A stretch of 64,000 bases of DNA, taken from contig NZ_FQVJ01000016.1 in NCBI RefSeq assembly GCF_900129125.1, positions 1 to 64,000 on the forward strand, in the 5' to 3' direction. The notes beneath the pieces are model-generated. The model was not told where the DNA came from. It did not search any database and saw only the letters and a list, made by a program, of their open reading frames with translations. This document shows, piece by piece, positions 1 to 64,000 of this stretch. The DNA is from Acidocella aminolytica 101 = DSM 11237 (GTDB taxonomy: Bacteria; Pseudomonadota; Alphaproteobacteria; Acetobacterales; Acetobacteraceae). Position numbers and translations under genes: made by a program. Numbering within the stretch: position 1 is the stretch's first letter; every line of letters starts with the position of its first letter.

Positions 1-333
1 TCTGATGTTCGTTGTCCAGGGTTTTCGGCATGATGGCGCGCGCCCCAAAGCTTCTGGAGTTGTCCGAAATATGAATGTTGTGCAGCGCAGGAGGCAGAGC
101 TGCTGAGACGACGGTTTGCAGACTCTGATGCGCGGGTTGGATACCGCATTTCCGTGTGTTCGTCCGGGGCTGCCTCGATCTGCCAGCGGGCATCGACAAT
201 GTCGGCCACACAATTCGTACGAGAGTTCCCCACCGGAGCCCTGCCTCCAGCGTTGCACAACAATGATGCTGGTTGGTCCTAACGGTTCTCCTGTACCGAG
301 GTGGAATGAGGCGTTGGCGGATATAGTGGGCGA
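1..333. other. Non-coding flank downstream of the IS110 transposase
   Basis: No credible gene is visible here. The only long reading frame (116-451, plus) is antisense to the end of the transposase and has no recognisable domain. The stretch probably holds the right end of the insertion sequence followed by host DNA. IS110 elements lack clear terminal inverted repeats, and I could not place the boundary. Confidence 0.4.
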
Positions 334-1449
334 TCAGGTTGCATGGGGTTCGACTTCTCGCCCGATTGCCCAAAGGAAGGCGGCCATTTCCCGGGCGATT
401 GCCACCGTGACGACCGACTGTCGTTTACCGTGCGCCATGAGCTTGCGGTAGCGGCTGCACAGCCGGACCTGGGCTTTCCAGGCGATGTCGGTGACCGTTT
501 TCGTCAAGCCGGTCTGCCGCTCCTGCAACAGGCGGCTCATACGGGCTGGGAAGCGATAGGTCCAGGCGCCCTCGATGAGCACGCGGCGGGCTCGGCTGTT
601 GCCGGCTTTGGTGATGCTCCCGCGGCGAGTACGTTCGCCCGTGGAGTTTTCAGAGGGGACCAAGCCGAGATAGGCCATCAGCTGACGCGGATTGTCGAAC
701 CGGCGCACATCGCCGATTTCCGCGACAAAGGTGACTGCGGTCAGGAAAGCGACACCGCGCAACGCCTGGTAGGCAGCGATCACCGGCGCCATGGACCATG
801 AGGCCGCTACTTCGGTGACCTGTTCGGTCAAGCGCTTGAGCCGAATCTCGGCATTCTCGATCGCCTGGCGATACTCCGCCAGCACGAGGTACTGGGCGGG
901 ATGCTCGAAGCTCTGCTCGCACAGCCATCTTGTATGCGCCCTGGTCCATACATCACGACCGGTGAAGACCCGGCCATGGCGGAGCAAAAAGGATTGCAAG
1001 TGCTGACGGGTGCGCCGCAGATCCTCCATTGCAGCCTCTCGGACGCGCACGAGTTCCCGGACGGCCTCGTGTCCCGGATCCGGCACCCAAACGGCGGTCA
1101 GCTCTCCCGCACGGTATAGTTTGGCCAGGGTCAGCGCATCGCGGCGGTTGGTCTTGACCCGTTCGCCGGGACGCTTCGGGATCAGTGAGGGCGCGACCAC
1201 GATGCATTCGTGGCCGAGCCGCGTGATCTGCCGATGCAGACCGTAGCCGGTTGGTCCCGCCTCATAACAAAAAGCCAGTTCCCCATGCCGCTTGGCAAGC
1301 TTCGTCACAAGCCGCTCAACCACCTCAGGGGCGCTGTCGATATCGCCGATGAAGCGCACCTCGCCATCACGTCCCTCCTCGGCCACTGCCACCGAGATCT
1401 TCAGCTTCGATGTATCCAGTCCCACGTAGACTTTGCTATCCTGTCGCAC
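334..1449 (-). CDS. IS110-family transposase (DEDD recombinase)
   Basis: This 371-residue protein has the two-domain plan of IS110 transposases. The RuvC-like N-terminal DEDD domain shows VGLDTSK (Asp12), CYEAGPTGYG (Glu63) and KTNRRDA (Asp104). The C-terminal Transposase_20 domain carries LRGVAFLTA, the helix-hairpin-helix-like AEIGDVRRF, YLGLVPSENSTGE and ITKAGNSRARR. The position often Asp in KTDRxDA is Asn101, which may be a normal subfamily variant. Length is typical for the family and the frame is intact, so the element may be active. Family knowledge: these enzymes act with a structured guide RNA from the element's own end. Known from sequence: intact frame and motifs. Inferred: activity. 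Confidence 0.93.
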   Translation of the reverse strand: MRQDSKVYVGLDTSKLKISVAVAEEGRDGEVRFIGDIDSAPEVVERLVTKLAKRHGELAFCYEAGPTGYGLHRQITRLGHECIVVAPSLIPKRPGERVKTNRRDALTLAKLYRAGELTAVWVPDPGHEAVRELVRVREAAMEDLRRTRQHLQSFLLRHGRVFTGRDVWTRAHTRWLCEQSFEHPAQYLVLAEYRQAIENAEIRLKRLTEQVTEVAASWSMAPVIAAYQALRGVAFLTAVTFVAEIGDVRRFDNPRQLMAYLGLVPSENSTGERTRRGSITKAGNSRARRVLIEGAWTYRFPARMSRLLQERQTGLTKTVTDIAWKAQVRLCSRYRKLMAHGKRQSVVTVAIAREMAAFLWAIGREVEPHAT

Positions 1450-1690
1450 GGCTCGTCCCCTATGCGAGAGGCTCGGCGTCGGCCCATCCGGCGCAACCCT
1501 CGCTCATCGCATATTGCGGGTGAGCCACCTCTCAGACAACGAACATACGGTCTTCTAGGGCCCAGCGTGGCGCTGAGTGCCGGGCTGCAGAGCCAAAGCC
1601 TATCCGTAGCGCAGAAGCAGAATTTTACTGGCTTGTCTGCCTCTCTCGCATGACCGTCAAGCCGCACCCCATGCCGGGCTGAGAGCCACA
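1450..1690 (-). ncRNA. Candidate IS110 bridge-RNA region
   Basis: The roughly 240 bp upstream of the transposase start contain no plausible gene but several self-complementary segments. One near 1501-1525 pairs GCTCA with TGAGC. Another near 1559-1587 pairs GCCC with GGGC around an inner AGCG/CGCT stem. In the IS110 group the left end upstream of the transposase encodes the bridge RNA, so this is where it should lie. I did not fold the sequence or identify target-binding and donor-binding loops. Confidence 0.3.
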
Positions 1691-1743
1691 ACCCTTACAC
1701 CATTCTAAGAATGCCAATCCACAAACCATAACCACCCCATAAA

Positions 1744-1773
1744 CAAACCCCGCCGAAAATTCGACGAGGTTTG
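1744..1773 (-). terminator. Rho-independent terminator of rpmE
   Basis: Read on the minus strand, a 12-bp stem (CAAACCTCGTCG with CGGCGGGGTTTG, including G-U pairs) encloses a 6-nt loop and is followed by TTTAT. A second hairpin at 1787-1803 (GGCTCC/GGGGCC) has a T5 run on its plus-strand side, so it can also stop transcription coming from the insertion-sequence side. Together they insulate rpmE from the element. Confidence 0.6.
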
Positions 1774-1830
1774 TCTGCAGTCTGAGGGCTCCGCAAAGGG
1801 GCCTTTTTCTTTGGCGGTGATTGCTGCGTC

Positions 1831-2058
1831 TTACTTCTTGCGCAAACCGATGCCAGCGAACTTCTTGTTGAACTTGGCAACCTGACCACCCGTGTCCATC
1901 ACGCGCTGCACCCCGGTCCAGGCCGGATGGGACTTCGGATCGATGTCCAGGCGCAAGGTCTCGCCTGCAGAGCCCATACAGGATTTGGTCTTGAATTCAG
2001 TCCCATCGGTCATGATGATGGTGACCTCGTGATAGTCCGGATGAATGTTGGCTTTCAC
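1831..2058 (-). CDS. rpmE: 50S ribosomal protein L31
   Basis: This 75-residue protein begins [12 protein letters not shown] and continues with SHPAWTG and [11 protein letters not shown], the alphaproteobacterial form of L31, a peripheral protein of the large subunit at the subunit interface. It lacks the Cys quartet of zinc-binding L31, as usual in this class. The start is GTG (minus strand, 2058), with GGAG 8 nt upstream. It is a single gene with its own terminator, next to an insertion sequence downstream and an esterase gene upstream on the same strand. Confidence 0.93.
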
Positions 2059-2118
2059 CGTGTAAACTCCATGCAGAAAAAGCCGCCGATCCCGACCGGC
2101 AGCGAGGAAGGCCCGGAT

Positions 2119-3021
2119 TTACGCCGCCGGGGCCATAGATGCAAGGGTTGCCTTGGCAAAATCCGCCGCTTCGGCCAGGGCTTGACGGGCTTCCGGTAGA
2201 AAAGACTGATTGATCTGCCAGACATGCGGAAGGTTGCGCCAGATGGATAGCTCCGCCTGGCCGTTTGCGGCTTGGATCTTTGCCGCGAGGCGGGTTGAGT
2301 CGTCTAGCAGAACCTCTCGATCGGAGACCTGTACCAGCACAGGGGGCAGGCCGGACAAATCACCGTAAAGGGGGGAGGCTTGTGGCGTGTCGGCCGGGAC
2401 GCCGTTGAGATATAACGCCGCGACCTCGGGGATACGGCTGGCGATGAGGGTGCTGTCTCGTTTATCGTTGGTTTGGATGGACGCACCAGTGACTGCCAGA
2501 TCTGTCCAGGGGGAAAACAGTACCAGTCCTGCGGGCATGGGAAGCTCCGCCTCGCGGGCCGCCAGAAGTAGCCCCAGCGCCAAGCCGCCCCCGGCGGAAT
2601 CCCCCGCCACCACAAGTTTATGCGGGTCGTGGGACATGATGAGAGCGCGGTAGGCGGCCAAAGCGTCCTCAATTGCGGCTGGAAAAGGGTGTTCGGGCGC
2701 CAGGCGATAGTCCGGCGCGAAGACCTTCAGGCCGTGCCCAGCAAACCCGCCGGTAATGGGGCGGTGCGTGACCGGGGAGCAGGCGAAATAGCCGCCGCCA
2801 TGCAGATACAGCATTAATCCGGCGGAAGCCCTACCGCTTTCCGCCCATTCGCCGGTGACGCCGCCCTCTTGCCCTGGGGAAAATGTGACTCCCGAGACGT
2901 TCACGGGCGGCTGCTGGTCAAAGGCCGCCCGTGCTTGGTCCGGTGTAAGAGACTTGGCCAGCTTGCGCTTGATGAAAAAGCGCAAAAACGGATGCACAAC
3001 GTAGGACTGCCAGCTTGGCAT
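2119..3021 (-). CDS. Alpha/beta hydrolase, hormone-sensitive-lipase-type esterase
   Basis: This 300-residue hydrolase has the HSL (family IV) signatures in order: oxyanion-hole HGGGY at residues 74-78, DYRLAPEHPFPA at 104-115, nucleophile elbow GDSAGGG at 140-146 (Ser142), an acidic residue in the VSDREVLLDDS segment near 232-242, and the likely catalytic His266 in NLPHVW. Such enzymes cleave short acyl esters; the natural substrate cannot be told. No signal peptide is evident, so it is probably cytoplasmic. It ends 60 bp upstream of rpmE on the same strand and is divergent from the cidA-like gene. Confidence 0.88.
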   Translation of the reverse strand: MPSWQSYVVHPFLRFFIKRKLAKSLTPDQARAAFDQQPPVNVSGVTFSPGQEGGVTGEWAESGRASAGLMLYLHGGGYFACSPVTHRPITGGFAGHGLKVFAPDYRLAPEHPFPAAIEDALAAYRALIMSHDPHKLVVAGDSAGGGLALGLLLAAREAELPMPAGLVLFSPWTDLAVTGASIQTNDKRDSTLIASRIPEVAALYLNGVPADTPQASPLYGDLSGLPPVLVQVSDREVLLDDSTRLAAKIQAANGQAELSIWRNLPHVWQINQSFLPEARQALAEAADFAKATLASMAPAA

Positions 3022-3117
3022 AGGTTTGCGACCCTGAACGGTTTACGAGAACAGCTCCATTATGATCTGACATGGCGCCTTTATCGTGCTGTGCAAGAGT
3101 GTCGCGGGAGATTTGGC

Positions 3118-3474
3118 GTGGTCAGAGCGCTGACAATATTGGTTTTATACCAGCTTATCGGTACTGTTTTGCAACAAGGGACGGGGCTGCCCGTGCCGGG
3201 GGCGGTAATCGGGCTGGTCCTGGCGCTGGGTTGGTTTTTGAAATTCGGCCCGCCGGGGGATGATCTGCGGCTGACCGCCCAGGGGCTGCTGAAATATCTT
3301 GGGCTGTTGTTTGTACCCGCCGGGGTAGGGGTGGTGAATCAGCTGGGGATGTTGAGGCAGAACGCGGTTGCGATTCTGATTGCCATTGGGGTGTCCACCG
3401 CGCTTGGTTTGCTGGTGACGGGCGTGACAATGCAATGGTTCCTCTCCAAGCGGGAGGCGAAGGGTCATGCATAG
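3118..3474 (+). CDS. CidA/LrgA family membrane protein
   Basis: This protein of about 118 residues has four hydrophobic segments and the LrgA/CidA signature of a short first helix followed by LPVPGAVIGL and later LFVPAGVGVVNQ. LrgA/CidA proteins are holin-like membrane proteins implicated in murein hydrolase export, pyruvate or small-metabolite transport and programmed lysis. The frame is open further upstream, but that part is antisense to the esterase. I place the start at the GTG at 3118, preceded by GGAG 7 nt away. It overlaps the lrgB-like gene by 8 bp, the usual two-gene arrangement. Confidence 0.85.
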   Translation: MVRALTILVLYQLIGTVLQQGTGLPVPGAVIGLVLALGWFLKFGPPGDDLRLTAQGLLKYLGLLFVPAGVGVVNQLGMLRQNAVAILIAIGVSTALGLLVTGVTMQWFLSKREAKGHA

Positions 3475-4201
3475 TCTGTTGCCGCTGCCGTTTTTCCATA
3501 TCTGGGTTTATTTGCGGACGCAGCCGCTGCTCGGGTTGGCCGCAACGCTCTGCGCCTGGGAAGTGGCTTGCATGATCGATCGGCGGGCGGGCCATAAGGC
3601 GTTGACCAACCCCACCGTGCTCGCGGTGCTGATGCTGGTAACAGCGCTGCTGGTCACAGGCACCAGCTATCAGACCTATTTCACCGGCGCGGTTTACATT
3701 CACTTCCTGCTAGGCCCGGCCACGGTGGCGCTGGCGGTACCGATGTATGCCAACTGGCCCGCGATTAAGCGTAATTTCGTGCCAATTCTGGTATCTTTGG
3801 GCGCTGGTTCCGTGGTGGCGGCAGTCTCGGCCATGGTGATTGCGCGGGCGCTGGGGGCGCCGCACGAGGTTGTGATGTCGCTGGGGCCCAAATCCGTTAC
3901 TACGCCGATTGCGATGGGGGTGGCGCAGGAGTTGGGTGGGATTCCTGCCCTGACGGCGGTGTTTGTGATCATCACGGGCATGTTCGGTACTTTGATCTGC
4001 GTGCCCCTGTTTAAAGCAGCGCGGGTGAAGGACTGGCAGGCCCAAGGGTTGGCGGCGGGAACGGCGGCGCATGGAATTGCCACCAGCCATATGATCCGGC
4101 TGAATGAGACAGCGGGCGCGTTTGGCGGCTTGGCGATCGGGCTGAACGGCGTGGTCACGGCATTGATTTTGCCGGTTTTGGTGGCGATCTTCGGGCTGTA
4201 G
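3467..4201 (+). CDS. LrgB/CidB family protein
   Basis: This 244-residue polytopic protein carries the LrgB hallmarks: PATVALAVPMY, then SLGPKSVTTPIAMGVAQ and AAHGIATSHMI. LrgB proteins work with LrgA partners in the inner membrane; proposed roles are metabolite (glycolate or pyruvate) export and control of autolysis. It starts inside the end of the preceding cidA-like gene, so the two are translationally coupled. A 7-bp inverted repeat (CCGTTTC/GAAACGG, 4227-4252) follows 26 bp after the stop and could be a weak terminator, though it lacks a U-run. Confidence 0.9.
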   Translation: MHSLLPLPFFHIWVYLRTQPLLGLAATLCAWEVACMIDRRAGHKALTNPTVLAVLMLVTALLVTGTSYQTYFTGAVYIHFLLGPATVALAVPMYANWPAIKRNFVPILVSLGAGSVVAAVSAMVIARALGAPHEVVMSLGPKSVTTPIAMGVAQELGGIPALTAVFVIITGMFGTLICVPLFKAARVKDWQAQGLAAGTAAHGIATSHMIRLNETAGAFGGLAIGLNGVVTALILPVLVAIFGL

Positions 4202-4738
4202 CCGGCTCTGGCGGGAAAGTTAAATGCCGTTTCGGTTGTTGCTATGAAACGGTTGTAACGGCTGGATGATGTGTGCGGGAGGCTGGCTGCTTACGCCTTG
4301 CTCCGCCATGGCTTGCCACTCGCTCATGTGCCGGGTTCGGTTGAGGCGCTGTTCTCGCACGGCTAGGCGGTGGTGGAGTTGTTGTCTGCGCTCAGCGGGT
4401 TGGTGATTACGGGCTCGCGGCGCGGTAGATTGTCTCGCCGGGCTTACGACCGATACGTTCTACCGATCGTTTGGCAGCATCGGCTGGCGCATCTCACGCT
4501 GCTGTATGGGCTGATTCGGCAAAACCTGCCCCCTTATGGCTGGGTGATGCGACTAGGGCCGGTTCTGGCGCATCGGCTCGTTCGGTTCAGCCTTTGGTTT
4601 GTGCCGTTGTCGCCGCGTTTGTCTCTGGCCGCCGCCATGCTGCGGCCTCATGTGAGAGAGCGGTCCTTGGTGCAAAATAATAAGAAATTTTTATTTTCAG
4701 TTATTGCTCCCCCTGGCCGGCAATGAGAACATTCGGGC
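4202..4738 (+). other. Gap with one doubtful reading frame
   Basis: About 540 bp separate lrgB from the TIM-barrel operon. A frame from a GTG at 4370 to 4726 (118 residues, hydrophobic and Arg-rich) is open, but it has no Shine-Dalgarno sequence and no family I recognise. It may be a decayed or spurious gene. The last part (4674-4705) is A+T-rich and could hold the promoter for the downstream operon. Confidence 0.3.
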
Positions 4739-5401
4739 ATGGATTTTATCTTCATGCTCACACGCCAGGACCGTACGGTGCCTGATTGTCTGGCGGTTCT
4801 TGAGGAAATCGTGCCGCTGGGGCTGCGCCATATCGGGTTCAAGGATGTAGGGGTAGATGCGCAGACGCTGCATCTGCTCAACCAGCGGATTAAGGCGCTG
4901 GGGGCTGTGAGCTATCTGGAAGTGGTGGCCACCTCGCCGGACACCGCGCTGCACTCCGCGCGCATCGGCAGGGAAATCGGGGTGGACAGGTTGCTGGGGG
5001 GGACCCAGGTGGCCGAGACGCTGGAGATTTTGGCGGGCAGCAAGGTCGATTATTACCCGTTTCCCGGTACGCCGACGGGGCACCCGACACAGCTTGGTGG
5101 GGATGAGTTGCAGGTGGAGGCGCATTGTGCGGCATTTATTGCCCAGGGCTGCGCGGGCGTGGATTTGCTGGCCTATCGTGCGTTTGAGGCTGATCCGCTG
5201 GCACTGGTGCGCGCTGCGCGGCGGGGGGTGCAAGGCAAGACGCTGATCTGTGCCGGCGGGGTGGACAGTCCCGCGCGTATCGCCGCTTTGCGAGAGGCGG
5301 GAGCGGATGGGTTTACCGTGGGCTCCGCAGCCTTTGACGGCACGTTCGCGCCGGGTGAAACTCTGACCGGGCAGTTGAAGGCGATTCTCTCATGCGTCTG
5401 A
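4739..5401 (+). CDS. TIM-barrel protein of HisA/HisF-like type, function unknown
   Basis: This 220-residue protein reads as a small phosphate-binding (beta/alpha)8 barrel. It shows GLRHIGFKDVGVD early, GVDRLLGGTQVAE in the middle, and a C-terminal pair resembling a phosphate-binding site: CAGGVDSPARI and DGFTVGSAAFDG. Related barrels include HisA, NanE and KDPG aldolase, but the sequence matches none of these closely enough to assign a reaction. Its stop overlaps the start of the SDR gene by 10 bp, so the two are probably co-translated and may act on the same phosphorylated sugar or polyol. That pathway link is inference. Confidence 0.65.
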   Translation: MDFIFMLTRQDRTVPDCLAVLEEIVPLGLRHIGFKDVGVDAQTLHLLNQRIKALGAVSYLEVVATSPDTALHSARIGREIGVDRLLGGTQVAETLEILAGSKVDYYPFPGTPTGHPTQLGGDELQVEAHCAAFIAQGCAGVDLLAYRAFEADPLALVRAARRGVQGKTLICAGGVDSPARIAALREAGADGFTVGSAAFDGTFAPGETLTGQLKAILSCV

Positions 5402-6174
5402 CAGGCAAAAGGGTTTTCATCACCGGGGCCGGCAGCGGTATTGGTCAGGCCGCGGCACAGAAATGCGCTGCCGAGGGGGCGCGCGTGATCTGTGGGGATC
5501 TGAACGAGGCGTCGGCGGCGGCGAGCGTGGAGGCCATCCGCTCGGCTGGTGGCGAGGCGGTGGCCGTGATCGGGGATCTGACCGATGAGGCCGCTTGTGC
5601 CGCGATGTTCGCCAAGGGGGCCGAGGCTTTTGGTGGGCTGGATGCGTTGTTCAATAATGCCGGCATTTGCCGGGGAGATGATGCAGGTCCGGTGGAAACG
5701 TCTCTGGCAAGCTGGAATGCCACCATCGCTGCCAATCTCACCTCAGTGTTTTTGTGCTGCAAGGCGGGGATTCCGTATCTGCTGGAATCCGGTAAGGGCG
5801 TGATTATCAATAACGCCTCCATCGTAGCGATGGTTGGCTCGGCTTTTCCGCAAATCGCCTATACCGCTGCCAAAGGCGGGGTGCTGGCGATGACGCGGGA
5901 AATTGCCATTATGTATGCGCGCCGCAAGCTGCGGGCCGTGGCCATTTGCCCCGGCCCCACCGCCACGCCGCTGGTGAAGGCGTTTCTGGCGGATGAGGAA
6001 GCCTGGAAGCTGCGGCGGCGCTATCTGCCGATGGGACGGCTGGCGGACCCGGCGGAGATTGCCAATCTGGTCGCGTTTCTGGCGTCCGATGAGGCCAGCT
6101 TTATCACCGGTTCAGCCTATACGATCGATGGCGGTCTGACGGCCGCTTATGTGATCGATGATTCCGTGACTTAA
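5392..6174 (+). CDS. Short-chain dehydrogenase/reductase (SDR)
   Basis: This 260-residue classical SDR has the Rossmann motif TGAGSGIG (11-18), NNAG (88-91), and catalytic Ser143, Tyr157 and Lys161 (YTAAK). A C-terminal ITGSAYTIDGG matches the substrate-loop and dimer region of sugar or polyol dehydrogenases. Asp37 in ICGDLN after the second beta strand suggests NAD(H) preference. The start lies inside the end of the TIM-barrel gene, and dinB follows after 3 bp, so the three form one transcription unit. The substrate is unknown. Confidence 0.9.
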   Translation: MRLTGKRVFITGAGSGIGQAAAQKCAAEGARVICGDLNEASAAASVEAIRSAGGEAVAVIGDLTDEAACAAMFAKGAEAFGGLDALFNNAGICRGDDAGPVETSLASWNATIAANLTSVFLCCKAGIPYLLESGKGVIINNASIVAMVGSAFPQIAYTAAKGGVLAMTREIAIMYARRKLRAVAICPGPTATPLVKAFLADEEAWKLRRRYLPMGRLADPAEIANLVAFLASDEASFITGSAYTIDGGLTAAYVIDDSVT

Positions 6175-6177
6175 GCT

Positions 6178-7437
6178 ATGCCCGGCCTCTGCCGCGATTG
6201 TGATGCGCGGGTGGAGGGGCAAAGCTGCCCCCAATGCGGAGGGGTGCGGGTGGTGCGCCACCCTGAATTGTTCAGCCTGGCCATCGCGCATATCGATTGT
6301 GACGCGTTTTATGCGGCGGTGGAAAAGCGCGACCGCCCGGAATTGCGGGACAAGCCGGTGATTATCGGCGGTGGGGTGCGCGGGGTGGTTTCCACCTGCT
6401 GTTATATTGCCCGGATTTACGGCGTGCGCTCCGCTATGCCGATGTTCAAGGCCCGGAAGTTGTGTCCGCAGGCGGTGGTGATCAAGCCGGATATGACGAA
6501 ATATGCTGCGGTTTCCCGCCAGATGCGGGAGATGATGGAGGCGCTGACCCCGCTGGTGCAGCCGCTTTCGATTGATGAGGCGGCGCTCGATCTCTCTGGT
6601 ACCGCCACGCTGCATGGCGCGCCGCCCGCCATTGTTCTCACGCGCCTGGCGCGGCGGGTGGAGGCGGCGTTGGGCATTACCATCTCCATCGGACTGTCGC
6701 GGAACCGGATGCTGGCCAAGCTGGCCGCTGAGCGTGGCAAGCCGCGCGGATTTTTCGTTCTGGGCCGGGAGGCAGAGGACGTACTGGCGAATGAGCGGCT
6801 GGGGCTGCTGCCAGGCTTTGGCCCGGCGTTGGTGAAAAAGCTGGAAGCCAGGGGGATTGTGACCATCGCCCAGCTAGCGGCGCTGGACCGCCATGAGGCC
6901 GCGAAGCTGGGCCATGACGGGGCGGCCCTGGTGGCTCGGGCGCGCTTGCAGGATGACCGACCTATCCGCCCGGAGCGAGAGAGCAAATCCATCAGCGCGG
7001 AAACCACATTCGAGACCGATATCGCGGACCGTGCCGCGCTGGAAGCCGAGCTGTGGCCGCTTTGCGAGAAGCTGGGCCGCCGCCTGCACCGGGAAGATCA
7101 AGCCGCCGCTGGGCTGGTGCTGAAGCTGAAAAGTGCTGATTTTCAACAGCGTACGCGCAGCCAGCGTTTGCCTGCCCCCACCCGGCTGGCGGAAACTATA
7201 TTTGAAGCTGCACAGCCCTTATTGGCGCGGGAGGCGGACGGCACCAAATTCAGGCTTATAGGTATTGGCGCTGCCCCTTTGGCGCCCGCCGCGCTGGCGG
7301 ATCTTGGGGATTTGGCCGACACATCCACCCCGCGCCGCCGCGCCCGGCAAGAGGCGATCGACCAGTTAAGGGCGCGTTTTGGTGAAGGGGCCGTGCAGCG
7401 TGGCCGTGCCTTGCGGCCTGTTAAGGGGAAGGGTTAG
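6178..7437 (+). CDS. dinB: DNA polymerase IV (Y-family) with N-terminal zinc ribbon
   Basis: This 419-residue translesion polymerase has the Y-family core: HIDCDAFYAAVEKRD (Asp40), YIARIYGVRSAMP, and SIDEAALDLS (Asp133/Glu134). A thumb (GLLPGFGPALVKKL) and a little-finger domain follow. Ahead of the polymerase lies a short zinc ribbon with Cys5, Cys8, Cys17 and Cys20, absent from E. coli DinB but seen in some alphaproteobacterial homologues. Pol IV bypasses damaged bases and is usually damage-induced. Here it is the last gene of a tight operon behind two metabolic enzymes, and no LexA box was recognised directly upstream. Confidence 0.93.
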   Translation: MPGLCRDCDARVEGQSCPQCGGVRVVRHPELFSLAIAHIDCDAFYAAVEKRDRPELRDKPVIIGGGVRGVVSTCCYIARIYGVRSAMPMFKARKLCPQAVVIKPDMTKYAAVSRQMREMMEALTPLVQPLSIDEAALDLSGTATLHGAPPAIVLTRLARRVEAALGITISIGLSRNRMLAKLAAERGKPRGFFVLGREAEDVLANERLGLLPGFGPALVKKLEARGIVTIAQLAALDRHEAAKLGHDGAALVARARLQDDRPIRPERESKSISAETTFETDIADRAALEAELWPLCEKLGRRLHREDQAAAGLVLKLKSADFQQRTRSQRLPAPTRLAETIFEAAQPLLAREADGTKFRLIGIGAAPLAPAALADLGDLADTSTPRRRARQEAIDQLRARFGEGAVQRGRALRPVKGKG

Positions 7438-7468
7438 GAGAGACCCACCGTTTGAGGGAGAGTGACAG

Positions 7469-7972
7469 ATGACCGCCGTCATTGACCGTGCATTGTTTCG
7501 GGAAGCCATGGCGCGTATGGGGGCTGCGGTGAATGTCATCACCACCAAGGGGCCAGAAGGCGATGTGGGGATGACGGTGTCCGCCGCCTGCTCAGTGACC
7601 GACGACCCGGCGACCATGCTGGTCTGTATCAACCGGTCCAGCCATCATCATGAGATTTTCAAGCAGGCGGGGGTGATCTGCGTGAACGTGCTGACGCATG
7701 AGCATGAGAAACTCTCCCCCATTTTCGCGGGTCAGGGCCATTTGCCGATGGCGGAACGCTTTGCCCATGGACGCTGGATAAGGCTGGCAACTGGCGCGCC
7801 AGTGCTGGAAAGTGCCGCCGCCGGGTTGGATTGCAAAGTGAGCCAGAGCGTGGATGTGGGCACCCATACGGTATTTTTCTGCGAGGTGCAGGCGATTCAC
7901 CTGGGCTCGTCCAGTTCCGGCCTTGTTTACCACGGACGGGCCTATCACCAGATTCTGCACAAGCTGGGCTGA
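7469..7972 (+). CDS. Flavin reductase family protein
   Basis: This 167-residue protein fits the short-chain flavin reductase family (HpaC/RutF type). An early FREAMARMGAAVNVITT precedes the flavin-binding stretch MTVSAACSVTDDPATMLVCIN. A mid-region ICVNVLTHEHE and a C-terminal LVYHGRAYHQI are also typical. These enzymes reduce FMN or FAD with NAD(P)H to feed a partner monooxygenase. No monooxygenase is nearby, so the partner is unknown. It has its own Shine-Dalgarno (GGGAGAGTGACAG before the ATG) and is convergent with gshB. Confidence 0.85.
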   Translation: MTAVIDRALFREAMARMGAAVNVITTKGPEGDVGMTVSAACSVTDDPATMLVCINRSSHHHEIFKQAGVICVNVLTHEHEKLSPIFAGQGHLPMAERFAHGRWIRLATGAPVLESAAAGLDCKVSQSVDVGTHTVFFCEVQAIHLGSSSSGLVYHGRAYHQILHKLG

Positions 7973-7983
7973 GACGCCGGGGA

Positions 7984-8931
7984 TTACCCGGCGCGGATGG
8001 CCTCGATTTTCTCCATAATGGCGGCGGCGAGGTTCAGATTATCGAACCGTGAAATCTGCTGCAGGCCGGTGGGGGAGGTCACGTTGATTTCGGTGAGGTA
8101 GTCGCCGATCACGTCGATGCCGGTGAACAGCAGCCCCTGCTCTTTCAAGGTTGGGCCGATGGCGGCGCAGATTTCCTGCTCGCGGGCGGTGAGTTTCGTT
8201 GGTTCCGCTTGACCGCCCGCATGCATGTTGGAGCGCGAGTCACCCTCGGCAGGGACGCGGTTGATGGCGCCCAGCGGCTCACCGTCGATCAGGATGATCC
8301 GTTTATCGCCCTTTCGCACGGCGGGCTCGTAACGCTGCACCATTAAGGGCTCGCGCGAGGCGGCGAAGAACATATCCAGCAGCGAGCCGAGATTTTCATC
8401 GTCGGGTTTGATGCGGAACACGCCGATTCCGCCATTGCCAAAGAGCGGTTTGACGATGATGTCTTTATGACGCGCGCGGAAATCCCGAATCGCCTGCCGG
8501 TCCCAGGAGACCAGGGTGGGGGGCATTAAATGCGGGAAGTGCATGACCAGCAGCTTTTCCGGTGCATTGCGTACGGAGACCGGGTTGTTAACCACCAGCG
8601 TTTTCGGATGGATATGCTCCAGCAGGTGCGTTGCGGTTATATAGGCCATGTCGAAGGGCGGGTCCTGGCGCATCAGCACCACATCCATGCTGCCGAGGTC
8701 GATCACGTCTTCCGGCCCGAAGGTAAAATGGTCCCCGGCGATATCCCGCACGGTGACAGGCTTCACGCGGGCTTTCAGCACCGCGCCATCCAGCCACATA
8801 TGCGAGACCTCATAATGCCAGAGCTTGTGGCCGCGTGCCTGGGCTTCCAGCATCAGCGCGAAGGTCGAATCGCCGGTGATGTCGATGTTGTGCAGCGGGT
8901 CCATCTGCACGGCAATGTTCAGAGACGCCAT
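7984..8931 (-). CDS. gshB: Glutathione synthetase
   Basis: This 315-residue ATP-grasp enzyme is of typical GshB length. It has the N-terminal [24 protein letters not shown], the ATP-grasp segment [13 protein letters not shown], and the Mg/ATP-binding end [13 protein letters not shown]. It joins gamma-glutamylcysteine to glycine to make glutathione in the cytoplasm. It lies 30 bp downstream of a small lipoprotein gene on the same strand and may share its transcript. Confidence 0.96.
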
Positions 8932-8961
8932 TTTATCCTCATATCAAGCCGCTATAGGCTA

Positions 8962-9336
8962 TCAGGAGGACGCGCTGCGCTCCAGTGCCGCCGCGGTGGT
9001 GGGGCGGGCCAGACTTTGCATGCAGCTCTGCGGATTAGCCCCATTGTCCGGTACCACCGCCGCGACACGAGGCACGCCATGTGAGTCCGGGTATAGAAAC
9101 ACGTTCAAACCACAGACCGGCGAATGGTAAAGCCAGACCTGGGCCGGGCCATCCACACGCCGGAGCATGGGCGGGCCAAAATCGGCCGCTAAAACTTGCG
9201 GGGTGGAGCCTTTAAGCGCCTGTTCAGACACGGGCAGGGAAGCAATTGAGTCCTGAGAGCCGGGGGCGGCACAGGCGCTGAGCAGAGCCATCCCTGCCAG
9301 ACAAGATGAAATTCGAAAATACGCCCGCTTTGCCAT
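8962..9336 (-). CDS. Small putative lipoprotein
   Basis: The likely start is the ATG at 9336, with GAGG just upstream, although the frame is open further 5'. The resulting 124-residue protein has a short basic start, a hydrophobic stretch and a lipobox-like LLSAC, so it should be lipidated and exported. The mature part contains DFGPPMLRRVDGPAQVW, LYHSPVCGLNVFLY and CMQSL, resembling the small outer-membrane lipoprotein fold with two conserved Cys. I do not recognise the family. It is followed by gshB 30 bp downstream. Confidence 0.7.
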   Translation of the reverse strand: MAKRAYFRISSCLAGMALLSACAAPGSQDSIASLPVSEQALKGSTPQVLAADFGPPMLRRVDGPAQVWLYHSPVCGLNVFLYPDSHGVPRVAAVVPDNGANPQSCMQSLARPTTAAALERSASS

Positions 9337-9572
9337 ACAGCCTCGGGAATTGGAGAAGCGGATGTCTCTTAACAAAGCAGCATTGGTTGGGACACTGGGT
9401 GATGCGGGGTTATCAACATTTTTTTTGCTGCGTCGCATAAAATAATTGCTGCATTGCGCCAAAAAATTTGTCACAATTTTTTCAATGCGATGCCTTATTC
9501 GCGCCTTTGTTACAAAGCATTGTTTCGGTTATGGACGTGTCGTCCGCATTAAAGAGGTCGAGAAGTCAAATC

Positions 9573-9737
9573 ATGTCTGCGAATATGCTCAAAATTGAAG
9601 CCGAACTCCGTCAGGCCGTTATCGACCGTTTGATCGCGGCTTCGCTGAATGACGGTAAGCCTGCCCGTGAAGCGACGCTGGAGCGTTGGCGGGCATTGGG
9701 CACGCAATCGTCCAATATGGAGCAGAAATCCGCCTGA
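9573..9737 (+). CDS. Small hypothetical protein
   Basis: A 54-residue frame starts at the ATG at 9573, with purine-rich GAGGTCGAGAAG upstream. It encodes an amphipathic, charged peptide (LKIEAELRQAVIDRL, then REATLERWRALG) that probably forms two helices. No family is recognised. The upstream 9400-9500 stretch is A+T-rich and could hold its promoter. It may be a real small gene because its composition differs from random readthrough, but support is weak. Confidence 0.4.
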   Translation: MSANMLKIEAELRQAVIDRLIAASLNDGKPAREATLERWRALGTQSSNMEQKSA

Positions 9738-10015
9738 ACAGAGACGGCTGGATTTTGGGCCATTCAGCGCCATGAAGTGGCGGGATGTCTGCCCAGGATT
9801 ATGAATTCACTCGGACTGATGCCGGGCTGACAGGGCATCTTCTGGCAAGATGTGAACAAGATGTGAAATAGAGCGGACGCACCCCATGGGCCAAGATAGC
9901 CTGTGGGGTGAATTAGTTTGGCCATAGTCAGTAATTCGCGCGAACATTGATGGGTTGGTCTCGGGAAAACTAGGTCTATATTAACTCCGGACCTAGTACC
10001 GGAGAGGAGACTCCT

Positions 10016-10432
10016 ATGAGTGCCGTTGATGAAAAACGGTTTCCGTTCACATTGAGCGAGGCCGAGTGGCGCAAACGTCTGACACCGGAACAATATGCCA
10101 TATTACGTGAGCACGCTACGGAGCGTCCTGGCTCCTGCGCACTAAATTATGAAAAGCGCGCTGGCAGTTTCAGTTGTGCCGGGTGCGACCAGCTTTTGTT
10201 CGTGTCAAACACAAAATTTGAAAGCGGTACGGGGTGGCCGAGCTTTAATGACCCTGTCGATGGGGCGATCGATACAAGCATAGATCGCAGCCATGGCATG
10301 ATTCGGATCGAGGCCCATTGTAGCAATTGCGGGGGGCATTTGGGGCATGTGTTTGAAGATGGCCCGCCGCCGACGGGCTTGCGCTATTGTATTAATGGTG
10401 AGGTCTTGAACTTCAAGCCTGCGGTCGACTGA
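10016..10432 (+). CDS. msrB: Peptide-methionine (R)-S-oxide reductase
   Basis: This 138-residue MsrB has the zinc-binding pairs Cys54/Cys57 (CAGC) and Cys102/Cys105 (CSNC), the conserved GTGWPSF, GGHLGHVF, and catalytic Cys125 in RYCING. It reduces the R epimer of methionine sulfoxide in oxidised proteins using thioredoxin. GGAGAGGAG precedes the ATG. It is a single gene with a strong terminator 50 bp after its stop, shared with the convergent beta-roll gene. Confidence 0.96.
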   Translation: MSAVDEKRFPFTLSEAEWRKRLTPEQYAILREHATERPGSCALNYEKRAGSFSCAGCDQLLFVSNTKFESGTGWPSFNDPVDGAIDTSIDRSHGMIRIEAHCSNCGGHLGHVFEDGPPPTGLRYCINGEVLNFKPAVD

Positions 10433-10480
10433 GAATGGCGGCGTAGGGTAGCGAAACCAGCTATTTCAGAATGTGCCAAT

Positions 10481-10514
10481 AAAAAACCTGCCTTGCGATG
10501 CAAGGCAGGTTTTT
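10481..10514. terminator. Bidirectional terminator between msrB and the beta-roll gene
   Basis: A perfect 10-bp stem (CCTGCCTTGC with GCAAGGCAGG) around a 3-nt loop is flanked by A6 on the left and T5 on the right. It works as a rho-independent terminator on both strands, ending msrB on the plus strand and the 453-residue protein gene on the minus strand. Confidence 0.92.
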
Positions 10515-10536
10515 CGATGGGTAAGGTGTTGCTGGT

Positions 10537-11898
10537 TTAGATGTAGGTAATGGTCCCAGCAGAAGCGTTGACGCTAACCTGGCTGGTGGAGACACCATTC
10601 AGAGTAATGACCGTACCATCCGTCAGCAGAATCTGGGTAGCGCCACCGCCAATGGCCGAGCCGACAGTTTCCACAGAGAGGCCGGAGGCGCCAGGGCTGA
10701 GCAGGTTGATGGTGGAGTTGCCGCCGAAATCAGTGATAGTGAAGGAACCACCGCTCACTGTCTCGCCCTGGCCACCAAGAGTGGTGAAGGTGCCAAGCAC
10801 GTCATAGGCGTTTTGCGCACCGGTGACCGTGGAGCCGGTCAGAGTGGTGGACACAACATTGCCCAGGAGGAAGGTCTGTGCACCAGAGCCGCCAGCGGAA
10901 GCGAGGCCGCCTGTCGCTGTCACAGCGCCAATACCCGGTTCTTGGAAGCCAATCGCGAAGCTATTATTTGTGCCGCCACCGAGGAGGGTTTCCGTGCCGG
11001 CGCCACCGAACAGGTAGTTTTGGGCGCCGCCTGACACCAGCGTGTCGCCATCTCCGGCACCAACCAGGGTGGAGCTGCCCGACCCGCCATTGAGGGAGTT
11101 GAAGCCCCCACGCCCGCCAACTGCAAAGATACCGGCGGAACCACCAAACGCGGTCACAGCACCTTGCGCGTAGCTCAGCGTGCCACCGCCAGTTGTGTAA
11201 ACGCCCGAGAAAATGGTCGCGGCCTGAGAGGAGTTGTTGATGAAGTCGAGGCTGCCACCAGCATTGTTGAGGAAGTGAACCTCAACCTGGGAGTTGCCTT
11301 TGGCGCTAACGGTCGCATTATCGGAACCGCCAACATAGACATTGGTCGTGGCCTGGCCAACAGCAGTGACAGACTCGAGACCGTTCGTGCCATTGAAGGT
11401 AACGGTGTCGTTGCCGCTCGAGGTAACCGCCTGATTGACGGAGTCCCCGCCGACATAAATGGAGTCGTTGCCGCCAGCCGCGAAGATGCTGCCCGAACCG
11501 CCGGAAACGGAGTAGTTCACGTTGCTTTGAGCGCCCAACAGAGCGAATGTCGTGGAGTCTGCCGCGGTAACGGTCAGGTCACCAGGTGCCTGCACTACAA
11601 GATCGGTTACGCCAGCGTTGACGGTTGCGGCATAGGAACCAGAGCCGCTGGTAGAAGCACCCGTGCTGTCGGTGTTGGAAATGGCTTCGTAAGAGCCAGT
11701 GGTGCCGCTGGCGCTGACAGATGTCCCAGCGGCGATGTTGTAATTCAGGAACGCTTCGGTGCCTGATGTAATGGCACTACCAACGCCGTTCAGATAAGTC
11801 TGAAGAAGGTTGTTAATCGTGCTGGGGAACGCCGAAGGGACGCTCAGAACCCCTGGTTGGCCATTATAGCCGCCATTAATCGTTAAATTACCACTCAT
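10537..11898 (-). CDS. Gly/Ser/Thr-rich beta-roll repeat protein, probably secreted
   Basis: This 453-residue acidic protein is poor in Lys and Cys. It is built from Gly-rich, beta-forming repeats such as GGAGTETLLGGG, GAGDGDTLVSGG and GGNDSIYVGGD, which resemble degenerate RTX/haemolysin-type calcium-binding nonapeptides. It lacks an N-terminal signal peptide and ends in a short hydrophobic segment (VNASAGTITYI), as type I secretion substrates often do. A surface or secreted adhesin-like role is therefore inferred. No ABC/HlyD exporter lies nearby. A long A+T-rich leader precedes it and a strong terminator follows. Confidence 0.6.
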   Translation of the reverse strand: MSGNLTINGGYNGQPGVLSVPSAFPSTINNLLQTYLNGVGSAITSGTEAFLNYNIAAGTSVSASGTTGSYEAISNTDSTGASTSGSGSYAATVNAGVTDLVVQAPGDLTVTAADSTTFALLGAQSNVNYSVSGGSGSIFAAGGNDSIYVGGDSVNQAVTSSGNDTVTFNGTNGLESVTAVGQATTNVYVGGSDNATVSAKGNSQVEVHFLNNAGGSLDFINNSSQAATIFSGVYTTGGGTLSYAQGAVTAFGGSAGIFAVGGRGGFNSLNGGSGSSTLVGAGDGDTLVSGGAQNYLFGGAGTETLLGGGTNNSFAIGFQEPGIGAVTATGGLASAGGSGAQTFLLGNVVSTTLTGSTVTGAQNAYDVLGTFTTLGGQGETVSGGSFTITDFGGNSTINLLSPGASGLSVETVGSAIGGGATQILLTDGTVITLNGVSTSQVSVNASAGTITYI

Positions 11899-12293
11899 AA
11901 GCCACCCTCACTTTCCACCTTTGACCAGACTATTAATCTATGCCGCACTGCAGAATCAAGAATAACAACGGGCTGATTTTTTTAAGATTATGTTGCCAAG
12001 CTCTTTAGGGTTGGATGTATTTTTGGATATTGTTATTTTTTGAGATAATTTGGTCCGAGGAGCTATAAATTCCGACATAAGAATGATCGAATTGTTATTT
12101 AAAAGTTAGTAACGAGAGGTTTTCTATGTCATAAATTGTTTATAAATATGACTTTGTATCAAAAAACAACTAAAAATTATATTATGATTATTTTTTGCTA
12201 TCGATTTCGATAAATGAAATGAATAAAAAGTGATGAAGGAGATTTGTTAAACTACCGGTACCTTTCTGATTATTAACAATCCCCTTACCTCAA
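11899..12293 (-). promoter_or_regulatory. A+T-rich region upstream of the beta-roll gene
   Basis: About 395 bp without a gene. From about 11960 to 12260 it is strongly A+T-rich with many A and T tracts, unlike the G+C-rich surroundings. It should contain the promoter of the beta-roll gene (minus strand, weak GAGGG Shine-Dalgarno near 11905). Such composition often marks binding by nucleoid-associated silencers or recently acquired DNA. No specific -35/-10 pair could be chosen with confidence. Confidence 0.5.
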
Positions 12294-14093
12294 TCACTCG
12301 CCTGAAACTTCCCGGCGTTTGCGGTCAAGCTCTTCATTGTAGCGGCGCAACGCATATTGCTCGGTCAGCAGGCCGAGCACATGCCGGGTTTCGGGGCCAT
12401 CCAGTACCGCAAGCGCGTCTGCTTCGGCTTTTTCGAATCGGTCCAGCGCCTCTTTCACATTCATGCCGGGCAGCAGGAAATAGCCCTGATGATGCAGAAT
12501 GTCCTTAACCAGCCGGCCTTCGCCAGTAACCACAGCGGCTTCAGCCGGGTAAACGATTCCGGCATATTGCCCTTCCGAATCGGTAACGATAGCGCGCTGT
12601 GTCGCACCAAGTGGCACTTCCTGCCGGAACACCGCCAATGTCGTCTCAGGACGGGTGGTGGCTTGCACGGGGCGCATCATCCGGCCGACGGTGAGGGCAT
12701 GAATCCAGCCGACATCCACGGCGGAGCGAATCTGTTCGCCGCGTAGATGGAAGCGCCATGTCGCGAAGGAGTAGCCAAACAGCCGGCGCACGGTAATTGT
12801 GGCGGCGATGGCGGCGGCCAGAACGGCCATGGTAACGGCAAAATTGGCCGTGGTTTCCAAGGCCAGGAAGGTCATGGTCATGGGGCCGCCCACAATGGCA
12901 GCCGCCAGACCGCTCATGCCTACGATCGCATAGAGCCCGGCCGGCATGTGGGTGACGAAGGGTATGACCCAGACGATTCCAGCGAAAACCTTACCGAACA
13001 AGGCGCCCAGGAACAAAGAGGCGAAAAACAGGCCGCCGCGAAACCCGGTGCCGATCGAAAAGGCCGAAGCAATGGCCTTGGCCAGAAAAATTCCGGCGAC
13101 GGCCAGAAACGGGAAGGATACATTTATATAGCTGTGCAGGGCGGAGTGACCGGAGGACATGGCCTTGGGTGTCAGACAGCCCAGCAGCCCCACCACCGCG
13201 CCACCCAGCAGAGGCCGCAGCCAGATCGGGATGCCGCTGCGGCGGATGGCTTCTTCAATCAACGTGACGCCGCGCATGATGACGATGCCGGCGATGCCGC
13301 AGGCCACGCCTTCAATGAGGATGATGCCGTATGCTTCCTTTGGCACTGATGGCGGCAGATTGACGATGAGCGGCGGCGCACCAAAACCGAGCACCTGTAC
13401 GATCAATGTTCCCACTAGAGCGGCAATGACCACGAAGGGCAGGGTGGCTACCGAATAAACGCCGATGATCAGTTCAATTCCATAAAAAGCCCCGCAGAGT
13501 GGCGCGTTGAAGGCCCCGGCAATGGCCGCGGCCGCGCCGCACCCGACCAATGTGCGCAGGTCGTTCCGCCTCACCCGGAAATTCTTGCCGAGCCAGGAGG
13601 CAATACCTGCGCCGAGCTGGGCGTAACCGGCCTCCATGCCCACTGAGGCGCCAACCCCGTTGGACCAGGCGGTTTGCATCGCCACGATCAGAGAATCCAG
13701 CAGCGACATGCGTCCGCCATACATGGCGTTGGCCTCAATTGGGTCCACCATTTTGCGCGGCCAGATTTTTGCCAGAAACCACAGGGACACGCCCAGAATC
13801 ACACCGCCCAGCATTGGCACGGCAATGGCGCGCAGCGGGTCCAGGACAGGAGACTGAGACAATTCCTGCCCAGCGGGCAGGTCGAACAGTTTTTGATGCA
13901 TCAGCCGGGTGGCGGAGTTGATGATAACCACGCCAAGACCCGCCAGCAGCCCCACAACCGCCGCCAGCATGGCGAGCCATACCTCATCCGCCCGCACCAA
14001 GGCGCGTAGCAGCCGGGGAACCTGCACAAAGCGCGGCCGGTCAGACGGTGTATCCACACCTCTCTGTTGCCATGGCACGGCATAGGCTAACAA
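12294..14093 (-). CDS. ClC-family chloride channel/transporter with C-terminal CBS-like region
   Basis: This protein of about 599 residues has the ClC membrane domain: GVGASVGMEAGY (the GREGP-like region), AAAIAGAFNAPLCGAFYGIEL, and GTGFRGGLFFASLFLGALFG. A soluble C-terminal part follows (ALTVGRMMRPV, then LLPGMNVKEALDRFEKA) and looks like paired CBS modules. ClC proteins conduct or exchange chloride or fluoride with protons, often in acid resistance. The start is uncertain: the longest frame begins at TTG 14093, a GTG lies at 14078, and neither has a clear Shine-Dalgarno. It is divergent from rsmA with almost no space between, so promoters must overlap coding DNA. Confidence 0.88.
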   Translation of the reverse strand: MLAYAVPWQQRGVDTPSDRPRFVQVPRLLRALVRADEVWLAMLAAVVGLLAGLGVVIINSATRLMHQKLFDLPAGQELSQSPVLDPLRAIAVPMLGGVILGVSLWFLAKIWPRKMVDPIEANAMYGGRMSLLDSLIVAMQTAWSNGVGASVGMEAGYAQLGAGIASWLGKNFRVRRNDLRTLVGCGAAAAIAGAFNAPLCGAFYGIELIIGVYSVATLPFVVIAALVGTLIVQVLGFGAPPLIVNLPPSVPKEAYGIILIEGVACGIAGIVIMRGVTLIEEAIRRSGIPIWLRPLLGGAVVGLLGCLTPKAMSSGHSALHSYINVSFPFLAVAGIFLAKAIASAFSIGTGFRGGLFFASLFLGALFGKVFAGIVWVIPFVTHMPAGLYAIVGMSGLAAAIVGGPMTMTFLALETTANFAVTMAVLAAAIAATITVRRLFGYSFATWRFHLRGEQIRSAVDVGWIHALTVGRMMRPVQATTRPETTLAVFRQEVPLGATQRAIVTDSEGQYAGIVYPAEAAVVTGEGRLVKDILHHQGYFLLPGMNVKEALDRFEKAEADALAVLDGPETRHVLGLLTEQYALRRYNEELDRKRREVSGE

Positions 14094-14099
14094 GCGGGC

Positions 14100-14927
14100 A
14101 TGGCTGAAATTTCATTGCCTTCTTTGGCTGAGACCATTCGCATTTTCGATTTGCGTGCCGATAAATCGCTCGGCCAGCATTTTTTGCTGGATCCATCCCT
14201 GCTCGCGCGCATTGCCGCGGCCGCGGGAAATTTGGCCGGGTTGAATGTTATTGAGATTGGGCCCGGCCCAGGCGGGCTGACGCGCGCCTTGCTGGAAACC
14301 AAGGCAGTCTCTGTCACCGCTATTGAGTTTGACAAGCGTGCCGTGGCCGCCATCACGGCTCTGGCCGCAACTACGGATCGGCTCCACATTATTGAAGCGG
14401 ATGCGATGAAGGCCGATTTGCCCGCCTTGGTGCCCGCGCCGCGCGTTGTTGTTGCAAATCTACCTTATAATATAGGTACGCTGCTGTTGGTGAACTGGCT
14501 GCAGCAGGCGGCGGAATTCCAGTCTTTGACTTTGATGTTCCAACTTGAGGTGGCCGATCGCGTTTGCGCCATGCCCAATAGCCGGACCTATGGCCGGGTG
14601 TCGGTGCTCGCGCAATGGCTGTGTGATGTGTCGATGTTGATGCGGATTCCTGCTGGAGCTTTTGCGCCGCCGCCCAAGGTGGAATCAGCGCTGATCCGGC
14701 TAGTGCCGCGCCCGCACCAGCCCACGCGCGAGGAATTGAAGGCCATGGAGCGCCTGACCGCCGCCGCATTTGGGCAGCGGCGTAAGATGCTGCGTGGTGC
14801 CTTGAAGCCGCTGGGCGGCGAGGCGCTGTGCGCTGAAGCGGGGATTGATGCTTCCCGCCGGGCTGAGACGCTCAGTGTTGAAGAGTTCGTGGCGCTGATG
14901 CGGGCTTTGATGGCCCGCGATAGCTGA
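14100..14927 (+). CDS. rsmA: 16S rRNA (adenine1518/1519-N6) dimethyltransferase
   Basis: This 275-residue RsmA/KsgA enzyme starts with an N-terminal KSLGQHFLLD. The SAM-binding motif IEIGPGPGGLT lies at 51-61 and the catalytic NLPYNIGT at 120-127. A C-terminal RRKMLRGALKPL segment completes it. It dimethylates two adjacent adenines in helix 45 of 16S rRNA during small-subunit assembly. It converges end-to-end with flgA, whose stop codon begins at the next base. Confidence 0.96.
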   Translation: MAEISLPSLAETIRIFDLRADKSLGQHFLLDPSLLARIAAAAGNLAGLNVIEIGPGPGGLTRALLETKAVSVTAIEFDKRAVAAITALAATTDRLHIIEADAMKADLPALVPAPRVVVANLPYNIGTLLLVNWLQQAAEFQSLTLMFQLEVADRVCAMPNSRTYGRVSVLAQWLCDVSMLMRIPAGAFAPPPKVESALIRLVPRPHQPTREELKAMERLTAAAFGQRRKMLRGALKPLGGEALCAEAGIDASRRAETLSVEEFVALMRALMARDS

Positions 14928-15599
14928 TTAATCCAGCCGCACCACCACGCCAGTCGCGGTGACCTGGGCAGAAAAACGCCGCCCGCTGCTATGGTTGGTC
15001 AGGAGAATGGTGTCGCCTACATGGCCAGGCTGATCCGCTACCGCATCCAGCGACAGCTCAACCCCGCCGCTGTAAACATGCACAGTCACGAGTTGCCCGG
15101 CTTTTACCACCAGGGGGGATTGTACGTCGTTTTGGGTGATGATCATGCCGGTGCCGAGCGACATTAGCGCGCTGGCGCCTTCAATTTGTGTTGGGTTGCT
15201 GAAAACCTGCCGCCCGGCGAAGGACTGGACCGGTAGCTGTTTAACCATGAGGTCCGCGGCGGTGATGGTTTGTCCAGCATTAACGGGCTTGGCCGCCACC
15301 ACTACTGCTTCGCTTTGTGCCAAGGTGACGGTGACATAAAGAGTCCATTGCGGTGAGGTGCATTGCGCAGCGGCTTGTTCATAAGGCGCTGTGCCGCTGA
15401 GTGTGACGGTGAGTGGCACCGTGCAAGCGGGCATGTATGCCGCCCCCTTCACGGGCCCGAGACTCACGCTGGCTCCAGGCGGCGCTAGATTTTGCGCCGC
15501 CTGTTGCACCGCCTTGGCCACAGCCTGCGGGTCTTGCTTGGTTTGGGCCTGGGCGGCCAAAGGCCAGCAGACCAGCATGATGAAGGCCAGGAAGCGCAT
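14928..15599 (-). CDS. flgA: Flagellar basal-body P-ring formation chaperone FlgA
   Basis: The likely start is the ATG at 15599, giving about 223 residues with a signal peptide (RFLAFIMLVCWPLAAQAQ). The C-terminal SAF-like domain carries AAKPVNAGQTITAADL, GMIITQNDVQSPLVVKAGQ and a final TATGVVVRLD, typical of FlgA. FlgA is a periplasmic chaperone that assists FlgI polymerisation into the P ring. It is the last gene of the long minus-strand flagellar operon, 4 bp after the sulfotransferase/glycosyltransferase gene, and it converges with rsmA. Confidence 0.88.
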   Translation of the reverse strand: MRFLAFIMLVCWPLAAQAQTKQDPQAVAKAVQQAAQNLAPPGASVSLGPVKGAAYMPACTVPLTVTLSGTAPYEQAAAQCTSPQWTLYVTVTLAQSEAVVVAAKPVNAGQTITAADLMVKQLPVQSFAGRQVFSNPTQIEGASALMSLGTGMIITQNDVQSPLVVKAGQLVTVHVYSGGVELSLDAVADQPGHVGDTILLTNHSSGRRFSAQVTATGVVVRLD

Positions 15600-15603
15600 G
15601 GTG

Positions 15604-18600
15604 TTATTCCGCCGCGCTGGCCAGCGTGAGGCTGGTGGACTGGTCGACATTAGCCCACGCGGGCGGTTCATCTTCAAGGCTGGGCAGAGCCAAGGCCGCG
15701 GCGCGGGTCTGAGCGCCTTGCCGCAAGGTTTCCTTTAGATTTTGCACGGCGTTTTGTACGGCTTTGCTCCAATTTTGCTTGATGTTTGGCAGGCGCAGTG
15801 CTCCCAGGCTTTCCGGTATGTCCAGCCTTTTGTCCACAATAAGGCGGCATCCGGCGGCGGCTGCGAGCAAGGCGTGGTAATGGTCTATATGTGTGTCGGC
15901 GCCCATTGGACGTAGCATGATCTGCGGGCCAACCTGTGACAGCACATGCAACCAGGATTGTTCGGTTTCCGGCGGGGTAATGCGTCCCACAGCTTCGGGA
16001 TATTGTACGCCAGGCCGTTCCACAATCATCCAAGCTGCGATGTCCAGTGTCTCTTTCATCAGTTCAGGGAACCAAGGTGGTGAGATGCCTTCATCGATCC
16101 AGAGAATACGGGGTTTGGTGTTGAGCCCCTTACCGGATTCGAAATCCTGCCAATAGCGGTTAGACAATGCGGGTCGCCAGAGCGATACGGAAGCTTTTGT
16201 TAGATTACTCAGATTGCTCACAAGGCCGGGGGAGGTCGCGAATATGCGCTCAGCAGCGGCCAGGGCCGGTAAGGCGTCGGGTTCTGGGATTGCGGTATAT
16301 AGGGCGGTATAAGGCAGGCTGTGGTTATGGGACGGGAGTAGAGGATTGACCCTCACCCAGCTTTCCGGAGCGCGGCGGCCCAACTCGGCAGCTCCCGGCA
16401 GCCCTTGCACCCAGTCTGCCTCCAGCAAACCAGCGTGGCGTAGCGCCCGCACTGCGTTAAGGGGCGCGCCTGATTGGGCAGGATCACCGCTTAAAAGCAA
16501 GCTGGACGGATCAGTCGGGATGGCGCGGACAAGGCCGGTGCGGCGTTCGGGGGCCAGTAGGTCACCATGCAGGGACAAAGCAGGGTGATGGTACGGATCT
16601 GCCCACGACAAAGCCTGTGCCGCAGGAGAGCCGTTACGGAAACTGCTCTCGGTATCCGCCATCGGTACCGTATTGGGCGGCATGACGAGGCTGACATCTG
16701 GAGTCCAGACCAATCTAGACCCTTGGGCACGAAGCTGAGCGCTTAAATCAATCCAGAGGGCATCGCCGTTCAAATCGGGGTCGAAGTTACAGGCTGAAAG
16801 TGCTGCGCGGCGGGCGATTAGGCCGGGAGGGCTGATAGCGCTGGCTTCTTGGTCCACCATCAACCAGCCGCCGGGGCCAGGGTCCAGGGGGCCGTGGCCA
16901 GCGCCCAATCGTGTATCTGCGCCGATTATGAGAGGGCCCATCACCTGTCCCTGCTGCCCATCTGCGCTCGTCTGGACGATTGTTCGTGCGGCTACGGCTG
17001 CGACGCGGGAGTCTGCGAGCCGGGCACGCAGTATTTCCTGCCAATGGGGCGAAATCTCTTGCATGCGCGCATCCAGGATAACGACAAGCTGTGTTTCCGA
17101 GAGGGCGACGGCCTTTGCAAGGGCAGAGCTCGTGGTGAGGGCTGAGACGGCCAGAACCTTCCCTTCCAACGCCTCGCGCTGATCTGAAACTGCATCGAAA
17201 TAATTCTGCATGGGGCCGCAAAGGTCTGCGCCAGCGAGAATGACGGGACCAGAGAGCGGCTTGCCGGTGAACAAGGCAGTCATCCACTTATCCAGCAGAG
17301 GAATGTCCGCGCCATCGCATAGCATGATAAGCGTGGTGCCCGGGTCTTCCGTCAGTCGGACATGATGGAACAGGCCAGGATATTGGCGGTTCTGTACTTC
17401 GGCCTTCATGCCACAATTGGCCAGGTGCTGCTTCAGTGCCTCAGCCGCACGCGCACAGAAGAGCTGCTGAGAGATATCGTCACGTTTGCTTCCAGCGCTG
17501 CGCGTAAAGATAGCCTCTGGCAGCCTCTCGACCTTTGCGCCCTGTGCGGCAAAGCGGAGTTGCATATCATATTCTTCTGCGCCGGCCATTGCGGCGTTAA
17601 AGCCGCCTGCTACCCGAATAGCCCGAGTGCTGTACCAGACCCAGTCTCCGATATAGGCGGATTGGCGCAATCGGGTGATATCCCAGCCGGGCTTGTGTCG
17701 GATCCATGCTCCATTTGTTCCCGGCACGATTTCGTCTGAATAGAGCATATCCGCGTTGGTCTGCGCGGCCAGCATTGCGAGGCGCAGGCAGCCATCCGGG
17801 GCGATGGTGTCGCCAGCGTTTATGATCGCGACATAATCAGCTTCCTCAGTACATAGATTGGCTTCTTCGCAGAGGTGGCGGGTCATCGCCTCTGGTTCAG
17901 CCGGAACAGTAATGGTCTCGAATCCTTCAACGGCCAGCGGATCGGCGGAGAGAATTTTGACGATGTTGGGTGCATTCCATTGACCACGCAGGCTCTCCAG
18001 AGTGTCATTCACTGCCGGGGCGCGACCGCTGGGAGCGGCGATTAGTACAGCAAGGCGCGGTAGGGCACCTGTTGTTTCGCGCAATTTCATCAGCCTGGTT
18101 TTGGCGCTATCATCAGTACGTTCCACTGGACGTATTGAGGCCGTGGATTGATTGGGCAACGCCGCAGTCTGCAAGGCTTCGCCGTTGAATCCAGGCAGAG
18201 CACGCCCGCGACTGGCGCTGATTTCGCTGAGAAAACCAACCAGATCTTCTGTCTCTGCGGCTAGGCCGTCCCATAAATCTGGTTGGAAGTCACGGGCGAG
18301 GATAGCCTCCCACGTACGGGTAACAAGATCGTGTAGCGGGCGAGTGAGGCCCTCGCGAGGAAAAGGTTCAGCACGGTTCAGTTGACCGGTGAGATAGCTG
18401 CTTGCTTGTGCGAGCCCATCACCATTCTTCTTTTGAAAGGTCAAGCCTAGCGATGACTCGATTAGACGCAGCTCTTGTGTAGGTTGGGCGAGTAGGTCGT
18501 GGTAAGTCAGCCAGCAACGCGGCAAATGTCGGGCAAGGCGTTCCGCATCTGTGGTGTAGCTCATCCACAAAAGCAGCGCATGTGCACGGGTGAGACCGTT

Positions 18601-19038
18601 TTTACGACCTTGGCTGGCAGCTGAAACCCATGGCTCACGAAAAATGTGTACTACGTGTGGCTTGTGACCAGCTTGGCGTGCGGCGCGTTCATAAAGCGGT
18701 AACGTACGGCAGAGATGGGGATGCTTTAAGCCCCAGAGCCTGTCTTGGGGTGTGAAACGCTGACGCAGAATTTCTTCAAGTCGGGATAGAAAGGGTGCCG
18801 TATCGGGACGTTCTGACCAGCCTTTCGGAAGGCCACGTACATCTGTCCAGTCTACTGAAAGATGGTTGAAGAGATTCACATCTAGTTCGATTAGTTCAGG
18901 AATCTCGTAGAACCCCAGGGGATTATGCTCATTGGGGTCGGCTTCGTTGTAAAATTTTACGCCTGCGCGCTGTAGCGCGCCAGATAGCGCTGAGGTACCG
19001 CTGCGGTAATAACCGACAATGAAGATAGCGTCCGTCAT
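15604..19038 (-). CDS. Sulfotransferase-glycosyltransferase fusion in the flagellar operon
   Basis: This 1144-residue multidomain protein starts with a sulfotransferase module (about 1-260). It has the PAPS 5'-phosphosulfate loop YRSGTS (11-16), a 3'-phosphate segment REPWVSAASQ (134-143) and TYHDLL (178-183). A GT2-type module follows (about 320-560) with DYVAIINAGDT and LYSDE. A second GT2-like module (about 580-800) shows LVVILDARMQEISPHW and LGAGHG. The C-terminal part ends with a GT-B-like AAAAGCRLIVDKRLDIPESL. No signal peptide or membrane helix is evident, so it should act in the cytoplasm. It sits between flgL (13 bp) and flgA (4 bp), pointing to modification of a flagellar component. 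The substrate is unknown, and the domain limits are by eye. Confidence 0.75.
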   Translation of the reverse strand: MTDAIFIVGYYRSGTSALSGALQRAGVKFYNEADPNEHNPLGFYEIPELIELDVNLFNHLSVDWTDVRGLPKGWSERPDTAPFLSRLEEILRQRFTPQDRLWGLKHPHLCRTLPLYERAARQAGHKPHVVHIFREPWVSAASQGRKNGLTRAHALLLWMSYTTDAERLARHLPRCWLTYHDLLAQPTQELRLIESSLGLTFQKKNGDGLAQASSYLTGQLNRAEPFPREGLTRPLHDLVTRTWEAILARDFQPDLWDGLAAETEDLVGFLSEISASRGRALPGFNGEALQTAALPNQSTASIRPVERTDDSAKTRLMKLRETTGALPRLAVLIAAPSGRAPAVNDTLESLRGQWNAPNIVKILSADPLAVEGFETITVPAEPEAMTRHLCEEANLCTEEADYVAIINAGDTIAPDGCLRLAMLAAQTNADMLYSDEIVPGTNGAWIRHKPGWDITRLRQSAYIGDWVWYSTRAIRVAGGFNAAMAGAEEYDMQLRFAAQGAKVERLPEAIFTRSAGSKRDDISQQLFCARAAEALKQHLANCGMKAEVQNRQYPGLFHHVRLTEDPGTTLIMLCDGADIPLLDKWMTALFTGKPLSGPVILAGADLCGPMQNYFDAVSDQREALEGKVLAVSALTTSSALAKAVALSETQLVVILDARMQEISPHWQEILRARLADSRVAAVAARTIVQTSADGQQGQVMGPLIIGADTRLGAGHGPLDPGPGGWLMVDQEASAISPPGLIARRAALSACNFDPDLNGDALWIDLSAQLRAQGSRLVWTPDVSLVMPPNTVPMADTESSFRNGSPAAQALSWADPYHHPALSLHGDLLAPERRTGLVRAIPTDPSSLLLSGDPAQSGAPLNAVRALRHAGLLEADWVQGLPGAAELGRRAPESWVRVNPLLPSHNHSLPYTALYTAIPEPDALPALAAAERIFATSPGLVSNLSNLTKASVSLWRPALSNRYWQDFESGKGLNTKPRILWIDEGISPPWFPELMKETLDIAAWMIVERPGVQYPEAVGRITPPETEQSWLHVLSQVGPQIMLRPMGADTHIDHYHALLAAAAGCRLIVDKRLDIPESLGALRLPNIKQNWSKAVQNAVQNLKETLRQGAQTRAAALALPSLEDEPPAWANVDQSTSLTLASAAE

Positions 19039-19050
19039 AGCAAGTCTTTC

Positions 19051-20268
19051 TTAAAGATATTGAAAAAGGCTTAGACCTTGCGCGGTACTGAAAGCCTTCA
19101 TCGCCGCTTGGACGGCGGTCATCGTTTGGTCGAGAGCCGTAATCGCGGTAGGCATGTCTACGGCAATGGCTTGGTTTACCGTTGTTTGTACGGCGGTCTT
19201 TTGCGACGTGTTACCTGTGGTAGCAGTTGAAAGTGCCTGCAGAGTCACGCCATTCTGCGCCTGAGCGGTCGTCACAGCTTGCTGATACTGCGCAAGACCG
19301 GCGAGGCTCTGGTTCAGAACTTGATTGGTCTTCGCGGTTTGTGCCGGCGTTGCATTGGTGTCGCCCAATGCGGTGGAGATTTGTTTGAGTAAGGAAAAGA
19401 CTGATTGTGGGCGGGACGGAGCAATGGTGAAACTGTCCCCATTAGCCGGGGAACCGGTGATGTCATAATTGACACCCGCCAGTTGCACACTTGTCTGGTT
19501 TGTACCGTTACTGTTCAACGTGCCAGTTGAGATGGTGCTCCCGCCTTGTGATGCTGTATAGGTGGTGGTCGTGCCAGATACGGCGAAGCTCACAGTGATT
19601 GGCGAATTTCCATGCTGGAAAGCATTGGCAGTATTGGCGTTGACTAGCCCTTGCTGAATGATTTCTCCGGAGCCGGTATTGCTGCTATTGGCGGTTACGG
19701 AAGTTGTGCCGTCTCCGGATAAGGCTGAGGTAAATACCTCTCCCGTGACCAACGTATTGGCGGTTTCGCCAGGGCTAATACTGGCCTGTCCCTGCCCCGC
19801 ATCGCCGAAATAAGCGATGTTGCCGTTGGAATCGATCTGAAACGGTGCCAGCGTACCGCGCGAGCCGCCAAATAGATAGCTCCCATTCGGTGCAACCGTG
19901 TTGCCTATGGATAGCAGCTGCTGCGAGGCGCTTTGCACTTGTGTCGCCAGCGCGTTACGGTTTTGCGAACTGGTGGTGCCGTTGAGCGCCTGTACTACAA
20001 TGGACTGAACATTATCCAGCAGCGAAGTCACGGAGCTGTAGGCATCATTAGCAGCGCCAAGTTGGGTTTGAATTGCGGCCTGGGTGGTGGTGTCGTTGGT
20101 CAGCTGGCTAATCTGGTCATTTCCAAGGGCAGCGGTTTCGTAAGCGGCTGGGTTTTGACTAGCGTTTTGCACTTTCATCCCAGTGGAGATCTGTTGCTGA
20201 AGCGTGTTTATCTGCGCTTCCTGCGCGGCCAAGCTGGTGCTGAAGTTGTTGTAGAATGACAGGTCCAT
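19051..20268 (-). CDS. flgL: Flagellar hook-filament junction protein FlgL
   Basis: This 405-residue flagellin-like protein has the conserved N-terminal D0/D1 helices (LAAQEAQINTLQQQISTG, then QNASQNPAAYETA) and NGSYLFGGSRG, the FlgL signature region. The C-terminal helix region (TTVNQAIAVDMPTAITAL) completes the coiled coil. FlgL (HAP3) forms the junction between FlgK and the filament and is exported through the flagellar type III gate. It follows fliJ by 20 bp in the operon. Confidence 0.9.
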   Translation of the reverse strand: MDLSFYNNFSTSLAAQEAQINTLQQQISTGMKVQNASQNPAAYETAALGNDQISQLTNDTTTQAAIQTQLGAANDAYSSVTSLLDNVQSIVVQALNGTTSSQNRNALATQVQSASQQLLSIGNTVAPNGSYLFGGSRGTLAPFQIDSNGNIAYFGDAGQGQASISPGETANTLVTGEVFTSALSGDGTTSVTANSSNTGSGEIIQQGLVNANTANAFQHGNSPITVSFAVSGTTTTYTASQGGSTISTGTLNSNGTNQTSVQLAGVNYDITGSPANGDSFTIAPSRPQSVFSLLKQISTALGDTNATPAQTAKTNQVLNQSLAGLAQYQQAVTTAQAQNGVTLQALSTATTGNTSQKTAVQTTVNQAIAVDMPTAITALDQTMTAVQAAMKAFSTAQGLSLFQYL

Positions 20269-20288
20269 TTTTGGGAATCCTTTGGCCT

Positions 20289-20714
20289 TCAGGAAAGAGT
20301 TTCGGTAATTTTTATATGTTGACGATTGCGCTCCGCACGGCTTTGCGCCTCGATAGCTTCTTGCCGTAGGGACGCCTTGAGGCGCTCTTGTAAAGCCTGG
20401 CGGTGGGCGCGTAGCTCCGCTAAGGCGGCAGCACAGGCATTACGTTTGGCTTCCTCTACAGCAATGGTCTCCGCGAGCTGGCCGCTGGCATTTTGTGCCT
20501 GTGTGGTGAAGCGCCCAGCGCGCTGGGCCTCGGCTGCTTGTACGATGTCCCCTGTTTGCCAGCCCGCTGCCAGCCTAGTCTGATATCCGGCCAGAACGTC
20601 GCGCTGTGCTGCGTAACGTTGCAAGTTGAAGGTGTGTTGGCTCAAAGCGTCCAGCAAGGAAGCTTCCTTGGCTGCAGCGAGAAGTTCCAGCTTGGCTAGT
20701 GCTTGCGGCTTCAT
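20289..20714 (-). CDS. fliJ: Flagellar export protein FliJ
   Basis: This 141-residue protein is predicted to be almost wholly coiled coil, with long Ala/Gln/Glu/Arg heptads (for example ETIAVEEAKRNACAAALAEL). Size and position directly after fliI with a 4-bp overlap identify it as FliJ, the stalk-like partner that fits into the FliI hexamer and contacts FlhA. The assignment relies on context more than on sequence, because FliJ proteins diverge strongly. Confidence 0.82.
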   Translation of the reverse strand: MKPQALAKLELLAAAKEASLLDALSQHTFNLQRYAAQRDVLAGYQTRLAAGWQTGDIVQAAEAQRAGRFTTQAQNASGQLAETIAVEEAKRNACAAALAELRAHRQALQERLKASLRQEAIEAQSRAERNRQHIKITETLS

Positions 20715-22048
20715 GGTTCATCCCCAAAAACAGAGCGCAGTCTGATTAGAGCTTCATCCAGCCCTATCCGCACTTCGGCATCTTGGCGCAGCAGCGCTTC
20801 CATTGCGGATTGACGATGCAATGCTTCGTCCAGAATGGGATCGCGCCCAGGTGCGTAGGCGCCAAGATCAATGATGTCGCGCTTCTCCTGTTTGCGTGCC
20901 CAGAGAGAGCGGAATCGCTGGGAGAGGTGCAAATGCTCTTTTGCCACCAGGTTCGGCATGGGACGTGAGAGCGAAGCGCAAATATCAATGGGAGGGTAGA
21001 TTGTAGCCTCTGCCATGGCGCGGGAGAGGACGATATGTCCATCCAGGATTGCACGAGCGGTATCCGCTACCGGGTCGCTTACATGGTCGTCGCCTTCGAC
21101 CAACACGGTATGGATGGCCGTGATGGAACCTTGTCCTGGCCCGCCATTGCCGGCACGTTCCGCGTAAGCCGAAAGCGCGCCGAACACAGAAGGGGGATAG
21201 CCCTTGCTGGCGGGGGGCTCCCCAGCCGCTAACCCAATTTCGCGCAGCGCCATAGCGAGCCTGGTAAGGCTGTCCACCAGCAGAAGCACATGCTTACCTT
21301 GGGCGCGGAAGGACTCTGCAATAGCGGCGGCACGGTAGGCGCCATGAACCCGTGCCAGGGGCGTATCATCCGCGGGAGAGGCCACCACCACCACACGTGA
21401 CAGGGTTTCACCCAGATGATCCTCGATAAATTCCCGAATTTCCCGTCCACGTTCACCGATCATCGCCAGTACCACTACGTCTGCGCGGGAATGGCGGGCG
21501 AGCATGCCAAGTAGCGTGGTCTTACCCACGCCCGAACCGGCGAACAGTCCTACCCGCATTCCGCGTCCGAATGTGGTGAGGGCGTTAATGGCGGTCACTC
21601 CGACGTCAAAAGGCGTGTCGATTCGGGCGCGTTCCATGGGATTAATGGGATTGCCTAGCATCGGCCAGGGTATTGTGGCTTCGGGCACGGGACCGCCGTC
21701 CAGTGCTTTGCCCCGAGCATCCAGTACTCGTCCAAGCAGAGACGGGCCGGTCAGCACTGCCATTTCTGTTGTTTCCACCCGTACCCGCGCGCCACGCATG
21801 ATCCCGCGCGTCCCTTGCTCAGGCATTAGAAGCAGGCTTTCGGCCTCGAACCCGATAATCTCTGCGGCGGCTTCGCCACCTTCCTGTTCTACCAAGCAGC
21901 GTGCGCCTATGGGTGCGTGCAGACCACTGACCCTCAGCTTCTCTCCATTTGCCCATAGCACGCGCCCGTACCGGTGCACTGGTGCTTCTGCCAGAGCTGC
22001 GCGCAGATGTGTCTCGGCTTTGGATTTGATGTTGTCTAGAGAGATCAT
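20711..22048 (-). CDS. fliI: Flagellum-specific ATPase FliI
   Basis: This 445-residue homologue of F1-beta has Walker A AGSGVGKTT at 170-178, MIGERGREIREFIEDHLG, Walker B HVLLLVDSLTRLAMALREIG, and the substrate-facing GSITAIHTVLVEGDD. FliI energises substrate delivery to the type III export gate together with FliH and FliJ. It overlaps fliH and fliJ by 4 bp on either side, so the three are translationally coupled. Confidence 0.97.
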   Translation of the reverse strand: MISLDNIKSKAETHLRAALAEAPVHRYGRVLWANGEKLRVSGLHAPIGARCLVEQEGGEAAAEIIGFEAESLLLMPEQGTRGIMRGARVRVETTEMAVLTGPSLLGRVLDARGKALDGGPVPEATIPWPMLGNPINPMERARIDTPFDVGVTAINALTTFGRGMRVGLFAGSGVGKTTLLGMLARHSRADVVVLAMIGERGREIREFIEDHLGETLSRVVVVASPADDTPLARVHGAYRAAAIAESFRAQGKHVLLLVDSLTRLAMALREIGLAAGEPPASKGYPPSVFGALSAYAERAGNGGPGQGSITAIHTVLVEGDDHVSDPVADTARAILDGHIVLSRAMAEATIYPPIDICASLSRPMPNLVAKEHLHLSQRFRSLWARKQEKRDIIDLGAYAPGRDPILDEALHRQSAMEALLRQDAEVRIGLDEALIRLRSVFGDEP

Positions 22049-22701
22049 TCCGCCTCCTTCTTAGGCAAGCTCAAAGCCGCGCGTATTGCCTCAAGGCGGC
22101 TTTCTAACCGGGCGTCCCATTCGGCTTTCTCCAGTGGATCGCCGCCATGAGCTTGCAGTTCCACCAATGCACCTCCTGGGGTAATGCTGTCATCAGCCAC
22201 CAGCTTTGCGCTTGTTGTAGGAAGCTTCTCCTGTACAATCTGTAAATCAGTTGGATGTAGACGGATCTGTAATGTTTGTCGGTTGGATTGGTCTGCTGCC
22301 GCGTCCCGTAGCAGCTTGGTAACCAAGCCCGCCAATTCGGTACGTGCTTGCCCGCTTTCTCCACCTGCGATATGGCAGGCAAGCTGAAAAGCCATGTCCA
22401 GCACCAGTTCCGCCAGCGCTTGCTCTTTTTCCGCTAGAGGAGCGGATAGCTGATTGATTGCTTGGCTTAGCGCGGCAATGGCCTGCGTTAATTTCTCCTC
22501 CTTCGGCACCATGACGGCACGGGCTGCTGCTTCACCTGCTTCTTTAGCTTCAGCAATGGTATTTTCTTTTAACTTAGCAACCTCTTGTTTCACCCGCCGT
22601 TGAATTTCGGCTTCCTGCGCAGCGATCTCGGCGGCTTCCTTCGCCAGGACCGTCTGTACAAATTCTTTATTACGCTGGCGTGAAACAGTTACAAAGCTCA
22701 T
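22045..22701 (-). CDS. fliH: Flagellar assembly protein FliH
   Basis: This 218-residue protein has a long charged coiled coil (AAEIAAQEAEIQRRVKQEVA) followed by a more globular half with LVLDMAFQLACHIAGGE and IRLHPTDLQIVQE, the FliH/YscL pattern. The segment GGALVELQAHGGDPLEKAEWDARLE near the end is also typical. FliH regulates FliI and links it to the C-ring. It overlaps orf90 upstream and fliI downstream by 4 bp each. Confidence 0.88.
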   Translation of the reverse strand: MSFVTVSRQRNKEFVQTVLAKEAAEIAAQEAEIQRRVKQEVAKLKENTIAEAKEAGEAAARAVMVPKEEKLTQAIAALSQAINQLSAPLAEKEQALAELVLDMAFQLACHIAGGESGQARTELAGLVTKLLRDAAADQSNRQTLQIRLHPTDLQIVQEKLPTTSAKLVADDSITPGGALVELQAHGGDPLEKAEWDARLESRLEAIRAALSLPKKEAE

Positions 22702-22970
22702 GGCTCAGCATCGCCATGGCTATGCAGGCGGCTTTTTCCAGTAATAATCTGGAACATCTCGCCACACAATTTAACGACGGGAGAAAGCACGGCTAATGTG
22801 GCACGCACCAATAGCCCCACTGCCAATGCCTCCAATAGCCAGGCTCCCGCTATGGCAGGGTTTGTGAAGTTGGCAGGCTCATGCACGGCGGCCCAACCGG
22901 TTAAGGCCGCAAGACTAACTAGAAAGGGGCTGAAGATTTTCTTTTGTTTGCCGGATTTTGCCTTGGCCAT
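22698..22970 (-). CDS. Small membrane protein between motB and fliH, unknown
   Basis: This 90-residue protein has a basic start (AKAKSGKQKKIFSP), two likely transmembrane segments (around 14-32 and 42-66) and a hydrophilic tail ending in HSHGDAEP. I do not recognise it as any standard flagellar protein. It starts 5 bp after motB and overlaps fliH by 4 bp, so it is clearly made together with stator and export-apparatus proteins. A role in stator assembly or in positioning the export ATPase complex is possible, but this is only inferred from context. Confidence 0.75.
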   Translation of the reverse strand: MAKAKSGKQKKIFSPFLVSLAALTGWAAVHEPANFTNPAIAGAWLLEALAVGLLVRATLAVLSPVVKLCGEMFQIITGKSRLHSHGDAEP

Positions 22971-22975
22971 GGTTA

Positions 22976-23788
22976 TTAGTCCTTGGAATTATTCTGTTCT
23001 TTGTTTGAGGGTGGTGCTTGAACCACCACCACTACCCGCCGATTTTGGGCGCGCCCAGTGTCGGTGCTGTTGTCGGCGATCGGTGCGTATTCGCCAAACC
23101 CTTCGGCAGCGAGATTCTCACCAGGGACGCCTGTCTGCATAAAAAGTTGTACAACAGCAACGGCCCGTTCTGCAGAAAGAGACCAGTTAGATGGGAATTC
23201 TGGTGTCGAAATAGGCTGATTGTCTGTGTAGCCCCGGACTACGACATGGAAGCCAGGTGGCAATTGCGTTAGTCCCTTTCCAACTTGCGTAAGTAGCTTT
23301 GCCGCATCAGGCTTTAGAGTTGCTTCGCCTGAGGCGAACAATACTGAAGCATCAAGTTGAATGCTGAGGGTCAGTGGTGCGTTGTTGATTGTGACTTGAT
23401 GCTTGTCGATCATTGGCTGGAACATGGATTTCAGCTTCAAGGAAAGAGCTTGGAGATTTTTCATCTCTTGATGTAGCTGTTTCTCCATCTTCGCTGGAAT
23501 TTTTGCAGGAGCCGGTGGCTTGGGGATCGGTGAGCTGTGGTGCTGCAGTACGCCGTGCGAGCCGGATGGCGTAGGAACGAGAATTGCAGGAGGGGCGCCA
23601 TGAAACGCCTCGATGAAGGCTTTGGCAATTTCCTCCTGCTTGTATTTGTTGCGGGTTGAGGACGCATAAAGCACAACGAACGTCGCAAGCAGCAAGGTCA
23701 GAAGGTCAGCGTAGGAAATAACCCAGCGCTCGTGATTTAGATGGGCCTGATGCTTTTTCTTTTTGCCATGATGCGGAAACTTAGCCAT
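22976..23788 (-). CDS. motB: Flagellar motor stator protein MotB
   Basis: This 270-residue protein has a basic cytoplasmic start, one transmembrane helix with the proton-binding Asp in SYADLLTLLLATFVVLY, a plug/linker region and a C-terminal OmpA-like peptidoglycan-binding domain (VVRGYTDNQPI, NWSLSAERAVAVVQLF, GRAQNRRVVVVV). It anchors the stator to the cell wall. It follows motA by 3 bp. The unusually Lys/His-rich N-terminus (HHGKKKKHQAHLNHERW) is notable. Confidence 0.95.
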   Translation of the reverse strand: MAKFPHHGKKKKHQAHLNHERWVISYADLLTLLLATFVVLYASSTRNKYKQEEIAKAFIEAFHGAPPAILVPTPSGSHGVLQHHSSPIPKPPAPAKIPAKMEKQLHQEMKNLQALSLKLKSMFQPMIDKHQVTINNAPLTLSIQLDASVLFASGEATLKPDAAKLLTQVGKGLTQLPPGFHVVVRGYTDNQPISTPEFPSNWSLSAERAVAVVQLFMQTGVPGENLAAEGFGEYAPIADNSTDTGRAQNRRVVVVVQAPPSNKEQNNSKD

Positions 23789-23791
23789 GGT

Positions 23792-24595
23792 TTATGCTGC
23801 CTGCGAGGCGCCGTTGGGTACTGTATCGTCTTCATCTTCAGGATTTTTTGCCTTGGGCTCGTCGTGTAGATAGTTCTTCAGCGTCTGGCGGATTATGATG
23901 CCAGGCTTGCCTTCAGCCAATAATATGAAGCCCTGAATTACGACCATCCTTTCGCGCTCCAGGTCCTTGGCGATGGATTTCAGACGTGCGCCAAGGGGAA
24001 GAGCTATGAGATTGGCAAAGCCAACGCCATAAATCGTCGCGATAAAGGCCGTAGCGATGCCTTCCCCCAACTCACTAGGATGATCAAGACGCATCATCAC
24101 ATGGATCAGTCCGAGCACTGCACCCATCACCCCGATGGTAGGAGAATAGCCGCCGACAGCTTCCCAGACATGGGCAGGCTGTTCCTGCTCGTTGTCGATC
24201 TGCTCGGCGGCGATGTTCAGCATGGCCGCGAAATCGTCTGGAGGAGTGTTATCCACGATCATCTGTAGACCCTGGCGTTGAAAGGCATCTTCCACGTCTG
24301 GAATTTCCTGTTCCAACACCAGCGTACCGGCACTACGCGCCTTGGCGGACCAATCAGCCACTTGGTCGATGAACGCGGCAAGATCCAGCTTCGGCGGCTT
24401 TGCCAGCCACATTACGGCCTTGAGAGCTTTGACGATCTTACGAAATCCGAATTGCAGCAGGCACGCAGAAAATGACCCGCACATCACAATGATGAAGGCG
24501 GTGAGATTAAGCAGAGAGGAGAGCGGCACATGATCCGTTACCGCCCCGCCTACAATGACAAGAATCCCGAGGAACAGCGTAGCCAGGTTAATCAA
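23792..24595 (-). CDS. motA: Flagellar motor stator protein MotA
   Basis: This 267-residue MotA/PomA-type protein has four hydrophobic segments. It shows VWEAVGGYSPTIGVMGAVLGL at the conserved proline-containing third helix and ATAFIATIYGVGFANLIALPLG in the fourth. The cytoplasmic loop carries charged residues for rotor contact. It starts with TTG in a TTGA overlap with the fliA stop, with GAGGAG about 10 nt upstream. It forms the ion-conducting stator with MotB. Ion specificity (H+ or Na+) cannot be fixed by eye. Confidence 0.92.
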   Translation of the reverse strand: MINLATLFLGILVIVGGAVTDHVPLSSLLNLTAFIIVMCGSFSACLLQFGFRKIVKALKAVMWLAKPPKLDLAAFIDQVADWSAKARSAGTLVLEQEIPDVEDAFQRQGLQMIVDNTPPDDFAAMLNIAAEQIDNEQEQPAHVWEAVGGYSPTIGVMGAVLGLIHVMMRLDHPSELGEGIATAFIATIYGVGFANLIALPLGARLKSIAKDLERERMVVIQGFILLAEGKPGIIIRQTLKNYLHDEPKAKNPEDEDDTVPNGASQAA

Positions 24596-25155
24596 GACAC
24601 AAACTCTCCTCGTTGCGAAGCGGTAATATGGATGGCAAGTGCCTCCAGGGCACGCTTACGCAGCCGTGAGGCATAACCTTCGCTGATATCCAACACGTTC
24701 GCGATTTCCCGATTATTAAGTTCGTCATAAAAATGCAGAGCCAGAACCCGGTATTCGAGCGGAGGCAACGTTCGCAGTGCGTCTGCCAGGAGGCTGCGGT
24801 CATCAAGCCGCGACAGGAGTGATAGCGGGTCCGCCGGACCGGTGCCGTCGCTTTGGGTGGCATTTTCCACCGCCTCTGTGTCAAATAAGATTTCGCCACG
24901 TCGGCGAGAGCCTTCCCGTCTCAGGCCGTCAATCATTGCGCCGCGTATGCGCCTTGTGGCGAATGCCTGGAAGGTCACGCCCTGGCTGGGGTCGAAGCGC
25001 TGCGTTGCTTCCATCATACCCACGGCCCCCCATTGCAGCAGCTCATCAAACTCTGCCCATGGCATGCGCACTTTCAGAAGCAGGGCCATGCGTTTGATCC
25101 AGTTTCCATAAAGCGCGGTCAGGGCCGCGTTGTCGGGGGGCACGGCGTCAGCCAT
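24592..25155 (-). CDS. fliA: RNA polymerase sigma-28 factor FliA
   Basis: I place the start at the ATG at 25155, giving 187 residues beginning MADAVPPDNAAL; the frame is open further upstream but overlaps flhA. Regions 2 and 4 of a sigma-70-family factor are visible: EFDELLQWGAVGMMEATQRF, GVTFQAFATRRIRGAMIDGL, and the helix-turn-helix ELNNREIANVLDISEGYASR. FliA directs transcription of late flagellar and chemotaxis genes. The start overlaps the end of flhA by 8 bp. No anti-sigma flgM was seen in the window. Confidence 0.92.
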   Translation of the reverse strand: MADAVPPDNAALTALYGNWIKRMALLLKVRMPWAEFDELLQWGAVGMMEATQRFDPSQGVTFQAFATRRIRGAMIDGLRREGSRRRGEILFDTEAVENATQSDGTGPADPLSLLSRLDDRSLLADALRTLPPLEYRVLALHFYDELNNREIANVLDISEGYASRLRKRALEALAIHITASQRGEFVS

Positions 25156-27241
25156 TGGCGGGAACCGGGTCAGACGCCTGCACCACTTGCAGCGGCGTGG
25201 TTTCCGGGATTTCCTCAAGTGCGATTACCTGGATCACCCCTTGCACGCATTTTGCTACGGCACGGCGCATCGCGGCTTGTACGACGAGCACGGGCTTCAT
25301 ACCGCGGGCGCGCATCGTTTTAGCAGCGTGATCCGCAGCCTGGCGTAGGTGCGTGGCGGCTTCGGCTTCGATTTCAGCGGGTGCACCTTCGCGATTGGAA
25401 CGTAGGGATTTGCCGACTAGCTCCTCTAGCTTCGGTGGAAGGACCGCCACGCGTAGCCCAGGCTCAGATCCTGTGAACTGACTGACGATGAAGCGCCCCA
25501 GCCTAAGCCTTACGGCAACCAACAGTTTTTCTGGGTCTTTCAGACCGCCGTCAGCAGCTTCGACCAACGCCTCGGCAATACGTTCAAAATCACGCACCGG
25601 AACTTCTTCGGCCAGCAGGCCCTGGCATACCTGTCGGATCACGCCGGCGGACAGGCTTGCGCGCAAATCCTCCGCGAGGCGAGGCGTGGTTTCCGCCAGC
25701 CGGGTCAAGAGCCCTTCTACCTGTGGACGTCCAAGCAGCTCGGCGCCGTGGCGTTTAAGAACCTCAGCAAAATGGGTGGCAATCGCGGTAGCAGCGTCCA
25801 CAACGGTATAGCCAAGCTCTTCCGCGGCCGGGATAGTTCCCTGAGGAATCCAGACAGCGTTCTGTCCAAAGGCGGGGTCTTTGACCGGGCGGCCGATGGT
25901 AAGCTTATCCACTACCATCGGCCCTTCAATGGCGAGCCATTGTCCAGGCCAAGCTTCGCCGCCTTCAATAGCAGCGCCGCGTAGCATGAACCGGTAACCG
26001 TGGGCCGGGAGGTCTGAGGAATCACGAATGTGCACTGCGGGCACCAGAAATCCCATCGCGCGTCCGTAACGTTGACGCACCGCGGTCATGCGCCCCAGCA
26101 GCCGTCCTTCGCCGGGGCCGACCATCGGCGCCAGGGCAAATCCGATATTCATACCTAGCGGGTCTACGCCGCTTACATCAGTGAGGGTGTCGGCTTTTAC
26201 CTCTGGTTTTACGCCCTCAGCCTCGCCTTGTTGCTGCGCCTTGGCCTGTTCTTGCTCCGGATTCGCACGGGAGAGCCGCCATGCCGCCACGCCGAGCGCA
26301 CCACCCAACATTAGGAAGGGGATATGCGCCATCTCCGGTACTAGCCCGATGGCTACGGTGATTGCTGCCGCAATGGCCAGCGCCTGAGGGTATTTGGAAA
26401 GCTGAGATTTAATTTGCGCGCCGATATCTTCACCGGTGGCAACACGCGTCACCACCAAGCCAGCTGCCACTGAAATGGTAAGTGAGGGAATTTGTGCTGC
26501 TAGCCCATCGCCTACGGTCAGTAGCGTGTAGGTGCGCGCGGCATCACTAAGCGGCAGCCCATATTGAAGTGTTCCGATAATCAAGCCGCCAAGCATGTTG
26601 ACGACCAGAATGACCATCGCTGCCACCACGTCGCCGCGCACGAATTTTGAGGCGCCGTCCATTGCGCCGAAGAAATCCGCTTCGCGTCGTAGCCCGTCAC
26701 GCCGCCGCTCTGCTGCTTGGGGAGAGAGGATGCCCGCATTGATCTCGGCATCAATCGCCATTTGCCGCCCAGGTAGGCTATCCAGCATGAAGCGCGCGGA
26801 GACTTCGGCCACGCGCGAGGCGCCTTTAGTAACGACAACGAAATTTATGACGATAAGAATGATGAAGATGATGCCGCCGACAACATAATTGCCGCCAACC
26901 GCGAATTGGCCGAACGCTTCAATCACATGCCCGGCTGCCCCCGGCCCGGAATAGCCGTTCAGCAGAATGGCCCGCGCGGTAGCCACGTTCAGCGCCAGAC
27001 GCATCAGCGTGGTGGCCAGCAGTACAGATGGGAACGAGGAGAATTCCGCCGGGGAGGGTATATAGAGTGATGCGCCCAGAATCACGAGTCCAGCGGAGAT
27101 GTTCAGCGCGAACAGAAAAGAGATCGCAGGTGGCGGTAGCGGCACGGCCAACATCACCAGCACCAGCAGAATCACCACCGGGCCGGAAAGTTGGGTCAGG
27201 CTGAAACCGCGGGGGCGGGTGAGGGCGAGTGCGTCAGCCAT
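25148..27241 (-). CDS. flhA: Flagellar export gate protein FlhA
   Basis: This 697-residue protein has eight N-terminal membrane segments, the FHIPEP signature RFMLDSLPGRQMAIDAEIN, and the charged loop AERRRDGLRREADFFGAMDG. The large C-terminal cytoplasmic domain (from about residue 350) binds chaperone-substrate complexes. FlhA is the main export-gate component that uses the proton motive force. It starts inside the end of the neighbouring fliQ copy (8-bp overlap) and ends inside fliA. Confidence 0.97.
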   Translation of the reverse strand: MADALALTRPRGFSLTQLSGPVVILLVLVMLAVPLPPPAISFLFALNISAGLVILGASLYIPSPAEFSSFPSVLLATTLMRLALNVATARAILLNGYSGPGAAGHVIEAFGQFAVGGNYVVGGIIFIILIVINFVVVTKGASRVAEVSARFMLDSLPGRQMAIDAEINAGILSPQAAERRRDGLRREADFFGAMDGASKFVRGDVVAAMVILVVNMLGGLIIGTLQYGLPLSDAARTYTLLTVGDGLAAQIPSLTISVAAGLVVTRVATGEDIGAQIKSQLSKYPQALAIAAAITVAIGLVPEMAHIPFLMLGGALGVAAWRLSRANPEQEQAKAQQQGEAEGVKPEVKADTLTDVSGVDPLGMNIGFALAPMVGPGEGRLLGRMTAVRQRYGRAMGFLVPAVHIRDSSDLPAHGYRFMLRGAAIEGGEAWPGQWLAIEGPMVVDKLTIGRPVKDPAFGQNAVWIPQGTIPAAEELGYTVVDAATAIATHFAEVLKRHGAELLGRPQVEGLLTRLAETTPRLAEDLRASLSAGVIRQVCQGLLAEEVPVRDFERIAEALVEAADGGLKDPEKLLVAVRLRLGRFIVSQFTGSEPGLRVAVLPPKLEELVGKSLRSNREGAPAEIEAEAATHLRQAADHAAKTMRARGMKPVLVVQAAMRRAVAKCVQGVIQVIALEEIPETTPLQVVQASDPVPANG

Positions 27242-27497
27242 GCAATAATCCCGGAATGGCGTTGAATAGCCTGGTGGCGTAATGTTCCACCCCGCCCATC
27301 ATCAGTGAGCCTGCTGCGGTGGTAAGCACAGCCAGCCCGCCTAGCTTGAGCACGAAGGGAATCGAAGATTCCCGCACCTGTGTGGCGGTTTGCAAAATGC
27401 CCGCCGCAAGGCCGATCACCAGCATGGCCAGCAGCGCCGGTCCCGCGAGTTCCGCGAAAGCTAACCAGGCGCCGCTATTCACGCCATTCGGCGTCAT
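27234..27497 (-). CDS. fliQ: FliQ-like export gate protein (copy 1, beside flhA)
   Basis: This 87-residue protein has two transmembrane helices and the FliQ core LAAGILQTATQVRESSIPFVLKL, close in pattern to E. coli FliQ. FliQ packs around the FliP/FliR core of the export gate. A second, more divergent FliQ is encoded at 44863-45141 in the fliOPQR cluster. This copy overlaps fliMN by 4 bp and flhA by 8 bp, so it belongs to the operon. Which copy is used, or whether both are, cannot be told. Confidence 0.88.
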   Translation of the reverse strand: MTPNGVNSGAWLAFAELAGPALLAMLVIGLAAGILQTATQVRESSIPFVLKLGGLAVLTTAAGSLMMGGVEHYATRLFNAIPGLLHG

Positions 27498-27865
27498 GGC
27501 GTTTCGTCTTCCGATTGCCGGGCCGCGTCCTCGGTGAGGGCGGTGACGCGCACGCCGTAACGGTCATTGGCCACGGCCACCACTTCGCCATAAGCCAGCT
27601 TCTGACCGTTGGCGAAGATGGCTAGCGGCTCACCGATCATCTGGTCGAGTTGCAGGATCTGCCCGTGCCGCAGGGCGCGCAGTTCCTTCACGGTGATTTG
27701 TGTGCGCCCCAGTTCCACCGCCACGGCCACTTGTACCCGGTCCAGCACGGCCTTGGCGGTGATCGCGGTGGCGCCGCGCGGCTGGTTTTGCAGGCGTTCA
27801 AGTTCCACGCGTTCGGGTTCGATGAGCTTTTCCGCCCCTGTGATGCGGTCTTTCTGCTCGGGCAT
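27494..27865 (-). other. Possible internally initiated FliN isoform
   Basis: In frame within the fliMN gene, codon 300 is ATG (27865-27863), preceded by AAGGAG with an 8-nt spacer (27879-27874), a near-ideal Shine-Dalgarno. Initiation here would give a 123-residue protein, the size of a stand-alone FliN, starting in the linker just before the FliN-like SpoA domain. Known precedent: SpaO and YscQ in type III secretion make such short C-terminal products from internal starts. That it is used here is inference. Confidence 0.5.
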
Positions 27866-28754
27866 GTTGTCGTCTCCTTCTTCTGTCGTTGGGGCGCTGA
27901 CTTGGCAGCACACATGGCCGTCGCGCTGGCCGTAATCGGCCAGGAACAAATCCACTCCGCCCGCGACCGCCACGGCGTGAGGCCAGAGATGGAAGGGCAG
28001 CACATCGCCAGGCCGCAGCGCCTGGAACACGGCCAGCGGCAAATCCGCCCGGGCTAGTTCAAAGCTCAGCTCCACCTTAGTGCTGTCGGTCAGCATTTCG
28101 ACGCCACTGGTCCAGTTCTCATCCGGTCCGCGCCCACCCAGCAGACCGGACTGGTTAGCGATTTTCGCTTCCAGCGTCTCAAAGGCGGAGTAGGGGACGA
28201 TAACGCGGATAGTGCCCGAGCCCAGCTCCGTCTCGAAAATACCAGTGACGGCGATCATCCAGTCCTGGCCATCGGCGATAGCGAGCATCCCGGTGGCGTT
28301 TTCGTAAGCGATGGCTTGTAATTCCAGCGGCACGATGGGCGTGAAGGTTTCGCTTACCGTGGCGAAGGCGAGATCCACTATCTGTTTGCCCACGCGTGTT
28401 TCCAGCGCGGACAACTCATAGCGTTCGAACGGGTGCGCGCTGGTGGCGCCGCACATCGCGTCGACCATCGCTCCGATGAGATCGCCGTCGATGGCCAGCA
28501 ACATACGCCCACGCAGCGGGGTGAGTTCGGAAATGCCCGCCAGCATGACCTCCGGCAAAGCGGACATAGCGGATTCATGGGTAATGACGTTCTGGATGCA
28601 GGAGAGCAACTGCACGGAATGACGCATACGCTGAAAGAGAACGAAGGCGATCTGCCTCATGAACCGGTCAGCCAGAGTCTCCATGAGGATCGAGCGCAGC
28701 AAAGGCGCGCGCATCGGGTCCAGAAGGTCGAGCAGTTCCACATCTTGGGAGTCG

Positions 28755-28762
<8 letters not shown>
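27494..28762 (-). CDS. FliM-FliN fusion, flagellar C-ring switch protein
   Basis: This 422-residue protein joins a FliM-like part (about 25-290, with a CheC-like middle domain and a first SpoA domain near 220-290) to a FliN-like SpoA domain at about 338-410 (AVLDRVQVAVAVELGRTQI, LRHGQILQLDQMIGEPLAIF, YGEVVAV). The acidic linker around residues 291-335 contains Met300. No separate fliN was seen in the window. The N-terminus lacks an obvious EIDALL-type CheY-binding motif, showing DDSQDVELLDLLDP instead. C-ring proteins set rotation direction and dock the export ATPase. The gene overlaps fliK by 8 bp and fliQ by 4 bp. Confidence 0.88.
27874..27879 (-). promoter_or_regulatory. Internal Shine-Dalgarno before the FliN part of fliMN
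   Basis: AAGGAG on the minus strand lies 8 nt before an in-frame ATG (Met300). It encodes part of the acidic linker, so the purine run could be partly due to Glu/Asp codons; this weakens but does not remove the signal. Confidence 0.45.
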
Positions 28763-30196
<1,434 letters not shown>

Positions 30197-30197
<1 letters not shown>

Positions 30198-31222
30198 CAA
30201 ACCATCTCCTCGGTAGCGTTGATGGTAATGCGGCCTTCGGCGGCCAAGCGCAGCGCCGCGTCCACAATTTCGCCTTGTGCGCCGAGGGCGTCGGAGCGCC
30301 GGATTGGCGGTCCGCTGGTCAGCTCCTCCTTCAGCACTTCCACCTGGCGGGCGGAGAGATTCTGGAAGAAACGATCGCGCAGTTCGGTGTCCACCAGGCG
30401 TAGGGCCGGGGCCAGCTTGTCTTGCGGCACCTCGCGCAGCAGAAGTTGTAGCGAGCGGTCGGGCAGCCTGCCGAGGTCGATAAAGGTGAACAGGTTTTCG
30501 CGGATTTTCTCGGCGGTCTTGGAGTCTCGTTCCTCGATGGCGCCCAGCACATTGTCAGACATCGCGGAGGGGAAATGGTTGAGAATATCCGCCGTCTGCT
30601 TGGCGCCCCCCAGATTGGTGACGCGCCGTCCGCCAGTGCCGGTTTGCATCGCCAGCTCATCCAGCATGTCGCGCAGCTCCTTCACCACGCTGGGGGACAC
30701 AACGTCCAGGTTCGAGAAGCGGTAAAGCGCTTCCGCCGCCAGCGGCTCTGGTAGATAGGTCAGCAGATTGGCGCCCATCTCATGCGGAATATGCGCCAGC
30801 AGCAGCGCAATGGTTTGCGGCCGCTCATGGGCCATCTGCATTGCCAGAGTACGAGCGTCGGTATTGGGCGGCAGTTGGAAAATTGAGCGCCTCTCATTCC
30901 GCCGCAACCGGTCGAGAATCTCTTTGGCCTGCGTTTCGCCCAGTGCGTTCATCAGCACCCGGCTGAGAAATTTCATGCTATCTCCGCCAATGGCGGTGAT
31001 GCCGAGATCCGCCGCGAAGGAGACCATGATATCTTCGCGCTGCTGCGCATTCACGCCTTTGAGGTTCGACATCGCCACGGAGATGCGGCTGACTGAGAGA
31101 TCATCCATCTCCCGCAGCACGGCGGCGGCGGTTTCCTCGCCTAGCTCGCGCAGAACCATGGCCGCACGCTCAGGTCCAGAGAGTGGGGCAGGGGCGGGTA
31201 ATTGCTTGGTATCTTCACTCAT
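30197..31222 (-). CDS. fliG: Flagellar motor switch protein FliG
   Basis: The start chosen is the ATG at 31222, overlapping the fliF stop by 8 bp and giving 341 residues; the frame is open 27 codons further upstream, inside fliF. FliG features are present: GPERAAMVLRELGEETAAAV, the middle EHPQT-like HERPQTIALLLAHI, and the C-terminal torque helix region LFTFIDLGRLPDRSLQLLLRE with alternating charges. FliG couples the stator to the rotor and sits on the MS ring. Confidence 0.95.
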
Positions 31223-32774
31223 TTTCTTCAGCCCAGCTTTGCAGGAGTCTTGCGACACCAGGGATGTTCTCGGCCGCTTGGTCACGAAGTTCTGTGAAAT
31301 CACGGGGCGGAATCACCACCGGCAGCGGCCGTTGCGGTGGTGGTGGTGGTGGCAGCATGTTCCTAAGGCTCAGATTAGCCAGCCGTCGCCCGGCTGGCAG
31401 TGCCAACCCGAACAGCAGCGCGATTGCCGCCAACACTTCCAGCAGCGCATGTGCCAGCGGGTTTGCCGCCGCGATAATCGGTGCCGCAGCCATGACTGTT
31501 GCCGGTTTCTGGAACGGCGTGGAGAGCACATTCACCTTCACGTCTGGATAAGCAAAGGCCGCGCCGATGGCGGTTTTAATCTGGTCGATCTGCACGCCCT
31601 TGGGCAGGGCGGCCTGGTTCAGGACAACTGAGATCGCAAGGGATTTTACAGACCAGTCAGGTTTGGTGATGTCGCTTTGTGTTTCATCGGTCACAAAATT
31701 CTGGTCGAGATTATCTGTTTTGCGGGTGGGACCTTGCTGGCTGTCCGTTGCCTTGGCTGGCGTCTGGGGTTGGCCGCCTTTGGCTGGCGCCTGGGTCTGG
31801 CCGGTTTTGGATGCCGTTTTGGCGGCCGGAGCAGTTGTGGTGTTTCCAGGTGGCTCGTTGGAGAGCGCACCGGGAATCCCCAAGGCCGCCCCATTACTGC
31901 CAATCTGCGTCGTTTGGTCATGGCTCGAATGTTGAACCATCTGGTTCGGGCCGTAGGTTGTCTCTTGAATATGGGTCTGGGTAAAATCCAGATTAGCAGA
32001 GACATCGGTTCGGAAATTCCCAGCGCCGATCATCGGAATCAGTAGTCCGGCCACGCGCGCCGCGGCACCGGCCTCAATCTGTGCTACGGTGGCGAATTGC
32101 GTGCCGGTATTCATCGTCCCGGGGGAGGGGTAAACGGTTTGGCCTGCCGTGGTGACCACGGTGACGTTCTGCGCCGAGAGGCCCGGCACTGCACCCGCAA
32201 CTAGTTTGGCAATGCCTTCAGCCTGCGCGGCGGCCTGCATTTGGTCGGCATCCAGCACCACTGAGGCGGCGGGTTTGGGCTGGTCCGCTAAAAATGGAGT
32301 TTCCGGTGGCAGGGCTAGAAATACTTGCGCGCTGCGGATGCCCGCCATGGCCTGAATCGAGTGCTGCAAGGAGAGTTCCAGCGCCTGCGTGGCCATAGTG
32401 GACTGGGCTAGATCCGAGGCGGTCATCGGCGCGTTTTCAAGCTGATTCCATGCGTTTTGCGTGGAGGAGCCTGGTACCTGCGCGGCCCCAAGCTGCAACC
32501 GTGCCTGGGCGAGTTGCGGGGCGGGCACCAGAATCACATTGCCCGCTGCCTGTAACTGGTACGGAATGCCGAGCTTTTGGAGTTGGGCGATCACCTTACC
32601 GCCATCGGCCGGTGTAAGCCCTTCATCCAGCACGGCATAAGGTGGACCGGACATCTCCAGCCACAGCACAGCACCCAGGGAGACAGCGACTACCCCCCCG
32701 GCCACCCAGAGCAGCTTGGGAACTTTTCCCGCCCATCCGCGCAGCTTTGTTAGAATGTCCTGCCAGTTAGGCAT
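31215..32774 (-). CDS. fliF: Flagellar MS-ring protein FliF
   Basis: This 519-residue protein has an N-terminal transmembrane helix (LLWVAGGVVAVSLGAVLWL), periplasmic ring-building motifs (LDEGLTPADGGKVIAQL; ELSLQHSIQAMAGIRSAQVF), a low-complexity periplasmic insert and a second transmembrane helix (LLEVLAAIALLFGLALP). The C-terminal FliG-binding tail contains LRDQAAENIPGVARLLQSW. FliF forms the MS ring, the platform for rotor and export gate. It starts 3 bp after fliE. Confidence 0.95.
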   Translation of the reverse strand: MPNWQDILTKLRGWAGKVPKLLWVAGGVVAVSLGAVLWLEMSGPPYAVLDEGLTPADGGKVIAQLQKLGIPYQLQAAGNVILVPAPQLAQARLQLGAAQVPGSSTQNAWNQLENAPMTASDLAQSTMATQALELSLQHSIQAMAGIRSAQVFLALPPETPFLADQPKPAASVVLDADQMQAAAQAEGIAKLVAGAVPGLSAQNVTVVTTAGQTVYPSPGTMNTGTQFATVAQIEAGAAARVAGLLIPMIGAGNFRTDVSANLDFTQTHIQETTYGPNQMVQHSSHDQTTQIGSNGAALGIPGALSNEPPGNTTTAPAAKTASKTGQTQAPAKGGQPQTPAKATDSQQGPTRKTDNLDQNFVTDETQSDITKPDWSVKSLAISVVLNQAALPKGVQIDQIKTAIGAAFAYPDVKVNVLSTPFQKPATVMAAAPIIAAANPLAHALLEVLAAIALLFGLALPAGRRLANLSLRNMLPPPPPPQRPLPVVIPPRDFTELRDQAAENIPGVARLLQSWAEENE

Positions 32775-32777
32775 GGC

Positions 32778-33086
32778 TTAGAACTGCATGTTCATGACCG
32801 CCTGATAGGCGGACACAACTTCGTTACGCACGGCAACGGTGGCGTTCCAGGCAACCTCGGCCCGATCGTTTGCCACCAGCGCCTTGCCCAGCGTGGCCCC
32901 CGGCACGCCCGCAGCATACCCGGCCTCGGCTGAGGTCGCAGCAGATTGCTGTGCGCTGACCCCTTGTAAAGCATCCGCCACCAAAGAGAGAAACTGCCCT
33001 GGCTTGGGGGCGCTAGCCCCGCTACTGCCGCCGACCAGGCTGCTTGCCGCGGTTAATGCGCCCTGCGCCGCGATATTCGACACCAT
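32778..33086 (-). CDS. fliE: Flagellar hook-basal body adaptor FliE
   Basis: This 102-residue protein has the FliE pattern. A variable Gly/Ser/Ala-rich start is followed by a helical C-terminal half with EVAWNATVAVRNEVVSAYQA and the final VMNMQF. FliE joins the MS ring to the proximal rod. It is the first gene of the minus-strand flagellar operon, so the promoter should lie in 33087-33385. Confidence 0.92.
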   Translation of the reverse strand: MVSNIAAQGALTAASSLVGGSSGASAPKPGQFLSLVADALQGVSAQQSAATSAEAGYAAGVPGATLGKALVANDRAEVAWNATVAVRNEVVSAYQAVMNMQF

Positions 33087-33256
33087 TCGATCTTACCCTT
33101 ATTTTTGAGGATGGCCGCGTCAGGAAATCCGCCCGGGGCGGTTGCGGTCAGCTTTTCGCCGCGCGCGGGCCTCCTGTGAGGAGTGTACCGCAAGCTGAAA
33201 ATTTTTTTCGGCCGGGAGGAAAACTTTGCTCATGCCGTACGATTAGAGCTGCAGTC

Positions 33257-33271
33257 CTAATCAATTCTTAA
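33257..33271. promoter_or_regulatory. CtrA-like site (CTAA-N7-TTAA)
   Basis: CTAA at 33257-33260 and TTAA at 33268-33271 are separated by exactly 7 nt, one mismatch from the TTAA-N7-TTAA box bound by the alphaproteobacterial regulator CtrA. CtrA controls early flagellar genes in several alphaproteobacteria. Short A+T motifs also arise by chance. Confidence 0.35.
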
Positions 33272-33309
33272 AATCGTCGCCATTCACGATAAAACCATAC
33301 GGCCGCGTT

Positions 33310-33324
33310 TTAACCTTGCCTCAA
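33310..33324. promoter_or_regulatory. CtrA-like site (TTAA-N7-TCAA)
   Basis: TTAA at 33310-33313 and TCAA at 33321-33324 are 7 nt apart, again one mismatch from the CtrA consensus. It lies about 60 bp upstream of cheY and 38 bp from the first CtrA-like site. The pairing raises its interest, but this is only pattern matching. Confidence 0.33.
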
Positions 33325-33385
33325 CACTTATCCGGCATACCAGCAAAACCTTGCGCATATTATCTATGAATGGAGCGCCTTTCCG

Positions 33386-33757
33386 ATGCCGACCATCCTC
33401 GTCCTTGATGACTCCGCCACAATGGTGATGAGTCTTTCGCACATTCTCAAAGGTGCCGGCTATGAAGTCGAAACCGGCATGAACGGGCGGGAAGGGATCA
33501 CCAAGTTGTCGGAAGGGATTAAGCCCTCGGTGATCCTGACGGATTTGAACATGCCGGAGCTGGATGGAATCGGCTTCATTAAGGAGGCGCGAAAAATTGC
33601 CTCCGCACGCTATACGCCGATTATTGTGCTCACGACTGAGTCCGGTGGTCGCAAGCGTGACGAAGCGCGTGCCGCCGGCGCCTCCGGCTGGCTGACGAAG
33701 CCGGCCGAGCCAAACCAGCTTCTATCCGTGGTTAAGCAGCTTTGCCCTGTTAAATGA
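33386..33757 (+). CDS. CheY-like response regulator
   Basis: This 123-residue single receiver domain has the acidic pair Asp8-Asp9, phospho-acceptor Asp53 (LTDLNMPELDG), Thr83 and Lys105 (LTKP). The order and length match CheY. The position beside the flagellar operons and opposite the switch-protein operon suggests it binds the C-ring to change rotation, but it could serve another histidine kinase. It shares a transcript with orf148, 12 bp downstream. Confidence 0.9.
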   Translation: MPTILVLDDSATMVMSLSHILKGAGYEVETGMNGREGITKLSEGIKPSVILTDLNMPELDGIGFIKEARKIASARYTPIIVLTTESGGRKRDEARAAGASGWLTKPAEPNQLLSVVKQLCPVK

Positions 33758-33769
33758 TAGGATGTAGAG

Positions 33770-34216
33770 ATGAGCGCCACTGTTGAAGCGAATGAGAAAC
33801 TGGTTTGCGCTATTCTGGCCGAACAGGTAGCGCATTTGCGGGACAGGATGGATGCCAGTGCCGCGTTCGATTTGTTGTGGCGCACCACGGCGTTGCTGTC
33901 CTGGCTCTCGGGCCTGCTAACGGACATCAATCGGCAGGCTGTTCAGCCGAGCCCGGTGCTGGAGCGCGAGCGGGCAGAAGCGATCACAGAAATTGGTGAG
34001 ATCCGTCGCCAGTTGGACCATTTGGCGTTCGTGGAGGCGCAACGACAGGATTTCGCTCGGCAGATCGCTGATTGCGTGATTGTTGCGCTGGAACGTATGT
34101 CCGAGGCGAAAATGCCAGAAGGCGCGCATTTCTCGTCTTCTGACCTCGCTAAGCTCTATGTGAGCGATGACCAGCGTCAGCTGCATGAAGAGGTTTTGAA
34201 GCGTCTGCAAGGGTAA
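33770..34216 (+). CDS. Hypothetical helical protein co-transcribed with cheY
   Basis: This 148-residue protein is predicted to be mostly alpha-helical, with a charged heptad segment (RERAEAITEIGEIRRQLDHL) and a helical C-terminus carrying LAKLYVSDDQRQLHEEVL. I do not recognise the family. Its place 12 bp after a cheY-like gene, before a shared terminator, suggests it acts on that regulator, for example as a phosphatase, adaptor or receptor-like partner. It lacks a recognisable CheZ or CheX active site. Confidence 0.7.
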   Translation: MSATVEANEKLVCAILAEQVAHLRDRMDASAAFDLLWRTTALLSWLSGLLTDINRQAVQPSPVLERERAEAITEIGEIRRQLDHLAFVEAQRQDFARQIADCVIVALERMSEAKMPEGAHFSSSDLAKLYVSDDQRQLHEEVLKRLQG

Positions 34217-34231
34217 CATGAAGGGTCCAGA

Positions 34232-34269
34232 AAAAGCCGGCTGTATCCCGTAACAGGGGGCCGGCTTTT
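34232..34269 (+). terminator. Terminator of the cheY-orf148 unit
   Basis: An AAAAGCCGGC arm pairs with GCCGGCTTTT across a loop that itself contains CCCGTAACAGGG, giving a strong hairpin ending in T4. It lies 15 bp after the orf148 stop. Confidence 0.85.
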
Positions 34270-34365
34270 GGGCGTTTGAACGGGTATTGGTAAAAAAAAT
34301 TCCGCAAGCTGGAAATAACTCGGTCTTGCTTTCGAATATAAGTAAGCTATGATTTTGCGATGACA

Positions 34366-34387
34366 GCCCGTAATAGGGCCGTTTTTT
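34366..34387 (+). terminator. Second, weaker terminator upstream of flgB
   Basis: GCCC-GTAATA-GGGC followed by CG and seven T. Stem is short, but the T-run is long. The sequence CCCGTAATAGGG repeats the loop of the preceding terminator (CCCGTAACAGGG), so one may derive from the other. Confidence 0.4.
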
Positions 34388-34481
34388 TACCACTTCTTAA
34401 ATTCCTCCCCCTACACCTTTAACAGGCGCCGCGTGGCGGCATAACCGGTCCGGTATTCGACGGGCCAGGAAGGCGAGGGAT

Positions 34482-34832
34482 ATGCAGGTCGGATTTCTTG
34501 ATTTTTATGGTGGTGTTTTGAATGTCCGGCAGGAGCGCGCGGATCTCATCGCCAATAATATCGCGAATGCTGACACGCCGAATTACAAGGCTGTTGATGT
34601 TTCATTCAATAACGCCTTGGCTAGCGCGCTTGGCACGCAAACCGGCGCTGATGCCGGACCACAATATCGTCAGGATGGTGTAGTCGGCCTGAACGGCAAC
34701 GATGTCTCGCTGGATAGTGAGCGTGTGGAGGCCGCGCAGAACGGCCAGCAGATGCAGGCCACGGCGGTGTTTCTTCATCAGGCGACCCAGGATCTCGTCA
34801 CCGCATTGCGTCCTAACCCGGGCGGCATCTAG
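34482..34832 (+). CDS. flgB: Flagellar proximal rod protein FlgB
   Basis: This 116-residue rod protein has the N-terminal motif ERADLIANNIANADTPNYKA, shared by rod/hook proteins, and a C-terminal helical segment (VFLHQATQDLVTALRPNPGG). FlgB is in the proximal rod next to FliE. It is the first gene of the plus-strand block flgBCDEFGHIJK-fliLOPQR-flhB. GGAAGGCGAGGG precedes the ATG. Confidence 0.94.
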   Translation: MQVGFLDFYGGVLNVRQERADLIANNIANADTPNYKAVDVSFNNALASALGTQTGADAGPQYRQDGVVGLNGNDVSLDSERVEAAQNGQQMQATAVFLHQATQDLVTALRPNPGGI

Positions 34833-34860
34833 CCGGGCCTCGTGAATCAGGAGTTCGTGC

Positions 34861-35304
34861 ATGAGCAATAGTCTTTTTTCAATCATCGGCAGCGCCCTGA
34901 ATGCTCAGGACCAGCGGATGAGCGCCATTTCCTCGAATTTGGCCAATGCCTCATCCGTGGCTGCCCCTGGGCAGCAGCCTTACCGCGCGCATGAGTTGGT
35001 TTTCCAGGCGCAACCGGTTGTAGGCGATGCGTCAGGTGGTGGGAGCGATGGCACCGCGGACGACGCATCCCTTGGCGTGCAGGTCGTGGGTACCGTGCAA
35101 AGCAACGCCCCGCCGACGCGTAAATATGATCCCGGCAGCCCTTATGCTGATTCGTCCGGCTATGTGACCAGCAGCAATGTCTCTCCGGTAGAGGAGATGG
35201 TGAACATGATCGACAGTTCCAATTCCTACTCGGCGTCCGTCGCCATGCTTCAGCAGGCGGGCCGGATAGATCAGCAAATGATCAGCAGCTTTCAGGTGGC
35301 ATAA
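34861..35304 (+). CDS. flgC: Flagellar rod protein FlgC
   Basis: This 147-residue protein has SALNAQDQRMSAISSNLANA at the N-terminus and VSPVEEMVNMIDSSNSYSAS with a C-terminal amphipathic helix, the FlgC pattern. It is part of the proximal rod with FlgB and FlgF. Its last base overlaps the flgD start (TAATG junction). Confidence 0.94.
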   Translation: MSNSLFSIIGSALNAQDQRMSAISSNLANASSVAAPGQQPYRAHELVFQAQPVVGDASGGGSDGTADDASLGVQVVGTVQSNAPPTRKYDPGSPYADSSGYVTSSNVSPVEEMVNMIDSSNSYSASVAMLQQAGRIDQQMISSFQVA

Positions 35305-35996
35305 TGATCAACTCTGCAACCAACAGTACCAGCACCAGCGCGGTTTCATCGGCCTCCGTCGCGGCTTCCACGACGGCCGCTTCATCCAGCGGCGCCGGCA
35401 GTGCCGCCAACCTCACGCAGTCTGATTTTCTGCAGCTTCTAACCGCGCAGTTGAAATATCAATCTCCCACATCGCCAGCCAACCCGACGCAGATGGCCCA
35501 GGAGTTCGCGGCGATCTCGACGGTCGATGGTATTAACCAGATCAATACCCAGCTCAGCTCCATCTCCACGGCCAATGGCGCGGCGCAGATGGCCCAGGCT
35601 TCGTCCTTGGTCGGCAAGCAGGTTGCGGTCAGCGGCAATACCCTGATTGCGAATTCAAGTGGCGCCGCCACCGGCGCCTTCAGCCTGCCGAGTGCCACCG
35701 GCAGTACGGATGTCACCATCCTCAACCCTGATGGTAGTGTCGCCACCACGCTTAACCTCGGAGCGCTGTCTGCGGGGCAGCAAAGTTTCAGCTGGAGCGG
35801 CGGTAAGGCGGGTACGGATTATACCTACCAAATCACGGCTGCTGATGCCAGCGGTAACCCCGTCAGTGCAACGCCGTACACCGTTTACAATGTGCAGGGC
35901 GTTAACCTCACTAGTTCGTCACCGACTCTGAATGTCGCGGGCTCCGCTACGGCGCTGCCTGTTTCCTCTGTTCAAACTGTTCTCGGAGCTGCCTGA
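35304..35996 (+). CDS. flgD: Flagellar hook-capping protein FlgD
   Basis: This 230-residue protein has the conserved QSDFLQLLTAQLKYQSPTSP start domain and MAQEFAAISTVDGINQIN. A C-terminal Ig-like/Tudor region with TLNLGALSAGQQSFSW and TPYTVYNVQGV follows. FlgD caps the growing hook and is released afterwards. It overlaps flgE by one base (TGATG). Confidence 0.94.
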   Translation: MINSATNSTSTSAVSSASVAASTTAASSSGAGSAANLTQSDFLQLLTAQLKYQSPTSPANPTQMAQEFAAISTVDGINQINTQLSSISTANGAAQMAQASSLVGKQVAVSGNTLIANSSGAATGAFSLPSATGSTDVTILNPDGSVATTLNLGALSAGQQSFSWSGGKAGTDYTYQITAADASGNPVSATPYTVYNVQGVNLTSSSPTLNVAGSATALPVSSVQTVLGAA

Positions 35997-37219
35997 TGTC
36001 TTTGCAAACTGCTTTGTCCGGCCTGCTAAGTGCGCAAACTGGCCTGAACACCACGTCCAACGACCTCGCCAATGCCAGCACCACGGCGTACAAAAGCCAA
36101 ACGGCGCTGTTCGAGGACGTATATCCCGCCAATGCTACCAACACTCCCGGCATCGGCACTGCGACGGAAGGTATTTCCACGGATTTGACGCAGGGTAACC
36201 TGACCTCCACCGGCAACTCTCTGGACGCAGCGATCCAGGGCAATGGCTATTTCGTCGTCTCCAATAAGGGTTCAAACCAATATACGCGCGATGGTGCCTT
36301 TCAGCTTAGCACCTCAGGGCAATTGGAAACGCTGAATGGCGCAAGTGTGCTGGGTTATTCCAGCACCAATGGTGTGTTGGGCAGCACGCTTGGGGCCATT
36401 ACTATCAACACAGGCGCTGTGCCCGCCAATGCGAGCAAGAATCTTGGTGTGACGCTGAATCTCAATTCAGGCGATACGCAAATTCCCTCGACAACAGCTT
36501 TTAATGCATCAGATCCGTCGACCTATAGCGAAAGCACCTCGGTGGTTACCTATGATTCGTTGGGCAATGCCAATCGCGTGCAGCTTTATCTGGTGCAAAA
36601 CCAGCCCGCCACAACGGGGGCCACGCCGAACTGGACGGTGTATGCGCAGCCACAACTGGCGAATGGTACGACGGTCGGCTCTCCGCAAACGCTGACCACT
36701 TTGGGGTTTTCGTCAACGGGGGCTTTAACGTCGGGTAATCCAGCCACGTTGAATGTGAACTGGGGCAATGGCGCAGCCGCGTCCAATGTCGCTTTTAATT
36801 TCTCCGGTACCACGCTCGCGGCGCAGAACTTTGCGGTGGCGGGTGTCACCAATGACGGTTACGCGCCCGGTAGCTATACAGGCAGTTCCATCTCCTCCGA
36901 CGGTTCTATTGAGGCGACTTATTCCAACGGCCAAACGGTCAGCGCCGGAAAAATCGCGTTGGCGAATTTCATTAATCCCGAGGGGCTGACGCCTGTAACT
37001 GGCAATCTTTATTCTATCAGCAATACTTCCGGTCAGGCCGTAGTCAATACGCCAGGTAATGGTCTCGCTGGCACGCTGTCAGGCGGAAGCCTGGAATCTT
37101 CCAACGCCTCAACTTCATCTTTGCTGGTTTCGCTAATCCAGTACCAGCAGGCTTATCAGGCGAATACGTCTGTAATCCAGACCGAGCAGCAAGATAGTCA
37201 GCGTCTGGTGCAGATCTAA
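35996..37219 (+). CDS. flgE: Flagellar hook protein FlgE
   Basis: This 407-residue hook subunit begins with SLQTALSGLLSAQTGLNTTS and carries SNDLANASTTAYKSQ, DAAIQGNGYFVVS and YTRDGAFQLSTSGQL. The C-terminal D0 helix LVSLIQYQQAYQANTSVI is typical. FlgE polymerises into the curved hook under FliK length control. The following flgF starts 12 bp downstream. Confidence 0.95.
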   Translation: MSLQTALSGLLSAQTGLNTTSNDLANASTTAYKSQTALFEDVYPANATNTPGIGTATEGISTDLTQGNLTSTGNSLDAAIQGNGYFVVSNKGSNQYTRDGAFQLSTSGQLETLNGASVLGYSSTNGVLGSTLGAITINTGAVPANASKNLGVTLNLNSGDTQIPSTTAFNASDPSTYSESTSVVTYDSLGNANRVQLYLVQNQPATTGATPNWTVYAQPQLANGTTVGSPQTLTTLGFSSTGALTSGNPATLNVNWGNGAAASNVAFNFSGTTLAAQNFAVAGVTNDGYAPGSYTGSSISSDGSIEATYSNGQTVSAGKIALANFINPEGLTPVTGNLYSISNTSGQAVVNTPGNGLAGTLSGGSLESSNASTSSLLVSLIQYQQAYQANTSVIQTEQQDSQRLVQI

Positions 37220-37231
37220 CGGCGTAAGACC

Positions 37232-37975
37232 ATGTATTCTGATTCACTCTATACCGGCATGGCCGGGCTGCAGGCGATCTCCGCGCAAATGGAGGCGGTG
37301 GCCAGCAACCTGTCTAATTCCCAGACGCCCGGCTATGAGTCGGTACAGGCGGTAACGCAGGCGCAGCTTTACCAAGGCACCAATGCCCCAGCCGGGGCAG
37401 ACGCCATGGAGGAAACGCTAGGTCCAGATCTCAAACCAGGCCCACTCAAGCAAACGGGCGATCCGCTGAATGTTGGCGTTGGCGGCAATGCCTGGTTACA
37501 AGTGCAAACACCAGGCGGTGTAGCCCTAACGCGGGATGGCTCTTTAACGATCTCCTCTTCTGGTATTCTAACCGATTCAGCCGGCAATCCGATTCTCAGC
37601 ACCAATGGCACACCTATCAGCTTGCCGGCATTGTCCAAGCTGCAAATCGGTACGGATGGTACAATTTCTGGGATTCCCGTTGGCAGCACAAGTGGAATTG
37701 CCAAGGTAATTGCTCAAATTGGCTTGGTATCAACGCCGTCTGGAAAATTGTCTTCACTGGGTGGCTCTCTTTACCAACCGTCTAGCGGTGCTTCTCTGGT
37801 TCCAGCAACGGATGGTTCGCTGCATCAAGGTTACCTGAACGACAGCAATGTCGATCCCACCACTGCCATGATGCAATTAATAGACGCAAGCCGTTCATAC
37901 CAGATGCAGACAGAGATGATGAAAAATCAAAGCGTAGCATCGCAGAGTTTGAATAATCTGCTGTCACAAGGATAG
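37232..37975 (+). CDS. flgF: Flagellar rod protein FlgF
   Basis: This 247-residue member of the FlgE/F/G family has MYSDSLYTGMAGLQAISAQ, VASNLSNSQTPGYES, and the C-terminal MMQLIDASRSYQMQTEMM. FlgF forms part of the proximal rod. Its position immediately before flgG is the canonical order. Confidence 0.93.
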   Translation: MYSDSLYTGMAGLQAISAQMEAVASNLSNSQTPGYESVQAVTQAQLYQGTNAPAGADAMEETLGPDLKPGPLKQTGDPLNVGVGGNAWLQVQTPGGVALTRDGSLTISSSGILTDSAGNPILSTNGTPISLPALSKLQIGTDGTISGIPVGSTSGIAKVIAQIGLVSTPSGKLSSLGGSLYQPSSGASLVPATDGSLHQGYLNDSNVDPTTAMMQLIDASRSYQMQTEMMKNQSVASQSLNNLLSQG

Positions 37976-38005
37976 CAGGCTTTTGTTGAAGAATGGAACG
38001 ACATC

Positions 38006-38800
38006 ATGAATCACGCCCTGGATACCATCGCCACCGGACTGGCGGCAAGCCAAACGATGATGGACACGATCGCTAATAATCTCTCGAACGTGAACACAAC
38101 CGGCTTCAAATCAGAAACCCCAGAATTCCAAACGTTACTATATCAGGACGGAATTCAGCCCGGTGCAAATTCTACCGGACAGACGGTTTATCCCTCTGGC
38201 TTAGAAATTGGCACCGGCGTCAGAGTCGCCTCCATCAAGGACACGCTTACCCAAGGCACGCTCACCAGCACGGGCAATCCGCTTGACCTCGCGATTAACG
38301 GTTCTGGTTATTTCCAGGTGCAAATGCCAAACGGACAAACGACATATACGCGTGATGGTGCGTTTCAGCTGAATTCAACTGGCCAGCTAGTGACTTCCTC
38401 CGGATATTCCGTACTGCCGAACATTACTATTCCTAGTAATGCCACTTCAGTCACCATCGGTACGGATGGAACTGTTTCAGTAACGCTGCCCGGTTCTTCT
38501 ACTGCCTCGCAAGTTGGGCAGATCCAACTTGCCAGCTTCGTTAATCCGCAAGGTTTGCAACCTCTAGGTGGGAATTTATTCGCCTCTACTACATCTTCCG
38601 GTACCGCTGTTACCGGGGCGCCCCAGAGCAACGGGCTAGGTTCCGTGAATCAATCCTATCTCGAATCCTCAAATGTCGACGTCGTACAGTCAATGGTCAA
38701 CATGATCTCCGCCGAGCGTGCCTACCAACTTGGTACACAGGTCGCGAGCGCTGTTGATAACCAGCTCAACTATCTGGCCCAGGCTGCTGCTGGCGCATGA
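38006..38800 (+). CDS. flgG: Flagellar distal rod protein FlgG
   Basis: This 264-residue protein has IANNLSNVNTTGFKSETPEF, followed by the FlgG-type region GIQPGANSTGQTVYPSGLEI that includes the straight-rod insertion. It also has DLAINGSGYFQVQMPNGQT and a C-terminal VQSMVNMISAERAYQLGTQV. FlgG builds the distal rod. It overlaps flgH by 4 bp (ATGA). Confidence 0.96.
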   Translation: MNHALDTIATGLAASQTMMDTIANNLSNVNTTGFKSETPEFQTLLYQDGIQPGANSTGQTVYPSGLEIGTGVRVASIKDTLTQGTLTSTGNPLDLAINGSGYFQVQMPNGQTTYTRDGAFQLNSTGQLVTSSGYSVLPNITIPSNATSVTIGTDGTVSVTLPGSSTASQVGQIQLASFVNPQGLQPLGGNLFASTTSSGTAVTGAPQSNGLGSVNQSYLESSNVDVVQSMVNMISAERAYQLGTQVASAVDNQLNYLAQAAAGA

Positions 38801-39471
38801 AACGGTTTCTACCCATCCTGCTGCTTGCCGGCTGTCAGACTGCGGCGGCCCCGCCTGCCGCACTGGTTCAGCCAGCGGCCTTTCCGGTTACGGTGGCAAA
38901 GCCCGCTATGTCGGTGGATGGGTCTGTTTTTCCGGCCTCATCCGCAGGCTCGCTCTATGCCCCGCGCCGGGACTGGCGGGTGGGCGATCTCGTCACAATT
39001 GATGTTGTCACAAGCAGTTCTGCTAACAATACGGACAATGCCGCGCTGACACGTAAAGGTACCATCGATGACTCCATGACTAGCTTCATGGGCGTGCCGA
39101 TGAGCTTTGGCCATATTAATGGCGGCAGTCTGGCGCCTGAAATCGGTGCTACTTCGGATCAGCAATATACAGGTACCGGCTCTGCGTCGGCGGCCAATAA
39201 CATTTCCGGTCAGGTTGAGGCGGTTGTCACCAATGTCGATGCCAACGGCATTTTGGCACTGGAAGGCCGGACTAATGTGAACATCAATGGCAATGTCATT
39301 TCCATCGTCGTCACAGGCTACGCCAGTCCTGACGACATTGCCGCTAACACCACCATCAGTTCCAATCAGGTGGCTGATATGAATGTGCAATATGTCGGTA
39401 TCGGGCCCATCAGCGGCGCTCATCAGTTGCCCTGGTTGCAGCGCGTGCTTAATAAGCTGGCGCCATTCTGA
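38797..39471 (+). CDS. flgH: Flagellar L-ring lipoprotein FlgH
   Basis: This 224-residue lipoprotein has the lipobox LLLAGC at the N-terminus and the L-ring signatures SLYAPRRDWRVGDLVTIDV, GSASAANNISGQVEAVVTNV and LPWLQRVLNKLAPF. FlgH forms the outer-membrane L ring, which shows the organism has an outer membrane. One-base overlap with flgI. Confidence 0.96.
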   Translation: MKRFLPILLLAGCQTAAAPPAALVQPAAFPVTVAKPAMSVDGSVFPASSAGSLYAPRRDWRVGDLVTIDVVTSSSANNTDNAALTRKGTIDDSMTSFMGVPMSFGHINGGSLAPEIGATSDQQYTGTGSASAANNISGQVEAVVTNVDANGILALEGRTNVNINGNVISIVVTGYASPDDIAANTTISSNQVADMNVQYVGIGPISGAHQLPWLQRVLNKLAPF

Positions 39472-40574
39472 TGCAGCGTCGTAATCTATTAGGCTATGGC
39501 CTACTGCTCAGCCTTGGTTTTACCGGTACGGCGCGGGCCGACCGGACCACCATCGGCCAACTCGTCACCGTGGCGGGGGCGCCAAGCAACCAACTTTACG
39601 GTTACGGTCTTGTGGTGGGTCTGCCTGGCACCGGTGACCAGACCACCCAGGTGCCGTACACGCAACAATCCATTCTGAATATGCTGCGCAATATGGGCGT
39701 GGCCCTGCCAAACGTAACCAACATGCAGCCGAATGATGTGGCCTCTGTCATGGTCACGGCGGAAGTGCCGGCTTTTGCCCATGCCGGGCAGCATGTGGAC
39801 GTCACGGTCTCCGCCGTCGGCAATGCGACCTCCCTGGCAGGCGGGGTGTTGCTTCCCACACCATTGCGGGGTGGTAATGGCGTGATCTATGGTCAGGCGC
39901 AAGGTCCGCTTCTGGTCAGCGGCTTTGCCGCTAGCGCAGGAGGTACATCTTCCCAAGTTAACGTGCCCACGGTTGGCTCTCTGCCGGGTGGTGCCATTTT
40001 GGCCAACACCATCCCGGCCTCTTACAACGTCAATGGCAGTTCCGCGCTGCTACTCAACCAACCGGATTATGAAACTGCCCAGCAGATTTCAGATGTTATC
40101 AACGCGGCCTATGGTGGTTCGGCGAACGCAATCTCACCGGGTGAGGTCGACGTGAACGCGCAAGGCATGGACCCGATGCGTTTCATGGCGAACGTTCTGG
40201 CCCTGCCGATCACGCCGAAGAACCAGGTGCCCACTATCGTGGTGGATGCTCAGAGCGGCACCATTGTAATGAATGCAGGTGTTACGCTTGGTCCTGCCGT
40301 GGTCAGTCATGGCGACCTGACAGTGAATATCCAAACACAAAATGCCGTTAGCCAGCCGGGTCCCTTCTCAAACGGTACCACGGTCGGTGTGCGAAATACA
40401 GTCGTCAATGCCAAGCAGGGCAAGGCGCAGGTGATCAACCTGCCGCGTGCCGCTACCTTGCAAGATGTCGCGGCGGCTCTCAATGCAGTTGGCGCCACGC
40501 CACAGGACCTTATTGCGATTATTCAGGCGTTGAAACAGGCGGGTGCCATCAACGGAAAAATCAAGGTGATTTGA
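39471..40574 (+). CDS. flgI: Flagellar P-ring protein FlgI
   Basis: This 367-residue periplasmic protein has a signal peptide (LGYGLLLSLGFTGTARA), and then the strongly conserved YGYGLVVGLPGTGDQTTQ and PAFAHAGQHVDVTVSAVGNA. The C-terminal LQDVAAALNAVGATPQDLIA is also typical. FlgI forms the P ring around the rod with FlgA's help. It overlaps flgJ in a TGATG junction. Confidence 0.97.
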   Translation: MQRRNLLGYGLLLSLGFTGTARADRTTIGQLVTVAGAPSNQLYGYGLVVGLPGTGDQTTQVPYTQQSILNMLRNMGVALPNVTNMQPNDVASVMVTAEVPAFAHAGQHVDVTVSAVGNATSLAGGVLLPTPLRGGNGVIYGQAQGPLLVSGFAASAGGTSSQVNVPTVGSLPGGAILANTIPASYNVNGSSALLLNQPDYETAQQISDVINAAYGGSANAISPGEVDVNAQGMDPMRFMANVLALPITPKNQVPTIVVDAQSGTIVMNAGVTLGPAVVSHGDLTVNIQTQNAVSQPGPFSNGTTVGVRNTVVNAKQGKAQVINLPRAATLQDVAAALNAVGATPQDLIAIIQALKQAGAINGKIKVI

Positions 40575-41434
40575 TGGCCGTATTCTTGCACACACAGGCT
40601 TCTGCGCAGCAGAATAACACCTCACGTCCAACTGCAAAGCAGGAGATGCAGCGCCTTGCTGGTGTTTTGTGGTACGAGATGCTCTCCACCCTCAACAAGA
40701 CCGGCATGGATGCTAGTAGTCTTGGCATGGGAGGGGGGGATTTCCAGAGCATGTTTCTCTGGAATCTCGCGCAGAACGATTTTGGCAAATACGATAAAGG
40801 TCTGATTCAAACAGCCGTGAGCCAAGTGGGCGGAACGGCTAGTGAGGCGCCAGCCCCGGCGACTTCCACCGCCGTCATGCTGGCCGCTAAGGTAAACGAG
40901 GTGCCGGTCTCGGAAACTGCCTTGCCCGCAACGGATGCCACGCCCTCCGCAGATATTGTTTCGCAGGCCAGTAGCTTCGCCAAAGCTATCTGGCCACAAA
41001 TCACCGCCGCCGCGCAGGCTTTGGGAGTGCCCGCCGTAGCGGTGCTGGCGCAGACCGCGCTAGAAACCGGGTGGGGGGCTTCGGCGCCAGGTGATAATCT
41101 GTTCGGCATCAAGGCAAAAGGCGATAGCGGTACAGTGCGCGCTACGCACGAGGATATCGGAGGCGAACTCACCCCGCAACTTGCCAGCTTTCGTGATTAT
41201 AACAGTCTGTCCGGCAGTATTTCTGATTACGTTTCACTAATTAAATCATCTTATCAGAGCGCGACAGGGCAAAACAGTGTCGCTGGTTTTGCCCAAGCGC
41301 TGCAGGCAGGCGGTTATGCGACAGACGAAAACTATGCCTCGAAAATAGAACGAATTGCGCAATCGCCATTGATGTCCCAGGTGCTTCAGGCGGTCGGCGC
41401 AGCGCAACCTTCGCAAATTGGAGCTGAGCCATGA
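40574..41434 (+). CDS. flgJ: Dual-domain rod-cap and glucosaminidase FlgJ
   Basis: The start is the ATG at 40574, sharing a base with the flgI stop, giving 286 residues. The N-terminal rod-binding domain (about 20-85) contains MQRLAGVLWYEMLSTLNKTG and a Gly-rich DFQSMFL segment. The C-terminal glucosaminidase (about 140-280) has AVAVLAQTALETGWG with the likely catalytic Glu, then NLFGIKAKG. It caps the rod and opens the peptidoglycan. Dual-domain FlgJ is characteristic of beta- and gammaproteobacteria, whereas many alphaproteobacteria have only the rod-binding half. Confidence 0.93.
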   Translation: MAVFLHTQASAQQNNTSRPTAKQEMQRLAGVLWYEMLSTLNKTGMDASSLGMGGGDFQSMFLWNLAQNDFGKYDKGLIQTAVSQVGGTASEAPAPATSTAVMLAAKVNEVPVSETALPATDATPSADIVSQASSFAKAIWPQITAAAQALGVPAVAVLAQTALETGWGASAPGDNLFGIKAKGDSGTVRATHEDIGGELTPQLASFRDYNSLSGSISDYVSLIKSSYQSATGQNSVAGFAQALQAGGYATDENYASKIERIAQSPLMSQVLQAVGAAQPSQIGAEP

Positions 41435-43371
41435 GCGGCATTACCAACGCCATGAACACCGCCCTTTCTGGGCTACAATTATTCGAGGCGGGAATCTCAA
41501 CCGTTTCCAACAACCTCGCTAACGCCACTACCAGTGGCTACTCGTCGGAGAGTGTGAACGCACAAACTGCGGTGGGTGCGGCGGGCCAGCCCGGAGCTGG
41601 GGTTGAACCGGCTCAGATCAACCGCGCTGCTGCAGGCTTTGCTGCTGCGCAGTTACGCAGCGCAAACACCGCCAATGCCTCAGCTTCCGCGTTGTCCACC
41701 TCGCTCACCGCCATTTCCAACGCACTGACCAATAATGGTGATGTGCAAACCGCCATCAATCAGTTTTTCTCCGATTTCAGCACTCTCGCTTCCAACCCGT
41801 CCAGCACCGCTCTGCGCCAGACAGTGCTGTCTGACGCTCAGAACATCACGGGTAGTTTCCAAACCGCCTCCATCAGCCTCAACAACATTGTTGCGGGCGC
41901 GCAGGAGACTTTGTCTTCCGGTATAACTTCCGCCAACACGTTGCTCTCGCAGTTGGCTAAAATCAACGCCGGACTGGAGCAGACACCAAACGCGTCCGGC
42001 CTGCTGGACCAGCAGCAGGCTGCGCTGAATTCTCTGTCGCAATATCTGCCCGTGAACACCATCACGCAAAGCAATGGTAGCGTCATTATCGCCACCGGTG
42101 GCACGATGCTACTGGACCAGAGCGGCGTGCAGGCTTTAGCCGTGGCAAGTAGCACGAACGGCAAAACCAGCGTCACCGCAGGCAACGATAAAACCCCCGT
42201 TACGTTGGCGGAGGCGGACGGCTCCCTCGGCGGCGCGCTCGGTACCATCACGGCGGGTAATCAGGCTTTGCAATCTCTTGGCGGGCTGGCCGCTGTGTTT
42301 GCTGGGCAGGTCAACACTGCCCAGGCGCAGGGGCTGGATGCCAACGGCAATGCCGGCCAGGCGTTGTTCTCTGTCCCCACTCCTAGCGTGGGGGCCAACG
42401 CCAACAATACCGGCAGTGCCAGCCTCACAGCCAGCCTTACCAATCCCGCCGCTCTGCCGGGGGATGGTGGGCCCTTCACCCTGTCCTACAGCAGCACCAG
42501 CGGCTGGAGCGCGCTCGATCAGGCTAGCGGCCAGAGTTACAGCGTGAGCACCAGCGGCTCCACGCTCAGCTTTGCCGGGCTGTCGCTGGCTTTGTCCGGC
42601 ACGGCGAATAATGGGGACAGTTTCACGGTTAATCCCGCGCCAAATGCTGCTGCAGGTCTTAGTGTCGTTGCCACCTCCACCAGCGCCATCGCTGCGGCGG
42701 ACCCGTATGTTTCTACTCCTGGCATTTTGCAGTCTGACGGTTCAGTCCAGAATAACAACGCTGGTACCATTACAGCGGGAACGGATAGCGTAACCAGCAC
42801 TCCGGCGAGCAATGCGGCCGTGATTCCCGCCAGCTATTACGGGCAGAATCTGCAAATTACCTTTACCTCCTCTACCGCCTATACGGTGAGCACGGTGGCA
42901 AGTCCTGGCACGACTATCGCCAGCGGTACGCTGGGCAGTAATGGCGGCAACCTCGCCATTGCCTACCCTTCTGGCGCGGCATCTGGCCAGTATTGGCAAC
43001 TCCCCATCTCCGGCACCCCGGCATCTGGCGATGTACTGACTTTGACCCCTGGCAGTAGCTCCAGCGGCAGCAATGCCCAGCGTCTTGCTGCACTCTGGAC
43101 TGTCAATGGTACCAGCTCAGCCGGTTCTTTGGAGCAAGGTTTTGTCGGCCTCGCGACCGGGCTTGGCGCCAATGCTGCGGCGGCCCAGCAGCTTGCCAGC
43201 TCTACCTCAGCGCAGGTTTCCACCGCCACTACAAACCTCACCACTGTTGCTGGGGTTAATACAGACCAGCAGGCTGTTATTCTTACTAATTACGAGCAAG
43301 CCTATCAGGCTGCTGCGAAAGCCATCAGCACCGCGAATACCATGTTTGAATCACTCCTGAACGCCGTTTGA
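41431..43371 (+). CDS. flgK: Flagellar hook-filament junction protein FlgK
   Basis: This 646-residue protein has ISTVSNNLANATTSGYSSES, the FlgK start, and the C-terminal GVNTDQQAVILTNYEQAYQAAAKAIS helix. A long Gly/Ser/Thr-rich variable domain lies between. FlgK (HAP1) joins hook and FlgL. The gene overlaps flgJ by 4 bp. Notably flgL lies on the other strand, in the minus-strand block. Confidence 0.94.
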   Translation: MSGITNAMNTALSGLQLFEAGISTVSNNLANATTSGYSSESVNAQTAVGAAGQPGAGVEPAQINRAAAGFAAAQLRSANTANASASALSTSLTAISNALTNNGDVQTAINQFFSDFSTLASNPSSTALRQTVLSDAQNITGSFQTASISLNNIVAGAQETLSSGITSANTLLSQLAKINAGLEQTPNASGLLDQQQAALNSLSQYLPVNTITQSNGSVIIATGGTMLLDQSGVQALAVASSTNGKTSVTAGNDKTPVTLAEADGSLGGALGTITAGNQALQSLGGLAAVFAGQVNTAQAQGLDANGNAGQALFSVPTPSVGANANNTGSASLTASLTNPAALPGDGGPFTLSYSSTSGWSALDQASGQSYSVSTSGSTLSFAGLSLALSGTANNGDSFTVNPAPNAAAGLSVVATSTSAIAAADPYVSTPGILQSDGSVQNNNAGTITAGTDSVTSTPASNAAVIPASYYGQNLQITFTSSTAYTVSTVASPGTTIASGTLGSNGGNLAIAYPSGAASGQYWQLPISGTPASGDVLTLTPGSSSSGSNAQRLAALWTVNGTSSAGSLEQGFVGLATGLGANAAAAQQLASSTSAQVSTATTNLTTVAGVNTDQQAVILTNYEQAYQAAAKAISTANTMFESLLNAV

Positions 43372-43383
43372 GGTTTTGGACAC

Positions 43384-43845
43384 ATGAAGAAGATCATCGT
43401 CGCATCCGTCACCGGTCTGGTTCTGCTGTGCGGCGGCGTTGGCGGCACAATCGCCTATCTGAAAATGTCGCACCATGCGGGCCCGCATAAGCCGCCCCCG
43501 CCCAAGCCGATTTTATTTGCTCAGCTTGATAATCTCGTTGTCTCCATCCCTTCTGATTCTAATAGCGATGACGGGCAGGCTTATGTGCAATTCTCCATCC
43601 AGTTCGCCAGCACGGATGCCAAGGCGGTCGCCAGCTTCACCGCCCTGCAACCCATTATCAAAGCCAAGACCATCAATCTCTTGATGACGTTTACGGCAAA
43701 ACATCTAATGGACCCGTCCACCCACGATGCCTTGGCCAAAAGCTGCCTTGCCATCGCTAATGAAGTGCTGGCCAAAAGTGCTGCGTTCTCGCCGCCCAAT
43801 CCCTTCACAGCTGCCTATATCACCAACATTGTAGAACAGGACTAA
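43384..43845 (+). CDS. fliL: Flagellar basal-body protein FliL
   Basis: This 153-residue protein has one N-terminal transmembrane helix (IIVASVTGLVLLCGGVGG), a Pro/His-rich linker and a periplasmic FliL domain (LDNLVVSIPSDS, AYVQFSIQFASTDAKAVAS). FliL surrounds stators and supports torque or swarming. It starts 12 bp after flgK. Confidence 0.88.
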   Translation: MKKIIVASVTGLVLLCGGVGGTIAYLKMSHHAGPHKPPPPKPILFAQLDNLVVSIPSDSNSDDGQAYVQFSIQFASTDAKAVASFTALQPIIKAKTINLLMTFTAKHLMDPSTHDALAKSCLAIANEVLAKSAAFSPPNPFTAAYITNIVEQD

Positions 43846-43851
43846 AATTTC

Positions 43852-44127
43852 GTGGACTCGGAAACAATTTCCGCGGCCGCATCAACCATCGCCTCTCTGC
43901 TCGTTCTTCTTGGTCTTCTGGCTGGTCTCGCTTTTTTGGTGCGGCGGCTGCGGGGACGGATTCCGGGTAACCAGGCGGGCGGCAAAATGCCGGTCTCCAT
44001 TCTCTCCTCGCGTCCGCTTGGCGGGCAGCAGAGCCTCGTTGTTGCCGAGGCTGACGGCCAGCGTTTTCTGCTTGGCGTCAGCCGTAATGGCATTGCCCTC
44101 ATCTCCAGGCTCAACGCAAATGAGTAA
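43852..44127 (+). CDS. fliO: Flagellar export protein FliO
   Basis: This 91-residue protein starts with GTG and has one transmembrane helix (ASLLVLLGLLAGLAFLV). A short cytoplasmic domain carries SSRPLGGQQSLVVAEADGQR and FLLGVSRNGIALI, the FliO/FliZ pattern. It assists FliP ring assembly. It overlaps fliP by 8 bp and follows fliL by 6 bp. Confidence 0.88.
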   Translation: MDSETISAAASTIASLLVLLGLLAGLAFLVRRLRGRIPGNQAGGKMPVSILSSRPLGGQQSLVVAEADGQRFLLGVSRNGIALISRLNANE

Positions 44128-44866
44128 GCTCCTCCGCATTACCTATTGCGCCCTGTTTTTGGTGTTGCTCTCTGGCGTGGCCCGCGCTGCCGAGCCGGCG
44201 GGGCTGACCATCGTCAACACACTCGCGGCCAATGGCGGCGAAGCCTATTCGCTGAACGTGCAAAGCCTGCTGGTCATCACGGCGCTCGCCTTTCTGCCGG
44301 GGCTGATCCTGTTGATGACGTCCTTCACCCGGATAATCATCGTGCTGTCCATTTTGCGTCAGGCGCTGGGTTTGCAAACCACCCCGCCGAACATGGTGCT
44401 GGCGGCCTTGGCCTTGGCTTTGTCGGTCTTTGTCATGCGCGGTGTCATTCAACAGGAGCAGCAGCAGGCGCTCCAGCCTTATCTAGCGGGGGACATCACC
44501 TTCTCCCAGGCTGTCGCCGCCGCAGAGCCGCCTGAGCGCGCCTTCATGCTGGCCCAGACCCGTAAGGAGCCGCTACATCTGTTTGTTGACCTATCTGGCA
44601 AAACCTACCAGGACCCACAGCATATACCATTCACCGTGCTGGTCCCTGCCTTCGCCACATCCGAGCTTGAAACCGCCTTTCAGATCGGCTTCCTTATGTA
44701 CATCCCATTTGTGCTGATCGACCTCGCGGTGGCGTCCATTCTGATGTCACTGGGCATGATCATGGTCTCGCCCACACTTATCTCCTTGCCGCTGAAATTG
44801 CTGATGTTCGTTTCCATCCACGGCTGGGTACTGGTGCTCGGTACTTTGGCGAACAGCTTCAAATGA
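44120..44866 (+). CDS. fliP: Flagellar export gate protein FliP
   Basis: The start is the ATG at 44120, giving 248 residues with a cleavable signal peptide (LLRITYCALFLVLLSGVARA). FliP signatures follow: LLVITALAFLPGLILLMTSF, RIIIVLSILRQALGLQTTPP and FVLIDLAVASILMSLGMIMV. FliP pentamers with FliR form the secretion-gate core. It overlaps fliO by 8 bp and fliQ by 4 bp. Confidence 0.96.
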   Translation: MSKLLRITYCALFLVLLSGVARAAEPAGLTIVNTLAANGGEAYSLNVQSLLVITALAFLPGLILLMTSFTRIIIVLSILRQALGLQTTPPNMVLAALALALSVFVMRGVIQQEQQQALQPYLAGDITFSQAVAAAEPPERAFMLAQTRKEPLHLFVDLSGKTYQDPQHIPFTVLVPAFATSELETAFQIGFLMYIPFVLIDLAVASILMSLGMIMVSPTLISLPLKLLMFVSIHGWVLVLGTLANSFK

Positions 44867-45141
44867 TGCCGCTTTATCTCCGGCTGTTCCAGCACGCATT
44901 CAGCGTGGCGTTCTCCGCCATCTGGCCGCCTGTGCTGATGATGCTGTTGGTCGGGTTGGTCACCGCCATTCTGCAGGCGGTGTTGCAGATTGAGGATGCC
45001 ACCTTCGCACTTTTGCCCAAAACACTGGTGATGATTGGCATTGCCTTCACCGGCGGTTTTGGTGCGCTTCATCTGTTTGAGGCTCTGGCGCGGGACTTCA
45101 TTCTGCACGCGCCCGCTCTGGTGCATCAGTCGTGGTATTAG
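44863..45141 (+). CDS. fliQ: FliQ export gate protein (copy 2, in fliOPQR)
   Basis: This 92-residue protein has two transmembrane segments and the FliQ pattern LVTAILQAVLQIEDATFALLP. It is in the canonical position between fliP and fliR and overlaps both. It is more divergent from E. coli FliQ than the copy at 27234-27497: TATQ reads VLQI here, and there is an extended C-terminus (HAPALVHQSWY). Confidence 0.87.
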   Translation: MMPLYLRLFQHAFSVAFSAIWPPVLMMLLVGLVTAILQAVLQIEDATFALLPKTLVMIGIAFTGGFGALHLFEALARDFILHAPALVHQSWY

Positions 45142-45899
45142 ACCAGCACACCGTCATGCTCTGGTTCGGCCAGTTTTTATGGCCGTTCCTGCGTATCACC
45201 GGGCTGTTTCTCACCGCACCTTTTTACGGCTCCTCCCTGGTGCCCAATATGGTGAAGGCCATGCTGGCCGCCGCATTGGCACTGTCCTTGGCCATGTGGC
45301 TGCCGGATCTGCCAGCCTATCCGGCTGATCCCATCAGCGCCATCTTCACCGGCTTCATTCAAATCGCCTATGGCGCGTTTCTGGGAGCCGCGATGCAAAT
45401 TGTGGTGGCGGCTTTTTCCAGCGCGGGCGAGATAATGGGCCAAACCATGAGCCTCTCCTTCGCTGAACTGCAATTCGCCGGCGCCACGGGGGGCAGTTCC
45501 GTGTTGTCAGACATTATGCTTTGGGCCGGGGTCCTGGGCTTCATGGCGGTGGGCGGGCCGGTCTGGCTGTTCAGTGCGCTGGCCCATTCCTTCGCGCATG
45601 GGGCCGGAGTGGCGCCCATCAGCTCCTGGGCCAGTCTGGCCAGTCTGGGGGGCAATCTGTTCACGACCGCTTTGGGGCTGGCGCTGCCGGTGCTGGCGGT
45701 GACGCTGTGCGTGAATCTTACCGTGGGCCTTACCACCGTTTTCGCGCCCAGCATGAACCTGCTCTCAATCGGTTTTCCGCTGCTTATCCTCGCGGGGCTG
45801 TGGGTTCTGGTGGCTGAAATCCCCTTTCTCGGTCTCGCGGCGCATCACATCATGATGGTCTGTACAGAGGCGTTGGGCCGGATGCTGCCGCATGGCTGA
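45132..45899 (+). CDS. fliR: Flagellar export gate protein FliR
   Basis: This 255-residue protein has multiple membrane helices and FliR patterns: WPFLRITGLFLTAPFYGSS, IMGQTMSLSFAELQFAGATG, and PVLAVTLCVNLTVGLTTVFAP with the final LNLLSIGFPL-like segment. FliR is the single odd subunit of the FliP5-FliR core. A GTG start at 45132 overlaps fliQ by 10 bp; flhB overlaps its end by 8 bp. Confidence 0.94.
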   Translation: MVLDQHTVMLWFGQFLWPFLRITGLFLTAPFYGSSLVPNMVKAMLAAALALSLAMWLPDLPAYPADPISAIFTGFIQIAYGAFLGAAMQIVVAAFSSAGEIMGQTMSLSFAELQFAGATGGSSVLSDIMLWAGVLGFMAVGGPVWLFSALAHSFAHGAGVAPISSWASLASLGGNLFTTALGLALPVLAVTLCVNLTVGLTTVFAPSMNLLSIGFPLLILAGLWVLVAEIPFLGLAAHHIMMVCTEALGRMLPHG

Positions 45900-47016
45900 G
45901 GGTGACTCCGGCGAAAAGAAACACGCCCCAACCGAACGACGCCTTCGCCAAGCGGCGGAGCGCGGTGACGTCCGCCGCTCCCAAGAGCTTCCTAAGGCCG
46001 CTGCCATCGCCGTGTTCACGGTGCTGGTGCTGGCGGGTGCCGCAGGGCTGGGGATTAAATTGCAAGGGGTGTTTGCCGCTTGCCTTGCCAATGCCGGCAC
46101 CGCCCCGCTTAGTTCCGCCAAAGGCTGGGCGGGCGCGGTGGGGTGGGGGCTGTTTCCTCTGCTGGCCTTTATTGCCGCTGTTGGGTTCGCGGGCAGTATT
46201 GTCTCGGGTGGCTGGGTATTCGCCGTGAACCTGCTGATGCCGGATTTCTCGAAGCTGATGCCCCAACAAGGGCTGGGACAAATCTTCTCTTCCCACGGCC
46301 TAACGGAGCACGGCAAATCCATTCTTAAACTCCTGGCTATTGGTGGCGCTGGGGGGCTCGCCATTCTGGCTCGGCGCACGGATTTCGCGTCACTGTCCGG
46401 GCTGCGCGCCCCGCTTCCCGGCGCGCTGCTCGGCATCGCCTTCCAGGTAATTATAACCATCTGCCTCGTGCTGGTGGTGTTGGCGGCGGGAGATTTTGCT
46501 TTGCAGGTCTGGCTGCATCGGCAGAAGCTCCGCATGACCGATGCTGAAATCCGCGAGGAAATGAAAGATTCAGCGGGCAATCCGCACGTTAAATCCCGCC
46601 AGCGTGCAATTGCCCGCAAGCTGGCCCGCGCTCGGCAGATGCAGCGCTTGCCTGAAGCATCCGTGGTCGTCACCAACCCCACCCATTATGCCTGCGCCAT
46701 CCGTTACCGTCGTGGGTCGGACAGAGCTCCCGTGCTGTTGGCCAAGGGCGTTGGTCTGTTGGCCGAGGAGATCATCGCCCGCGCGCGTGGCCATGGTATT
46801 CCGGTGGTGCAGTCCCCGCCGCTGGCCCGCGCTATCTATCGCCATGTGGAACCAGATGATAATGTCCCCGTGGCCCTCTACCGCGCCTGTGCTGAGGTAC
46901 TGGCCTATGTCTGGCGCCTGCAGCATTGGCGCACGCAAGGCGGTGAGAAGCCTATGCCGCCCAAACCACATGAGGGCGAGATCGAGGTCCCGCGCTTTGC
47001 GCCCTGGGGTAGCTGA
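45892..47016 (+). CDS. flhB: Flagellar export switch protein FlhB
   Basis: This 374-residue protein has four membrane helices, the N-terminal GEKKHAPTERRLRQAAERGD, and MTDAEIREEMKDSAGNPHVK. The autocleavage site NPTH in VVTNPTHYACAIRY is present, followed by the FlhB-C domain. Cleavage at Asn-Pro switches substrate specificity from hook to filament when FliK signals. It is the last gene of the plus-strand flagellar block. Confidence 0.96.
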   Translation: MAEGDSGEKKHAPTERRLRQAAERGDVRRSQELPKAAAIAVFTVLVLAGAAGLGIKLQGVFAACLANAGTAPLSSAKGWAGAVGWGLFPLLAFIAAVGFAGSIVSGGWVFAVNLLMPDFSKLMPQQGLGQIFSSHGLTEHGKSILKLLAIGGAGGLAILARRTDFASLSGLRAPLPGALLGIAFQVIITICLVLVVLAAGDFALQVWLHRQKLRMTDAEIREEMKDSAGNPHVKSRQRAIARKLARARQMQRLPEASVVVTNPTHYACAIRYRRGSDRAPVLLAKGVGLLAEEIIARARGHGIPVVQSPPLARAIYRHVEPDDNVPVALYRACAEVLAYVWRLQHWRTQGGEKPMPPKPHEGEIEVPRFAPWGS

Positions 47017-47038
47017 AGCCTGTCACCCCAACGCTTAA

Positions 47039-47057
47039 AATAGACAAACTGTCTATT
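47039..47057. promoter_or_regulatory. Perfect palindrome, likely repressor operator
   Basis: AATAGACA and TGTCTATT are perfect 8-bp inverted repeats around a 3-nt centre. The symmetry and size resemble operators of TetR-family regulators. It lies 110-128 bp upstream of the APC permease start and 23 bp after flhB, so it probably controls the permease. No TetR gene is adjacent. Confidence 0.5.
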
Positions 47058-47166
47058 ATTTAGATCGCTCAGCATAAATTTATTGACGCAATGCTGATTT
47101 TGCCACAAGGAAACAGGGCCAGTTTCTGGCGGAAGAAGACAGAAACCTAACAGGGATCATAAAATA

Positions 47167-48585
47167 ATGAGCACAATCACGCGCAGCGGGGAACGTCTCA
47201 AGCGCGATAGTCTGGGCTTATCGCAGATCATCGCCTCCACCCTCGCCAATATCGCCCCGGCGATGAGCTTTTTCTTCGGTTTTGGGCTTATCGCCTCAGG
47301 CGCCGGTGTTGGTGCGCCCCTGACCATTCTGGTCGCGATGGTGGTGATTTTGTTCCTCACCAATACTTTGGCGCAGTTTTCCAAATACCGCCCGAGCGCT
47401 GGTTCCTTCGTCACCTTCATCGGCATGGCCTTTGGCCCCTGGGCCGGTGCGGCGGCCTCCATCTTCGTGGTGGTGGGCTATTGTATCGCTGCGTCCTCGG
47501 TCGTGGTGATCTCCGGCGGCTGGGCAGCGCAGACGCTGCAAACCTTCCTCGGCATCCATATTCCCTGGCAGGTGCTCAGCGTGCTGGCTACCGCGATTGT
47601 CGGTATCCTGGTTTCCCGTGGCATTTCGCTCTCCACCACCTGGGCGGCGATCTTCTTCTATTTTGAGCTGGTGCTGCTGCTGCTCGGCGCGGTGATCATG
47701 CTCGTGGTCAATTACAAATATATCTCCTTGGCGCCGTTCTCGGTATCGTCTGTTACGGGCGGTTGGAAAGGCATCGGGCTTGGCTTCCCGCTGGCCATTT
47801 ATCTGTTCATCGGCTGGGAAAACTCCGCCATGCTGGCTGAGGAAACCACAAATCCTCGCCGCAATGTGCCGCGCGCGCTCATCATTGGCACGCTTTCCAT
47901 CGGGATCCTGTACATGTTCCTGTCCTTCGCGACGGAAACCGCCTTCCACAACAACCTTAAGGCCATCACCGGCTCAGACCTGCCGTTCGTGGATGCCTTC
48001 AAGGCATCCGCCGCCGGGCTACTGATCGTGGCTTATTTGGCTGGTGTAACCTCGATCTTCTCCTCCCTGATCGGCCTTACCAACGCCCAGGCTCGTATCC
48101 TGTTCAGCTCTGCGCGTGAGGGTCTGCTGCCGCAATTCTTTGGCAAGATCCACCCGCAGCACCGTACTCCCCACGCCGCGATGTGGACTTATATCGTCGT
48201 GGCGCTGGCGATCGTGCTGGGCTTCGGCACGGTGTTTGAGATCGACCCCGTGACCCTGTTCGGTGACACCGGCACCCTCGGCACCATTCCAGTGGTGGTA
48301 ACCTACCTGCTCACCAACCTGGCGTTGCCTGTTTACATGCTGCGTTACCATCGTGAGGATTTCAACGCGGTCACCCACCTCATCATCCCCGTCCTCGGCA
48401 CGGCCTTCATGCTCATGCCGCTCTGGGGCCTGGTGGAGCCGGGTCAGCCGTTCCCCTTCAACCTGTATCCGAAGCTGGCTCTGGGGCTGCTCGTTCTATC
48501 GGTGATCTATGGCGTGCTGCTGTCCAAATCCAAACCGGATCTGGTGCACCGCATCGGCTCTTACGTCGCCGACGAGGAATATTAA
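47167..48585 (+). CDS. APC-superfamily amino acid permease
   Basis: This 472-residue protein has about 12 hydrophobic segments and APC features: GLSQIIASTLANIAPAMSFF, YRPSAGSFVTFIGMAFGPWAG, IGWENSAMLAEETTNPRRNVPRA and QARILFSSAREGLLP. It most resembles amino acid/amine transporters, but the substrate cannot be told. A palindrome lies upstream and a strong terminator follows the stop. Confidence 0.9.
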   Translation: MSTITRSGERLKRDSLGLSQIIASTLANIAPAMSFFFGFGLIASGAGVGAPLTILVAMVVILFLTNTLAQFSKYRPSAGSFVTFIGMAFGPWAGAAASIFVVVGYCIAASSVVVISGGWAAQTLQTFLGIHIPWQVLSVLATAIVGILVSRGISLSTTWAAIFFYFELVLLLLGAVIMLVVNYKYISLAPFSVSSVTGGWKGIGLGFPLAIYLFIGWENSAMLAEETTNPRRNVPRALIIGTLSIGILYMFLSFATETAFHNNLKAITGSDLPFVDAFKASAAGLLIVAYLAGVTSIFSSLIGLTNAQARILFSSAREGLLPQFFGKIHPQHRTPHAAMWTYIVVALAIVLGFGTVFEIDPVTLFGDTGTLGTIPVVVTYLLTNLALPVYMLRYHREDFNAVTHLIIPVLGTAFMLMPLWGLVEPGQPFPFNLYPKLALGLLVLSVIYGVLLSKSKPDLVHRIGSYVADEEY

Positions 48586-48591
48586 AAATCA

Positions 48592-48618
48592 GGGCGGTCC
48601 TTCGGGACCGCCCTTTTT
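48592..48618 (+). terminator. Terminator of the APC permease gene
   Basis: A perfect 9-bp stem (GGGCGGTCC with GGACCGCCC) closed by a TTCG tetraloop and followed by T5. It lies 6 bp after the stop codon. It also faces the ferredoxin gene, which ends at 48622 on the minus strand, and may serve both. Confidence 0.95.
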
Positions 48619-48621
48619 CGT

Positions 48622-48957
48622 TCAAGGCAGCATCAAATGTTGCGCGCGGCCATGCTGGATGAGGTGTTTCTCGATCACCTCATCCACCGCCGCGAAACTG
48701 TCCAGCCGGTACCAGATGCCCTCCGGGTAGAACACCGCGCAGGGCCCAAGCTCACACCTGTCCAGGCAGCCAGCTTGATTGACCCGGATATTCTGGAGGC
48801 CGAGTTCCTTCACTCTTACTCTCATATAATCCCTAATCTTCGCGCTGCCCTTGCTGGCACAATCGCCGCGCGGATGTCCTTCGGGCCTGCGATTGTCACA
48901 GAAAAAGACATGTGTCTCAAAATAGGGCGCCGGATCATCGGCCAAACGTTCGCCCAA
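48622..48957 (-). CDS. Thioredoxin-like [2Fe-2S] ferredoxin
   Basis: This 111-residue protein has the Cys pattern of thioredoxin-like ferredoxins: Cys20 ([12 protein letters not shown]), Cys33 (RGDC), and Cys64/Cys68 ([12 protein letters not shown]). It should bind one [2Fe-2S] cluster and carry electrons to an unknown partner. The start is TTG, supported by AGGAG 8 nt upstream. It is divergent from the DUF255 gene, with only 55 bp between the starts, so the two probably share a control region. Confidence 0.88.
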
Positions 48958-49012
48958 ACTGGTTCTCCTGTCGGTTCCTTCCTATCTAAGCCCGGAACCA
49001 GGAGCCGGCAAA

Positions 49013-50989
49013 ATGCAGAACCGATTGAGGGATGCGTCCTCCCCTTATCTTCTTCAGCACAAGGACAACCCCGTGCATTGGCATATGTGGGGGGAAGCGG
49101 CCTTCGCGGAGGCTAAATCGAGGAATGTGCCGGTGCTTCTCTCCATCGGATATGCGGCCTGCCATTGGTGCCATGTAATGGCGCATGAGAGCTTCGAGAA
49201 TGAAGCCGTGGCCGCGCTGATGAATGAGCGATTCGTTTCCATCAAGGTGGACCGGGAAGAGCGGCCGGATATCGACCAAACCTACATGACCGCGCTGCAC
49301 GCCATGGGAGAGCAAGGCGGTTGGCCGTTGACCATGGTGCTGACGCCAGATGGCGCGCCCTTCTGGGGCGGCACTTATTTTCCTCCCACCCCGCGTTTTG
49401 GGCGACCGAGCTTTTCTCAGGTTCTGGTGGCTCTCTCCGAAGCCTGGAACAGCGACCAGGACCGTATCGGCCGCTCCGTGGAGAGCATCAAAAAAGCCTT
49501 GTCCCAGGCCGCTGCTGCACGCCCAGGCGACCCTCCAGGGCCGGAACTGCTGGAGGCTGCGCGCGCAGCGTTCTTGCGGAGCGTGGACTGGGATCTGGGC
49601 GGGCTCTCCGGCTCGCCGAAATTCCCTAACATCCCAGTTTTCACCTTCCTCTGGCACGAATATTTCCGGGGCCAGGACGCAAGCTGTGCTGAGGCTGTGC
49701 ATCTGCTGCTGGAGCGTATGAGCCAGGGCGGAATTTATGACCATCTGGGCGGCGGCTATGCGCGCTATGCCACGGACGATGCTTGGCTGGTCCCGCATTT
49801 CGAGAAGATGCTCTATGATAACGCGTTGATCCTGGAGCTTCTTGCCCTCGCTCAAGCGGACAAGCCTTCGCCCTTGTATGCCGCCCGGGCGCGGGAGACG
49901 GTGGATTGGCTGGTGCGCGACATGAGCGCTGAAGCGGCTTTCGCGGCTTCGGAAGATGCGGATTCCGAAGGGGAGGAAGGCAAGTTCTATGTTTGGTCCC
50001 GAGCTGAAATCTTGGAGGTTCTGGGCGCTGATGGGCCGTTTTTCGAGCGGTTCTACCCCTTGCCGGAACATGGGAACTGGGAAGGTAAGATTATTCTGGA
50101 ACGTCGCGCTGCATTTGGCGCGGATGAAATGCGGCTGGCGGCCTGCCGGGCCAAGCTTCTGGCTGCGCGTGGGCAGAGGGTGCGGCCGGGCCGGGATGAT
50201 AAAATTCTGGCTGATTGGAACGCGCTGACCATTTATGCCCTGGCGAAGGCAGGTTGCGTGTTTGGCGAGCCAGGTTGGGTGGCGCTGGCGGGGCGTGTGT
50301 TCGCGGCGCTGGTGGCGGCCATGGGGCAGACGGACGGGCGTGTGGCCCATGCGATGCGGGATGGCACAATCTCCGCCGCAGGGTTGCTGGAAGATCAAGC
50401 GGGGATGATCCGCGCCGCGCTAGCGCTGTATCAGGCAACGGGGGCGGGCAATTATCTGCGCCGGGCGGAGATAATTCTGGCCGCCACGGAAGCGCATTTT
50501 GGTGATGGTGGCGGGGCGTTTTATATGTCCGCCGATGATGCCGGGGATGTGTACGCCCCGCGTGGGCGAAGCGTGCAGGATGGTCCGGCGCCGTCTGGCA
50601 TCGGCATGATGGCGGAGATCTACGCAACGCTGTTTCATTTAACTGGACAGGATAGCTACCGTGCCAAGGCAGAGGCCGTGCTGGCGGCTTTTGGCGGTCG
50701 CGCTCGGGCACTCACGGGCTCGCCGGCATTGCTTGCTGCGTCTGATCTTTTGGCGAATGCCGCCTGTGTGGTCGTGACCGGCGGCGCGGAAGATTTGCTG
50801 CACACGGCGCTGGCTTCAGCCGACCCGGCGGTGCTGGTGCTGCGAGGCAACGCGGCCGTGACGGCGGCGCATCCAGCGCATGGCAAGCCGGATGATGTGA
50901 AGGCAGCTTATGTGTGCCGAGGCAATGTTTGCGGATTGCCGGTGAATAATTCAGAAAGTCTGAGACAAATTCTAAAACGTTCCACGTGA
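49013..50989 (+). CDS. Thioredoxin-domain protein of the DUF255/YyaL (SPATA20-like) family
   Basis: This 658-residue protein has an N-terminal thioredoxin-like domain with [20 protein letters not shown] (Cys50, Cys53) and [21 protein letters not shown] large alpha/alpha-toroid region follows, with [17 protein letters not shown]. These match the YyaL/SPATA20 family, whose biochemical role is unclear; related proteins are sometimes linked to sugar epimerase-like folds. AGGAG lies 8 nt before the ATG. It is divergent from the ferredoxin gene, which suggests redox-related co-regulation. Confidence 0.9.
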
Positions 50990-51043
50990 AACATTTCGGG
51001 GATTTTCGATAATAACGTGGTGTTAGTTGTTGCGCCTGCGGGA

Positions 51044-52045
51044 TTATGTTTTGTCCTGATGATATTTGAAAGCGGCGTTAATCATGTCCAGCAAATGCTG
51101 GCCCGCCGTGGTGGGCGGGTATTTCGGGGTTTCGCCCGGCTTCAGGCAGGTGGGCAGGCACTCGACCGGCGCGTAGAAATCCGGGTCGAAGAAAAAGGGC
51201 AGGGAATAACGTTCATGCCCTGACACATTGATGACGCGGTGTGGGGTGGAGCGAAAGACGCCGTTCGTCCAACGCTCCATCATATCGCCAATATTCACGA
51301 CGAATGTGCCGGGGATGGGCGGGGCGTCGATCCAGCGTTGATCCAGCCCTTTGACCTGCAACCCGCCCGAGGAATCCTGATGTAGCAGGGTCAGGCAGCC
51401 ATAATCGGTATGCGCCCCGGCGCCGAGCTGCGCTTCCGTGATGCGCCCGCTTTGGGGCGGGTAGTGCAACGGCCCCAAAGTCGTCATCGGGATGCCAAGC
51501 CAGGGTTCAAAATAGTTTTTCTTCAGCCCGAGTGAGACCGCGAAGGCGCTGAGCAGCAGCTTGCCCAGTGCAACCATGCGGTCATAATAATCCTGCATCA
51601 CGTCACGCCACCCGGGCAGGTCCGGCCACATATTCGGCCCGTGCAGAGGCAGCTTGGCCTTTACGCGCTCATGGTCCAGGGGTAAATCGCGGCCGATTTT
51701 GAATCCCTCTTTCAGATCGCCCGTTTGGGTTTGCTTCGCAGGGTCGAGATTCTCACCGCCAATCCGGAACCAACCGCGATGGCAGGCGGATTGTTCGATG
51801 GCACTTTTTTCTTTTTCTGCCAGGGGGAGGTCGAAGAAGCGCTTGGCCTCCGCATAGACGCGGTCAATGAGCGTCTGCGAAATGCCATGATTTTTGATGT
51901 AAAAAAATCCGATCTCCCTGCAGGCTTCGCCGATGGACGCTGCAGGGGTCATGTCTCCGGCCAGGAGCGGGCCGACATCAATGACCGGGATCACATCCAG
52001 ATGGGCGGGGGATAGGCCAGGGGCGAGCTCTATAGTATCGGGCAT
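51044..52045 (-). CDS. 2-oxoglutarate/Fe(II)-dependent oxygenase, isopenicillin N synthase-like
   Basis: This 333-residue oxygenase has the iron ligands His212 and Asp214 (GAHTDYGCLTLLHQD) and His269 (TPHRVI), with Arg279 (ERYSLPFFF) to hold the co-substrate. The N-terminal half has the DIOX_N pattern (IPVIDVGPLL; GFFYIKNHGI). Such enzymes hydroxylate or oxidise small metabolites; the substrate is unknown. It is divergent from the sugar-kinase gene. Confidence 0.9.
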   Translation of the reverse strand: MPDTIELAPGLSPAHLDVIPVIDVGPLLAGDMTPAASIGEACREIGFFYIKNHGISQTLIDRVYAEAKRFFDLPLAEKEKSAIEQSACHRGWFRIGGENLDPAKQTQTGDLKEGFKIGRDLPLDHERVKAKLPLHGPNMWPDLPGWRDVMQDYYDRMVALGKLLLSAFAVSLGLKKNYFEPWLGIPMTTLGPLHYPPQSGRITEAQLGAGAHTDYGCLTLLHQDSSGGLQVKGLDQRWIDAPPIPGTFVVNIGDMMERWTNGVFRSTPHRVINVSGHERYSLPFFFDPDFYAPVECLPTCLKPGETPKYPPTTAGQHLLDMINAAFKYHQDKT

Positions 52046-52093
52046 GAAGAGGATGTTAGACTTGTCCTGTTTCGGATTCCAGGAGCATTTTCT

Positions 52094-53590
52094 TTGCCGG
52101 AAATATATTTGCTCGGTATCGATCTAGGCGCGAGCAGCCTGAAGGCGACACTCATAACACCGGAGGGCAAGGTGCAGGCGGAAGCCGCCGTCCCGGTGAC
52201 CACGCATGTGCGGCATTTTGGCTGGGCGGAGCAGGACCCTGCGGAATGGTTCGCGGCGTTATGCAAGGCCGTGCCTGCGGCCCTGGCGGAGGGGGGCGTG
52301 AAGCCGGAGGCGATCGCGGGCATTGGTATTTCTGCGGGCGCGCATATTCCGGTGCTGACGGACGGGCATAACACCGTGCTGCGCCCGGCGATTATGTGGA
52401 GTGACCAGCGCGCCGCCGCTGAAGCCGTCGCGCTCCATCAGGCGGCAGGCGAAAAGATTATCGCCACTTCGCTGAATAAGGTAAATCCAACCTGGACGCT
52501 GGCCATGCTGGCTTGGTTGAAAGCCTATGAGCCTGGGGTGCTGGCGCGGGCCAAGCGGCTGTACCTGGCCAAGGATTTTCTGCGCCATTGCCTCACCGGC
52601 ACCTGGGAGACTGATTATTCAGACGCCGTTGGCGCGTTGATGGCAGATGATGCCAGCAAAGGCTGGTCCGCTGAGCTGGCGGGGCTGATCGGGCTGGACC
52701 TTGCGATGCTGCCGCCGATTGTGGCGCCGGAGCATGTGGTGGGCGGTGTCACTGCCGATGCTGCCGCGCGTACGGGGTTAAAGGCGGGCACGCCGGTTGT
52801 GTGCGGCTCCAACGACACCACGGTGGAGTTTTTTGGCGTCGGCGGCAGTAAGCCCGGCATAGGCGGGGTGAAGCTGGCCACTGCGGGGGTGCTGTTTTTG
52901 GCCACGCAAGGGCCGGTGGTACAGCCGCCGGTCTCTTGTTACCCGCATATCATGCCCGGTCTGTATTACACCGCCACGGGGACCAATAGCTGTGCTTCGG
53001 CGCATCGCTGGGTACGGGACCTGATGTTTGCTCAAGGCGGGTTTGAGGCCATGGATGCGTTGGCATGCGCTGCGCCGCGCGGAGCCGGGGGCTTGCTGTT
53101 TCACCCTTATCTGCAAGGCGAGCGCGCACCGTACTGGGACCCGCTGCTGCGGGCGGATTTTGTCGGCATAACCATCTCCCATGGCAAGATGCATTTTGCC
53201 CGAGCTGTGTATGAGGGGATTGCCTTTTCTATCCGTGACCTGCTGGGCGCGGCGCGCGCGCTGGGGCTGGAATTCAGCACTATCCGGCTGATGGGCGGCG
53301 GCGCCAAGAGCGAATGCTGGCGGCAGATTATCGCGGATGTGACGGGGCTGGTGATTGAGCGCACGGAATCCGGCGATGCCTCTTTCGGTGCCGCCTTGGT
53401 GGCGGGCATGGGGGTGGGGCTGTTCAATGGGCCGGAGGACGCGCTGGCGCGCTGCGTGCGGCTGCTGGATGTAACCCAGCCGCAGGCCCAGAATGCGGCG
53501 TTTTATGATGAGCTGTTCGGGATTTACAAAGAATCGCAGGCGGCGCTGGCGGGGGTGAACCATAAGCTGCATGCGCTAGCGGCGGGCTAA
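52094..53590 (+). CDS. xylB: FGGY-family carbohydrate kinase, xylulokinase-like
   Basis: This 498-residue protein has the FGGY kinase folds: GIDLGASSLKATLI at the N-terminus, WSDQRAAAEA, VCGSNDTTVEFFGVG, and GEQ-like LQGERAPYWDP followed by LMGGGAKSECWRQI. Overall it resembles XylB, which phosphorylates D-xylulose, but related pentulose kinases cannot be excluded because no xylose genes are adjacent. The start is TTG at 52094, with AGGAG 9 nt upstream. Confidence 0.8.
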   Translation: MPEIYLLGIDLGASSLKATLITPEGKVQAEAAVPVTTHVRHFGWAEQDPAEWFAALCKAVPAALAEGGVKPEAIAGIGISAGAHIPVLTDGHNTVLRPAIMWSDQRAAAEAVALHQAAGEKIIATSLNKVNPTWTLAMLAWLKAYEPGVLARAKRLYLAKDFLRHCLTGTWETDYSDAVGALMADDASKGWSAELAGLIGLDLAMLPPIVAPEHVVGGVTADAAARTGLKAGTPVVCGSNDTTVEFFGVGGSKPGIGGVKLATAGVLFLATQGPVVQPPVSCYPHIMPGLYYTATGTNSCASAHRWVRDLMFAQGGFEAMDALACAAPRGAGGLLFHPYLQGERAPYWDPLLRADFVGITISHGKMHFARAVYEGIAFSIRDLLGAARALGLEFSTIRLMGGGAKSECWRQIIADVTGLVIERTESGDASFGAALVAGMGVGLFNGPEDALARCVRLLDVTQPQAQNAAFYDELFGIYKESQAALAGVNHKLHALAAG

Positions 53591-53659
53591 GAGCCGCCCT
53601 ACTGAGGCCATAATCCCCGGCTTTTCCAGCGCCAGGATACCACGTTGCAGGAGGCGCGC

Positions 53660-54391
53660 ATGACCACCATCAAATACCGGCTTTACGACCCCCGTTTGGC
53701 ACCGCGCCGCACGCGGGTGGAGGTGCCGGGCTGGGGGGGCACTAAGGAGCCGCGCCGGGATGGGGCGCATGAACAAGGCTGGCATTGCCTGCCCTTTGTA
53801 GAGGGCGCGCAATATGGCATTGAGCTGTTTTACCCGCATGAGCATGAGTTGCGCGTGTCGCATGAGAACGGGCAGTTTGTGTTTGACGGTGAGTTTGGGC
53901 CATCCCCCAGCCCCGGGCTGCAATGGCCGCCCTTCCGGGCTTTTGGCGAGGGGTTTTATACCTATCAGCTTCTGCTGGACTTGAAAGTGCCCGAGGGCAT
54001 GGCGGTGCGTACGGAGCCGCATCCGCGTTATTATCTCAGTGCTGCGGATGATGTGCCGCTGGCGGTGCCGGCGCTGCTGCGCACCTCCTGGTGGCCAATG
54101 ATCAATTTCGTGGTGTTCAAGGCCCCGCCCCGGGGCGGGGTGCATGTGTTCCGCCCGGGTGAGCCGTTCATGCAGCTTTGTATTGTTCCGGCCGAGCCGG
54201 ATTTGGTCCTGGAGCCGATGAATTTGGAGGAAGCCGCCGAACGGGAAATGCAGTCCCGCCGGATTCACGCTAGCCGCGAGACGCTGGGGCAGGATACGCG
54301 GTGGACATCCTCCACCAACACAGTGTTCGACGGTACTTATCGCCGGATTTTGGGGGCTGCCCGGGCCAGGGACCGGGCAGCGGAAGATTAG
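53660..54391 (+). CDS. Conserved hypothetical protein (DUF6065-like)
   Basis: The start is the ATG at 53660, preceded by a perfect AGGAGG; the frame is open 5 codons further. The 243-residue protein is rich in aromatic and acidic residues (QYGIELFYPHEHELRVSH, GEGFYTYQLLLDLKVPEG) and has no signal peptide or membrane segment. It looks like the DUF6065-type proteins that accompany unknown metabolic genes; this assignment is tentative. It overlaps the His-rich gene on the opposite strand by 4 bp. Confidence 0.72.
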   Translation: MTTIKYRLYDPRLAPRRTRVEVPGWGGTKEPRRDGAHEQGWHCLPFVEGAQYGIELFYPHEHELRVSHENGQFVFDGEFGPSPSPGLQWPPFRAFGEGFYTYQLLLDLKVPEGMAVRTEPHPRYYLSAADDVPLAVPALLRTSWWPMINFVVFKAPPRGGVHVFRPGEPFMQLCIVPAEPDLVLEPMNLEEAAEREMQSRRIHASRETLGQDTRWTSSTNTVFDGTYRRILGAARARDRAAED

Positions 54392-54807
54392 TTGATCTGT
54401 ACGCCGATGCCGGGGAGCATAATCACCGCCCCGGCATGATGGTGGTGATGGTGATGATACCAAACCGGCGGCGGTGGTGGCGGTGGCGCATAGTAAACCC
54501 GTGGCGGGGGCGGCGGGGCGTATTGGTAATATTCGTGATGGTGGTGGTGATGGTGATGATCGCCGCCACCCCAATCCGTCTGCTGCAGTTTGGCCGGGGC
54601 GTTGCGGGCGTTGTCCCGCAACGCCGCGTCGCTGGCCTTAAGGGCCTCAACGGCATTCGGGATGGGTTGCAGCAGGTCGGCATAGGATGTGATGGCCAAG
54701 GGCTCATGCGGTGTGGCGGGCGCATTTGTGGCGGCCTGCGCGCTGGTGGTCCCTAGGGCAGCGACACCGGCCAGCGCGGTCATCAGTCCGGTTGTTTTCC
54801 GCTCCAT
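54388..54807 (-). CDS. Secreted His/Pro/Tyr-rich protein
   Basis: This 139-residue protein has a signal peptide ending SAQA, a helical middle (YADLLQPIPNAVEALKASDA), a run of eight His, Pro-rich blocks with Tyr and Val (APPPPPRVYYAPPPPPPPVW) and a second run of seven His. Such His runs bind Ni, Zn or Cu, so a periplasmic metal-binding or scaffold role is likely but inferred. The nucleotide sequence shows degenerate CAT repeats. It converges with the DUF6065-like gene. Confidence 0.72.
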   Translation of the reverse strand: MERKTTGLMTALAGVAALGTTSAQAATNAPATPHEPLAITSYADLLQPIPNAVEALKASDAALRDNARNAPAKLQQTDWGGGDHHHHHHHHEYYQYAPPPPPRVYYAPPPPPPPVWYHHHHHHHAGAVIMLPGIGVQIN

Positions 54808-54895
54808 CTGAAACTCCTCTGGAATTTGTAGCAGAGGGTAGAGTCACGCACCGGGCTGGCCATTTTGTGCTGCAATGAGGGTGGGAATGTGGCAG

Positions 54896-54910
54896 CCCCC
54901 TGTTAGGGGG
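54896..54910. repeat. Small hairpin in the gap upstream of the His-rich gene
   Basis: CCCCC-TGTTA-GGGGG forms a 5-bp G+C stem followed by TTAAAATTT. It sits in the 159-bp, A+T-rich gap between the His-rich gene and the dioxygenase. It could be a weak terminator or a regulatory hairpin. Confidence 0.35.
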
Positions 54911-54966
54911 TTAAAATTTATTCAGGTTTTTGTTCGATTTTTTAATTTCGAGTCCGTGATTTTTTG

Positions 54967-55749
54967 TTAGGCGAACGCATAGGCATCCATGCGCATGAAG
55001 CCATATTCCACCGAGCTGTGCAGCCGTTCCGGTTGAATCGTGGGGCCGGCGGCGCCAAGGGCAACATGCAAGGGCAGCAGATGTTCCTCGGTCGGGTGTT
55101 CCTCAGCCGCATAGGGGGCGAGGCGGCGGTAATCCGCCAGGGCGGCGAGATCCCCCGCCATGATTTTGGCGTTCATCCAGGTGGAGAAATCGGTCACGTC
55201 CTGGGTTTCCGGTGCGTCGAGGGCCGGGCGTCCGCCGCGGAAGCGCCGCAGGTCGTGGGTGAAGGTGCCGGAACAGAAGATCAGCGTGCCTTCTTCCCGC
55301 AATTTACGCAAAGCGGTGCCCAGGGCGATATGGTGGCGCGTGCCGCGTTCCGTCTGCACGGAGAGCTGGATCACCGGGATATCGGCTTCTGGGTAGGCCA
55401 GCTTCAGCGGTACCCAGGCGCCATGGTCCAGACCGCGCGCATGGTCTGTGCTGCAGGGCAGCCCAGCCTCGCCCAGTAAGGCCGCCAGCCGCCCCGCCAG
55501 CCCGTGCGCCACCGGTGGGGTGTAGTGCTGGGCATAGAGTTCGGGCGGGAAGCCGTAGAAATCGTGGATTGTCTCGTTGGCGGCGGGGTTGCTCACCGTG
55601 GGGATGTTGGTTTCCCAATGGGCGGAGACGGCCAGGATCGCCTTGGGGCGCGGCAGTAATGTGCCAAGGGACTGCAGGAAATGCCGGGCGGGCGTGTCCT
55701 GCAGGATGGTCATGGGAGAGCCGTGGCTAATGAAAAATACGGGGAGCAT
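54967..55749 (-). CDS. DODA-type extradiol dioxygenase (YgiD-like)
   Basis: The start is placed at the ATG at 55749 (MLPVFFISHGSPM), giving 260 residues; an upstream TTG/ATG run could add 12. The iron-binding His and the family motifs are present: FISHGSPM, VSAHWET, ARGLDHGAWVPL and a final SSVEYGFMRMDAYAF. Class III (LigB-like) extradiol dioxygenases cleave catechols such as DOPA. The natural substrate is unknown. It is divergent from nfu. Confidence 0.87.
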   Translation of the reverse strand: MLPVFFISHGSPMTILQDTPARHFLQSLGTLLPRPKAILAVSAHWETNIPTVSNPAANETIHDFYGFPPELYAQHYTPPVAHGLAGRLAALLGEAGLPCSTDHARGLDHGAWVPLKLAYPEADIPVIQLSVQTERGTRHHIALGTALRKLREEGTLIFCSGTFTHDLRRFRGGRPALDAPETQDVTDFSTWMNAKIMAGDLAALADYRRLAPYAAEEHPTEEHLLPLHVALGAAGPTIQPERLHSSVEYGFMRMDAYAFA

Positions 55750-55885
55750 GACGGCGAATGTGGCCAGCTTTGTGCTGCGGGGCAAGAGTCTGGCCGGGTT
55801 GGCCTTGCCAGAGCAGGGAAAAAGGACAATCTACGATTCCAGTATCAGGACAAAACCAGTCCGCTTTGCGGATGGAGGACTTATT

Positions 55886-56440
55886 ATGTTTATCGAGACC
55901 GAAGGCACGCCTAACCCGGCAACGCTAAAATTCCTGCCCGGCCAGGTTATTCTGGGAGACAAGACGGCGGATTTCCCGGATGCGGACGCGGCGTTGATTT
56001 CGCCGTTGGCGGAGGCTCTGTTCGGGCTGGAGGGGGTTGTCCGCGTATTTATGGGCGGTGACTTCGTGACGGTGACCAAGGCGGACGGGGCCGACTGGCA
56101 AGGGCTGAAGCCGCAGATTCTCGGCCTGCTGATGGAACATTTGATGGCGGGCAAGCCGATCCTGCGTGAGGGGATTGCGCTGGAGGAAGAAGATGTGGAC
56201 CCGGCGGATCAGGAGATTGTGGAGCAGATTAAAGACCTGCTGGATACGCGCATCCGCCCGGCGGTGGCCGGGGATGGCGGGGATATCATCTTCCGTGGCT
56301 ACCGCGACGGCGTGGTGAGCCTGAAGATGCAGGGGGCCTGCGCGGGCTGCCCCTCCTCCACGGCGACGCTAAAGCATGGCATCGAGAATATGCTGAAGCA
56401 CTATATTCCGGAGGTGACCTCGGTTACACAGGCGGCGTAA
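55886..56440 (+). CDS. Nfu-type iron-sulfur cluster scaffold/carrier protein
   Basis: The start is the ATG at 55886, with GGAGG 8 nt upstream; the frame is open 103 codons further, but that part is antisense to the dioxygenase. The 184-residue protein has the N-terminal Nfu_N domain (FIETEGTPNPATLKFLPG, VVRVFMGGDFVTVTK) and the C-terminal NifU-like domain with the CxxC in LKMQGACAGCPSSTATLK. It assembles or delivers Fe-S clusters. The RutE-type gene follows 15 bp downstream. Confidence 0.94.
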   Translation: MFIETEGTPNPATLKFLPGQVILGDKTADFPDADAALISPLAEALFGLEGVVRVFMGGDFVTVTKADGADWQGLKPQILGLLMEHLMAGKPILREGIALEEEDVDPADQEIVEQIKDLLDTRIRPAVAGDGGDIIFRGYRDGVVSLKMQGACAGCPSSTATLKHGIENMLKHYIPEVTSVTQAA

Positions 56441-56455
56441 CCGGGAGAAGGCACA

Positions 56456-57043
56456 ATGGCTCTGGATGAAGCGGCGCTGGATGCGCTGTTCCGCAACGCG
56501 CGCACCCATTCTACATTCAGCGATACGCCCGTTTCGGACGAGGAGCTGAAGGCGCTGTATGAGCTGACCAAGCTGGGGCCAACCTCGGCGAATTGCTCGC
56601 CCGCGCGGTTTTTGTTCATCCGTACCGAGGAAGGCAAAAAGACGCTGCGCCCCTGCCTTTCGGGCGGGAATATAGAGCCGGTGATGGCCGCCCCTGTCAC
56701 GGTGGTGGTGGCGTTTGACCCGCATTTCTACATGAAACTGCCGGAGCTTTACCCGGATGCGGATGTAAAGCCCTGGTTCTCCGGCAACCCGGACCTCGCG
56801 GAAGAAACGTCGATGCGCAACTCCTCCTTGCAGGGGGCGTATTTCCTGATGGCGGCGCGGGCGATGGGGTTTGCCACGGGAGCGATGTCCGGATTTGATA
56901 AGGTCAAGCTGGACCGGGCGTTTTTTGGGCAGAATGGCTGGAAGTCGAATTTCCTGATCAATCTGGGTCGCCCAAAACCAGATGAGACATTGCCGCCGCG
57001 TTTGCCGCGCCTGCCATTTGACGAGGCGGCAGAGTTCGCGTGA
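56456..57043 (+). CDS. Malonic semialdehyde reductase/nitroreductase family protein (RutE-like)
   Basis: This 195-residue FMN-dependent protein of the nitroreductase family has ELTKLGPTSANCSPARFLFI, MRNSSLQGAYFLMAARAMGF and SGFDKVKLDRAFFG, matching the RutE/HadB subfamily. Members reduce malonic semialdehyde, quinones or nitro compounds. The rut pyrimidine-degradation genes are absent around it, so the physiological role is uncertain. Its stop overlaps tsaB by 4 bp. Confidence 0.88.
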   Translation: MALDEAALDALFRNARTHSTFSDTPVSDEELKALYELTKLGPTSANCSPARFLFIRTEEGKKTLRPCLSGGNIEPVMAAPVTVVVAFDPHFYMKLPELYPDADVKPWFSGNPDLAEETSMRNSSLQGAYFLMAARAMGFATGAMSGFDKVKLDRAFFGQNGWKSNFLINLGRPKPDETLPPRLPRLPFDEAAEFA

Positions 57044-57681
57044 GCCTGATTGCGCTGGATGCCTCTGGCCCCCGCGCGGGGCTGGTGCTGATGGATCAAG
57101 ACGGGGCGGTACGGCAACGCTGGAGCGCTCCGCTCAAGCCGGGGTTGATCGAAACCCTGCCGCTTTTGCTGCAAGAGGCGGCGGCGGGCCGGGAAATTTC
57201 TGACATTGCCGTTTGCGTGGGGCCGGGGAGCTTTACCGGCCTGCGCACCTCCATCGCGCTGGCGCAAGGCTTTGCGGCCGGGTGCCAGGCGGTGCTGTGG
57301 GGTATTTCGGCGGCGGCGGCGTATGGCCAGGCATTGCCGGGGCTCGCCCGCCCGCTTTGGGTGGCAATCCGCGCGCGGCGAGGGCGGCTATTTCTGCTGC
57401 GCGAGGACGAGGCGGTGGCGTTTGCGGATGCGGATGTGCCGCTGCCGCAAAGCCCCGTGGCCATTGCCGGGGACCAAGCGCAGTGGCTGGCGGCCATGCT
57501 GGCGGCCAAGGGGGCGAATGTAATGCTGACCGACGCAAGGCTGGTGGATGCCGCCTGGGTGGGCCGTGCAGCTTTGGCACAAAAGCGGGCAGGGCAGGCG
57601 CCGGGGGCGGCCTTGCCGCTTTATGTTGATCCGCCCGAAGCTAAACTGCCCGCCGCCGGGCTGCGCCCTGCCCCGGTATGA
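57040..57681 (+). CDS. tsaB: tRNA threonylcarbamoyladenosine biosynthesis protein TsaB
   Basis: This 213-residue protein starts with GTG and has the ASKHA fold with the TsaB signature VGPGSFTGLRTSIALAQGFA. It lacks the metal-binding motif of TsaD, as expected. TsaB partners TsaD and TsaE to make t6A37 on ANN-decoding tRNAs. It overlaps rimI by 4 bp, a common arrangement. Confidence 0.93.
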   Translation: MSLIALDASGPRAGLVLMDQDGAVRQRWSAPLKPGLIETLPLLLQEAAAGREISDIAVCVGPGSFTGLRTSIALAQGFAAGCQAVLWGISAAAAYGQALPGLARPLWVAIRARRGRLFLLREDEAVAFADADVPLPQSPVAIAGDQAQWLAAMLAAKGANVMLTDARLVDAAWVGRAALAQKRAGQAPGAALPLYVDPPEAKLPAAGLRPAPV

Positions 57682-58136
57682 GCGGCATGATCGAAGCCGG
57701 TTCGGCCCATATCGCCGTGCTGGCGGCGATGCACAAGACGGTGTTTCCGCATGAGGCATGGGATGAGGTGGGCTTTACCACATTGCTGCGCCAGCCCGGC
57801 GTGCATGGGTTGATTCATGAGGGGGGCGGGTTTTTGCTGCTGCGCTCTGTTTTGGATGAGGCGGAGATTCTGACTATTGGCGTACTGGAAAAACGCCGCG
57901 GAATCGGTACGTCTTTGCTGCATGAGGGGCTGCGCCGTTTGCGCCTGGCGGGGGTGAGGACGCTTTATCTGGAGGTCGCCACGGACAACGCCCCGGCGTT
58001 GGCGCTGTATGAAAAGCAAGGCTTTGTGGTCACAGGGCGCCGGAAAGCCTATTATGACGACGGCGGAGACGCGTTGACGATGCGCCTTGAGCTAGCAGCC
58101 CCGTTGCAAGCGGGCCAAAGCGGCACTGGAGAGTGA
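57678..58136 (+). CDS. rimI: Ribosomal-protein-alanine N-acetyltransferase RimI
   Basis: This 152-residue GNAT protein has the acetyl-CoA-binding VLEKRRGIGTSLLHEGL and the C-terminal LYLEVATDNAPALALYEKQG-FVVTGRRKAYY segments. RimI acetylates the N-terminus of S18 and sometimes others. The tsaB-rimI order is widespread. The ppx gene follows after 3 bp. Confidence 0.88.
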   Translation: MSGMIEAGSAHIAVLAAMHKTVFPHEAWDEVGFTTLLRQPGVHGLIHEGGGFLLLRSVLDEAEILTIGVLEKRRGIGTSLLHEGLRRLRLAGVRTLYLEVATDNAPALALYEKQGFVVTGRRKAYYDDGGDALTMRLELAAPLQAGQSGTGE

Positions 58137-58139
58137 TTC

Positions 58140-59648
58140 GTGGACCAGATGATTCAAGCCGGCCAGCAATCCCACCCTATTTTCCGTCGTGCCGTGGTCG
58201 ATCTCGGCTCAAACTCTGTGCGGCTCGTGATTTACGAGGGGGAGCTGCGCAATCCCATGCAGATATTTAACGAGAAGGCAGTGCTGCGCCTGGCCAAGGG
58301 TATGACCAGTACCGGGCGATTGAAGGAGGAAGCGCTGGTGCAGGCAGAGACGGTGTTGCACCGCTATGCCGCCATTGCCCGTGCCATGGGGGCGGGGCAG
58401 GTGGATGTGCTGGCGACCTCCGCCGTGCGGGACGCGGTGAATGGTCAGGAATTCGTCGAGGCGATGATGAAGCGTCTGCCGGATCTGCGGATTTCCATTT
58501 TGTCCGGCGAGCAGGAGGCAGTGTATTCCGCCGAGGGTGTGCTGTGCGGGATTCCTGGTGCGGACGGAATGCTGGCAGATCTGGGCGGCGGGTCGCTGGA
58601 GCTCATCCGGCTGGAAGCTGGCAAGGTGGGACAGGCCGCCACATTGCCAGTGGGGGTGATCCGGCTCGCGGATCAAGCGGGCGAGGATATCGGCCGGGCG
58701 CGGGCGGTGATGGATGAGGCGCTGTCCGGCGTGGCTTTTACGAGCGAGGCGGCGGGGAAGGATTTGTATCTCTCCGGCGGCGCCTTTCGGGCGCTGGCGC
58801 GGATTCATATCGCGCAGACGGGCTATCCGCTGAATATCGTGCATCATTACACCATCAACCGGGATGAGGCGCGTGACCTCGCCGGGGTAGTGAGCGAGGG
58901 GGGGCGCAAGCTGATTGAGCGTATGCCCGGCGTACCACGGCGGCGGATTGAGGATTTGCCTTACGCGGCGGTGATTTTGCGCCGCCTGCTGCGCGCCACC
59001 GGGGCGGCGAGGGTGGTGTTCTCGGCCAATGGGTTGCGGGAGGGATGGTTCTCGCGTCTGCTGCCGCCGACAATCAGAGCCGAGGACCCGTTGCTGGCGG
59101 CCTCGCGCGATCTGGTACGTGGAATGGTGCGTGACGCCAATCTGCCTCGCGCGCTGGTGTCCTGGACGGCGCCTTTATTTGCCAATGAGACGCACGGCCA
59201 GAAACGCCTGCGAGAGGCGGCGTGCTGGCTGTCTGATATTGGCAGCCACGAGCACCCGGAATATCGCGCCGAGCAGGCTTTCATGCGGGTACTGCGTCAG
59301 GCTGGGATGAGTCTTGACCACCATGCCCGCGCGTTTCTCGCCCTGGCAACGGCTGTGCGGTACGAGGCGCAGGCGGAGGCAGGGTTTCTGGCCCCGGCGC
59401 GGGCGCTGCTGGACATGCAAGCTGCGAAACGGGCGGAAACATTGGGCACAGCGTTGCGGCTTGCCTACACGCTCTCCGCCGGGACACCGCATTTGCTGGC
59501 TGGCACGGCGTTGACCTTGCAGCCTGGGCGGCTCGTGCTGGGGCTGGACGAAGCCAATGGCGTGTTTGCGGGCGATGCCGTGCTGCGCCGATTGGAACGG
59601 TTGGCGCTGATGCTGGGGCGCGAAGCGGAAACATTGATCAAGTCATGA
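58140..59648 (+). CDS. ppx: Exopolyphosphatase / Ppx-GppA phosphatase
   Basis: This 502-residue protein starts with GTG. The ASKHA-fold motifs are present: VVDLGSNSVRLVIYE, LATSAVRDAVNG, SGEQEAVYSAEGVL and ADLGGGSLELI, with a C-terminal HD-like domain. It hydrolyses polyphosphate and/or pppGpp. Its stop lies only 4 bp before the bactofilin terminator hairpin. Confidence 0.9.
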   Translation: MDQMIQAGQQSHPIFRRAVVDLGSNSVRLVIYEGELRNPMQIFNEKAVLRLAKGMTSTGRLKEEALVQAETVLHRYAAIARAMGAGQVDVLATSAVRDAVNGQEFVEAMMKRLPDLRISILSGEQEAVYSAEGVLCGIPGADGMLADLGGGSLELIRLEAGKVGQAATLPVGVIRLADQAGEDIGRARAVMDEALSGVAFTSEAAGKDLYLSGGAFRALARIHIAQTGYPLNIVHHYTINRDEARDLAGVVSEGGRKLIERMPGVPRRRIEDLPYAAVILRRLLRATGAARVVFSANGLREGWFSRLLPPTIRAEDPLLAASRDLVRGMVRDANLPRALVSWTAPLFANETHGQKRLREAACWLSDIGSHEHPEYRAEQAFMRVLRQAGMSLDHHARAFLALATAVRYEAQAEAGFLAPARALLDMQAAKRAETLGTALRLAYTLSAGTPHLLAGTALTLQPGRLVLGLDEANGVFAGDAVLRRLERLALMLGREAETLIKS

Positions 59649-59679
59649 AAAAACCGGGCCCGCGTTGGCGGACCCGGTT
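59648..59679 (-). terminator. Terminator of the bactofilin gene
   Basis: Read on the minus strand, AACCGGG and CCCGGTT pair around an inner G+C stem (CCGCC region), then a run of six T follows (59653-59648). It lies about 25 bp after the bactofilin stop. It directly abuts the ppx stop codon. Confidence 0.85.
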
Positions 59680-59703
59680 GGAATGTGGGCGCGGGGGTGC
59701 GGC

Positions 59704-60327
59704 TTAGGATTCGGAAACCTTGGCCGGGGCTGGCGTGTGGGCCGGGGCGGGGGCGTTGTCGCCCAGCATCTCGATACGACCAGTGATCTGCCCACCATCT
59801 TCAACCTGCAGGCGGCGGCAGCGGGCGGTGCCCAGCACACGGCCGGTATTACGCACGATCAGCGTGGCGCGGGCCACCAGCGTGCCGTCAATGGTGCCGG
59901 CGACTTCCGCGTCGTCAACCTCAACCTCGCCTTTAAAGACGCCGCCGGGGGCAATGGAGAGTTCGTTGGCGTTGATCATCGTGGCTTCCACGGTGCCTTC
60001 AACCACAAGGCGCTCAGCATCCTGCACCGTACCCTGCACGGAGATGCCGCGGCCCACCACCAGGGTGCGGCGGTCAGCGCTGTCGCGCACGGTGGAGGTC
60101 GGGGTTAGCGGGCGCGAAGTGGGCAGAGCACCGGGAGCAGTTGGTGTAGCGGGGATCGGCGGGGGCGCGAAAGGTGAGCGGGCCATGGAAGTCTCCTTGA
60201 AGCTAGGGGGAATGAAGCTGCCTGTTGAGGCGGTGTCTTCAGGCGAAGCGGAAGCGGACACTAACTGGTCCGCCGGGCGCGCTGCTGGTACCGGTTTGGG
60301 GTTGTCCGTCTTGCGCTTGTTGAACAC
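59704..60327 (-). CDS. Bactofilin (polymer-forming cytoskeletal protein)
   Basis: The core has the DUF583 beta-helix repeats: LVVGRGISVQGTVQDAERLVVEGTVEA, INANELSIAPGGVFKGEVEVDDAEVAGTI and a Pro/Ala-rich tail. Bactofilins form filaments that shape cells and place cell-wall or stalk enzymes. Several starts are possible: the ATG at 60348 without Shine-Dalgarno; the GTG at 60327 (VFNKRKT) with GGAGG four bases upstream; and the ATG at 60186 with AAGGAG six bases upstream. I choose 60327 because MFNKRK-like starts are typical, giving 207 residues. Confidence 0.87.
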   Translation of the reverse strand: MFNKRKTDNPKPVPAARPADQLVSASASPEDTASTGSFIPPSFKETSMARSPFAPPPIPATPTAPGALPTSRPLTPTSTVRDSADRRTLVVGRGISVQGTVQDAERLVVEGTVEATMINANELSIAPGGVFKGEVEVDDAEVAGTIDGTLVARATLIVRNTGRVLGTARCRRLQVEDGGQITGRIEMLGDNAPAPAHTPAPAKVSES

Positions 60328-60466
60328 AGATCCTCCGTGGTGGCTCATCGCGACTGATGTGCGGCGTAGCACGCGATAACAGGGCAAACAACCTTACCGC
60401 TCATTTGCCGAGGTTGGTTCGCGGTGCTAACCCGACGCCGCTGTAATCTGCGGAGATTTGACGAAT

Positions 60467-61447
60467 ATGGCCATATCACAATTCGATATCACCGGCATCG
60501 GGAATGCAATCGTCGATTTTCTGCTGCAAACGAATGACGAATTTTTAAGCCGTCACGATATGCCAAAGGGTGCAATGTCGCTGATCGACGTTGATACTGC
60601 GACCAAGCTGACTGGCGCGATGCAGGGTGCACTGACAGCTTCCGGTGGCTCGGTGGCGAATTCCTGCGCGGTGGCGGCGGCGCTTGGTGCCAAAGTCGCG
60701 TTTCTGGGCAAGGTGGCGAAGGATGAGATGGGTGAGGCATTCCGGCGTGAGATTGCCTCCGTGGGCGTGCATTACACCACCCCGCCGCTGGACGCACCGA
60801 TCCCGACCGCGCGGTGCCTGATTCTGGTCACGCCGGACGGACAGCGCACGATGAACACTTATCTGGGTGCGTGCGGGGAGTTCGCGCTGCATGATCTGGA
60901 CGAGACGGTTATTGCAGCGTCCAAGGTGACCTACCTTGAGGGCTATCTGTTCGACCCGCCGGCGGCCCAGGCGGCGTTTATCGAGGCGGCGCGCATGGCT
61001 CGCGCGGCGGGGCAGCAGACCGCACTCTCGCTTTCGGATGCGTTCTGTGTGGACCGGCACCGCGACGGGTTCCGTCGCTTAATAGCCGAGGGCGTGGATA
61101 TCCTGTTTGCGAATGAGGCGGAGATCTGCAGCCTGTATCAGGTGAACAGCTTTGCCGAGGCCGCTGCCAAGGCGGCGCTGGATGTGAACATCGCGGTACT
61201 GACGCGCAGCGAGGCGGGCAGTCTGATTTTGCAAGGCGGGCAGGCCGTGAGCATTCCCGCCGCGCCGGTGCGGGTGCTGGACACAACTGGCGCGGGCGAT
61301 GCCTATGCCGCCGGGTTCCTGGCGGCCTATACGCGCGGTGAGGGGCTGGAAGCCGCCGGAAAGCTTGGTGCCAAGGCGGCAGCATTGGCAATTGCGCGTA
61401 TCGGCGCGCGCCCGCCCGCTACAGAACTGGCCGAGCTGACTGCATGA
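60467..61447 (+). CDS. PfkB-family carbohydrate/nucleoside kinase
   Basis: The start is the ATG at 60467 (a TTG three codons earlier is poorly spaced from GGAG). The 326-residue kinase has GIGNAIVDFLLQTND, the first signature region GGSVANSCAVAAALGAKVAF, and the second signature with the anion hole and catalytic Asp in DTTGAGDAYAAGFLAA. It looks like the adenosine kinase subgroup of the PfkB family. It overlaps the TauE-like gene by 4 bp. Confidence 0.87.
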   Translation: MAISQFDITGIGNAIVDFLLQTNDEFLSRHDMPKGAMSLIDVDTATKLTGAMQGALTASGGSVANSCAVAAALGAKVAFLGKVAKDEMGEAFRREIASVGVHYTTPPLDAPIPTARCLILVTPDGQRTMNTYLGACGEFALHDLDETVIAASKVTYLEGYLFDPPAAQAAFIEAARMARAAGQQTALSLSDAFCVDRHRDGFRRLIAEGVDILFANEAEICSLYQVNSFAEAAAKAALDVNIAVLTRSEAGSLILQGGQAVSIPAAPVRVLDTTGAGDAYAAGFLAAYTRGEGLEAAGKLGAKAAALAIARIGARPPATELAELTA

Positions 61448-62193
61448 TTCTCTCCGGCGTTGTGCTGGCCGTGGCGGGGTTTATTGCCGGGGCGCAGAAT
61501 GCAGTGGCGGGCGGCGGGTCGTTTCTGACCTTCCCGGCATTGCTACTCGCGGGGCTGGACCCGCGCGCCGCCAATATTACATCCACCATCGCGCTGTTTC
61601 CTGGCCAAGCCACAACGGGCTGGACCGGGCGGCGCATGGCGGGTGGCGCGGCGGGGCTGTCCCTGGCCACGTTGTTTATTGTCAGTGTGGTGGGTGGAGG
61701 CATTGGCGCGGTGCTGCTGCTGGCCACGCCGGTGAGTATTTTCACTCATCTGGTGCCTTGGCTGATTCTGTTCGCCACGCTGGTATTTATCTGGGGCAGT
61801 TTCTTCAGGAAGCAGCGGGCGAAGGATGCGCCCCCGCCGATCAACCCGCGTACCGCCGTGCTGCTGCAATTCATGATCGCCGTTTATGGCGGGTATTTCG
61901 GCGGCGGGATCGGGATTTTGATGCTTGCCGCGCTGACCGCCGTGGGGCTGGCCGTGCGCCATGCCGGGGCCACAAAGAACGTGCTGGCAGGAGTGGTGAA
62001 TGTGGCCGCCGTGCTGATCTTTCTGGCGGAGAGCAAGCCGCATTGGATGCTGATTCTGGTGCTGGGGATTTCAGCCATTATTGGAGGGCAGGTTGGGGTT
62101 TTGATCCTGCGCCATGTGCCGGAGAAGATTTTACGGGTGGTGATCAGCTGCGTAGGGATTGCGCTGACCGTCGGTATGTTCCTGAGGGCTTGA
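61444..62193 (+). CDS. TauE/SafE-family sulfite exporter-like permease
   Basis: This 249-residue protein has about eight hydrophobic segments and the TauE/SafE features: AGAQNAVAGGGSFLTFPALL, AANITSTIALFPGQ, and VYGGYFGGGIGILMLAAL. The family exports organosulfonates, sulfite or other anions. It sits between the PfkB kinase (overlapping) and a LysE exporter (adjacent). Confidence 0.9.
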   Translation: MILSGVVLAVAGFIAGAQNAVAGGGSFLTFPALLLAGLDPRAANITSTIALFPGQATTGWTGRRMAGGAAGLSLATLFIVSVVGGGIGAVLLLATPVSIFTHLVPWLILFATLVFIWGSFFRKQRAKDAPPPINPRTAVLLQFMIAVYGGYFGGGIGILMLAALTAVGLAVRHAGATKNVLAGVVNVAAVLIFLAESKPHWMLILVLGISAIIGGQVGVLILRHVPEKILRVVISCVGIALTVGMFLRA

Positions 62194-62799
62194 GTGCCTG
62201 TTATGTCTCTGCATGCGCTTTTAACCTTGTTTACCTTGGGCATGGCGGCCGGATGGACACCGGGGCCGAATAACGCCCTGCTGGCGAGCTCGGGCGTTAA
62301 ATTCGGCCTGCGCCGGACAGTGCCGCACGCTCTGGGGGTGGGACTAGGGTTTCCGGTGATGGTGTTTCTGGTCGGGCTGTTCCTGGGCGCCGCGTTTCAG
62401 GCCAGTGCCTTATTGCGGGATGTTTTGCGCTATGGCGGCGCCGCGATGCTGCTGTGGGTGGCGTGGAAAATTGCCTCGGCGGGCGGGTTGGGGTCGTCCA
62501 CCGGGCCGATCCGGCCTTTTCGCTTTCATGAGGCGGTGGCCTTCCAGTGGATCAACCCCAAGGGCTGGGTGATGGCGATTTCACTGACGGCGCAATTCAT
62601 GAATCCGGCCCATATCTGGCTGACGGCGCTGATGGTGGCCGGAGTGTTTCTGGTGGTGGGGCTTAGCTCCGCCTTTGGGTGGGCGGCGCTAGGCACTGGG
62701 TTGCGGCGGTTTTTAGCCAAGGGTCACAGGATGCGGATTTTTGACATCACCATGGGGGCGGTGATCGCGCTGGGGGTGGTTGTGCTGTTGCGGGGCTGA
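62194..62799 (+). CDS. LysE-family translocator
   Basis: This 201-residue protein with five to six membrane helices has LGMAAGWTPGPNNALLASSG (the LysE/RhtB start), RRTVPHALGVGLGFPVMVF and AFQWINPKGWVMAIS. LysE/RhtB proteins export amino acids or related metabolites. The start is GTG at 62194 or ATG at 62203. It is the last gene of this short operon; murI lies convergent. Confidence 0.9.
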   Translation: MPVMSLHALLTLFTLGMAAGWTPGPNNALLASSGVKFGLRRTVPHALGVGLGFPVMVFLVGLFLGAAFQASALLRDVLRYGGAAMLLWVAWKIASAGGLGSSTGPIRPFRFHEAVAFQWINPKGWVMAISLTAQFMNPAHIWLTALMVAGVFLVVGLSSAFGWAALGTGLRRFLAKGHRMRIFDITMGAVIALGVVVLLRG

Positions 62800-62805
62800 G
62801 CCAGC

Positions 62806-63549
62806 TTAGGACGATAGCGCGAAGGGCGCCAGCAGGGCCGGGGGCAGCGTCTCTCCGGTGAAGTGGGCACGGCGCGGGGCGGGGCTGAGGCTAAGCGGCG
62901 CGATGATTTTCAGCGTTTGCCGTGCCACCGGCAAGGCCGGGTCGTGCCAGGAGATCTGCGGGCGCAGGGCCTGCAACTCCGGCAGCAGAAAGGTATAGTG
63001 GGTGCAGCCGAGGGCGATGGCGTCGATCTCAGCCCCGCCCGGCTGCTTGAACAGCGGCGCCACGGCGGTTGAGACATCCACCTCTGCTCCCCGGAATTTT
63101 TGCTCCGCCAACTCGGCCAAAGCGGGGGTGCCGAGGGAGAGCACGCGGCAATCCGGTGCGAACTGGGCAATCAGCCCGTTCAGATAAGGGCGGCGCACGG
63201 TGGCGGCGGTGGCCAGCACGCCGATAGTGCGGCTGCGGCTGGCGGCGGCGGCGGGTTTGATGGGCGGCACGCAGCCGATGAAAGGCAAGGCAAAGGCCGC
63301 GCGCAGGGCTGGCAGGGCGATGGTGCTGGCGGTGTTGCAGGCAATCACCACAGCGTCCGGCTGCTCACGGGCGATGGCGGTGCCGAGCACATTGAGAATA
63401 TGGGGCAGCAAGATCTCGTCCGGCTTTTCACCGTAGGGGAAAAAGCCGTTATCCGCGAGATAGCTAAGCGGCAGGCCCGGGGTGAGTTGGTTGAGCGCGG
63501 CGACAACGCCCAGCCCGCCAATGCCGGAATCAAACACAAGCAGGGCCAT
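62806..63549 (-). CDS. murI: Glutamate racemase
   Basis: This 247-residue enzyme has DSGIGG at 7-12, the catalytic Cys71 in ACNTAS, and the second catalytic Cys182 in LGCTHY. It makes D-glutamate for peptidoglycan. It lies 7 bp downstream of rodA on the same strand, so two cell-wall genes are together. Confidence 0.96.
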   Translation of the reverse strand: MALLVFDSGIGGLGVVAALNQLTPGLPLSYLADNGFFPYGEKPDEILLPHILNVLGTAIAREQPDAVVIACNTASTIALPALRAAFALPFIGCVPPIKPAAAASRSRTIGVLATAATVRRPYLNGLIAQFAPDCRVLSLGTPALAELAEQKFRGAEVDVSTAVAPLFKQPGGAEIDAIALGCTHYTFLLPELQALRPQISWHDPALPVARQTLKIIAPLSLSPAPRRAHFTGETLPPALLAPFALSS

Positions 63550-63556
63550 GGGGCCG

Positions 63557-64000
63557 TCAGAGATCCTCTGTTTCAGGGAACTCCACGTCGCGGTGGACGT
63601 GAATAGACATCAGCACACCAAAGCCCAGCATCACGGCGGTCAGAGCTGAGCCGCCATAGGAGATAAGCGGCAGCGGCACGCCGCCCACGGGGATGAGGCC
63701 CATCACCATCGAGAGATTGACGAAGCAATACAGGAAGAAATTGGTGGCGATACCCAGCGCCACCAGCCGCCCATAAACATGCGAGCAGGACAAGGCGGTG
63801 TAATAAGCCAGCCCCACAATGGTGACGAGCAGCCCAATGACCCCGATGGAGCCGAAAAAGCCGAACTCCTCCGCGATGATGGTAAAGACGAAATCCGTCT
63901 GTTTCTCGGGCAGGAAGTTGAGCTGGTTCTGGGTGCCGTGCAGATAGCCCTGGCCGAAAAAGCCGCCGGAGCCGAGCGCGATCTTGCTTTGGATGATGTT
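63557..64000 (-). CDS. rodA: Rod shape-determining protein RodA (C-terminal part)
   Basis: The gene runs off the end of the window, so only its C-terminal part is present. Read on the minus strand, the visible part holds the SEDS-family motifs: QSKIALGSGGFFGQGYLHGT near the window edge, LNFLPEKQTDFVFTIIAEEFG, and the final SMVMGLIPVGGVPLPLISYGG. RodA is the glycosyltransferase of the elongasome with PBP2. The missing N-terminus should be upstream (beyond 64000). Followed by murI after 7 bp. Confidence 0.95.
   Translation of the reverse strand, partial: NIIQSKIALGSGGFFGQGYLHGTQNQLNFLPEKQTDFVFTIIAEEFGFFGSIGVIGLLVTIVGLAYYTALSCSHVYGRLVALGIATNFFLYCFVNLSMVMGLIPVGGVPLPLISYGGSALTAVMLGFGVLMSIHVHRDVEFPETEDL

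Follow-up and report, generated by a model that had tools for sequence, protein, structure and literature searches.

The window analysed here, a 64,000-nucleotide stretch of the Acidocella aminolytica genome (contig NZ_FQVJ01000016.1), holds on its minus strand an open, ATG-initiated frame of 1144 codons whose product we call P0001; the plus strand over the same interval is interrupted by many stops. A preliminary description, made from the DNA letters, had located this frame without giving its strand, placed it between flgL and flgA in a flagellar operon, and taken its product for a sulfotransferase fused to glycosyltransferase modules. The neighbours are secured by family matches (TIGR02550 for flgL, 187 bits against a cut-off of 127.2; TIGR03170 for flgA, 108.3 against 54.65) and the intergenic distances are indeed small: 12 bp from flgL to the fusion gene and 4 bp from the fusion gene to flgA. 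The second of these figures uses an ATG as the flgA start, which we prefer because that start is signal-peptide-like; a longer flgA ORF (TTG at 15677) would overlap the fusion gene. The features are collected in Table 1.

Table 1. Features of the fusion gene, its surroundings and three related fusions (positions are those of the window except in the last three rows, which concern other alphaproteobacteria)
Feature	Position	Strand	Basis
Sulfotransferase/GT-like fusion, P0001, 1144 aa	15604..19038	-	ORF and relatives
PAPS-type sulfotransferase domain, N-terminal, residues 1-275	18214..19038	-	fold and cofactor motifs
Predicted 5'-phosphosulfate binding motif GYYRSGTSA, residues 9-17	18988..19014	-	alignment to SYPKSGT in 5x2b, a solved sulfotransferase
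K105-HPH, invariant Lys, residues 105-108	18715..18726	-	weak local match to WVLKNP of 2zq5
Predicted 3'-phosphate binding motif R134-x7-S142	18613..18639	-	weak local match to solved sulfotransferase
GT-A module 1, approximately residues 326-562, with NAGD at the DxD position	17353..18063	-	fold, profile comparison, alignment
GT-A module 2, approximately residues 563-830, with LDAR at the DxD position	16549..17352	-	fold, profile comparison, alignment
GT-B module, approximately residues 843-1132, with another residue for the second Glu of E-x7-E	15643..16512	-	fold, alignment
flgA, P-ring chaperone, directly downstream of the fusion gene	14928..15599	-	family match; ATG start at 15599 inferred
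flgL, hook-filament junction protein, directly upstream of the fusion gene	19051..20268	-	family match
Further genes of the flagellar run, upstream of flgL, in order: 20289-20714 (no family name), fliI, fliH, 22698-22970 (no family name), motD-like, motC-like, fliA-like, flhA, fliQ-like, fliM, fliK, fliG, fliF	20289..32774	-	best family match, several below NCBIfam cut-offs
ST-GT2-GT2 fusion L132	8018-11359	+	
ST-GT2-GT2 fusion L133	5762-9352	-	
ST-GT2-GT2 fusion L134	5776-9324	-	

Relatives of P0001 occupy the equivalent place in their own loci, which rules out a chance frame or a misassembly. They share 50-74% identity across the genus (some are broken by contig ends) and 30-36% over most of their length in other genera. 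Among the species of the genus, A. aromatica and A. facilis both carry the gene. Alignment A1 comprises P0001 and the products of 34 of 38 such loci, three being left out because they run into contig ends (L030, L031, L053) and one for an in-frame stop (L045), while one partial sequence (L110) was kept. In 27 of the 33 rows that remain when P0001 and L110 are set apart, the stop of the fusion gene overlaps the predicted start of flgA by 4 nt (start codons being chosen by script). The constraint on the conserved C-terminal AAE tail may therefore act on the DNA, and we have set that tail aside as a protein signal.

The N-terminal 275 residues are a PAPS-type sulfotransferase by fold, which matches solved sulfotransferases, and by kept cofactor motifs, and are predicted to be catalytically active. 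The motif segments YRSGTS (residues 11-16) and REPWVSAASQ (134-143) lie exactly where the preliminary description put them. GYYRSGTSA or a close variant is found in all 34 rows that reach the motif (two with RTGTS), and R134, S142 and K105 are invariant in alignments A1 and A3. Family searches are fainter. For P0001 itself Pfam names only Sulfotransfer_3, at E 4e-4 and 21.2 bits, below the cut-off of 27, together with a chance-level match at 0.27. Of the 35 aligned sequences, 34 match Sulfotransfer_3 with E no higher than 1, the best reaching 1e-7. Sequence searches of the PDB with P0001 and with alignment A1, and of PHROGs with P0001, gave no match. Hydropathy windows above 1.6 occur, one to three each and marginal, in three of nine sequences; with peaks so few and so slight, P0001 is likely to be soluble.

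The remainder of the protein also answers to its first description as far as its folds are concerned: both GT2-like modules adopt the GT-A fold and the C-terminal module the GT-B fold, and the assignment over residues 3-826 is backed by profile-profile comparison as well. What the modules lack is the canonical motifs. A DxD-type metal site is a defining feature of GT2 (GT-A) enzymes, and the E-x7-E motif of GT4 (GT-B) enzymes. In neither GT-A module does any of the 35 aligned sequences have D-x-D; the site reads NAGD or AAGD in module 1 and LDAR-like in module 2 (a script pattern finds the canonical LLDHDDE in five of eight comparison proteins). In the GT-B module the second E-x7-E position is Leu, Met or Ile in 35/35 and the first is Glu in 1/35. 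These columns were placed by spacing from G1063, and the same script pattern does not hit any of the three GT-B domains used for comparison (by eye, one has the motif), so that this is the weakest of the motif arguments. Loss of DxD or E-x7-E is not proof of inactivity.

This bears directly on the mechanism first proposed, in which one enzyme both glycosylates and sulfates: the GT modules would make or initiate a glycan attached to flagellin or to FlgL, and the sulfotransferase would then sulfate that glycan. Module 1 is conserved nearly as closely as the sulfotransferase (37 of 237 positions invariant, against 58 of 275) and keeps D410, D435, E436, E488 and E489 as invariant residues, and Glyco_trans_2_3 is matched by 13 of the 35 aligned sequences, at best at 1e-4. 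The tandem GT-A arrangement also resembles K4 chondroitin polymerase (2z86; Foldseek E 8.4e-14) and Pasteurella heparosan synthase 2 (8vh7; 9.7e-12), both of them active polymerases, and P0001 has a GT-B module in addition. The likeness is one of single domains, however, for the two are set differently, with an rmsd of 22-26 A for the whole chain and over 22 A for the pair; P0001, moreover, is without DxD in both GT-A modules. Against glycosylation also stands PF00535, which is matched by 10 of 35 members of the flagellar set, at best at 0.017, but at 1.7e-28 to 7.8e-52 in four fusions of a sulfotransferase with two GT2 modules (L123, L132, L133, L134). The motif losses and this difference make a bifunctional enzyme unlikely in our estimation, if worth keeping in mind, and leave the originally proposed mechanism half supported.

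The nearest folds to the sulfotransferase domain are the tyrosylprotein sulfotransferases TPST1 and TPST2 (5wri, 3ap2), which brings up a second alternative, that P0001 acts in TPST-like fashion directly on tyrosines of an exported subunit (flagellin, FlgL or some other) and requires no glycan. We consider this improbable. The identity is 13-15%, and the animal enzymes are without GT modules. The tyrosines of flagellin and FlgL were surveyed (23 flagellins, L006 dropped) and offer no clear guide to an acceptor.

The fusion gene is inherited with one flagellar lineage. Of the 38 genomes of the genus, 31 carry it, the same 31 in which the flagellar FliI occurs; the seven without that FliI lack the gene as well, and in two genomes it is duplicated together with FliI (at most two candidates were scored per genome, and the counts are from per-genome rows and best-ranked places). 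These genomes are related, and the counts are therefore not independent events. As far as contigs extend, the gene is always flanked by flgL and flgA. This holds in three other genera too, in two of which (g83 and g120) the gene order of the cluster differs. In a tree of sulfotransferase domains, the flagellar set forms one clade with support of 100/99 on a long stem, several long outgroup branches being unsurely placed. The co-variation with FliI and the single clade together disfavour a stray horizontally gained gene. Co-inheritance is equally expected from any flagellum-related role. At the strict threshold of E up to 1e-150, which is silent on other flagella, the FlhA of this lineage is found in one of 289 genomes of the class, the source genome. 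In 24 of the 35 loci fliC stands just past flgA, which supports the flagellar connection. Two observations on fliC count against the interpretation favoured below: it does not adjoin the fusion gene in g83, in g120 or in one cluster of G004, and in the A. aminolytica genome it lies on another contig.

The architecture is not unique to flagella, since ST-GT2-GT2 proteins exist in other alphaproteobacteria outside flagellar loci: 30 queries from the window found no flagellar genes of its kind within about 9 kb of them. An eight-row alignment containing L132, L133 and L134 is colinear with residues 3-826 of P0001 (hhalign probability 100, E 1e-61), the GT-B tail lying outside the aligned range. 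In contrast to the flagellar version with its missing DxD, these three proteins keep the canonical GT2 motif LLDHDD, and match PF00535 at 5e-46 to 8e-52. That L132 adjoins a Wzt-type ABC gene and L133 adjoins NeuB, asparagine synthase and a second sulfotransferase might suggest for P0001, too, a surface target such as LPS or an outer polysaccharide, with the operon shared for co-expression only, but the strict place between flgL and flgA and the joint absence and duplication with FliI make this the least probable of the readings considered.

APS kinase is encoded in the source genome and is matched in 36 of 38 genus genomes, strongly in 33. Among carriers of the fusion gene, three are without a strong match, which tells against the sulfotransferase reading: G010 and G019 (83% and 82% complete) have none, and G012 (97% complete) has one at E 1e-4 only. 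Inspection of 10 ORFs around the flagellin genes in the source genome showed no sugar-pathway family and no nonulosonate genes. PF01973 (Maf) had no match in that genome, in a search whose control matched only 4 archaea among 14 genomes.

The fold and cofactor motifs of the sulfotransferase, the module folds and their motif loss, the operon position, the co-inheritance and the APS kinase suggest that Acidocella places sulfate on part of its swimming filament. On balance we lean, with confidence about evenly divided, toward a soluble cytosolic PAPS-dependent sulfotransferase of one flagellar lineage that would be produced from the flagellar operon and would sulfate an exported filament or junction subunit before export, flagellin being the first candidate and FlgL the second. 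The three GT-derived modules would no longer be canonical glycosyltransferases: GT-A module 1 probably retains a remodelled pocket in which the acceptor sits, be it a loop of a protein or a sugar bound to one. Module 2 and the GT-B tail may be a faster-evolving scaffold. More tentatively, we propose that O-sulfation of a bacterial filament or hook-filament junction, whether at a bound sugar or at tyrosine, may be the work of a dedicated sulfotransferase for which retired GT domains serve as a substrate-holding platform.

Flagellin glycosylation is common, and Maf-type systems likewise dedicate an enzyme to flagellin modification. Sulfated archaeal flagellins and a sulfonated flagellin glycan of Clostridioides difficile are already on record. 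The flagellin of C. difficile type B carries a sulfonated peptidylamido-glycan; its GTs, in contrast to the fusion described here, are separate genes, and the authors state that no gene they studied corresponds to a glycosulfotransferase (PMC5207246). In Halobacterium, the sulfotransferases Agl30 and Agl31 modify an N-glycan that is found on archaellins too, and deletion of one lowered motility to a minor degree while deletion of the other did not; these are described as separate enzymes, and both glycan and appendage are archaeal (PMC11980604). In a 2019 paper no sulfation was detected on the glycans of archaellins (PMC6591318). The open-licence literature that we searched yielded no sulfotransferase of bacterial flagella. 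If the interpretation favoured above is true, P0001 would represent enzymatic sulfation of a bacterial flagellum, with GT modules turned into an adaptor. A negative charge that is still ionised at low pH would be sensible for the filament of an acidophile. As a single gene it is open to knock-out, and a conserved fusion with lost GT catalytic motifs would be a tractable case of GT folds reused for binding. Among plasmids, 55 records match P0001, none over 80% of the query, and among the 15 matches listed 14 fall on the sulfotransferase part and one on the GT part.

The preliminary description had placed the sulfotransferase and glycosyltransferase (GT)-like parts of P0001 in a single 1144-residue frame, lying between flgL and flgA with short gaps, and both points were borne out: 12 bp separate the gene from flgL and 4 bp from the preferred flgA start at 15599. 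It belongs to a minus-strand flagellar run (gene names being best family matches) of fliF, fliG, fliK, fliM, fliQ-like, flhA, fliA-like, motC-like, motD-like, an unassigned ORF, fliH, fliI, an unassigned 141-aa ORF, flgL, the P0001 gene and flgA. Two small ORFs in this run have no Pfam match; one lies between fliI and flgL, the expected place of FliJ. A flagellin-fliD-fliS-flgM run is found on a separate contig of the same genome. Together the two sets include FliA/FlgM, FliD/FliS and MotC/MotD-like stators, a gene content presumably resembling the beta/gamma type. The best family match of FliI is FliI_clade1, with a score under the cut-off for that family. A 453-aa ORF elsewhere in the window is without match in Pfam, NCBIfam and PHROGs at the cut-offs used.

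Features of the window, its genome and one related locus
Feature	Location	Strand	Length
Sulfotransferase-GT-like fusion gene P0001	window 15604-19038	minus	1144 aa
Flagellar genes	window 14928-32774	minus	
Small ORF between fliI and flgL	window 20289-20714	minus	
Small ORF in flagellar run	window 22698-22970	minus	
ClC chloride channel	window 12294-14093	minus	
ORF without family match	window 10537-11898	minus	453 aa
Flagellin-fliD-fliS-flgM run	G000:C84:1198-4834	minus	
Second sulfotransferase (L114)	L114 9164-10777 (contig G000:C86)	minus	537 aa
Fusion gene with in-frame TAA (L045)	G002:C81:14378-17821		1018 aa

The setting is kept in relatives. Among 35 loci surveyed (L006 and L116 being one gene), flgL adjoins the fusion gene in 34/34 and flgA in 32/32 of those whose contig reaches. 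With start codons chosen by script, the upstream gap is 9-39 nt in 33/33 alignment rows, and in 27 of these the stop of the gene and the start of flgA share 4 nt. Beyond flgA come fliC in 24/35 loci, fliD in 23 and fliS in 21; five loci end too early for fliC and six (L106-L110, L113) are without it. In the window its place is occupied, beyond flgA and ksgA, by a ClC chloride channel gene with a sub-threshold CBS match. Cluster order in the genus labelled g78 is that of Acidocella; in g83 and g120 it differs, with flgK before flgL and, in g83, fliF after flgA.

The gene is inherited with one flagellar lineage. It is found in 31 of 38 genus genomes (30/37 in the first search, plus G061), counting the copies interrupted by contig ends in G025, G026, G030 and G036, and FliI at E < 1e-150 is found in exactly these 31. 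Neither occurs in G005, G008, G016, G020, G027, G028 and G029 (completeness 73-98%). In G004 and in G061 both FliI and the gene occur twice; each of the doubled clusters (L111 and L113; L112 and L116) has its own fusion copy. This FliI lineage is rare in the wider family: it occurs in 20 of 397 genomes, all 20 with the fusion gene, at most two candidates having been scored per genome. In G420 (78% complete) the gene is present but no FliI was listed, and 175 other family genomes with FliI at 1e-103 to 1e-90 yield partial matches to P0001 or none. Pairwise identities of FliI and the fusion gene are correlated (r 0.744, 24 genomes, 0/2000 permutations). One copy, L045, has an in-frame TAA inside the GT-B module, a sequencing error or real truncation.

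A class-wide search of 385 genomes with the 35-row profile of P0001 and its relatives found no further full-length copy. It did find sulfotransferase-GT fusions, which rule out a fusion unique to flagella, and a split pair: L132, L133 and L134 are sulfotransferase-GT2-GT2 proteins of 1113-1196 aa, L123 and L124 are further fusions from the same family, and in L135 and L136 the two parts are adjacent genes. Pfam recognises the sulfotransferase part in only some of these proteins. L132 adjoins a Wzt-type ABC gene, and L133 has NeuB, asparagine synthase and another sulfotransferase as neighbours; for L134 and L135 the nearby genes scanned were uninformative. The other 30 window queries had no match at E 1e-3 within ~9 kb of these loci. 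Since related fusions, two of them beside polysaccharide-type genes, thus lie outside flagellar loci, the flagellar gene may have descended from an enzyme of surface-polysaccharide type that the flagellum adopted. A second sulfotransferase of the window genome, L114, has a GT-B protein of 1020 aa and a GT2 gene close by, in what is probably a locus for surface polysaccharide.

Profile comparison matches residues 3-826 of P0001 colinearly (probability 100, E 1e-61) to an eight-row alignment of L132, L133, L134, L123 and four GT proteins, and shows that the signatures usual for GT modules are missing from P0001. IINAGD stands opposite canonical LLDHDD in module 1, and LDARMQEI opposite LNNDVEP in module 2; D-x-D is at neither position in any of 35 rows, and the LLDHDDE pattern is found in 5/8 comparison proteins. 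In the GT-B module the column of the second Glu of E-x7-E, located from spacing, has L, M or I in 35/35; however, the E-x7-E search pattern found no match in three comparison GT-B domains either, although one of them shows the motif on visual inspection. PF00535 matches 10/35 members (best 0.017, versus 1.7e-28 to 7.8e-52 in L123, L132, L133 and L134), and Glyco_trans_2_3 matches 13/35 (best 1e-4). That these are simply dead enzymes is disfavoured, because module 1 is almost as conserved as the sulfotransferase (37/237 versus 58/275 invariant positions; P0001 identity to five distant rows 0.38-0.43 versus 0.39-0.44); module 2 and the tail are drifting (0.21-0.30). Module 1 is probably a retained pocket whose chemistry or binding role has changed.

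A literature search, mostly of open-access papers, gave no sulfotransferase of bacterial flagella among the matches listed. The type B flagellin of Clostridium difficile bears a sulfonated glycan, and the authors who described it saw no glycosulfotransferase among the genes they studied (PMC5207246). In Halobacterium, Agl30/31 sulfate an N-glycan found on glycoproteins, and their effect on motility is minor or absent (PMC11980604, which cites a 1985 paper entitled "Halobacterial flagellins are sulfated glycoproteins"). Against that claim, a 2019 study did not detect archaellin-glycan sulfation (PMC6591318). Where a flagellar-motor paper names sulfotransferase proteins, it is only as exclusions from a TPR screen (PMC11870540).

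The fusion protein would sulfate an exported filament or junction subunit in the cytosol, before export. Hydropathy gave no convincing membrane span (three of nine sequences have 1-3 marginal windows). Because APS kinase is encoded (E < 1e-60) in 33/38 genus genomes, the window's among them, members of the genus can probably make PAPS; the match is a fragment in G026 and only weak in G012 and G027, and there is none in G010 and G019. Of these five, G010, G012, G019 and G026 have the fusion gene. Gene position favours flagellin or FlgL as acceptor. Ten ORFs scanned at the flagellin cluster of the window genome include no sugar-activation or nonulosonate genes. The group modified could be either a sugar or an amino acid: two related fusions have polysaccharide-type neighbours, the fold nearest to the sulfotransferase domain is TPST, FlgL keeps tyrosines at five places in 24-25 of 25 sequences, and in flagellin Y50 is the only tyrosine kept in all 22.
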